This document shows, one piece after another, positions 1-33,354 of a stretch of DNA of 33,354 nt. Numbering within the stretch: the stretch's first letter is position 1; each line of letters begins with the position of its first letter. The translations under genes and the position numbers were made by a program. The stretch is from contig SLDS01000132.1 of the NCBI GenBank assembly GCA_007125175.1, forward strand, positions 1 through 33,354. Reading direction: 5' to 3'. The notes under the pieces are model-generated. The model was not told the origin of the DNA. It worked only from the letters and a program-made list of their open reading frames with translations, and ran no database searches. This DNA is from Flavobacteriales bacterium. GTDB taxonomy: Bacteria; Bacteroidota; Bacteroidia; Flavobacteriales_D; Cryomorphaceae.

Positions 1-2
1 AT

Positions 3-1001
3 CCCACCCGCGCAGCACTCGAGACCAGCCTCGCCGCTCTGGAAGGGGGCGTATTTGGAGCTTGCTTTGCCAGTGGACTGGCCGCTATTGACACCCTGCT
101 CAAAACCCTCACTCCGGGGGATGAGGTGGTGAGCATCAATGATTTGTATGGCGGCACTTACCGCCTTTTCAATACGGTATTCGCGAAGTACGGCATCGTA
201 TTTCACTACATTTCAATGGCCGATATGGCTGAGTTGGAATCGGTGATAAACTCCAATACAAAGCTCATTTGGCTGGAAACCCCTACCAATCCCACCCTTC
301 AGGTGGTAGATATTAAGGCCATTGCTCAAGTGGCAAAAAAGCACGGAGTAATGCTGGCGGTTGACAATACCTTTGCCACTCCTGTACTCCAGCGACCCCT
401 TGAGCTCGGGGCTGATGTAGTCATGCACTCTGTGACCAAGTACCTCGGTGGCCATAGTGATGTAATCATGGGAGCCTTGGTGTGCAAGGACGATGCCCTC
501 GCTGCTGAAATCTATCGCCTGCAAAACAGTGCTGGAGCAGTCTGTGGGCCAATGGACGCCTTCCTGGTGCTCCGAGGCATCAAGACCCTGGACGTGCGCA
601 TGCAGCGCCACTGCACGAATGGACAGAAAGTGGCGGAATGGTTGCTCGAACAAGAGGTTGTAGACAAGGTCTATTATCCCGGATTGAAAAAGCACCCCAA
701 CCATGAGATCGCCGCCCGGCAAATGGATGGTTTCACCGGCATGGTTTCCTTCACCTTGAAAGAGGACACCACCCAGGCCGCCCACAATCTGGTAAAACGC
801 TGCAAGATTTTTACCCTTGCAGAATCGCTGGGAGGAGTGGAATCCTTGATCGGTCACCCCGCCACAATGACCCACGCTTCTATTCCTGCCGAAGTGCGCC
901 AGAAGTCTGGGGTCGTCGATTCGCTCATACGACTCAGTGTGGGCATCGAGGATGCAGATGATCTTATAGCGGATTTGGATCAAGCCCTAAAGGGCGCCTA
1001 A
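3..1001 (+). CDS. Cystathionine gamma-synthase / PLP-dependent trans-sulfuration enzyme, 5'-truncated by window edge
   Basis: Open frame continues upstream of the listed GTG at 126 ([44 protein letters not shown]...); PLP-Lys motif [37 protein letters not shown] is typical of the Cys/Met metabolism PLP family. Confidence 0.95.
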
Positions 1002-1153
1002 GCCATCACTGAACCGCTTCTTGCTTTCGCAAAAGGAGTGCGGATTTTGGTTTTTGGGAGTCCAAGCTTATTCTTCTGAGAGGCCATTACAATTAGGGGT
1101 TTTGAAACTTAGATTGTATTTTAAAAGTACGCGCTTAAGATGCAGAAGTAGGA

Positions 1154-1189
1154 TTGCAATCGCCCGCTTTTTCGTATCTTCGCAAAATA
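1154..1189 (+). promoter_or_regulatory. Candidate Bacteroidota-type promoter for the first metalloprotease gene
   Basis: TTG at 1154-1156, 18-nt spacer, then TATCTTCG at 1175-1182, close to the TTG-N17-23-TAnnTTTG consensus; ATG follows at 1202. Confidence 0.4.
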
Positions 1190-1201
1190 CCCAATTTCCT
1201 A

Positions 1202-3352
1202 ATGATCACCCGCCTTTTATCACCAGCTGCCTCCATTTTTTTCATTTTTTGCTCCTTCCTGGGTTTTTCTCTTTTTGGGCAAAGCCATTTAGGGGAATCT
1301 CAATTGCGCAAGGCCTTCGTAGATCCCGGTCACATGACCTGCGCCAAAGAGGAGATGACTGAGAAGTTTTTCGACGAGAATCCAGGAACCCGCGAGGCCG
1401 CGATGAAAGCCCGGGCTGAAGCTGCCATACATACGGCCGATTACGAAGCCAAAGGAGGTAGTGGGCAAACCCTCTTCATTCCAGTGGTATTTCACATCAT
1501 CCACTCCAATGGAGATGAAAATATCTCAAATGCACAGATTCATTCGGCCATTGAGGTGCTCAATGAAGATTTCAACGCATCCACACCCAATATTCAAAAT
1601 GTGGTTCCGGCCTTCAGTGGGGTAGTGGGCGATGTAGACGTGCAGTTTAGGCTGGCGCAAAAAGATCCCAATGGCGATTGCACCAACGGAATCATTCGTA
1701 CCATCAGTGCAAGCACCTTCAGCGGAGGAACGAACCTCACCTCGGCCTCTCCCATTTGGCCGCGCAATCGCTATCTGAATGTTTACATATGTGCCAATAT
1801 TGGCGATGGAGTGGCTGGCTTTACCTTCATTCCTGCTGATGTAAATGGCGCCATAGGAGCGGGAGTAGATGCCATCTACATCACGCATCCTTATGTGGGC
1901 CGAATTGGTACAGGCAATCCCACCCGCTCCCATGCTTTGAGCCACGAGGTAGGTCACTGGCTGAATCTTGAGCATACTTGGGGCGTGACCAATCAGCCGG
2001 GAGTGCCCTCAAATTGCAATCAAGACGATGGCGTGAGCGATACACCGAATACCATTGGCTGGACCACATGCAACCTTTCGGGAAACACCTGCAATTCTCT
2101 CGACAATGTTGAGAATTTTATGGACTATGCCTATTGCTACAAAATGTTTACCGCAGGGCAGTCCTCGCGGATGAGGGCGGCATTGGCTTCCTCGCTCGCC
2201 CAACGCAATCAGCTCTCCACACCCTCCAATCTGCAGTTTACCGGTATTACAGAGCCCGCAGAGATTTGTGAAGCCGACTTTACAGTAGTAGGCTCCCCCT
2301 CAATTTGCCCTGGTATGGAATTGGAGTTTCAGGATTTGTCATTCAATGGTGTCACCAATTGGTCCTGGTCGTTTCAAGGGGGAAGTCCCGCCAGCTCCAA
2401 TGAGGCCAATCCCACTGTGACTTACAATCAGCCTGGCAATTACGATGTGAGTCTCTCTGTGAGCAATCCCAATGGCTCCATGCAGGTTACCAAACAAGCC
2501 CTGGTCAGGGTTCTGCCGACAGGGGATTATGAGCTCCCACTTTTGGAGAGCTTTGAAGAAATGACTGAATTTGGAGGAGACAACAATTGGGAAGTTATCA
2601 ACCCTGATGGGGATGAAACCCGCGAATGGGAAATTACCTCCAATGCCGCCTACAGTGGAAGCAATAGTGCCTTTGTCATGGGGCGATTCAACTCCAATGG
2701 CGCGATAGAAGTTCTGGAGACGCCAACCTTTAAGCTCTCAGATGTGAGCGAGAGTGCCGAGTTCACGTTCAAGTATGCACACGCCAGACGCAACAACAAT
2801 TCCGATGATAGGCTCAGGGTTTTTGTATCGCGCAACTGTGGAGAATTTTGGAATTTGCGTGTTACCCTAAACATGGCCGACCTGCCCACAGTGCCCGGAA
2901 ATGTGTCAGGAGCCTTTGTGCCATCTGGACAGGATGACTGGGAGACTGTGAGTATTCCCAATATTATGAGCATTTTTCTCACCGATGAATTTAGGGTGCG
3001 CTTCGAATTTACCAGCTTTGTGGGCAACAATATTTTTATCGATGACATCAACGTCTTTGACCCGCTCACGGTGAGCACCGAGGATCAAGATTTTGCCGAT
3101 GGCGTGAATCTGTATCCGAATCCAAGCGGCAGAGGGCCTGTGAGCCTAGAATATAATCTTTTCGAATCGGGCCGCGTAAGGGCCGAGTTGATCGACCTAT
3201 CGGGTAGAACTTTGGATCTGCTTTTCGACGCCGATCGGGCTGCAGGACGCTATATTAGCCAATACGATGTATCACACCTTGCCCCGGGAGTGTATTTTGT
3301 GCGTTTGAACACAGAAGGCAGCGCAGTTGTTAAAAAGCTAATCGTGCAGTAA
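1202..3352 (+). CDS. Secreted M43-type (pappalysin-like) zinc metalloprotease with PKD domain and T9SS type A sorting domain
   Basis: HEVGHWLNLEHTWG zinc motif; PKD-like NWSWSFQGGSPASSNEANPTVTYNQPGNYDVSLSVSN; C-terminal LYPNPSGRG...PGVYFVRLNTEGSAVVKKLIVQ. Start moved from 1154 to ATG 1202, which gives a signal peptide (MITRLLSPAASIFFIFCSFLGFSLFGQ). Confidence 0.92.
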   Translation: MITRLLSPAASIFFIFCSFLGFSLFGQSHLGESQLRKAFVDPGHMTCAKEEMTEKFFDENPGTREAAMKARAEAAIHTADYEAKGGSGQTLFIPVVFHIIHSNGDENISNAQIHSAIEVLNEDFNASTPNIQNVVPAFSGVVGDVDVQFRLAQKDPNGDCTNGIIRTISASTFSGGTNLTSASPIWPRNRYLNVYICANIGDGVAGFTFIPADVNGAIGAGVDAIYITHPYVGRIGTGNPTRSHALSHEVGHWLNLEHTWGVTNQPGVPSNCNQDDGVSDTPNTIGWTTCNLSGNTCNSLDNVENFMDYAYCYKMFTAGQSSRMRAALASSLAQRNQLSTPSNLQFTGITEPAEICEADFTVVGSPSICPGMELEFQDLSFNGVTNWSWSFQGGSPASSNEANPTVTYNQPGNYDVSLSVSNPNGSMQVTKQALVRVLPTGDYELPLLESFEEMTEFGGDNNWEVINPDGDETREWEITSNAAYSGSNSAFVMGRFNSNGAIEVLETPTFKLSDVSESAEFTFKYAHARRNNNSDDRLRVFVSRNCGEFWNLRVTLNMADLPTVPGNVSGAFVPSGQDDWETVSIPNIMSIFLTDEFRVRFEFTSFVGNNIFIDDINVFDPLTVSTEDQDFADGVNLYPNPSGRGPVSLEYNLFESGRVRAELIDLSGRTLDLLFDADRAAGRYISQYDVSHLAPGVYFVRLNTEGSAVVKKLIVQ

Positions 3353-3386
3353 TAGTCCTTTTTGTAAGCCTTGTGTTGATTTAACC

Positions 3387-5525
3387 ATGAAAAAGATGAA
3401 AAAAAGCCTGTTTTCCTGGCTCCTCTTGTCCGTGCTTAGCCTTGCAGTCCAAGTCCAGGCATTTGCTCAAAATTTAGATTTCGAGCATGCTTGTACAACA
3501 GATGAGGTTCAAAAGGCCCTTTTTGCTGAAAGGCCTGACATAGCCGAAGAGGCACGGGAATACAATCGGCAGCTTGAGGAGGCTGTTCGCAATTTTAATC
3601 CTGCCGACTACGCACATAGAGATGGTGAGCCCTTCATCGTATCAGTGGTATTTCATGTAATTCACAACAATGGCCCTGAAAACATTTCCAATGCGCAGAT
3701 AGAAGATTGCATCCGTGTGATGAATGAGGATTTTTCCGCAAGCAACGCGGGAGCTGCCCTCGTAAATTCTGCCTTCGCCGACATTGTGGCCGATGTGGGG
3801 ATTGAGTTCCGATTGGCGCGCCTCGATCCCGAAGGCAACTGCACGAATGGAATCGTGCGAACAGTAAGTCCACTCACCAGCCAAGGTGGAGAGAATCTCA
3901 AGCAAATTTCGCCTATTTGGGATCGATCGAAGTATCTGAATGTGTGGGTGTGTGCGACCATCGCGTCAGGAGCCGCCGGCTACGCATATTATCCGGGCTC
4001 AGTGGCAGGCAACTTTGGCCTCACCAATGATGGTATTGTAGTGCGATCCAACTATGTAGGAAGCATAGGCACCTCCACCCTGAATCGATCTCATGTGCTC
4101 ACACACGAAGTAGGCCACTGGATCAATTTGGCGCATCTCTGGGGCAGTACCAATCAGCCCGGTGTTGAAGACAATTGCAATACAGATGATGGTGTGGAGG
4201 ATACCCCGAATACCATTGGATGGACTTCATGCAGTATCAATGGGCAATCTTGTGGAAGCCTTGATAATGTGGAAAATTTCATGGAATATGCTTATTGCAT
4301 GCGCATGTTTACGGAAGGCCAAAAACAAAGGCTACTGGCCAGCCTGACTTCCGGCATAGCCCAACGCTCCAATCTCTGGCAGGAACAAACCCTCATAGAT
4401 ACCGGGGTGCTTTTGGATTCAGAGCCTTGCAAAGCCGTGTTTGTTGCCGACCGCACAGATATCTGCGTGGGGGAGTCTGTTCAGTTCGTGGACGAATCTT
4501 ACAACAATATTGAAGAGCGTACATGGATATTTCAAGGAGGAAGTCCTGCCTTGTCTTTTGAAGCAAATCCCAGCGTAAGCTTTTCCCAGCCTGGAGCATA
4601 CACGGTGAGCCTCGCCGTATCGGGGGCCAATGCCACACTCACCAATGTGCAAACGAATTTCATACAGGTCTTGTCCGAAAGCGAAATGCCCGTGCCGTAT
4701 ACGGAGGATTTCGAAAGTTTTGAGGCTGGGCCTCTTCCTGTTCTATCTCACTGGTTTGTAAATCCTATGATGCAAGGGCCCGGTTGGAGGATTGCGGATT
4801 TCGCGGGTTACAGCGGAAGTAAGTCCATGTATATCGCTGCAAATGAGAGCCCGCAGAACTCAAGACATCAAATACGCAGTAGAACCTTTGAGGCCAGCCA
4901 TATCGAAGGCCCGGCTGTGCTCACCTTCAAATATGCTCATGCCCGCAGGGTAGCACCACACAGCGACATATTGCGAATCTATGTGAAGCGCAGCTGTAGC
5001 AATATGTGGAATCTGAGACAGACCATTTCAGGCAGCAGTTTGCCCACTGTGAGTGCGGCGTGGAACGCGGAGTTCATTCCGGAATCCCAAGAAGATTGGC
5101 GAGAGGTCGTGGTTGACAATATCCCAGAACTCTTGCTCACCGATGAGTTTAGGGTAATGTTTGAATTTGTGAGTGCCGGAGGCAACAATATTTACATCGA
5201 CGATATCAATCTACACGCTGCCGAAGTACTTTCGACTGAGCCCGATGATAAGACTTCAGTTTTCGACTTCAAAGCCTACCCCAACCCGGCCAGGAATCAG
5301 CTCTTTGTGGATTGGAGCTCACAGAGCAATGAGGGCATGGTGGAAATCGCCATTTACGATCTTTCAGGCCGCAAAGTAGATCAAGTGTATTCCGGCTACA
5401 GTGGGAGCGGTGATCAGCGGGTGAATCGGGACATTTCCAGTCTGGCAGCCGGAGTGTACATTGTGGAGTGGCGTGGAGAGCAATCCGGCAGGATGACCCA
5501 GACGCTTGTCATTGCCGCACCCTGA
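3387..5525 (+). CDS. Second M43-type metalloprotease with PKD domain and T9SS sorting domain (tandem paralog)
   Basis: HEVGHWINLAHLWG; EERTWIFQGGSPALSFEANPSVSFSQPGAYTVSLAVS; C-terminal AYPNPARNQLFVDW...AAGVYIVEWRGEQSGRMTQTLVIAAP; same domain order as the preceding ORF. Confidence 0.92.
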   Translation: MKKMKKSLFSWLLLSVLSLAVQVQAFAQNLDFEHACTTDEVQKALFAERPDIAEEAREYNRQLEEAVRNFNPADYAHRDGEPFIVSVVFHVIHNNGPENISNAQIEDCIRVMNEDFSASNAGAALVNSAFADIVADVGIEFRLARLDPEGNCTNGIVRTVSPLTSQGGENLKQISPIWDRSKYLNVWVCATIASGAAGYAYYPGSVAGNFGLTNDGIVVRSNYVGSIGTSTLNRSHVLTHEVGHWINLAHLWGSTNQPGVEDNCNTDDGVEDTPNTIGWTSCSINGQSCGSLDNVENFMEYAYCMRMFTEGQKQRLLASLTSGIAQRSNLWQEQTLIDTGVLLDSEPCKAVFVADRTDICVGESVQFVDESYNNIEERTWIFQGGSPALSFEANPSVSFSQPGAYTVSLAVSGANATLTNVQTNFIQVLSESEMPVPYTEDFESFEAGPLPVLSHWFVNPMMQGPGWRIADFAGYSGSKSMYIAANESPQNSRHQIRSRTFEASHIEGPAVLTFKYAHARRVAPHSDILRIYVKRSCSNMWNLRQTISGSSLPTVSAAWNAEFIPESQEDWREVVVDNIPELLLTDEFRVMFEFVSAGGNNIYIDDINLHAAEVLSTEPDDKTSVFDFKAYPNPARNQLFVDWSSQSNEGMVEIAIYDLSGRKVDQVYSGYSGSGDQRVNRDISSLAAGVYIVEWRGEQSGRMTQTLVIAAP

Positions 5526-5592
5526 TAAGCTGGAGAGCGATTTTTGTTTTGACATGTAATTGAGTCTCTCGGCTACAGCTCTTTGGTACTCC

Positions 5593-6759
5593 TCAACGCA
5601 GCATCAAATTTGGATTGGAAAGCAAGGATTGTACAGGGTCGCTTACGATATTTCCCAGGGTGTCGGGGCTGAATCTCTCCTTAAAGCGCTCTTCTATTTC
5701 CGTTTGTAAGCGCCTTCCATAGGTGCTTTCATCGGTGTTCACATCTATGGCGCGTATCGCAGCCCTAACCAAATCGGCACAAGGAGTGATCATGGCTTCG
5801 AGCATTTTTGTTCCCACATACTGATTGATTCTCTCTTTTACGGAGGGGTCAAAAATGCCATCCCGCGCAGCCTCCGGCACGAGGGATCCAAAGCTATCTA
5901 CGATCAGCCCTGAGATATTGTCTGCAAAGGCATCGCGAAAACTCGATCCAATGATGGGCACTAGCCGCAAGGATTGAACCAGTTCAGGATCCACGCTCCC
6001 TCTCAGCTGATTGTTTCTGAGCTGGGTATAATACTCCCTTACGATGTTTTCTACGGTATCTTTTGCAAGAGAGAAGAGAAAGGCCGCCGCCTTTTGCGCC
6101 ACCTTGTTTTTCACCAGTTGAATAACCGTTCGCTGACCCGCCTCGCTGAAGAGCCGGGTCAGTATGCGGCGTCCAAACCTCCGCATCAAAGGCAGCAATA
6201 TTCGGGTAGCTCCTTGGCGCACAGCCCCTCCAATGGGGAGGCTGATGATATTGAGCATGGCAATGGCCGCAGGGCGTATGGCTCTGGTATTGTGCACAAT
6301 GCTCCTGTCTGAAATCATTTGATTCAATCGCTCCTGCGAAAGGGTTTCCGTCTCCCTGCCACCAATGAAGTGGAGCTCCAGCATCTCCTCATCCGAGAGA
6401 ATCATGTAGGGCTTTAAGACCACTTCAAAGCGACCTGTCCGCCCATTGATTTCGACAATTTCGCGGGTGATGTTGATGGTGGACAAATCCAAGAGCCAGA
6501 GGATGAAAGTTCCCCATGTATTCTCAGAATCCAGTTGGGTGGCAAATTCGTGAAAGCGACGTCGGGCATCGTTGCGTGACCACTCGCTTGTGAAGATAAA
6601 ATCCCCAACCCTATAATAGGCTTCACGACGATCTTGAGGATATAGTAGGCGGTCGGGATTTGTAATCATCACATCCTGCCAGGTTCTGAAGATGATTCCC
6701 TGCGGGCGGTAGTCGTATTCGTAGAGCCTATTGCCCTCCATTTCTAGTCTTCGCGACAT
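5593..6759 (-). CDS. Uncharacterised 388-aa protein at the distal end of the T6SS minus-strand block
   Basis: Long ORF directly downstream of tssK on the same strand; no family recognised; helical, mixed hydrophobic/basic central region. Confidence 0.75.
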   Translation of the reverse strand: MSRRLEMEGNRLYEYDYRPQGIIFRTWQDVMITNPDRLLYPQDRREAYYRVGDFIFTSEWSRNDARRRFHEFATQLDSENTWGTFILWLLDLSTINITREIVEINGRTGRFEVVLKPYMILSDEEMLELHFIGGRETETLSQERLNQMISDRSIVHNTRAIRPAAIAMLNIISLPIGGAVRQGATRILLPLMRRFGRRILTRLFSEAGQRTVIQLVKNKVAQKAAAFLFSLAKDTVENIVREYYTQLRNNQLRGSVDPELVQSLRLVPIIGSSFRDAFADNISGLIVDSFGSLVPEAARDGIFDPSVKERINQYVGTKMLEAMITPCADLVRAAIRAIDVNTDESTYGRRLQTEIEERFKERFSPDTLGNIVSDPVQSLLSNPNLMLR

Positions 6760-6859
6760 AGCTTGTGCATTTGCGGCGCGTGGGCTATTCCTTGTTCTCT
6801 AAATTCCCCTTTCGGGAAAAAGGAAGCCACGCACTCATTATGGCTTTGGTATGCGATTG

Positions 6860-8008
6860 TCAGAAATCCCATCGCTTCTTCGGCTTTGGAGTTTCTTCGT
6901 CTCTGGTCACTTCGCCCACAAATATTCCTGTCTTCTTTTTCTTACCGATGTAATCCAGATGGCTCAGTTCAGTCATCAATTTTCCGTTGACCTTGCAAAA
7001 TTCTAAGATCGCTTCCAGGCTTTTGCGGATATTGTAATGCGAATATTGGGCATTGTGCACGGCGGCATTTACGCCCATGTACTCGGCTGGGCCAAGCTCG
7101 ATTACATCCTGAAAGTAGTTGAGCAGTTCTTCTTTGCTATCGCTTCTCAGCATTTCAATACTGTTCTTCATTCCTCGAGCCAATTGCTTGGCATTAAGCA
7201 AGAAGTGGGCGGGGTGCAGCCTTTCCCCAAACATTTCCAAAAAGTCGAAATGATGCTGAATGGAGGCGATCACCTCACGCACATAAGTATTCACGCTTTC
7301 GGCCAGAGGAGTCAATGTATCCTTCCGCGCGATGTTGCGCACCACGGCAAAGGCATTGTTTTCTAACTCTTGCAGAAATTGTATGTACTTGAAAGCAAAT
7401 TCTTTGAGTGCATCATGTCCCGACATTGCCAGGCTGGGCGGGATGTATGATTCATCATGGCTCATTACCCCATTTTGCACGGACATCCTTGCTACGATCA
7501 CGCAGTGGTGGTAAAGTTTGGGATCGGCATCGCCAGGCATGAGCTCCAATTGAAGGCGTGGGGAAGTGTAGGGCAGGCGGGGTGGAGACTCATTGGAGTC
7601 GGGTAGGCCAAAGGGCTCCATCTCGCCGCTCATGTAGCGCAGGGCTACAAAGAGAGATGAACTGTTTACCAAGCCCGCTTTTTCCAGCTCCAGTCGACCC
7701 TTGAGCACATTTTTGCCCTCATGGGCGCTACCTGTGAGTAGCTCCACGCGATTGCCCGATGGTGTGATCGCCCGGCACTGACGAAGCTCAAGGCTCAGTG
7801 CATTTTCACCCTCCAAGCGGAGCATGTAGTCCAGTGGCTTCTTACCTTCATGACCGGCTGGTAGAATGCCAAAGCCATCCTTGGGAGCCTGTGTGGCAAT
7901 GCTGTCCCTGGACTTCTCCTCAACGATGTTTTGCAGTTCGTGAAGGTGCTTTTGGGATATTTTCATCCCATCCGACCAATTGATGTATTTATTGCTGAGT
8001 GGGTCCAT
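6860..8008 (-). CDS. tssK: T6SS baseplate protein TssK (subtype iii)
   Basis: N-terminal INWSDGMKISQKHLHELQ resembles the TssK W-x-G-M-x-x-x-x-x-H signature; size; position next to tssN and tssG. Confidence 0.85.
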   Translation of the reverse strand: MDPLSNKYINWSDGMKISQKHLHELQNIVEEKSRDSIATQAPKDGFGILPAGHEGKKPLDYMLRLEGENALSLELRQCRAITPSGNRVELLTGSAHEGKNVLKGRLELEKAGLVNSSSLFVALRYMSGEMEPFGLPDSNESPPRLPYTSPRLQLELMPGDADPKLYHHCVIVARMSVQNGVMSHDESYIPPSLAMSGHDALKEFAFKYIQFLQELENNAFAVVRNIARKDTLTPLAESVNTYVREVIASIQHHFDFLEMFGERLHPAHFLLNAKQLARGMKNSIEMLRSDSKEELLNYFQDVIELGPAEYMGVNAAVHNAQYSHYNIRKSLEAILEFCKVNGKLMTELSHLDYIGKKKKTGIFVGEVTRDEETPKPKKRWDF

Positions 8009-8931
8009 TATTCTTCAGGTTTTATGACCCGCTCAAAAAACAGGTCCTGGTCTTTTTCAATGCGGTTTTCCTCTATGCTGAGGTTCGTGTCCAGCAAGCG
8101 CTTACGCTTAAAGATGGCTTTGAAACCTTTGTTGTTGGTCTTGAACATCCAACCCTCAACCCCCTCCTTGAAGGTGAGTTGCCTGATGGGGCGGTCGGGG
8201 CTTCGGTTTTCATTGTAATCCCGCATAAAGAGGTAGATCAGCTCGCCGAGTACGGCCTCCTTGGGGAGCTTCACTTTGACAGTAGTCACAGAGCGTTCTT
8301 GCTCATCCCTTTTGAAGTGCAGATTGGCAAAGACGATGCGTTCGGGGTTCCATGAAGGTTGTTTTTCGACATAGTTTTCAGGATACATCCACAGTTCGTA
8401 AGCCTTTGGAGCAATGAAGGTAGCACGATCGAAGGCCTCTTCCACAAAAATTGGCAGAATGAGGGGCAGCGGTGCAGAGGCCAGGAGGAAGCTCATGCCT
8501 ATAGAAAGTTCAGCCAATGGAGTGAGCAGGGAAATGCAGAGGTACAGAATGAGCATTCCCAGATAGACCGCCACAAAGGTTCCCAGAGCGAGCCAAAACC
8601 TGGAAGAAAAGGGCACACCCTCATACCAATCGATCTTTTTTGCAGCGCGCTTGTGGCTCCATATTCCCAGAAGCAAGCCAATCACCCCCAGTGAAGCATA
8701 GCTAATCTTAGCCAGGGGTAGTCCCGGATGTGAAAAGAAGGGGACGAACACGCTGCAACCCAGCAAAAGCCCCATGGCGAGAAAAATGAGCAGGTGTTTG
8801 CGCACATTTTTGTCAAAGCTGGCCGTCTTTTTTTCGGCACCCTTTACGCGCGCAAATTTCGACTTCACATTTTTCTGCACGGCCTTGGCTTGTGCGAGAT
8901 TGCTCTTGGCCTGCATGCTGGGGTCACTCAT
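8008..8931 (-). CDS. tssN: T6SS subtype iii membrane protein TssN
   Basis: Several predicted TM segments after a soluble N-terminus (HLLIFLAMGLLLGCSVFVPFF, ISYASLGVIGLLLGIW, FWLALGTFVAVYLGMLILYLCISLL); 1-nt overlap with tssK; typical T6SSiii position. Confidence 0.75.
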   Translation of the reverse strand: MSDPSMQAKSNLAQAKAVQKNVKSKFARVKGAEKKTASFDKNVRKHLLIFLAMGLLLGCSVFVPFFSHPGLPLAKISYASLGVIGLLLGIWSHKRAAKKIDWYEGVPFSSRFWLALGTFVAVYLGMLILYLCISLLTPLAELSIGMSFLLASAPLPLILPIFVEEAFDRATFIAPKAYELWMYPENYVEKQPSWNPERIVFANLHFKRDEQERSVTTVKVKLPKEAVLGELIYLFMRDYNENRSPDRPIRQLTFKEGVEGWMFKTNNKGFKAIFKRKRLLDTNLSIEENRIEKDQDLFFERVIKPEE

Positions 8932-9890
8932 CTCGAATGGCTTAATATACTTGAAACTCCTAAAATACTACATAGCCCATCATCCTCAAACAATGTAAAG
9001 GAAAAATCGGCTTTGGGTACAATTTCTATATGGCTGTCCATATCCGCCGGCACCAATTGGTCTATCAGGTAGTGCATCTGTTTCAGCCGCCTGCCTTGTG
9101 GGGCAAATTCATTGGCCACGCGCATGTCAACCGGCCCAATGGCAAAAGTGATGCAGTAGCGTTCGTCAAGGAAGCTCTGCCCGAGTACTCCTTCAATTCC
9201 GACCTGACTGTTGCCAAGCACGAGTATACTGTCTCGGCCCGGGCGGGTAAACACACGCAGCTCTTTGATCACCTTTACCGGAAGCTTCATGATGAGTGAG
9301 ATGGCCTCCTCTATCCAAGCTAGCCGTGAAGCTATCTCTCTGGCCAGTGGGATCATCCGGGTAATCATTTGTGCTTGCACATCGTCGAATAGGGAGGGGA
9401 TGTTCCAAAAGCGCCGAAGGTGGCCTTTTCCTGAAGCACTTCGGCTGCTCATGCCCATGCTTAGCTCAAAAGCCAGAACATGGGCCTTGATCTTGGTCAA
9501 TTGATCGTCTAGGGGCCAAAAAAACTTGCGGGCGCTGAAGGCAATGTGCTCCTGATACTCATGTTCGGCTTTGAGGTCTTCGATGGACTTGAAGTGCTTG
9601 CTCGATTTCGAACGGTGAAAGAGAAACTCGGGAAACTGATCATAAAGTCCCCGCCGGTGCAGCTCAATGAGGGTGCTCTTGTTCTTGAACTTGTGATGTC
9701 CCGGCAGATGGATTCCAGCAATATCCTTACGAAAAGCCCGTCGAAAGCCACCATTGAGGTAAAAAAGCAGGCCATTCTCCCTGCCTGCAGCACTTATGAT
9801 GTAAAAGAGTACCTCGGCCCTGATGTCCTCACCAAGTCCAATAAATTGCTCGCTCCATGTGCTCGAATTATTCACTTTGCTCGCACACAT
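8928..9890 (-). CDS. tssG: T6SS baseplate protein TssG (subtype iii)
   Basis: LHRRGLYDQFPEFLFHRS resembles the TssG N-terminal motif; directly follows tssF; 4-nt overlap with tssN. Confidence 0.75.
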   Translation of the reverse strand: MCASKVNNSSTWSEQFIGLGEDIRAEVLFYIISAAGRENGLLFYLNGGFRRAFRKDIAGIHLPGHHKFKNKSTLIELHRRGLYDQFPEFLFHRSKSSKHFKSIEDLKAEHEYQEHIAFSARKFFWPLDDQLTKIKAHVLAFELSMGMSSRSASGKGHLRRFWNIPSLFDDVQAQMITRMIPLAREIASRLAWIEEAISLIMKLPVKVIKELRVFTRPGRDSILVLGNSQVGIEGVLGQSFLDERYCITFAIGPVDMRVANEFAPQGRRLKQMHYLIDQLVPADMDSHIEIVPKADFSFTLFEDDGLCSILGVSSILSHSR

Positions 9891-11697
9891 TGAGGGGTAT
9901 AGAAAAATTGGATCGGGCTTGGAGTTCGGATTCCATACGTTGAATCACGTAGTTCTTCTTTTCGGTTTCCAATCCCCCTGTAAAGCGCACCCCAACCCTG
10001 AGCACCTGCATAAGGCCATGCCCCCTTTGGCTGGAAGCTTCTACCTCTTTGCTTACGATGATCTCCTTTACGTCTTCACCACCAATGGCTTTGCAATGGC
10101 TTATGATGTCGGCTTTGGTGACAATCACTTCCTTGGTAAGCAAACTGCTCTTGTAGCGCTCTACCAGCATGGAGTCGCTCAATTCGTCTTCGCCGCCGGT
10201 ACTATCGGTAAGCATTTGCGCTTGTCCAGAAATAGAGATCCCTGCGGTATTGCATTCTACAGCGCTCTCGCGGTTGATGCCATTTGCGAAAGCGGCAAAG
10301 GTAGACCAGAAGTAGATGTACACATTCTCAGACTGCTTATGCGGGCTCAGCAGGATATAGGGTCTATTGTTTCGCAATCCCGAGGATTCAACCCTTTTTT
10401 CCACGCGAGCGATGGCTTGCTCAATCTTTTTCAGGTCACTGGCTGTGCTCGATGCATCAACCGATGCAAAAGCTTGTTTTTCTTCTTTGAGGAGATCCAG
10501 CATGTACCTCAGGTACTCAGAGGCCTCGCGCTCATCGAGCCGACCTACCCCGGCCCGGCGTATGGTGTATGTGCCAGGGTTCTTAACCTCACCGGCTATG
10601 TGCCGGGTTTCGGCATAGGCCCTTCCCTCGGCCGATTCAACCCGCTCAACGTCGAGAAAGGCACCCTCGAAGTCGAGTTTTTTGATGTTCAGGTCGGGCT
10701 GCAGCCTAAACACTTGCCTTTCCATTTTTCGGTTGAGGGCCGGGAAGCAATTGATCTGGACGAAGGCGTCATGAACGAGTTGTTCGGAAGCCTCGTCGGG
10801 AAAGTGCAGGGCCAGCCAAGTGCATTCGCTGTCGGGGTCCAATTCTTCCACCAAGCTACGATAGGCTTCCGGTACGGCATCTCTTGATTGCTCGGCACTG
10901 AGTGATGCCAGTTCGACATTGAGGAAACGATTGCTGTAAAAGTTGACCACGAATTGCTCCATCATCTTCATGGTGCTCAATTGATCCAGAATATTGCTCC
11001 CCACACTCTTTTCGCTTGAAGCAAATCCGTGACTTGAAGCCAGTGGAGAACCATCCAACAGTGTGATGCGGAGTTTTCCCAAAAGATTGAAGAGACTCTT
11101 TTTCTCCACATCCTTGAACCAATCGAAGTAGAATTGAAGCGATGATGTGCGAAGTTTGCTAATCCCCAACACAATGCTGCGCGGGTCGCGCAGAGGTGAA
11201 GGCAAGTCCAGCACTTCTTGTTGAGCGCCTTCGAGGGCCAATACACGCTCAGCATCTATCCTGTACTTGATGCGGGACGGATACATATGCAGGGGTGCTG
11301 CCGAGGTGAAGTGAATGTCTCGACTTTCGAGTCTATTGAATTTTTCCTTGTTGTGCCAGCGTTTTTCGTAGCTGAAATGATCGTAGCAGCTCAATTCCAC
11401 TTTTTCCGTAGGTGTAAAGTGGATCACACCATGCGCCGGCAAGACCGATTGCAGGGCGTTTGGCATAATCTGCCGGGCCATGCGCTTCAGCATGCGGGCT
11501 TCAGCTCCCTTGAGCTCATGGCCTACTTTTTCCAGTTCTTTGGCCAGGGCATTCATGAGCAGCTTGTAGGAGGGATCGAGGCCCGTAAGGTCTGATTCTC
11601 TTACATTCCAGCTCTCTGCTGCTGTTTGCAGCATGCTCTTGTATACACTTGACTGGCTAAAGGGGTTTTTGAGCATGGCTGGTTTATTCTGTGGCAA
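9868..11697 (-). CDS. tssF: T6SS baseplate protein TssF (VI_5 family)
   Basis: 609 aa; LMNALAKELEKVGHELKGAEARMLKRMARQIMPNALQSVLPAHGVIHFTP; position between tssE and tssG. An internal start at 11676 (MLKNPFSQ) is possible. Confidence 0.85.
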   Translation of the reverse strand: MPQNKPAMLKNPFSQSSVYKSMLQTAAESWNVRESDLTGLDPSYKLLMNALAKELEKVGHELKGAEARMLKRMARQIMPNALQSVLPAHGVIHFTPTEKVELSCYDHFSYEKRWHNKEKFNRLESRDIHFTSAAPLHMYPSRIKYRIDAERVLALEGAQQEVLDLPSPLRDPRSIVLGISKLRTSSLQFYFDWFKDVEKKSLFNLLGKLRITLLDGSPLASSHGFASSEKSVGSNILDQLSTMKMMEQFVVNFYSNRFLNVELASLSAEQSRDAVPEAYRSLVEELDPDSECTWLALHFPDEASEQLVHDAFVQINCFPALNRKMERQVFRLQPDLNIKKLDFEGAFLDVERVESAEGRAYAETRHIAGEVKNPGTYTIRRAGVGRLDEREASEYLRYMLDLLKEEKQAFASVDASSTASDLKKIEQAIARVEKRVESSGLRNNRPYILLSPHKQSENVYIYFWSTFAAFANGINRESAVECNTAGISISGQAQMLTDSTGGEDELSDSMLVERYKSSLLTKEVIVTKADIISHCKAIGGEDVKEIIVSKEVEASSQRGHGLMQVLRVGVRFTGGLETEKKNYVIQRMESELQARSNFSIPLNVCEQSE

Positions 11698-12133
11698 AGG
11701 GACTCAGGAATATTTTGTCCTTGAAGTAAAAGGGCTCGTTGGTGCTTGCAATGTGACCGGTCACATGGATGCGCAGGCTCTTCTGTACGCGTACGAGGGA
11801 GCGGCCATCGGACTCGGTACGAAGCTCCTCTTCGGTCACAGTGGCTTTGACATCCACTTTTTGCAAGCGTTTTTCATAGCGCTCAAGCATGGATTTCATC
11901 TGAACAGCCATTTTGTCGATCCAGATTCGGCTTACCTGAGCGTGTTCAAATTCGTGTTCCCATATTTCGCAGCCGAATTCCGGGTCGAAGGCGCATTCTC
12001 CAAAAGAAGTGGTGATGAGCAATCGGATGTGCCATGCGATACTCTCCTCTTGCGAGCAGCGTTCGAAGCGAAGGTTTTTTAAAAAGTAATCGCAGTTAAG
12101 CGGGAGCCGAATGCTCGTTTGCAAGGGATCCAT
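11684..12133 (-). CDS. tssE: T6SS baseplate protein TssE (gp25-like)
   Basis: 149 aa; SIAWHIRLLITTSFGECAFDPEFGCEIWEHEF matches the gp25-like pattern; located between vgrG and tssF. Confidence 0.85.
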   Translation of the reverse strand: MDPLQTSIRLPLNCDYFLKNLRFERCSQEESIAWHIRLLITTSFGECAFDPEFGCEIWEHEFEHAQVSRIWIDKMAVQMKSMLERYEKRLQKVDVKATVTEEELRTESDGRSLVRVQKSLRIHVTGHIASTNEPFYFKDKIFLSPFATE

Positions 12134-12144
12134 TCGCTTTCAGA

Positions 12145-13980
12145 TCAATTGATTTTCACGAGACCACCCTTAATCGTCGCCATGCCGTTGCCGGAGAGCT
12201 CGCTGGTAGCACTTCCTTCTACTTTCACCATCATTCCGCTTAAGCTGGCATTCATCGTGCCTTCAATTTCGGCGTTTTGTCCTCCCTTAGCAGTGAAGTT
12301 GGCAGTGCTCTCGAGCTCCAAGTTTTGTGTGGCCTTGATGGATGTGGCTCCACGTGAACTCATTTGGTTCTTGCCACCGGCATTAATTTTGAAATCCCTG
12401 TCAGTAACCACTTCGAAATTGCCTCCGGCATCGAAGCGTACTTTACCATTGGCAGTAAACTGCATGTCGCCGTCAGTGATGAGTTCGATCTTTCCATTCC
12501 CATCGCATTGCAATTCAAAGGAGTTGCCCTCATTGCGAATGATAAGCTTGCCATTGTCATCAAAAATGATCTGATTGCCGCTGCGTGTTTTGATGGATTT
12601 CAGGCTGTTGTCATCATCGTATACCTCGTCGTACTTGCTGGGCCCGTTGTAAAGAGAACCAATAACATAAGGCTGATCAAGGCACCCATTTTCAAAGCCA
12701 ACGATTACTTCATCCTCAATTTCGGGAAGGAAGTACATGCCCCTGCTATCGCCGGCATGGGTGTTGGCAATCCGTATCCATGGGCTTACGGAGGCATCAC
12801 ACCAGTCAAAGCGCACCCTCACACGCCCGAGTTTTTCCGGGTCGCAATTTTCCATCACCACGCCCACGCAGGAATGAAGTTTTGGCTTTTGAAAGTATAT
12901 GTCCTTGGGAAAAAGGGCTTCTTTCGGAATGGCTTTGAAATGGTTGCTGTAGCTTCGGGCATCCACACAGCTGTGGCTGATGGAAACCACGACGAATTCG
13001 CCTGCATGGTGCATTCCATCAAGCCGAATAATGCTGCCCAGCCTCAATTTTGCACTGTCGCAATCACCTGATACGGTCATTACATTGGCTTGCTGCACCT
13101 TGTTGGCTACGTTGAGTTTATGCGACAGCTGTGTCTTTTCATCTTGCATATTATCACCAGAAGCGAAGGAGCCTTTGTTCACATGACATTGCTCAGACCC
13201 CGTAAACAGATTTTCGGATTGCTCAATGTTATGACTGGCCATAACGTCGCTCGCCTTCACTTTTTCGGGGATTATTTCTTCCATCTTATTCTCCCTGTAG
13301 TCCCGGGCCCAGACTTTTGGACTCGAGGAGCTTAGAGAGTAGTCGTATCGGAGGTTGCGCAGGCGGTCGTGTCCTATATCCAGAGTGGCTGCACCCGGGT
13401 CTTTTCCCAGACATAGGTTTTCACCATCGTAGTAAAACCACTCTCCATACTCGAAGCATAGGCGCTTTATGAAATCAAAATCGCTCTCCTCGTATTGCAC
13501 CGTATAGGGCAGGTCGGATGAATATGTGAGATTGTCATTCACAGCTATTTTTCCCGAAAGGTGCCTATTGAGGCAGGTGCGAAAGATGTCCATAATGGTG
13601 GACTCTTCGTAGCCTTGATTGTGAGGGATGGTATCCATGAGTATGGTGGTGCTGAAGCCTCTCAAATTTACATTTGAATGTTCCCACTTGTTTCCATTCA
13701 CATTCATATCGGTCACGATACCTTTGAAAACCGATGAGTGACGACTGCCATCTGTATCTTCGGGGCTGGCTGTAGCGAGTTCGATTTCGATATCTGCACC
13801 GATTAGCTTTTGCAAGACGGGGATGGGGTCATCGCCTGTATTGACTTTTACCAAAGTGGCCATCGGCAGATTCACTTCAAATTCGTGATGACTGAAGATG
13901 GCCTGCGAGATGTAGATACTGCTCACAGAGCGAAGCTCCGAGCCGCCGATAGTTACCAAAAATCTGAAGTGTTCTGCCAT
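12145..13980 (-). CDS. vgrG: T6SS spike protein VgrG (TssI)
   Basis: gp27/gp5-like layout; VQYEESDFDFIKRLCFEYGEWFYYDG; GRVRVRFDWCDASVSPWIRIANTHAGDSRGMYFLPEIEDEVIVGFENGCLDQPYVIGSLYNG; no C-terminal effector domain. Confidence 0.95.
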   Translation of the reverse strand: MAEHFRFLVTIGGSELRSVSSIYISQAIFSHHEFEVNLPMATLVKVNTGDDPIPVLQKLIGADIEIELATASPEDTDGSRHSSVFKGIVTDMNVNGNKWEHSNVNLRGFSTTILMDTIPHNQGYEESTIMDIFRTCLNRHLSGKIAVNDNLTYSSDLPYTVQYEESDFDFIKRLCFEYGEWFYYDGENLCLGKDPGAATLDIGHDRLRNLRYDYSLSSSSPKVWARDYRENKMEEIIPEKVKASDVMASHNIEQSENLFTGSEQCHVNKGSFASGDNMQDEKTQLSHKLNVANKVQQANVMTVSGDCDSAKLRLGSIIRLDGMHHAGEFVVVSISHSCVDARSYSNHFKAIPKEALFPKDIYFQKPKLHSCVGVVMENCDPEKLGRVRVRFDWCDASVSPWIRIANTHAGDSRGMYFLPEIEDEVIVGFENGCLDQPYVIGSLYNGPSKYDEVYDDDNSLKSIKTRSGNQIIFDDNGKLIIRNEGNSFELQCDGNGKIELITDGDMQFTANGKVRFDAGGNFEVVTDRDFKINAGGKNQMSSRGATSIKATQNLELESTANFTAKGGQNAEIEGTMNASLSGMMVKVEGSATSELSGNGMATIKGGLVKIN

Positions 13981-13998
13981 GATTGCCTGTGTTGTGGA

Positions 13999-15345
13999 TT
14001 ATTCCTGCTCGTAGTCCGCTTTCCAATCTGCTGAATCGGGGTCGTCGCCTTTTTGTCCTTCGAGCTTGAAGACGTAATTCTTCGCAGGGAAGTAAGGGGT
14101 CATGTGAATATCCAGGTTGATTTTGTCTTTTTGATCCTTGTCCTTCTCAAAGCGAAGGATTTTGAATTTCTCGATAAGCTTTCCGGGACCGGTATTGTTA
14201 TCGAGGAATTTCACGATTTGTGAGCGAATCTCGCGCTCTGTCTTGGAGTTGAAGTTCTCGAAAGCACGGCGGTTGAGGAAATCCATCAATACCTTAGAGA
14301 TGTAGTCGAATACGCGCACCACCGAGTAGGTTTGCAAACCGATATTGTCTCCGTTGAAGAGGGTTTTTGCCGAGAAGGCCATCACCTTGCCGTACTCATT
14401 TACCATGGGTACCAATCCCATTTTTTCCAGTTCTGCGAGTTCGCTTTTGCGCAAATCGAAGGCCACACCGTCTACTTCGTTTAGAGCCCCGTGCTTCTTA
14501 CCCGCAGTAACCTGCGACATCAGTGTCTTATAGATTTTTCCCGCAAGGGCCGATGAGGGTGGCACGAGCACGTCCTCCTCTTCGTTGAAGGTTTCGTCTT
14601 TCTTTCTTCCTACCAGCCAGTTGCAGGCCATTACCACATTCGACTTGTACACGTCTCCCCCGGCGAGATTTTCGTGTTGGAAGAGCTCCATCACATCGTC
14701 CGGATTGTCCAGGTGGCGGAAGTCGGTAACGAGTGTAGCTTTATTGCCATGGCACATTTTGGCCCACTTTTCTACTACTTTATTGGAGCCAAGATATCCG
14801 GGCACAGCTACGATACCGTAGTTTTCGCGGAGATCCAGCCTGTCGAAGCAGTCTTTAAGTTCTTCGTGCACTTCATTGATAAACTTTGGGTTGTCCAAAT
14901 CCTGAAGCTGCTCCAAAGAGGCGTTCATGATGTTGACATTCTTCACCTTGTCGCTTTCCGTATTGTTGAAGAAGAGCGCAAGTGATCGGTATGAACGCTC
15001 GAGGTCGGACGTTTGCTTCAGCACATTCGACATGTTTTCGGTGAAAAGGGCATCGTATTGTTGTGCCTTCTCTTCGCAGGAGGAGATGATCTCCGCCACA
15101 TCCTCTGAGCTGGTAAGGATATCGATCCAAAGTTTGAGTTTGCCTTTCAATTCTTTGCGCGCTCCGGCATTGTGGCTTTCGGTGAGGAATATTTGCTTTC
15201 TCGCCTTTCGGTCCGGATTCAGGTTTTGCGTGCCGTCTACGGCCGATTCGATGAGGTCGAATCCACCAAATTTCGCAAGACTATCTACAGCTTCGTCAAT
15301 GTCTTTGTACTTGAGCTGCTCCTGTTGTTGTTGATTTTCAGCCAT
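13999..15345 (-). CDS. tssC: T6SS sheath large subunit TssC
   Basis: 448 aa; YGIVAVPGYLGSNKVVEKWAKMCHGNKATLVTDFRHLD; GDNIGLQTYSVVRVFDYISKVLMDFLNRRAFENF typical of subtype iii TssC; adjacent to tssB. Confidence 0.88.
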   Translation of the reverse strand: MAENQQQQEQLKYKDIDEAVDSLAKFGGFDLIESAVDGTQNLNPDRKARKQIFLTESHNAGARKELKGKLKLWIDILTSSEDVAEIISSCEEKAQQYDALFTENMSNVLKQTSDLERSYRSLALFFNNTESDKVKNVNIMNASLEQLQDLDNPKFINEVHEELKDCFDRLDLRENYGIVAVPGYLGSNKVVEKWAKMCHGNKATLVTDFRHLDNPDDVMELFQHENLAGGDVYKSNVVMACNWLVGRKKDETFNEEEDVLVPPSSALAGKIYKTLMSQVTAGKKHGALNEVDGVAFDLRKSELAELEKMGLVPMVNEYGKVMAFSAKTLFNGDNIGLQTYSVVRVFDYISKVLMDFLNRRAFENFNSKTEREIRSQIVKFLDNNTGPGKLIEKFKILRFEKDKDQKDKINLDIHMTPYFPAKNYVFKLEGQKGDDPDSADWKADYEQE

Positions 15346-15368
15346 GATGATTCAATATTTTTTTGAGT

Positions 15369-15821
15369 TTACTCGCTGTCTTCCAATTCTTTTACAAGCT
15401 GTCGCAAGGAGTCAATAAAGGCCTCCTTCGACTCGGCTTCCTGCAGGGCTGAATTGAGCACCTTATTGGAGCGCAATTGCTTTACAAGGGTGCTCATTTC
15501 GGCTTTCTTCTGTTGCAGTTCCTGCATGAAGTCGCTCTGCTTGGTAATTCCTTTTGGGCCAAAATCACCTACATTGGAAAATTTGAGATTCTCCTTAATC
15601 TCCTGTCCTTCCTCTCCTTTGAGTGTCACATCGGCATTGGGCCTGAAGTGCTCAAAGACGTCATTCACATTGTTGAGTCCCTTTACCACTTGGGGCTTCA
15701 TGGGCTCATCCTGTGTGAGTTTTTGAATAAAGAGGGTCTTGTTCTGCTGGAGATCAGCAAAAGCTTCACTCGCTTCTGTTGGGCGCTCGGTACCACCGAT
15801 GCCGTAATCAAGTTGACTCAT
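15369..15821 (-). CDS. tssB: T6SS sheath small subunit TssB
   Basis: MSQLDYGIGG... start at 15821 rather than 15911; DVTLKGEEGQEIKENLKFSNVGDFGPKGI; adjacent to tssC and clpV. Confidence 0.85.
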   Translation of the reverse strand: MSQLDYGIGGTERPTEASEAFADLQQNKTLFIQKLTQDEPMKPQVVKGLNNVNDVFEHFRPNADVTLKGEEGQEIKENLKFSNVGDFGPKGITKQSDFMQELQQKKAEMSTLVKQLRSNKVLNSALQEAESKEAFIDSLRQLVKELEDSE

Positions 15822-18312
15822 GTGCTTCTTTGTTTTTGGTGATGTTAAATTCGATTTGATTTTCTTCGTTGAGACTGATTTCAAGGCTGTCGCCCCGCTG
15901 CAATTCCTCACTGATGATCATGCGGCTTATCGGCCTGCGAAGTTCGTTGCGGATTACGCCATTGAGAGGGCGTGCTCCATATTTTGGCGTGAAGCCATCC
16001 ATGGCGAGCTTGGTTTTGGCTTCGGGAGCGAATATCACTTCGATGTTCATCTTCTCCAGGGTGCGCAGCAGGTGCTTGAGCTGTATGTCGAAGATGCGCT
16101 CGACTGTATCTTCCGAGATGGGCCTGAAAGGAATGATTTCGGTAAGGCGGGCGAGAAATTCCGGCCTGAAATGGTCGGCCATGATCTCGAGCAGCTCGGA
16201 TGATGGGGGAATGCGGTTGTTGGCAAACTCCTCGATGATGTGGGCACTACCGATATTGGAAGTGAAGAGCACCACCGCATTGGTAAAGTCGCCCTCCTTG
16301 CCCAGCCTATCGTGGAGTTTACCTTCATCGAGTATTTGCAGGAAGAGATCAAAGACGCTGGGGTGCGCTTTTTCGATTTCGTCAAAAAGCACGATCGCAT
16401 AGGGCTGTTGCCGAATTTTATTCACGAGCAATCCACCCTCCTTATAGCCCACGTATCCGGGAGGAGCTCCGTATAGCAGAGCTGCAGAGTGCTCTTCTTT
16501 AAACTCGCTCATGTCAAAGCGGATGAGACTGCGCTCGTCGGCAAAAAGGAAATTGGCGAGGGCTTTGGCCAGCTCGGTTTTTCCTGTTCCGGTGGGCCCC
16601 AAAAAGAAGAATGAACCGATGGGTTGTCCTTGCTTCATGAGCCCCGAACGGGATTCCATGATGGCGTCTGAGATGATCTTAATGGCGTGGTCTTGACCGA
16701 TCACGCGTGATTGCAGGGTTTCTTCCATGTTGAGCAAGCGCTCTTTCTCCTTGCTCTGCACTTTGCCCATGGGGATGCCCGTCTTGTAGGCCACGATGGC
16801 AGCGATATCTTCCTTGCCAATGCTCTCTTTGATCACGGTGGCCTTTTCGTCGAGGGTTTCTATGCCACGGCGTATGTAGTCGAGTATTTCTTCCTTCTCG
16901 GTAAAGCTCGCAGGATCCTCCTCTTCGCTGAGCATGGCTAGCAGAATGGGGCTGATGCGGTTCTCAAATTCGTAAAGGAAGTACTTGATTTCATCCATTT
17001 CGGTCTGGACCTCCTTCTCGAGTTTTTCCAGTTTTTCTCTCAGGGACTTAATGTCGCTGGCAGAGGTATCATTCATCATCTTGATGGCAGCCATGGTGCG
17101 GTCTACCAGATCGATGGCAGCATCCGGCAGGCGGCGGTCTTTGAGGTAGCGTCTGGCCAGCCTTATGGATTCCATGGAGGCATCCTTATCCATGGTGAGA
17201 TTGTGATGTGATTCGTAGAAGGGCACCACCACATCGAGCATTTGGCGGCATACCGGGTCGCTTGGCTCTTCAACGCGCACGGTCTCAAAGCGCCTCATGA
17301 AGGCCTCCTCCGGTTCTAGAAATTCTCGAAACTCATCGTTTGTTGTAGCACCAATGAGGGTGATCTCCCCGCGCGCCAGCTCGGGCTTCAGCAGGTTTAC
17401 CACTCCCGAGAGGCCTCGGTTTTGATCGAGCAGGGCATGTATCTCATCGATGAAGAGGATGGTCTTATCTCCACCTTTTATTCGCGCGATTACTTTTTTG
17501 ATTCTGTCTTCTACCTCGCCTTTGTAGGAGGCTCCGGCCACCAGTGCGCCCAGATCGAGCTCCAGTAGGGTTGAGTTTGCAAGGTGCTGCGGCACATTTT
17601 CTTCCGTGATTGCCAAGGCCAGACCTTCTACGAGTGCTGTCTTTCCCACACCGGGGTCTCCGATCACGATCACATTGGGCTTGGATCGGCGCCCGAGTAT
17701 TTCGGCCACCATTTTCACTTCCCGATCACGGCCTACGATGGGATCGATCTTTCCATCTCGCGCCTTTTGCGTTTTGTCGATACAGTACTGAGCCAGGCTA
17801 TCGTCGTCGCCCTTCTTGCCTTTTTGACCATTGAGTTTTACAGCGGTATCCTTGTCATCGGCACTGGCATCCATATCGCCACCTTCTGTTGTCGACATGA
17901 GGTCATCGCGCTTGAGCGGAAATGAGCGCATTTGCTCAAAGCTGAAAGCAACGCCAGGCGTACACAAGGCAGCTAAGAGGCAGACGGGTGTGATTTCCTC
18001 AAGACCCATTTTGAGGCGCACGAAATCTGCTTCGCGCACCACCGTATTGACCACCTTGTCAGGAAATATTTCAGATGTTGGGGCAGGGCTTTTCGGGTAG
18101 TTTTCAATGCGTACATCGGCCCATTCTCTCATGTATCCTACATCTTTACCCATTTGATCGAGGAGGCCCACAAGGCCGGTCTCTCGGCGTAGGGCAGCGC
18201 GAAGCAAATGCGGGCTGGCATAGCTTGAGTGGCCGTATTCACGGGCGATGTTTTCGCTGAAGGAAAGGATTTCCTTCGCGGGGTCACTTAGTGCTGTTGC
18301 AGTTTGCGCCAT
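15808..18312 (-). CDS. clpV: T6SS sheath-disassembly AAA+ ATPase ClpV (TssH)
   Basis: Two Walker A motifs (GDPGVGKTALVEG, GPTGTGKTELAKA), Clp N-domain; start set at MAQTATALSD (18312); 14-nt overlap with tssB. Confidence 0.92.
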   Translation of the reverse strand: MAQTATALSDPAKEILSFSENIAREYGHSSYASPHLLRAALRRETGLVGLLDQMGKDVGYMREWADVRIENYPKSPAPTSEIFPDKVVNTVVREADFVRLKMGLEEITPVCLLAALCTPGVAFSFEQMRSFPLKRDDLMSTTEGGDMDASADDKDTAVKLNGQKGKKGDDDSLAQYCIDKTQKARDGKIDPIVGRDREVKMVAEILGRRSKPNVIVIGDPGVGKTALVEGLALAITEENVPQHLANSTLLELDLGALVAGASYKGEVEDRIKKVIARIKGGDKTILFIDEIHALLDQNRGLSGVVNLLKPELARGEITLIGATTNDEFREFLEPEEAFMRRFETVRVEEPSDPVCRQMLDVVVPFYESHHNLTMDKDASMESIRLARRYLKDRRLPDAAIDLVDRTMAAIKMMNDTSASDIKSLREKLEKLEKEVQTEMDEIKYFLYEFENRISPILLAMLSEEEDPASFTEKEEILDYIRRGIETLDEKATVIKESIGKEDIAAIVAYKTGIPMGKVQSKEKERLLNMEETLQSRVIGQDHAIKIISDAIMESRSGLMKQGQPIGSFFFLGPTGTGKTELAKALANFLFADERSLIRFDMSEFKEEHSAALLYGAPPGYVGYKEGGLLVNKIRQQPYAIVLFDEIEKAHPSVFDLFLQILDEGKLHDRLGKEGDFTNAVVLFTSNIGSAHIIEEFANNRIPPSSELLEIMADHFRPEFLARLTEIIPFRPISEDTVERIFDIQLKHLLRTLEKMNIEVIFAPEAKTKLAMDGFTPKYGARPLNGVIRNELRRPISRMIISEELQRGDSLEISLNEENQIEFNITKNKEAHEST

Positions 18313-18351
18313 ATGGCTTGGGTTATTGAAGATTTTAATTGGTTTGACAAG

Positions 18352-18379
18352 GTGCAAATATTTATTTGTCTGTGCAAAT
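18352..18379. promoter_or_regulatory. Candidate LytTR-type operator: direct repeat GTGCAAAT-N12-GTGCAAAT upstream of clpV
   Basis: Exact 8-bp direct repeat at 18352-18359 and 18372-18379; 20-bp centre-to-centre spacing; sits between the LytTR gene and clpV. Confidence 0.4.
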
Positions 18380-18399
18380 GATTGGCCCGCTATCCCTCG

Positions 18400-19146
18400 C
18401 TAAACGCCGAAAAGTTGGGTGAAAACAGGTCTTTTGCTTCGACCAATGGGCACCATGGTCTCGTCGCTCATGATCAGGTGGCCTCCTTCGCTTTTTGCGT
18501 AAAGCGAAATGTGATCGATATTGATCAGATAGGACTTGTGTGCCCTCAAAAAACGGCGGGAGTTCAGAATGCTTTCAAAATATTTCAAGTTTTTAGAGAT
18601 CAGGTGCTTGCCTTTCTGAGTCACGATCAAGGTATACTCCACATCTGCTTTGCAATACATGATTTCGTCGGGGCTGAGAAAGATGTATCCATTGGAGGTG
18701 GGAAATTGGAGTTTCTTGAATTTGTAATCTGTGGAGGCGGGGGTGTAATGGCCATAATTCAATTGACGCCCAAGCTTTCTTGCTTCTACCTTGCGCTTTA
18801 GCAGGCGTTTGAGCTCGATTTCAGATATGGGCTTGAGCAGGCAATCGTACTTGCTGGCCTTGATGTTTTGGTAGATGAAGTTGTTGACATTGGCCAGAAA
18901 GATGTAATCGGATTTTTTTCCTGGAGTCTTGCCAAATACCTCTGCACCCGTGAAAAAGGGAAACTCCATATTCAGGAATACCATATCGGGCTGCTCCCGC
19001 AATACCCTTTTGTGGCCTTCTTTATGGCAACGATAGACTCCCAGATTCTTGAAATCATCCCCGAAGTTTTTGATTTCGCGCTGTATAAGCCGGATGGTAT
19101 TGTCATCGCTCTCAATGATATAGTATGTGATCGGTGATAGCTTCAC
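18400..19146 (-). CDS. LytTR-family DNA-binding response regulator with degenerate receiver domain
   Basis: C-terminal LytTR domain (IMYCKADVEYTLIVTQKGKHLISKNLKYFESILNSRRFLRAHKSYLINIDHI); N-terminal receiver fold with MVFLNMEFP where the phospho-acceptor Asp is expected. GTG start. Confidence 0.9.
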   Translation of the reverse strand: MKLSPITYYIIESDDNTIRLIQREIKNFGDDFKNLGVYRCHKEGHKRVLREQPDMVFLNMEFPFFTGAEVFGKTPGKKSDYIFLANVNNFIYQNIKASKYDCLLKPISEIELKRLLKRKVEARKLGRQLNYGHYTPASTDYKFKKLQFPTSNGYIFLSPDEIMYCKADVEYTLIVTQKGKHLISKNLKYFESILNSRRFLRAHKSYLINIDHISLYAKSEGGHLIMSDETMVPIGRSKRPVFTQLFGV

Positions 19147-19151
19147 GTGTA

Positions 19152-19239
19152 GCGCATTTTAACCAAATGTCAAGGCTTGAGTTCGGTGCTAAATTACATT
19201 TGTACACTTACTTGTGTCCTTGTAGGCGCCAAAATGCGC
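19152..19239. repeat. Inverted repeat GCGCATTTT / AAAATGCGC upstream of the LytTR gene
   Basis: Perfect 9-bp arms at 19152-19160 and 19231-19239; nested GGCGC-CAAAAT-GCGCC at 19225-19240. Confidence 0.5.
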
Positions 19240-19391
19240 CATGCCTGCACATCAAGCTGATGAAGGACATACGAAGCTAATTAAAATATCTTCGAAACGG
19301 GAACTATATCGCTCTCTAAAATCTCGCTAAATGTAGTGATAGCTTCGACGAAAGCCTGTAATATGCGGAGCAGAACCGAAGCAGGGGTCAA

Positions 19392-20093
19392 TTAATAACC
19401 AAAATCCCAACCTGAATTCTTTCTCGCCGGAGTGCCATCTTCGTCATTCTGATCGCTGTCTTCTTCCTCACCGGTCTTAGGTGCAGGGGGATGACTGCTT
19501 TGATCTTCAGGTGCTGAAGGAGGCCCGGCTTCACTGCTCTCATTGATCGGAGGGCTGTTTTCGGGGCTTATCTGATCATTGCGCAGCACGGGCTTTTGCT
19601 CGAAGACATCTGTGAGCACCTTATTTGAAGATTGGAGCTGCAGCAAGCCGTCGCCCAAGGCATATTCCACGAGCAAGCCATTTTCATCTTCGGCCAGAAA
19701 GGCCTCAATGGGCCCGAAGAAATCCAGCAATTGTTGCTTATCGCATGTGGGGAGAAACTCCCGAAGTACACGTGGATCGTAGTAGCGAAAATAGAGTTCG
19801 CGACCATCTTCCGTGGCCACCACCAGAAATTTGCGCAAATGTGTGTAAAGCTCATTGGGCTCTGCATTGCAGCGGATGAAGACTCCCCAGCTATTGGATT
19901 GAGCTGCCTCCGATAGCCATGCGGCAAAATCGCTTCCGTCTTCAAGGTCGAATAGCCAAGGCGCAACAGCGCCCAGAAAGCGCTCACTATCCCCCTCGTA
20001 CAGGCATATGTGCTCCGGGTTGAGCTCGCGGGCCTTTTCCATTTCACCCCGCATCTTGGCGGCGTCGAGGAGTACGTAATTGGCGGTGTTCAC
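19392..20093 (-). CDS. DUF4123-like T6SS effector adaptor/chaperone (Tap/TEC-type)
   Basis: NYVLLDAAKM...WGVFIRCNAEPNELYTHLRKFLVVATEDGRELYFRYYDPRVLREFLPTC matches the DUF4123 pattern; acidic, proline-rich C-tail. Confidence 0.82.
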   Translation of the reverse strand: MNTANYVLLDAAKMRGEMEKARELNPEHICLYEGDSERFLGAVAPWLFDLEDGSDFAAWLSEAAQSNSWGVFIRCNAEPNELYTHLRKFLVVATEDGRELYFRYYDPRVLREFLPTCDKQQLLDFFGPIEAFLAEDENGLLVEYALGDGLLQLQSSNKVLTDVFEQKPVLRNDQISPENSPPINESSEAGPPSAPEDQSSHPPAPKTGEEEDSDQNDEDGTPARKNSGWDFGY

Positions 20094-20234
20094 GGGGTCA
20101 TGCTATTCAAAATTGATCTGCGGCATCAGCTGCTCAGTAATTTGTGCAAAACAGCTTACAGGCATATTGCGCGGCCGCTCACCATTTTTCAAATCTAACA
20201 AAAGCATTGGCAAATGCCATTTTCATTCATTGCT

Positions 20235-21239
20235 TCAATTCTTTTTGCGCACCAGAAGTTTGGCAGCTTCCAACTGAACAAAGGATTCGTCATCGCTTAA
20301 GGCAATGCTGAGACGTGGCTCTGCAGCTCGGAGCTCAAATTGCAGCTGAATGCTCTTGCCTCCATTTTCTGCAAGTATGTCCAGGGCTCTTGCGGTTTCA
20401 CTTTCGTCAAATTGAATGTTGGCCACATACTCAGTGGGTCCTTCTGCCCATTCCAGAATACAGCTCTCGGGTACTGCGCGTTCGCTGATCAGGGCCCCTT
20501 TGTTTTTTTGGAAATGTACATATTCTCGCTCTCCACTTATGAAGCGGGTGTGCGCGCTGATGGCCCTTTGCTCACCCAATATCTGGTAATCGTAGGGGTA
20601 GCGCTTGCGCATGTCTACCGCATAGCGCTCCCGGGGCACAGCTGTGTCGATCAGCTGCCGGGCCCTTTCCTCGTCCATCACTTCTGAGAGTTTTATCAGT
20701 TGGTATTCCTTGCGGCTCACGCTGGTCGAAGGCATGAAATCTTCCCAGGGCATGTCATAGGTTTCGCCCTCGCCGCTAGCCATTTCCAGCACCACCTGCT
20801 CTCCGTATAGCCACACATTTACGATGCCGCCGGGACCTATGGCAAGCATGATGGTTTCAAAGTTTTTCATGCCATTATCCACAGGTGATATGTAGGGGGT
20901 CGAGAGCAGCTCTTCTGCCATGGAGGCTTCCCAGCTCATGTCTATTTTGTAAAACAAATCTTCTACAAAGGAGTACCAGATGAGATGCGCGCCAACAGGT
21001 GCAGGCTTATACTCATCGCCAGACATGTAAATGGTGCCCATTTTGCCCCAGCCTTTACTCACGGTTTTTCCTGTAGCCATTTTGAAGGACTCCCCATCGG
21101 GCCCTTTGAAGTGAGCTTGCACGAGCTGCACAGGATAATCTTTTGGTGCGCATTCTGTGGGGATCCAATTGAAAGTTTTCATCTGTGGATTGCAGTTTAA
21201 GGCGAGTAAAATCAGGGCGATTGTTGACAGTTTTCCCAT
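20235..21239 (-). CDS. DUF2931-like putative lipoprotein, candidate immunity protein for the adjacent lipase
   Basis: Short signal-like N-terminus ending in Cys (MGKLSTIALILLALNC); ...DYPVQLVQAHF...GPGGIVNVWLYG...RYPYDYQI resembles DUF2931; located next to the DUF2235 gene. Confidence 0.65.
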   Translation of the reverse strand: MGKLSTIALILLALNCNPQMKTFNWIPTECAPKDYPVQLVQAHFKGPDGESFKMATGKTVSKGWGKMGTIYMSGDEYKPAPVGAHLIWYSFVEDLFYKIDMSWEASMAEELLSTPYISPVDNGMKNFETIMLAIGPGGIVNVWLYGEQVVLEMASGEGETYDMPWEDFMPSTSVSRKEYQLIKLSEVMDEERARQLIDTAVPRERYAVDMRKRYPYDYQILGEQRAISAHTRFISGEREYVHFQKNKGALISERAVPESCILEWAEGPTEYVANIQFDESETARALDILAENGGKSIQLQFELRAAEPRLSIALSDDESFVQLEAAKLLVRKKN

Positions 21240-21243
21240 CGCA

Positions 21244-22716
21244 TCAGCCTCTTAGTATCAGTCGTTCCCTCACACCTGTGAGGGGGTCACCGGTGCTCCA
21301 TCTCGGCACATTTACGAAGCTGTCATAATTGGCAGAAATGTGGAAATAGCGGTTGCGTATTCGGCGCATGAGGTCGGGATCCAATCTCCAATTGCCCTGC
21401 CCATCGGGCCCTAAGACATGCTCCAGCTGAGCGAGTTCCGGATGGGAGCCGGCACTTATTTCATTTCTCAAGTCGAGATCTGCACTGAAGTTGACCTGCT
21501 CTTGCTGGAACCAGTGTGCCATTATTTTGAGCGGTATGCGGTCATAAGTATTTCGAAGCCTTCGTCTCGTTACACTGATGCGGTTGCGCCATCCTGAGTC
21601 ATCAATTTGAGAGGCGGTAGCCCAACCTTCATTGATGAGCCATCGCTTTTCTTCCTCCACCCGGCGCCTGTGTCTCTCTCGCTGCTGGTAAAAGCTCAGT
21701 TTGAAAACCAGTAAATCTTCTTCGTGAATGGCATCGCGATAACCTCCTCCCACATCCGTGTGCACACCAGGAAGCACGATTTCGGTGCCACCCGCACTGG
21801 CAATATTGGTGAGGGGAAAGTTATTCCGGTATTCATCTGCGGCAGCGAGTTGCACTACTTTTTGGGCGGCACTGATTGCGTCGAGCGAGAGAATGCCTGT
21901 ATCCAAATGGTGTCTGGATACACCAAAAGCTGCCACGGTATCAAAAAGTCCTACAAATCGCACCTCCACTTGATCGACAGTGTAGCCCGCTGCCCGAAGC
22001 TGTTCCTGCACACTGTCAGACCCGGTGTTCAGGGCCGCATGCACAAAGTTTCTGGCGGCAGCTGCCCCACGGCTGAAGCCGACAGCGTCCAGCTGTATTA
22101 GTTCTATTTCGCGATCCGGGCAGTCGGCCCCGCGTATAGCGCTGATCACGCGGCTTATACCCCTGGCTACTTTGGCGATGATGCCTGTCCCGCCCCTTCC
22201 GGTAGCCATGCCGACGAGGTTGTCGCTTTGGCCATCCCGGGTGCCAATACCCTCAATGTAAGCCACAATGTGCTCATCGAAGCCCGGGGCATTATCGAGC
22301 ATATACGTTTGGAGCTTGGATACATTCGTTTCAGCACTGGCAAAGCTTCCATCGGCATTGGCGGCACGCTCTGCTTGTCGGATACACCTGCGCAGCCATC
22401 GCCTCTCTTGCTCCAGCATGTTCTTTTCATCTCGAGTGAGATCTTCCCTGCTCAGGTTTTGCTCCACCTGATTCAATCTGCTTTGGTACTCGGCGAGTTG
22501 GGCTTCGGCCATTTGCCGATCCCGTACATTGTTGCGGTTGTTTTGGGTGCCGTCAAAAAACATGCTCACCCGAAAACGGTTGCGCACTACAGGCGGATCC
22601 TCTTGGCTCTCTTGCTGAGCGGGAGCATTTTCGCCACAGGCCAATCCTCCCTGGCTATCGGCGTCGGTCGCAGAGGTATTGCCTGTGTACTGTGGTGGAT
22701 TGTTTTGACCGGGCAT
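21244..22716 (-). CDS. DUF2235/Tle1-like T6SS phospholipase effector
   Basis: RFRVSMFFDGTQNNRNN; nucleophile elbow VGFSRGAAAARNF (GxSxG); FVGLFDTVAAFG; GVHTDVGGGYRD. Confidence 0.88.
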   Translation of the reverse strand: MPGQNNPPQYTGNTSATDADSQGGLACGENAPAQQESQEDPPVVRNRFRVSMFFDGTQNNRNNVRDRQMAEAQLAEYQSRLNQVEQNLSREDLTRDEKNMLEQERRWLRRCIRQAERAANADGSFASAETNVSKLQTYMLDNAPGFDEHIVAYIEGIGTRDGQSDNLVGMATGRGGTGIIAKVARGISRVISAIRGADCPDREIELIQLDAVGFSRGAAAARNFVHAALNTGSDSVQEQLRAAGYTVDQVEVRFVGLFDTVAAFGVSRHHLDTGILSLDAISAAQKVVQLAAADEYRNNFPLTNIASAGGTEIVLPGVHTDVGGGYRDAIHEEDLLVFKLSFYQQRERHRRRVEEEKRWLINEGWATASQIDDSGWRNRISVTRRRLRNTYDRIPLKIMAHWFQQEQVNFSADLDLRNEISAGSHPELAQLEHVLGPDGQGNWRLDPDLMRRIRNRYFHISANYDSFVNVPRWSTGDPLTGVRERLILRG

Positions 22717-22752
22717 GGTGGCTTCTAATAATCAGTTTTGGCGCTCAGCTCT

Positions 22753-23139
22753 TCACCGAGGTGCTAAGTTTACACGCTTCTTTCGGTAATTTTTTGAGTT
22801 CAGTGCGATCATAAGTTCCTCCACTTTCCTGTCTTGGGGCAGGTCTTCTCTGTTCAGCAGCGCTGTAATGGCATCGTGCTGGAGCCCGAAGAGGCCGTGG
22901 GTGATGTCGAGGTACATGAGTTTTTGTACGTTTATTTCGCGCTTTATACCATGCCTTTCGGCAAATTCGATGGCGACTTCCACATAGCTTCTCAAGTCAT
23001 CTTCATTCTTTCCCGCTCGCCACTGTGGAAAGTTTTGTTCAAAAAAGACCAGAGATTTTTCAATAAAGCGCTCCCTACTCAGTCGGCTGAAATGTTTCAG
23101 CTGTTCCGTGCGCAATACCATATGAATTTCCTGTGCCAT
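22753..23139 (-). CDS. Small PAAR-associated protein, putative accessory/adaptor
   Basis: 128 aa; VLRTEQLKHFSRLSRERFIEKSLVFFEQNFP...AIEFAERHGIKREINVQKLMYL resembles short proteins encoded beside DUF4150/PAAR genes in Proteobacteria; sits between PAAR and Tle1-like genes. Confidence 0.6.
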   Translation of the reverse strand: MAQEIHMVLRTEQLKHFSRLSRERFIEKSLVFFEQNFPQWRAGKNEDDLRSYVEVAIEFAERHGIKREINVQKLMYLDITHGLFGLQHDAITALLNREDLPQDRKVEELMIALNSKNYRKKRVNLAPR

Positions 23140-23146
23140 GCTATCC

Positions 23147-23635
23147 TCAACTATGGCTTGGGCAATCGGGACAAGAAGTTGGATTGTGCACCAAAGGGGC
23201 TCCGTCGGCTGCTGCCTGGGTGAGGGCCATGACTTGGCCCAATACTGATTGGGTCACAGGAGGAGCCGACTGAATCACTGCTTGCGCATTTTGCACCATT
23301 CCTCCCGGCGAGCCGCCTCCACCACCCGCACCCACTTCTCCTATGAGTACCGTTGGCGCTCCGATTATTATCGAGCCGCCGTGAGCAGTAACGTCGCCCA
23401 TTCGAGCAGCAGGTCTTCCTCCTATAAGTACGCCTGAAGATCCCATGATGATGGTATCGGGTGGGCCGACGCATGTGCACATTTCACCCAATACGGCTGC
23501 AGGCACCCCGCATATCAGCACATTGGCCACACCGGGGCCCATTACTGGGCCTCCCACGTGGGGCACGGGAGGGGTGCCCGGGGTCACCATTGGGCACACG
23601 TGCATATCGCCAATACGGGCAGCTGGTTTTGACAT
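23147..23635 (-). CDS. PAAR-repeat (DUF4150-like) T6SS spike-tip protein
   Basis: MSKPAARIGDMHVCPM..., GGRPAARMGDVTAHGGSIIIGAPTVLIG; two PAAR motifs; start set at 23635. Confidence 0.9.
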   Translation of the reverse strand: MSKPAARIGDMHVCPMVTPGTPPVPHVGGPVMGPGVANVLICGVPAAVLGEMCTCVGPPDTIIMGSSGVLIGGRPAARMGDVTAHGGSIIIGAPTVLIGEVGAGGGGGSPGGMVQNAQAVIQSAPPVTQSVLGQVMALTQAAADGAPLVHNPTSCPDCPSHS

Positions 23636-23886
23636 TGGCTTTCCGGTTTTAGATGGTTTATAACTGGTCAGCGCTAATGTACAATTTTTTCCTTGTCTGA
23701 GCTTCTTGCATCTCATTTTGTGGCAGCCCAAAAGGACTTTCATCAGTCAGATTGTGAGAATACTGAATTTACACGGCCATCACTAAATATCGCTATACGC
23801 GGGTTCGGATCTTTGATTCCATCTGCACTTAGGACTTTAATCGACGCAGATTCATGGCAATGGCTGAATGTGCGGCCATACCCTTT

Positions 23887-23927
23887 GGCAGCAAGTCGGC
23901 GATGGGCGCCTATTCCGAATTGCTGCC
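23887..23927. repeat. Hairpin-capable dyad in the divergent intergenic region
   Basis: GGCAGCAA (23887-23894) and TTGCTGCC (23920-23927) perfect 8-bp arms with internal GGCG-ATGGG-CGCC (23898-23910); alternative arm pair TTTGGCA (23884-23890) / TGCCAAA (23929-23935). Confidence 0.5.
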
Positions 23928-24026
23928 GTGCCAAAATCGGTTGCATATACTAGAGCATTGCCTATATTAGCACGGTTTAAGCGGCATACGCTGCTTTGAG
24001 ACAATTTAAAAACCACAAAATAGCCC

Positions 24027-24545
24027 ATGAAGCCAGTCAATTCCCGGGAACGACGCAAGGCATTTATGTCTTTTCTGTTCATGTTTATTCTCGCTATTGT
24101 TCCTATTTGCATTTCCATTTACCTTTTCGGTAGGGTAGACCATGCGGAGAATGATTTTCTGCGGGAAAAATACAGGCAGAGCCAACAGCTGCAGGAGGTG
24201 AAGTACAGCGAGGCCAGGGTGTACAGCTCCCTCAATGATGAAGTGATTGCCGTACAAAACCAAATCACCCAATCGCAGGACGTGGCAACAGCACGACCCG
24301 AAAGTGGAAATATCGAATCCCGCATCAATGCACTCAACAGAAGCCTGAGAGAGCTTCAAGGCGAGCTCAGTGGTGTAAAGCTCAACTCCACAGAAGCACT
24401 TATGCTCGAAATGATTCGTTCGCAAGCTGAGAGCCTGGAGAAAATGAACTCCATATACCGAGACACCTACGCCAGGCTTAGGGATGAGCGCGATGAGGTC
24501 GCCAAGCTCAAGAGAAGATTGGAAGCAAGTGGGATAATGCATTAA
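24027..24545 (+). CDS. tssO: T6SS subtype iii protein TssO
   Basis: 172 aa; MKPVNSRERRKAFMSFLFMFILAIVPICISIYLFG single N-terminal TM then coiled-coil; directly upstream of a tssP-like gene. Confidence 0.8.
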   Translation: MKPVNSRERRKAFMSFLFMFILAIVPICISIYLFGRVDHAENDFLREKYRQSQQLQEVKYSEARVYSSLNDEVIAVQNQITQSQDVATARPESGNIESRINALNRSLRELQGELSGVKLNSTEALMLEMIRSQAESLEKMNSIYRDTYARLRDERDEVAKLKRRLEASGIMH

Positions 24546-24567
24546 ACAGTAGCCTTTAATTTTTGGC

Positions 24568-25695
24568 ATGGACAAGCTCACTTATATACCGCCTTTGATC
24601 ATTGCCTTTCTCGGGCTCATCTTGCTGGCTTTGAATATCAAGCCCGCATTTGAAGGGGAAATGGACTTTCGCACAGAAAAGGCCGAAGCGATCACACGTG
24701 TGCCCAATGCCCCTGATAGCATACAGGTGGGTACCGCCGCTGACCTCTTACTGCGGGTGCCGGATGGCGAGCTTTTCGACGGTGATATCTTCTGGTTGAT
24801 CAGCGGTCCACGCGATACAGTGGGCTACCACAGCCGCAAGCCCGGAGTGCGGTTCAACCAACTTGGCAATTACACCCTTTCAGCCTACCACAGGCAGCGC
24901 GAGCTGATAAGCCATGATGTGATCGTGGTAGAAGGCCGGGAAGTGCGCATGCACGTTGGGAGTGCTGAGCTCAAGGCAGGTGAGGAGTTTAAAGCTTCCG
25001 ACCGCAGCAATTTTAGCTCCGCTTCACGCAAATGGCAGGTGAGAGACAGCCGCGACCGACTCCTTGTCGAGCAAGAAGATGTAGAAGACTTCGCATGGAA
25101 GGCTCCTTCCGCCGGCGAATTTGTGGTCGCTTTGATATACCTCGATGATCAGGGAGAAGAGGTAGGCCGCAAAAACATGCCAATAGAAGTGGCCCCGCCC
25201 CCGGCGCCTGTGCGCAGGGCTGCACCAAAAGCCACTGCCCCCAAGCCGAAAACCCCAAAAGTGTCCGTGCTCTCGGTAGCAGCATCGGCGCTGCCATTCA
25301 ATTACAGAGGCCAGGATGTGGATCCGGACAAGGACTACAAGTCAAAGCAAGTGTACAAGGCCGATTTTGTGGCCAAACAAGATCTGCAGCTCAATCATAT
25401 CATCGCCTACCTGAAGGCAGGGGAGTACGAAATTCGGGTAAGTAGAAATGGAGAGGAAGTTTTTCGCGACAATGTTCGCTTGAACTCCGATAGGGCATGG
25501 GAATTTGGCTTTTCGAGGCTGGGACGCATTGAGCGTGATGATCAGCTCCAAATAAGCCTTCACACAGCCGAAGGCAAGGTGTTCACACGTCGCCCAAAAG
25601 CCAGTGATGTTTCCAACCCATACTTCTCCATCGAATTTGAAGGAGCCGAGCAGTGGATGTTTAATGCCGACCTCAATGTGAGTGGAAATGAATGA
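24568..25695 (+). CDS. tssP: T6SS subtype iii protein TssP
   Basis: 375 aa; N-terminal TM (YIPPLIIAFLGLILLALNI), beta-rich domain, proline-rich linker (APPPAPVRRAAPKATAPKPKTPK), second beta-rich domain; next to tssO. Confidence 0.75.
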   Translation: MDKLTYIPPLIIAFLGLILLALNIKPAFEGEMDFRTEKAEAITRVPNAPDSIQVGTAADLLLRVPDGELFDGDIFWLISGPRDTVGYHSRKPGVRFNQLGNYTLSAYHRQRELISHDVIVVEGREVRMHVGSAELKAGEEFKASDRSNFSSASRKWQVRDSRDRLLVEQEDVEDFAWKAPSAGEFVVALIYLDDQGEEVGRKNMPIEVAPPPAPVRRAAPKATAPKPKTPKVSVLSVAASALPFNYRGQDVDPDKDYKSKQVYKADFVAKQDLQLNHIIAYLKAGEYEIRVSRNGEEVFRDNVRLNSDRAWEFGFSRLGRIERDDQLQISLHTAEGKVFTRRPKASDVSNPYFSIEFEGAEQWMFNADLNVSGNE

Positions 25696-25794
25696 TAGCT
25701 GAAGGATGCGGATTTCAATACTGCCCAGCACAGCATTTGTCGGCAGCAAGCTCAGGGCATCCCTGACAGAAACTATGAGATAAACCAAAACCCA

Positions 25795-28245
25795 ATGAAC
25801 GCAGCTCGCTACATTTTGATCGCTTTGATATGGATTGCTACGCTTGCAGCCGGATCGGTGAGCGCCTTAGCCCCTACAAATACCGGCATGGATGGTTTGC
25901 CACCTGATGTGGTGCCTCCGGGAAATCAGGAAGTGTGTGAGGGCGAAGAGGTGACCTTGGAGGTGCAAGCGAATCCCAATGGTGCCGTTATAGAATGGTA
26001 CACGGTCGATGGGCAAGATACGCTGACCTATGTCGACGGCGTCGCCTTCACGCCCCATACCACTGGCCTGATTACATATACACTTGTTGCTTCGGATGGT
26101 ATAGTCTCTGATACGAGTACAGTGGAAGTAAACGTGGTGGAGCTACACACGATAAGCTCTGCTGCCGATCGCACCCTTTGCATCAATTCGACCATGACAC
26201 CCATCGAGATAGTTTTCGGTGGTGGAGCTACCAATGCCACCGTTCAAGGTTTGCTGCCGGGGGGGATAAGTTCCGCTGTCTCGAATGAAACCCTCACCAT
26301 TTCGGGAACAGCCACCACTGCAGGCACCTTCAACTATACCGCCCAAACTGTGGCCAATGCCTGCCCCTCGGTACAGACAAGCGGAACCATCACCGTACTT
26401 CCGGAAAACACCTTTGACCTGAGCTCTGCCCCCGAAAGCCTCGATCAGGAGATTTGTGAGGGAGACTCCATCGATCCCATCACCTTCGAGACAAGCGGAG
26501 CAGGTGGAGTCAATTTCAACAATTTGCCGCAAGGCTTGAGCGCCATATGGGATGATGACCTGGGCAGTATTACCGGATTTCCTACCGATACTGGGGTCTT
26601 CTCCTTCGAGATTGAACTCACAGGCGGGTGCGGAGATGTGTCTCAGGGTGTGGAACTCTCGGTGCGTCCAAGACCAGTGGTAGACGCCGGGCCCGATCAG
26701 CTCTTGTGTGACGATGATCCCGTGGTGGAGCTGGAGGGAACAGTAATCAATGCCCCCAATCACATCTGGAGCTCCCCGGACGATGAGGGGGCTTTTCAAA
26801 ATGTTTCTCAGCTCGCGACGCTCTTTGAGCCCAGTGAAGATCAGCTGGACTCAGGGTCTGTGGTGCTCACACTTACCGCTCAGGGCGGCGCGGCAGTGTG
26901 CGGAATCGTTTCCGACAGCCTCACGCTTACTTTCACCGAGGCGTTCAGTGCCTTTTTCGAATACGATGATCCATTTTGCAGCAATCAGGATGAGCTGGTA
27001 AGCCCGGAACTTTTTGGCACCGAAGGTGGAGTATACGGTGGAGACATACCCGGTATCGATCCACAGGACGGGAGCTTCAATCCCTCCGATCTGCAGTCGG
27101 GAGAGTATGACGTGACTTATACCGTGCCGGAAGGAGGTGGCTGCGCCCAGTTTGATACCACCCTGAGCATCACCATCAACCACCCCCTGAGTGAGGTCCA
27201 AATCTTGGGCAATGATTCTGAATTTTATTGCAATCAGGAGGATTTGATTCTCACGGGAACAGCTCAAAATGCACTTTCTTTTCAATGGGAGATAGAAGAA
27301 GGAGGAGGGGATTATATACCTCTGCCCGACACGACCATTGCTTACACACCTCAAGATTATGCAGGTGAAGTTCTTGTTTCGTTTTCCGCTTCTGCCCTTC
27401 CGGGTTGTTTTGAGATTGTCACTGTATTTACCGATTTCGTTATGGTGCCCCCGCATGGAGGGGAGATTCAAGAGGTGATCCCGGAAGTATGCGAAGGCGA
27501 TTTGCTCACATTTGCAGCAGAGGAAACGGAGTTTGATCAATATTATACCTATGAATGGAACTTGCAGGATGAGAACGGGAATCCCACAGGCAGCGCTACA
27601 GGCCCGGAAGATGAGGCTGAAGTGACTTATCAGCTGGGATCTTTTGAGGAGGAAAGCAGCTTGGAAGTCTCTCTCTCTACCATGGTGGATGGCTCTTGCC
27701 TTTCGCAGGGCAGTGAAAACTTTGAGGTGTTTCTGGAGCCCGATATCTGCGATTATTTCGAATTGGCCGGGAATATTTTGGTGATCAATGCCTGTGAAGA
27801 AGGAGAGATAGACCATTTCTATCAATGGGGCTGCGGATCAAATAGCCTTGAAGATGAGACGGACATTTACCTCCATTACGGGCCTTATCTCGATGAATGC
27901 GAAGACTTTTGGGTGAGTGTGTCACTTTATGAAGACGGTCGGTGTCCTGTGTATGAGGGAAGCAATTTCCCAGTATCAGCCAGCGCCTCTCCGGAGTGGC
28001 AGATGCAGGTGTATCCCAACCCCGCAAGCCGCGAATTATTTCTCGAGCTTCCAGCCGCCGCGCTGAGCCCTGCCATGACTTATGAGCTTTACTCTCAGAG
28101 TGGAGTGCGAATAAGTCAAGGGAATCTGCAGGGCATGGCCTCCAGGCAGACCATAGACATCGGCAAGCATGCTGCGGGCTATTACATCCTGCAGGTGCGC
28201 AGCGGGGAGCATATTTTTCGACATTCAATAGCCATTATAAGATGA
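25795..28245 (+). CDS. Secreted PKD/Ig-like repeat protein with T9SS type A C-terminal sorting domain
   Basis: Signal peptide; Ig/PKD-like repeats (GNQEVCEGEEVTLEVQANPNGAVIEWYTV..., RPVVDAGPDQLLCDDDPVVELEGT...); C-terminal VYPNPASRELFLELPAA...AAGYYILQVRSGEHIFRHSIAIIR. Confidence 0.85.
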   Translation: MNAARYILIALIWIATLAAGSVSALAPTNTGMDGLPPDVVPPGNQEVCEGEEVTLEVQANPNGAVIEWYTVDGQDTLTYVDGVAFTPHTTGLITYTLVASDGIVSDTSTVEVNVVELHTISSAADRTLCINSTMTPIEIVFGGGATNATVQGLLPGGISSAVSNETLTISGTATTAGTFNYTAQTVANACPSVQTSGTITVLPENTFDLSSAPESLDQEICEGDSIDPITFETSGAGGVNFNNLPQGLSAIWDDDLGSITGFPTDTGVFSFEIELTGGCGDVSQGVELSVRPRPVVDAGPDQLLCDDDPVVELEGTVINAPNHIWSSPDDEGAFQNVSQLATLFEPSEDQLDSGSVVLTLTAQGGAAVCGIVSDSLTLTFTEAFSAFFEYDDPFCSNQDELVSPELFGTEGGVYGGDIPGIDPQDGSFNPSDLQSGEYDVTYTVPEGGGCAQFDTTLSITINHPLSEVQILGNDSEFYCNQEDLILTGTAQNALSFQWEIEEGGGDYIPLPDTTIAYTPQDYAGEVLVSFSASALPGCFEIVTVFTDFVMVPPHGGEIQEVIPEVCEGDLLTFAAEETEFDQYYTYEWNLQDENGNPTGSATGPEDEAEVTYQLGSFEEESSLEVSLSTMVDGSCLSQGSENFEVFLEPDICDYFELAGNILVINACEEGEIDHFYQWGCGSNSLEDETDIYLHYGPYLDECEDFWVSVSLYEDGRCPVYEGSNFPVSASASPEWQMQVYPNPASRELFLELPAAALSPAMTYELYSQSGVRISQGNLQGMASRQTIDIGKHAAGYYILQVRSGEHIFRHSIAIIR

Positions 28246-29777
28246 GATGGAAATACATATACGGGTGTTTTTCGCTCCTGGGAGCTGCTTTGATGCTGGC
28301 GAGCACCCCGACCCTCGCACAGGGAGAAGATGATGCAGCGCTGAGCGCGGAAGATTCCACAGCACTGTCACTGGCTTTGTCGGTGGCAGATGCCTACGTG
28401 GATCACCTGGATCGCTATTTCAACCGTGGAGAGGCCATGAGCGACGAGCTCCGCGAAGGTTTCATGGTGCTTTTCACGGGCAGCCAAAAGATCATTTCCG
28501 ATTACTCCGCTCAAACCCGGCGCATTGAGCCCGCTGAATACCTCTTTGAGGCCGGTCAGATTTTTGCCGATGAGCGCCCGGCCCTCCAAGCCCAAATAGA
28601 CAGAGAGGGCGCTGTGGTCAAGCATTTTCCCAATGACCGCTTTCACCTCGCTGCCATTCCTTTGGACACGCGCTTCAGTCGATACTTTGATCTGTCAACA
28701 GGGGCTGTGGTCAACGATACCATCGAGAAGTTTCTCACCCTCGAGGTGCGCATTACCGGAATCGAAAATGCCCGCATAGATCGAAGTGTGGAACGGGCGC
28801 CCGTACTTTACTATGCTGAACAACGCGCACTCCTCGCCCAGGCCGAGCAAGAACGCGATAAAAGGAGAAAGGAGGAAAACGAAAAAAAGTCCGACGCGCC
28901 CAGGGAGCGCCGTGCGAAACCAGAACGGATGAAGGCAGATATGCATTCATATATTTTTGCCGGTTTTGTCCTGGGCGGGGACTTGTCTTCCAACCAGCTC
29001 GAATCGCAGAGTGAGCTGTATTCCTTCTCAAACCACAGCTTTCAGATGAATGAGACCAGCATCCAATACTTCATGCCCCTGCACCGCAGTGGTCTCTACC
29101 TGCATACCGGTTTTGGCATCTCCGTTGGAAGGCTCGACCTGGAATACAACAATGCATCTTTCAGCTTTGAGCAAGTGGATAACCTGAATCCCAGCAGTGA
29201 TGTCCAATTTGCAGAAGCGGGAATTGTAAATAGTTACCAGCGCACCGCCATCTTGGAGGATATCAGCGAACGAATTGATTTTACGGACATAAACTTTCGT
29301 CTGGGCCTGGGCATAGATCTGCTCAGTGATTCCAGAGAATTGTTCATGTTCAGTGCTGGCATGATGCTTGGAGTGACCAATGCCCAAAAATCTGATGTCA
29401 TGCTTACAGCCAACTACCACGGCCATTTCAGCGAGGTCAATGGATTGCCGATTGACCTGACCCTTGGTGTGAACGAAGACTTGCCGGAGTATGGATTTGA
29501 CGAGCGGCGTTCGCTCATGGATTTTGTGATTGACAGAAGGCTTATTTACAGCGCTTATGCTCAAGTGGCTTTCGCCAAACACATCGGTGATAAAGTCTAT
29601 GTGGGTATACAGCTCGAAGGCCGCCTGCCCATGAATCAATGGCTAGAGGGAGGTGCAGATCACGAATTGCTCTTTGGCAATCACGGAGACTTGGACAGCA
29701 GCCTGGCAGACTTGGTGAGCGACATCCGTCGGCCCTATTTTCTGGGGGGGGGAGTTCTCCTGGGGATGAAATTTTAA
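28242..29777 (+). CDS. Outer-membrane beta-barrel protein with N-terminal periplasmic domain, within the T6SSiii plus-strand block
   Basis: Signal peptide (MRWKYIYGCFSLLGAALMLASTPTLAQ); alpha/beta N-domain; charged linker (AEQERDKRRKEENEKKSDAPRERRAKPERM); amphipathic strands, terminal Phe (YFLGGGVLLGMKF); ATGA overlap with the upstream gene. Confidence 0.7.
   Translation: MRWKYIYGCFSLLGAALMLASTPTLAQGEDDAALSAEDSTALSLALSVADAYVDHLDRYFNRGEAMSDELREGFMVLFTGSQKIISDYSAQTRRIEPAEYLFEAGQIFADERPALQAQIDREGAVVKHFPNDRFHLAAIPLDTRFSRYFDLSTGAVVNDTIEKFLTLEVRITGIENARIDRSVERAPVLYYAEQRALLAQAEQERDKRRKEENEKKSDAPRERRAKPERMKADMHSYIFAGFVLGGDLSSNQLESQSELYSFSNHSFQMNETSIQYFMPLHRSGLYLHTGFGISVGRLDLEYNNASFSFEQVDNLNPSSDVQFAEAGIVNSYQRTAILEDISERIDFTDINFRLGLGIDLLSDSRELFMFSAGMMLGVTNAQKSDVMLTANYHGHFSEVNGLPIDLTLGVNEDLPEYGFDERRSLMDFVIDRRLIYSAYAQVAFAKHIGDKVYVGIQLEGRLPMNQWLEGGADHELLFGNHGDLDSSLADLVSDIRRPYFLGGGVLLGMKF
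29744..29752. repeat. Homopolymeric G9 tract within the beta-barrel gene
   Basis: tttctGGGGGGGGGagttctcc, near the 3' end of the 28242-29777 ORF. Confidence 0.8.
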
Positions 29778-29789
29778 GCAAGAAAAAAC

Positions 29790-32378
29790 ATGTGTATCAA
29801 GCAATTTTGCACACTTATGATCGCTTTGCTTCTTTGGCCCCTTGCGGCAAATGAAGTGCATGCGCAACGCGGCGGCAGCGAACATCTGCCGGCAAAACCG
29901 GACAATCTCCGGGATAGAATTCGCTTTGATGATGAGGGTTCGAAAGACTATACCAACCTTACAAATCCATACAAAGCGGGCAGTACTTTTGGCATAAGCC
30001 AGAGGGGCAAGAAGCGTTCGAGTGATTATTGGAGGGTGTTCAGCGACCGCGATGAGAATGTGCTCTACCAAGACCCCGGGTTGAACCAGGCGGGCAGCAT
30101 CACAGCCAGCATCGGGCAGAAGCTCTATGTACTCGATGAGAACCCGAATGCCCTCAAAGTGCTGGCGCTGAAATCAGATCCTTATACCGATGGATCTTAC
30201 GATCACGGCAGCGTGCTCGGCGAGGGCTGGATCGCCAAAGAAAACCTTCTGCTCTGGGAGAAGCCGCTTATCTCCGAAAATTCCAGCTTCGAAATGAAGG
30301 CCTTCCTGATGAATCTCAACGATCAGGATTTGCTTGCCGAATTTGCCCGAAAGGGAAAAGACAAAGACCTTGTAGAACTCTACCACGCCCCGGATGCCGG
30401 CGAAGCTGTGAGCAAGAAGCAGCTTTACGAAGTGCTCTTCGTGTTCAAGTACGACAGTGAATCCCGCCGCTACCTCGTGGCCAATGATGCCATCATAGGA
30501 GGCTATGGCTATGAGCTCTTCTGGGTGAGCGAATCGCGCATCAAGGTGTGGAATACGCGTCTGGCACTGGAGTGGAATTTTGACTCGGAGGCCTGCGAAG
30601 AGCGCAGGGAAGGGCGCAGTGCAACTGTTTTTTCCATGCCACAGCGTGCAATCGATTATGCGGCAGGGCAGTTTGATCCCGATTTTGGAGGAGAAAACAA
30701 ATTCCTCGACGCCAAAGACCCTTGCTCGGATCGCCGACTCAAGGCAGCAGAGGTGTTCGACCCTAAGAGCAGCCGATATGTAGGCTCAGTGATTCGCTAT
30801 CCCTTCTTTGAGAGCCGCCCCGGATACTACGTCTGTGGAGCCCTCACCCGCTTCGACCCCAAGAGCATGATCGCCCTCGACAATTGGGAGGCCACCGAAT
30901 CTGAAATCGACAATAAGCTCGAAAAAGGATCCCGGGTGAACATCATGCTCGCCATCAACGGCACTTTCACTTCGCGGAAAAATGCAGAATACTACGCCGA
31001 CCTGGTCGATCAGGTGCGCAATTCCTTTGATAGAGATACCATCTTCAAGGGAAAGACAAGGGTGGGAGTGACCTTCTTCTACGACCTCAAGCGCGGCACC
31101 CCGCCGCTCACCATCGGCCCCTATGCCGACAGGGCAGGGCTGGAAGAAGTGAAAAATGCCATTGCGGATCCGCAAAGCTACCGCTCTGAGCCGCAGATAC
31201 CCCTGCTGTACAATGGCCTCAATGAAGCCCTTGAGCGGGGAGCGCAAGAAGGAGAAACCAATGTGCTCTTATTGTTGGGCGGCAGCAGCGACGTCTTTCA
31301 CAGAATGGTGCCGGTGGCCAATGCAGAAAAAAATCCCCTCTACGTGAGCGAACGTGAACTGCGCGATAAGATCCGCAAATACAATGCACACGTGATGGCC
31401 TTGCAAGTGGATGTGGAAGATGAGTACGCGATGTTTTACAGCGAATTCCGAAATCATTTTCGCACGCGGGTATTGGGAAATATCGTCAAGAAAGTGGACG
31501 AAGAGTACACCCGTGTAGCCGAATTTGCCGATGCCAAAAACCTGAGCTACCCGCAGTGGAGGTCTCGCGACGATTTGGGTGTAAGCAATGTGCGTATGGA
31601 CTATGTGGAGGACTTTCACCTTGAGTACGCGGTGCTCAGCGCCATCGATACCCGAGGTGATTTTTCATTGCCCACCAAGTCCATCAACACCTTGGTGACC
31701 GATTTTACCGATCGCATAGCCACCAAGGAGCGGAATATGCTCATCAACCTCAACAAGGTGGTGCGCGACCACTCCCAGTGGAAAAGCTTTATCGGCAGTG
31801 CGGGACAAGAGGTTGTGAAATCGCACTTGCTTCAAGGCTTCTCGGATGAACAGCTCAAGCAGCTCTTTTTGGAAAAGGTGCAATTGCTCTACACCGGCTA
31901 TACGCCAAAAATCATCGAAGGGCAGGAGCATGCCCTCTACCAGCAGGTGCTCTTCATGTCGCGACAAGATTTGCAGGAAATGCGGGAAAACATTCAGCGC
32001 ATCAAGCGTGAGGCACTCGATGCCCGAAGGCAACGCAAGGGAGTGGTAGAGGCATGGTACAGCTACGGGGCTGCCATTCTCAAAGAAGATGTTGCATCCC
32101 TGCAGAAAAACTATCCTGTGGAGCGCAGCAAGGATCTTCAGAGGCTATTGCTGAGCGGCGTGCCCGAGCTTACCGAGCACAGTAGTATGTTCTCCAGGTA
32201 TTCGGCGGTGGAAATACTCACCGAAGGAGGCAAAGTGCAGGGGGAAGACATCGACAAGTACCTCGGGAGTCTCGATGCCAAAGAGCGGCGCATCAGTGAG
32301 CTGCTGCAGAGTGCCAAACTGGAATACCGCACCGGGAGTTACACCTTCTTCTGGGTGCCAATAGAATACCTGCCATGA
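29790..32378 (+). CDS. tssR: T6SS subtype iii protein TssR
   Basis: 862 aa; signal peptide; RVNIMLAINGTFTSRKNAEYYADLVDQVRNSF... and NVLLLLGGSSDVFHRMVPVANAEKNPLYVSERELRDKIRKYNAHVMALQVDVED, vWA-like pattern; co-directional with tssO and tssP. Confidence 0.78.
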   Translation: MCIKQFCTLMIALLLWPLAANEVHAQRGGSEHLPAKPDNLRDRIRFDDEGSKDYTNLTNPYKAGSTFGISQRGKKRSSDYWRVFSDRDENVLYQDPGLNQAGSITASIGQKLYVLDENPNALKVLALKSDPYTDGSYDHGSVLGEGWIAKENLLLWEKPLISENSSFEMKAFLMNLNDQDLLAEFARKGKDKDLVELYHAPDAGEAVSKKQLYEVLFVFKYDSESRRYLVANDAIIGGYGYELFWVSESRIKVWNTRLALEWNFDSEACEERREGRSATVFSMPQRAIDYAAGQFDPDFGGENKFLDAKDPCSDRRLKAAEVFDPKSSRYVGSVIRYPFFESRPGYYVCGALTRFDPKSMIALDNWEATESEIDNKLEKGSRVNIMLAINGTFTSRKNAEYYADLVDQVRNSFDRDTIFKGKTRVGVTFFYDLKRGTPPLTIGPYADRAGLEEVKNAIADPQSYRSEPQIPLLYNGLNEALERGAQEGETNVLLLLGGSSDVFHRMVPVANAEKNPLYVSERELRDKIRKYNAHVMALQVDVEDEYAMFYSEFRNHFRTRVLGNIVKKVDEEYTRVAEFADAKNLSYPQWRSRDDLGVSNVRMDYVEDFHLEYAVLSAIDTRGDFSLPTKSINTLVTDFTDRIATKERNMLINLNKVVRDHSQWKSFIGSAGQEVVKSHLLQGFSDEQLKQLFLEKVQLLYTGYTPKIIEGQEHALYQQVLFMSRQDLQEMRENIQRIKREALDARRQRKGVVEAWYSYGAAILKEDVASLQKNYPVERSKDLQRLLLSGVPELTEHSSMFSRYSAVEILTEGGKVQGEDIDKYLGSLDAKERRISELLQSAKLEYRTGSYTFFWVPIEYLP

Positions 32379-33118
32379 GCCAAGCCTCCATACTCTTCGA
32401 GTTAAGCAATCTCTCGTGCCGGTATGGAGATCAGGAAGTCTTGCGCGTGGAGGAACTGAGCCTGCCTGCGGTGCCGCTCACTTTCATACTCGGTAGCTCG
32501 GGCATTGGCAAGAGCACCTTACTCGAGATGTTGGGGCTTATGTCCAATACCTACAGGGGTCGGGCCGATCGCTTCACATATCAGGGAGCCCAAGATTTGC
32601 GCGGCTTTTGGGACTGGCCTCAGAGTAAGCAAGCACATTTTCGGCGCAGCAATTTCAGCTTTGTCTTTCAGCAAACCAACCTCATCGAAAATTTCAGCAT
32701 CCTTGAGAATCTTTGCATACCCCTCATGATACAGGGATATGCCTATGAGGATGCCGCCAATAAGGTGACGGCTACTGCCGAAAAAATGAACCTCGATGCC
32801 CAGCTACTTTTGCGAAAAGCTACAGCGGTATCGGGAGGACAGCTACAGCGGGCTGCCTTTACGCGGGCGCTTTCCACCGATTTCAAAGTCCTCTTTGGCG
32901 ATGAGCCCACCGGAAACCTTGATAGCGGTAATAGCCGCACCCTCATGGGCTTGCTTAAGGACAACCTCGTGGAGCGCGGTGCCTCGGCCGTTGTGGTCTC
33001 GCACGACGTGGCCCTTGCCGAAGAATACGCCGACTGCATCATCCGCGTGAAGCGCATGGGCGATGAGGATAGGGCCTATGGACTCATTGATCAAAACTGC
33101 TTAAGTATATCGCAATGA
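32375..33118 (+). CDS. ABC transporter ATP-binding protein, LolD/MacB-like
   Basis: Walker A GSSGIGKST, signature VSGGQLQRAAFTRAL, Walker B VLFGDEPTGNLDS, H-loop VVSHD; ATGA overlap with tssR. Confidence 0.93.
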   Translation: MSQASILFELSNLSCRYGDQEVLRVEELSLPAVPLTFILGSSGIGKSTLLEMLGLMSNTYRGRADRFTYQGAQDLRGFWDWPQSKQAHFRRSNFSFVFQQTNLIENFSILENLCIPLMIQGYAYEDAANKVTATAEKMNLDAQLLLRKATAVSGGQLQRAAFTRALSTDFKVLFGDEPTGNLDSGNSRTLMGLLKDNLVERGASAVVVSHDVALAEEYADCIIRVKRMGDEDRAYGLIDQNCLSISQ

Positions 33119-33354
33119 GCAAGGGAAAGAAGTTGTGGAGTCTGCTCTTTACCAAAGAACTGAGCTATCTGGCTGGCAGAAGGGCTTCCAACCTCATCAC
33201 CCTTTTTGGCATCTCCTTTCTGAGCCTCACTGCCATCAGCATCGCCTACTCATCCGAGAAGTTTTTGAACTACCGGATGAATGACCCTTTCACCAACTGG
33301 CTGAACATACCCAAGCTCTCGACCATCGAAGAGCAAACCTGGCAGAAGCTTGCC
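33115..33354 (+). CDS. ABC transporter permease, MacB/FtsX-like N-terminus, truncated by window end
   Basis: MSKGKKLWSLLFTKELSYLAGRRASNLITLFGISFLSLTAISIAYSSEKFLNYRMNDPFTNWLNIPKL...; cytoplasmic N-terminus and first TM; ATGA overlap with the ATPase. Confidence 0.75.
   Translation, partial: MSKGKKLWSLLFTKELSYLAGRRASNLITLFGISFLSLTAISIAYSSEKFLNYRMNDPFTNWLNIPKLSTIEEQTWQKLA

Follow-up and report, generated by a model that had tools for sequence, protein, structure and literature searches.

The T6SSiii locus of the window

The window, the whole stretch of 33,354 nt analysed here, is one complete contig of its host genome (G000; 3.35 Mb in 257 contigs). The T6SSiii part of its minus strand comprises tssK, N, G, F, E, I, C, B and H, followed after tssH by genes for a LytTR regulator, DUF4123, DUF2931, a Tle1-like protein and PAAR, while the plus strand carries tssO, a probable tssP, a gene for a protein with a T9SS C-terminal sorting domain (CTD), a gene for a 511-aa protein, tssR, an ABC ATPase gene and the start of a permease gene. 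In profile searches TssC (PF17541) reached 734 bits and other T6SSiii families were matched as well (among them PF17555, PF06996, PF04965, PF04717, PF05591 and PF17643), the matched products being TssN, TssG, GPW_gp25, VgrG, TssB, a ClpV-like TssH, PAAR and TssR. The T6SSiii operon context proposed in an earlier note on this DNA is borne out by the TssC score together with the baseplate, sheath, VgrG, TssN and TssR matches. TssO (24027-24545, plus strand) falls just under its cut-off (PF17561, 28.6 bits against 29.2) and is syntenic with the tssO of L004, a locus from another genus of the same family (genome G015).

The following gene (24568-25695, plus strand) encodes an N-terminal transmembrane helix and an Ig/PKD-like periplasmic part. 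It has no Pfam match, is homologous and syntenic to a 402-aa gene of L004 (E 5e-9), and matches canonical TssP partially (hhalign 89% over 90 columns, E 2e-6); because this last match is partial, we rate the gene as only a probable tssP. The window TssP was not found in the same-genus genome G041, whose assembly is 81% complete and whose cluster is split over contigs. In loci of the L100 type, the ~291-aa gene before tssR aligns with TssP (hhalign 100%, E 2e-51), and by this sequence comparison its identity as TssP is beyond doubt. No TssQ candidate was identified in the window-type locus, where a single TssO-like gene was found; canonical loci and those of the L100 type have two such genes in tandem, probably tssO and tssQ.

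Downstream, tssR (29790-32378, plus strand) matches PF17643 (43.4 bits) and PF20780 (29.4 bits), both over cut-off, and encodes a signal peptide in which no lipobox was found. Right behind it lies an ABC transporter (32375-33354, plus strand) consisting of a LolD/MacB-like ATPase (32375-33118; PF00005, 72.9 bits), whose gene overlaps tssR by 4 nt, and a permease. The ATPase gene directly 3' of tssR is an order common to L004, L098, L104, L115 and L124, all with ATPase and permease as separate genes, as in the window; in L022, L102 and L107 the two are fused into a single gene of 800-840 aa. Present in much of the lineage described below and absent from L100, L101, L103 and the canonical loci, the transporter is a second lineage-specific component linked to T6SSiii. 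On the minus strand, the LytTR response regulator (18400-19146) adjoins tssH, has counterparts at 66% identity in G015 and 87% in G041, occurs in L018 and L019 too, and probably serves this T6SSiii branch as its dedicated regulator. The minus-strand genes at 19392-23743, encoding a DUF4123 adaptor, DUF2931, a Tle1-like phospholipase, a 128-aa product shared with L004 and PAAR, likely form an effector module, of which DUF2931 may be the immunity protein.

The CTD protein and its barrel partner

The product of the CTD gene (25795-28245, plus strand), 816 aa long, combines a signal peptide and Ig-like domains with a type A sorting domain. In translation its N-terminus, MNAARYILIALIWIATLAAGSVSALA, can be read as a signal peptide of the Sec type covering about aa 1-26 (25795-25872). 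A CHU_C-associated Ig-like domain (Ig_7, aa 40-100, 25912-26094) scores 36.5 bits with PF19081 against a cut-off of 27.3. Towards the C-terminus lie an Ig-like domain preceding the CTD (the pre-CTD domain; aa 612-736, 27628-28002), which has a QWG motif and a conserved Cys, the W and the C being invariant across 10 loci, and the Por_Secre_tail sorting domain (aa 739-806, 28009-28212), over cut-off with both PF18962 (31.7 bits against 27) and TIGR04183 (28.4 bits against 23). The reading of this ORF in the earlier note, a signal peptide plus a type A CTD, is thereby confirmed; of the Ig/PKD-like repeats that it also described, the Ig_7 part stands, and the PKD-like and He_PIG matches fall short of their cut-offs. 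The CTD family profile matches the solved T9SS CTD chains 8glk and 8glj, and AlphaFold models the last 344 aa of the protein as beta-sandwich domains (pLDDT 57), confidence being low except in the CTD. No sequence homology of the whole protein to solved structures, GhpA included, was found. A whole-length search was swamped by the Ig-like repeats of giant surface proteins, which aa 276-400 resemble. SprA_N is matched in the host genome (E 5e-147), so that a T9SS is present, and the sequence predicts that the 816-aa protein is a type A cargo exported to the cell surface.

The location of the gene between tssP and tssR, with tssP rated as probable, and its 4-nt overlap with the next gene agree with what had been noted before. 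The 99-nt gap upstream could hold a promoter; in a promoter and terminator scan of the operon, matches were no more numerous than in shuffles. Gene spacing is consistent with co-transcription of the CTD gene with its neighbours. The gene for a predicted surface protein within the T6SS locus is real, but the earlier note had missed its partner, the barrel gene at 28242-29777 (plus strand), and so described half of a pair.

This partner gene encodes a 511-aa outer-membrane protein, in which AlphaFold2 (pLDDT 62, low to middling) models aa 34-172 as an alpha/beta domain and gives the barrel about eight strands. The N-terminal domain (28341-28757) is NTF2-like (Foldseek 4wwu_I, Mex67:Mtr2, prob 1.00) and probably periplasmic, and the C-terminal beta-barrel (28950-29774), which ends in Phe, resembles OmpA (1bxw) and OprF (4rlc), both at prob 1.00. 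The protein is thus predicted, from these models, to combine an NTF2-like domain with an OmpA-type barrel. We rejected membership in the PorP/SprF family, given the lack of a Pfam match at E 0.1 and the OmpA-like model.

Barrel family members are diverse, at 15-20% identity to that of the window, and a single-sequence search with the window protein reached the same genus only; relatives needed an alignment. In hold-out tests, each profile left out the tested sequence together with its near relatives; the window protein was then detected with E 2.6e-7, seven others reached E 1e-16 or better, and L098 and L104 were weak. Full-length matches were limited to G000, G015, G091 and G183 in a sample of 399 genomes of the order, all of them lineage genomes already in the profile, and to the window's own genome in a phylum sample of 393. 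Since the remaining matches are short, generic barrel ones, these two samples hold no full-length member away from the T6SSiii lineage.

Conservation of the pair in one TssR lineage

The host genome has 129 PF18962 matches, ~123 of them over cut-off; besides the CTD gene, two of them lie inside the window. Because CTD proteins are so common in this genome, one CTD gene beside a T6SS tells little unless it is conserved, and conservation was therefore taken as the test. TssC is rare (9/399 genomes of the order and 25/393 of the phylum sample); a TssR profile was run over 80 T6SSiii genomes and the neighbourhoods were then fetched. In every locus of the close TssR lineage that no contig end interrupts, a barrel-like gene stands directly behind a CTD gene.

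Each of the 12 loci of this lineage that could be scored (the window, L004, L098, L100-L106, L124 and L125) carries the pair within the tssO/P/R cluster, always on the same strand and with a spacing of -47 to +28 nt. In L004 the order is tssO, tssP, a 1069-aa Ig-like protein with a CTD, a 477-aa barrel-like protein, tssR and ABC. The corresponding lengths of CTD protein and barrel are 1622 and 467 aa in L098, 1285 and 725 in L100, 1560 and 617 in L101, 1368 and 557 in L102, 1460 and 561 in L103, 715 and 487 in L104, 722 and 464 in L105, and 924 and 618 in L106. In the window, L004, L104 and L105 the pair has tssP on one side and tssR on the other; in L100-L103 and L106 it is upstream of tssP, and in L098 directly before tssR. 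L124 and L125 served as a prospective check: their genomes, from the order of another lineage member, were found via TssR alone, and both carry the pair, the CTD gene of L124 being seen as its end at a contig edge. Three further genomes (G041, G801 and G796) are interrupted by contig ends and were unscorable; on the G796 contig (L099) the end of a barrel gene lies in the expected place.

The CTD proteins of the lineage span 715-1622 aa and share a C-terminal module made up of two Ig-like domains and the stretch that precedes the CTD. A hold-out profile of this module recovers 8/11 members at E 1e-12 or better, with L104 marginal and L098 not recovered; the window module was missed as well, its relatives' profile placing it at rank 9 of 32 (E 2.7). 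For this reason, the membership of the window protein rests on position, architecture and barrel partner. We had considered the pre-CTD domain as a unique family marker, since an all-member profile gave one strong match per genome, but it failed in hold-out for the window and others. In the L104 and L105 relatives the sorting domain itself scores only ~18 bits. The N-terminal parts vary strongly in length and domains (Ig_7, PKD_5, PKD_6, GEVED, cadherin-like), as expected for surface binding proteins.

In ten canonical T6SSiii loci (L002, L007, L008 and L108-L114), by contrast, tssO, a second tssO-like gene, tssP and tssR follow one another unbroken, and none of the ten has a CTD or barrel gene within the cluster. 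SprA was found in 17/17 genomes tested, six of them canonical (G277, G658, G646, G410, G722 and G642), so a missing T9SS is not the reason for the absence of the pair there. A maximum-likelihood TssR tree of 21 rows splits canonical from pair-bearing rows at branch support 100/99, the pair-bearing side taking in two unscorable rows too. The T9SS-T6SS link suggested in the earlier note thus survives the refuting condition named there, a lack of conserved co-occurrence, for one lineage only (12/12 loci against 0/10 canonical ones). The Fisher value for this table (12/0 against 0/10) is ~1.5e-6, and because of shared descent it may reflect a single gain or loss; the retention of the pair while TssR identity falls to 17-22% across the lineage is the stronger argument. 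The association of pair and lineage is well supported, indeed nearly certain.

A related pair stands outside any T6SS. Genome G251 (L117) has a strong partial barrel match (E 1e-34) in a protein whose C-terminal part is an OmpA domain and which lacks an NTF2-like one; its gene stands directly behind that of a 3010-aa CTD protein, the two lying at 4284-15103. The C-terminal module of the CTD protein is matched at E 5e-22 by a profile made without that protein, and no TssC match was found in G251. The CTD and barrel pair therefore extends beyond the T6SS association and was probably co-opted, the NTF2-like domain being what the T6SS members added.

A candidate surface module of T6SSiii

The T6SSiii membrane complex TssNQOPR, in which TssP has PKD-like and TssR vWA-like domains (Bongiovanni et al. 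2024, PMC10781749), is encoded by the same locus type as that of the window, with the same tssO, tssP and tssR neighbours. In the Bacteroides complex TssR is the only possible outer-membrane component (PMC10781749). That paper contains none of the terms T9SS, type IX and barrel (PMC10781749), and the CTD-barrel pair is absent from canonical loci. The make-up of T6SSiii at the outer membrane is ill defined, and how the T6SS recognises prey contact is an open question; the CTD and barrel genes are candidates for both. Bacteroides is not known to have a T9SS. Our results suggest that component lists derived from Bacteroides miss parts of other lineages.

The closest known arrangements are SprB-SprF and PG1035-PorP, in which a T9SS-exported surface protein is likewise encoded with, and held by, an outer-membrane barrel (PMC9143113, PMC12618676), PorP/SprF proteins being the barrels that hold type B adhesins (PMC9143113). 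Those pairs combine a type B CTD with a FadL-family barrel, whereas in the window pair the CTD is type A and the barrel protein, without a PorP_SprF match, is predicted to join an NTF2-like domain to an 8-stranded barrel of the OmpA type. OmpA/OprF-type anchors also join an 8-stranded barrel to a soluble periplasmic domain, and the L117 relative has a real OmpA domain; the T6SS members have an N-terminal NTF2-like domain instead. In Aureispira ixotrophy, T9SS-exported grappling hooks (GhpA) are reported to work with the T6SS against prey (Lien et al. 2024, as described in PMC11205867). This joint use of a T9SS surface protein and a T6SS is what that system has in common with the one proposed here. 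Ig-like tandem folds are common to both systems (Foldseek 9flu, 9fly), although such folds are generic, and GhpA fragments gave no sequence match to the CTD protein or its family. In the accessible literature, with most subscription papers outside our search, we found no description of a T9SS cargo in a T6SSiii locus, and as far as that literature shows the CTD-barrel module of this lineage is undescribed.

We consider it fairly probable that the two proteins form a conserved outer-membrane and surface module of one T6SSiii lineage, docked in the periplasm and acting outside as a prey-contact adhesin or collar. The NTF2-like domain would face the periplasm and dock to TssR/TssP, which would anchor the T6SS exit in the outer membrane. 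Outside the cell, the C-terminal Ig-like part of the T9SS-exported protein would be held by the barrel or its loops, and from there the variable N-terminal Ig/PKD/cadherin-like array would project outward as a prey-contact adhesin or a collar. An 8-stranded barrel cannot be a pore for the T6SS tube. The barrel may supply the outer-membrane anchor in this lineage, because lineage TssR has a plain signal peptide without a convincing lipobox, which some canonical TssR possess, although several canonical TssR lack one too. More tentatively, and with somewhat less than even confidence, we can envisage that the T9SS builds a prey-sensing tip that is an obligate outer-membrane and surface component of the T6SS, so that firing would depend on the T9SS. 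Against the module reading counts the usual route of type A CTD proteins, in which PorV handles them and they become attached to A-LPS, so that no dedicated barrel is needed (PMC9143113, PMC12618676).

The missing lipobox, and the location of the pair inside the membrane-complex cluster, would also suit a purely structural collar or gasket that stabilises or plugs the exit site in place of a missing outer-membrane lipoprotein and binds no prey. We regard this as unlikely, since several of the canonical TssR without a lipobox have no such pair and large, variable repeat arrays of 715-1622 aa suit binding better than packing. It is also improbable that the pair serves general cell attachment and sits in the locus for co-regulation only. 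The related pair outside a T6SS in L117, the abundance of CTD proteins in the host genome and the resemblance of aa 276-400 to repeats of giant surface proteins speak for such hitchhiking, but it fits poorly with retention in 12/12 loci over deep divergence and at two different positions within the tssO/P/R cluster, with the absence of the NTF2-like domain from the non-T6SS relative, and with the lack of full-length family members elsewhere in the 399- and 393-genome samples.

A role in defending the producer, as a surface shield or immunity protein against sibling T6SS hits, draws on surface location and position in the locus, and on nothing else; it is very unlikely, as the pair adjoins membrane-complex genes whereas the effector genes (Tle1-like, PAAR, DUF4123) are on the other strand. 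With ~123 CTD proteins over cut-off in 3.35 Mb, an ordinary one might also have landed here by chance. The difference between lineages, 12/12 against 0/10 with the identical partner gene each time, contradicts such chance co-location and leaves this explanation next to no probability. The surface module that we favour would constitute a direct genetic link between two secretion systems, T9SS and T6SS, and the pair suggests an unrecognised cell-surface part of the T6SSiii contact-killing machine.

Further features of these loci deserve mention. The other branch of the lineage repeatedly has, between tssP and tssR, a gene for an exported protein of ~205-221 aa (L100 7380-8045, L101 13000-13623, L102 9742-10389, L103 3008-3673, L106 9283-9897 and L125 1002-1628), and L125 has two successive barrel gene copies (2534-5574; 471 and 538 aa) behind its CTD gene. 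At the opposite end of the window contig (1154-5525, plus strand) two M43 metalloproteases are encoded in tandem, both bearing PKD and T9SS sorting domains.

Follow-up and report, generated by a model that had tools for sequence, protein, structure and literature searches.

The window (the whole stretch analyzed here, 33,354 nucleotides) is one entire contig of a Flavobacteriales draft genome comprising 257 contigs. Directly upstream of tssR it encodes a predicted outer-membrane β-barrel protein of a family found next to TssR in many Bacteroidota, some of them lacking a T6SS. This protein is probably not a T6SS-only part but the outer-membrane terminus of TssR-based machinery shared with the T6SS. 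Sequence comparison and structure prediction define its predicted fold, its family, and its linkage to one clade of TssR (clade B), to a T9SS-sorted protein and, in most cases, to an ABC transporter of type VII (LolD/MacB/FtsX-like). The initial annotation had put forward an outer-membrane anchor for T6SSiii; the barrel, the periplasmic domain and the recurrent linkage to tssR hold up, but the dedication to T6SSiii does not, because the module of barrel, TssR and ABC transporter also occurs in genomes without a T6SS and because T6SSiii loci with the other TssR clade (clade A) have no barrel nearby.

Genes in the window were called mechanically (Table 1), and those around the barrel gene are ordered tssO, transmembrane (TM) protein, T9SS-sorted protein, barrel, tssR, ABC ATPase and permease. 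In the sequence ATGA (28242-28245), the T9SS gene stops and the barrel gene starts on overlapping codons, 12 bases separate the end of the barrel gene from tssR, and tssR, the ATPase gene and the permease gene overlap in turn; because of these overlaps and this short gap, we argue that the genes form one operon. With tssO upstream and tssR downstream of it on one strand, and the T6SSiii core on the same contig, the barrel is encoded together with T6SSiii membrane-complex genes. The same is true in genome G960, whose T6SSiii cluster comprises tssG, tssN, tssK, tssO, a second tssO-like gene, a T9SS protein, the barrel, TssP, a 207-aa gene, TssR and PAAR, with no ABC genes adjoining tssR.

Table 1. 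Features of the window discussed in the text.
Feature	Coordinates	Strand	Basis
T6SSiii core: 388-aa gene, TssK, TssN, TssG, TssF, TssE, VgrG, TssC, TssB, TssH	5593..18357	-	Pfam
tssO	24027..24545	+	PF17561 E 3.6e-6, 28.3 bits, just below cut-off 29.2
375-aa protein: single N-terminal TM segment, then periplasmic part	24568..25695	+	position and topology only (TssP candidate)
T9SS-sorted surface protein with Ig-like domain	25795..28245	+	PF18962 1.9e-7, PF19081 6.2e-9
Barrel protein (predicted): NTF2-like ~35-184, linker ~188-232, barrel 237-510	28242..29777	+	AF2, Foldseek, family profile
tssR, clade B, signal peptide without lipobox	29790..32378	+	PF17643 E 3.7e-11, PF20780 6.4e-7, tree
ABC ATPase, LolD/MacB/FtsE-like	32375..33118	+	PF00005 5.1e-20; overlaps tssR by 4 bases
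Start of FtsX-type permease, gene cut by contig end	33115..33354	+	overlaps ATPase by 4 bases

Several of these assignments call for comment. Neither profile search nor HHalign supported TssP for the 375-aa gene. The best NCBIfam matches of the ATPase (L_ocin_972_ABC, LolD and FtsE) all score under cut-off, and the permease assignment draws on the gene at the same position in a locus from the same genus (L036, 3479-5026), which matches FtsX (PF02687, 4.3e-5) just under cut-off. The tssO gene lies opposite a 191-aa ORF (24006-24581, minus strand) favored by a longest-ORF caller. Elsewhere on the minus strand, the 388-aa gene that follows tssK (5593-6759) had no family match, and a T6SS cargo region (19392-23743) encodes DUF4123, DUF2931, a Tle1-like phospholipase domain and PAAR proteins.

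The barrel gene has an ATG start and encodes 511 aa. The N-terminus of the product, MRWKYIYGCFSLLGAALMLASTPTLAQ, is a signal peptide in which inspection found no lipobox cysteine, so the protein is not classed as a lipoprotein; charged residues make up 53% of aa 188-232, and the C-terminal end is GMKF, with a final Phe. The ORF had no match in Pfam (E 0.1) or NCBIfam, and among solved structures neither it nor TssR had a relative that a sequence search could identify. An AF2 model built from 17 aligned sequences is of moderate overall confidence (mean pLDDT 70.6, pTM 0.46), with a confident periplasmic domain (aa ~35-184, pLDDT about 85-95), a helical linker (aa 190-216, within a charged helical linker of ~188-232 overall) and eight strands across aa 237-510. 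Foldseek matched the periplasmic domain to NTF2-like folds (Mtr2, the CaMKII association domain and ketosteroid isomerase; probability about 1.0, TMt 0.5-0.58) and the strand part to OmpA (1bxw, probability 0.99) and OmpX (1qj9, 0.97). E-values were above 0.001 throughout and TM-scores about 0.5, and these matches therefore support the window model at the level of fold only. For a Portibacter relative, the AF2 model (pLDDT 78.6) has eight strands and the same order of elements, and Foldseek matched OmpA at E 1.6e-6; the best 50 matches listed were all barrels, so the NTF2-like assignment draws on the window model. The protein is thus predicted to be an OmpA-type barrel, with signal peptide, eight strands and a C-terminal aromatic residue, and its periplasmic domain appears to have the cone-shaped alpha+beta fold of NTF2-like proteins, at a TMt of only 0.5-0.58. 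We rejected a porin or secretion channel, as eight strands leave no useful pore; a barrel of this predicted size would fit a plug or anchor and not a conduit. The initial annotation had correctly given the coordinates, strand and length of the ORF, its T9SS and tssR neighbors (here confirmed with Pfam), the signal peptide without lipobox and the highly charged linker, and the structure prediction that it proposed as a check returned the periplasmic domain and the barrel ending in Phe.

Comparison among tssR loci indicates that the protein belongs to a conserved, unnamed family, beyond what chance would produce. Because HHalign could not match individual barrels pairwise across distant loci, we pooled the barrels found upstream of other tssR genes; profiles of subsets found one another. 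A family profile made from 16 other tssR-linked proteins, with the window protein excluded, scored the window protein at 40.8 bits (E 4.4e-12 in a small locus database), and the best of 1,000 shuffled controls reached 5.5 bits. Positions F74, F78, I179 and E343 are near-invariant. The family recurs beside tssR, and neither refuting outcome named by the initial annotation (a predicted structure lacking a barrel, or absence from other tssR-linked loci combined with a lack of any predicted or measured interaction) came about. Copies of the N-terminal domain also stand alone, without a barrel (L148 8662-9285, L149 8092-8715, L095 14037-14582 and L064 6898-7464), some adjoining a barrel gene and others in a separate locus beside a large TPR-like gene.

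A TssR tree of 36 loci, read without a root, falls into two clades split by a 100/100 branch. Clade A has the classical layout, with TssO, TssQ and TssP upstream of TssR and T6SS genes usually downstream, and no member of the barrel family was found near tssR at any of its 17 loci (0/17); the barrel is not general to T6SSiii loci. In clade B, to which the window belongs, every one of the 17 loci with sufficient upstream flank has a family member ahead of tssR, at a distance of one or three genes; L032 is counted here, although its TssR, truncated at a contig end, is not part of the tree. Where the spacing is three genes, TssP (or a gene in the TssP position) and a ~200-aa secreted protein lie between barrel and tssR. 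Downstream of clade-B tssR are an ABC ATPase and an FtsX-type permease, fused in some loci; the exceptions are L092, with a PAAR gene in that place, and L032, where the contig ends. The arrangement is repeated in G001, a genome of the same genus as the window, where the last 40 aa of a barrel, 58% identical, directly precede tssR. Contig edges leave only the last 40 residues of the barrel in L036 and cut L093, for which a family member lies at the edge of another contig of the same genome. A locus from another class (L055, G337) with tssR and ABC genes carries upstream a barrel-like protein (10137-11465) that falls outside the family; its C-terminal half looks OmpA-type by eye without Pfam support, OMP_b-brl matching at E 0.03 only.

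The co-occurrence extends to whole genomes: within a sample of 395 genomes from the class, all eight with a clade-B TssR hold a family member (that of G914 cut by a contig end), and only two further genomes do (hypergeometric p about 3e-15, a value that ignores shared ancestry and takes two samples as the same draw). Most clade-B loci also encode, upstream of the barrel, a protein with a T9SS C-terminal signal; its gene immediately precedes the barrel gene, or is separated from it by one small gene, in the window and in L092, L040, L053, L060, L064, L094, L095, L096, L032, L035 and L145. In L062 and L063, the gene immediately before the barrel does not encode a T9SS protein. In these two Saprospiraceae-type loci (2965-8462 and 3240-8413, respectively) a Ser/Thr kinase is encoded upstream of the barrel, and by eye we recognized a PP2C phosphatase and a MotA/MotB-like pair among the upstream genes, a hint of control by phosphorylation and of ion-driven energy. 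L145 (8787-11105) belongs to G910, a T6SS-less relative of G960 with the same flanks, in which the T9SS protein, the barrel and the ~200-aa gene remain and neither tssR nor T6SS genes were found; since G910 keeps both without these genes, the barrel's stronger dependence may be on the T9SS protein.

Searches for TssC, TssN and TssK agree that a T6SS is present in G000, G001, G091, G183, G895, G960 and G994, and found none of the three in G185, G187, G337, G360, G454, G744 and G914; searches for TssN, TssK and TssO found none in G910, G946 and the genomes of L060, L062, L063 and L064. TssO agreed with the other markers except in G091, where it was missed, and in G744, where a match was weak and below threshold. 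TssF (PF05947) was dropped as a marker; it was insensitive and missed TssC-bearing genomes. G187, G337, G360, G454, G744 and G914 are 95-100% complete, and the incomplete G185, G256 and G294 were not relied upon. The module is not restricted to T6SS-bearing genomes: it occurs in genomes in which TssC, TssN, TssK and TssO were all undetectable, among them two from Portibacter with a completeness rating of 100%. G744, which has a full-length TssP and no T6SS, and the T6SS-bearing G994 belong to one genus, are sisters in the tree and carry the same module. In the T6SS-bearing G000, G895, G960 and G994, a search with the TssR alignment found clade-B TssR as the only TssR, and the same search detects clade-A TssR in other genomes.

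These results bear on the published T6SSiii membrane complex. The initial annotation took passage of T6SSiii through the envelope to be poorly understood, a premise overtaken in 2024, when TssNQOPR was shown to be the membrane complex (PMC10781749). It also expected a TssQ lipoprotein at the position of the barrel, and TssQ is instead a single-TM inner-membrane protein with an elongated helical periplasmic domain (PMC10781749); we rejected the barrel protein, with its NTF2-like domain and barrel, as TssQ on fold. TssR is a possible outer-membrane lipoprotein in T6SSiii, and in Bacteroides fragilis it is a lipoprotein and essential for the T6SS (PMC10781749). That study, which searched complete genomes with sequence profiles, reported no membrane-complex homologues outside T6SS loci and called the origin of the complex hard to trace, as no T6SSiii-independent locus encodes the gene set (PMC10781749). 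The module in T6SS-less genomes contradicts the claim that such genes do not occur outside T6SS loci, a discrepancy that may arise because that search covered complete genomes and used profiles, and clade-B proteins are divergent.

The window shares with B. fragilis TssNQOPR homologues of TssR, TssO and TssN and a TssR-centered periplasmic assembly, but in B. fragilis TssR is lipidated and the complex contains no barrel, T9SS protein or ABC transporter, whereas TssR in the window lacks a lipobox and its module also exists without a T6SS. In TssJLM of T6SSi, too, an outer-membrane-attached part anchors a trans-envelope complex, but TssJ is a small lipoprotein without a barrel and we saw no homology. 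The predicted barrel fold resembles that of OmpA and OmpX without a family-level sequence match, and the NTF2-like domain precedes the barrel, whereas the peptidoglycan-binding domain of OmpA follows it. The ATPase, FtsX-type permease and periplasmic partner recall type-VII ABC systems (FtsEX-EnvC, LolCDE and MacAB-TolC), although in this case TssR and a small, closed barrel would be the partners.

A different role would make the barrel the outer-membrane partner, in attachment or folding, of the T9SS protein encoded before it, with TssR and the ABC transporter helping that surface protein and not the T6SS, comparable to PorP/SprF-type partners, whose genes likewise adjoin that of a T9SS-sorted protein. 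The T9SS signal upstream in the window and 11 named loci, the stop/start overlap in the window, the retention of both genes in G910 without tssR and the occurrence of the module without a T6SS all speak for it. We nevertheless find it less likely: the immediate upstream neighbor is not a T9SS protein in L062 and L063, and T9SS proteins differ between loci in size and domain content, whereas TssR stays constant. The neighboring C-terminal domain (CTD) is of type A (PF18962), and type-A CTD proteins are not known to require a dedicated barrel. PorP/SprF itself was rejected, as the protein matched no Pfam family at E 0.1 and has the extra NTF2-like domain.

It seems improbable that the module belongs to the T6SS and that loci lacking a T6SS are what remained once its core genes had been lost. 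TssR and TssP are otherwise T6SS genes, and G910 does resemble a remnant, given its flanks in common with G960; however, decay would be expected, and intact full-length TssR, barrel and ABC genes are retained in T6SS-less genomes from several families, among them a six-member Saprospiraceae/Portibacter clade, with TssP also kept in G744. It seems equally improbable that the barrel is an accessory of an ABC exporter cassette for lipoproteins or peptides. The ATPase is closest to LolD and bacteriocin-export subfamilies and the FtsX permease is adjacent, yet the NCBIfam scores are all far under cut-off, tssR in G960 has no neighboring ABC genes and an eight-stranded barrel gives no exit duct.

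We favor, at about an even chance, a barrel that serves as outer-membrane anchor or adaptor of the TssR complex, used by T6SSiii and not dedicated to it; an outer-membrane role beside TssR is in itself plausible. The eight-stranded barrel would hold the NTF2-like domain in the periplasm, where the domain may dock TssR, and the barrel may replace the lipid that tethers TssR in Bacteroides. No convincing lipobox was found in clade-B TssRs (the sole match, in L094, precedes the likely start), but this is not specific support for barrel anchoring, as ~10 clade-A TssRs likewise have neither a lipobox nor a barrel nearby; a strict rule of exchange between lipobox and barrel was rejected, many clade-A TssRs lacking both. 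Type-VII ABC systems are described in a review (PMC5985334) as acting on periplasmic partners by mechanotransmission; by analogy this is the likeliest job of the ABC pair, which would act from the inner membrane on the TssR complex. In T6SS-bearing clade-B lineages, the module would be the outer half of the T6SSiii membrane complex, joined to TssO and TssN inside, and T6SSiii probably uses it, because a search of four such genomes found no TssR other than that of clade B and because the T6SS of B. fragilis cannot function without TssR. Where there is no T6SS, the module would act alone, probably serving the T9SS-secreted surface protein.

More tentatively, and at somewhat less than an even chance, we suggest that a T6SS-independent trans-envelope system consisting of a T9SS surface protein, an NTF2-barrel anchor, TssR (in some cases with TssP) and a type-VII ABC transporter is the source or sister of T6SSiii membrane-complex parts, and that lineages like that of the window still operate their T6SS by way of it. 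Genomes that have no T6SS but do encode full-length TssR, joined in G744 by TssP, offer a handle on the origin of the T6SSiii membrane complex, and the barrel family suggests, in a form open to testing, how TssR could reach the outer membrane when it carries no lipid anchor. Isolate genomes exist for Portibacter, which would serve as a T6SS-free model.
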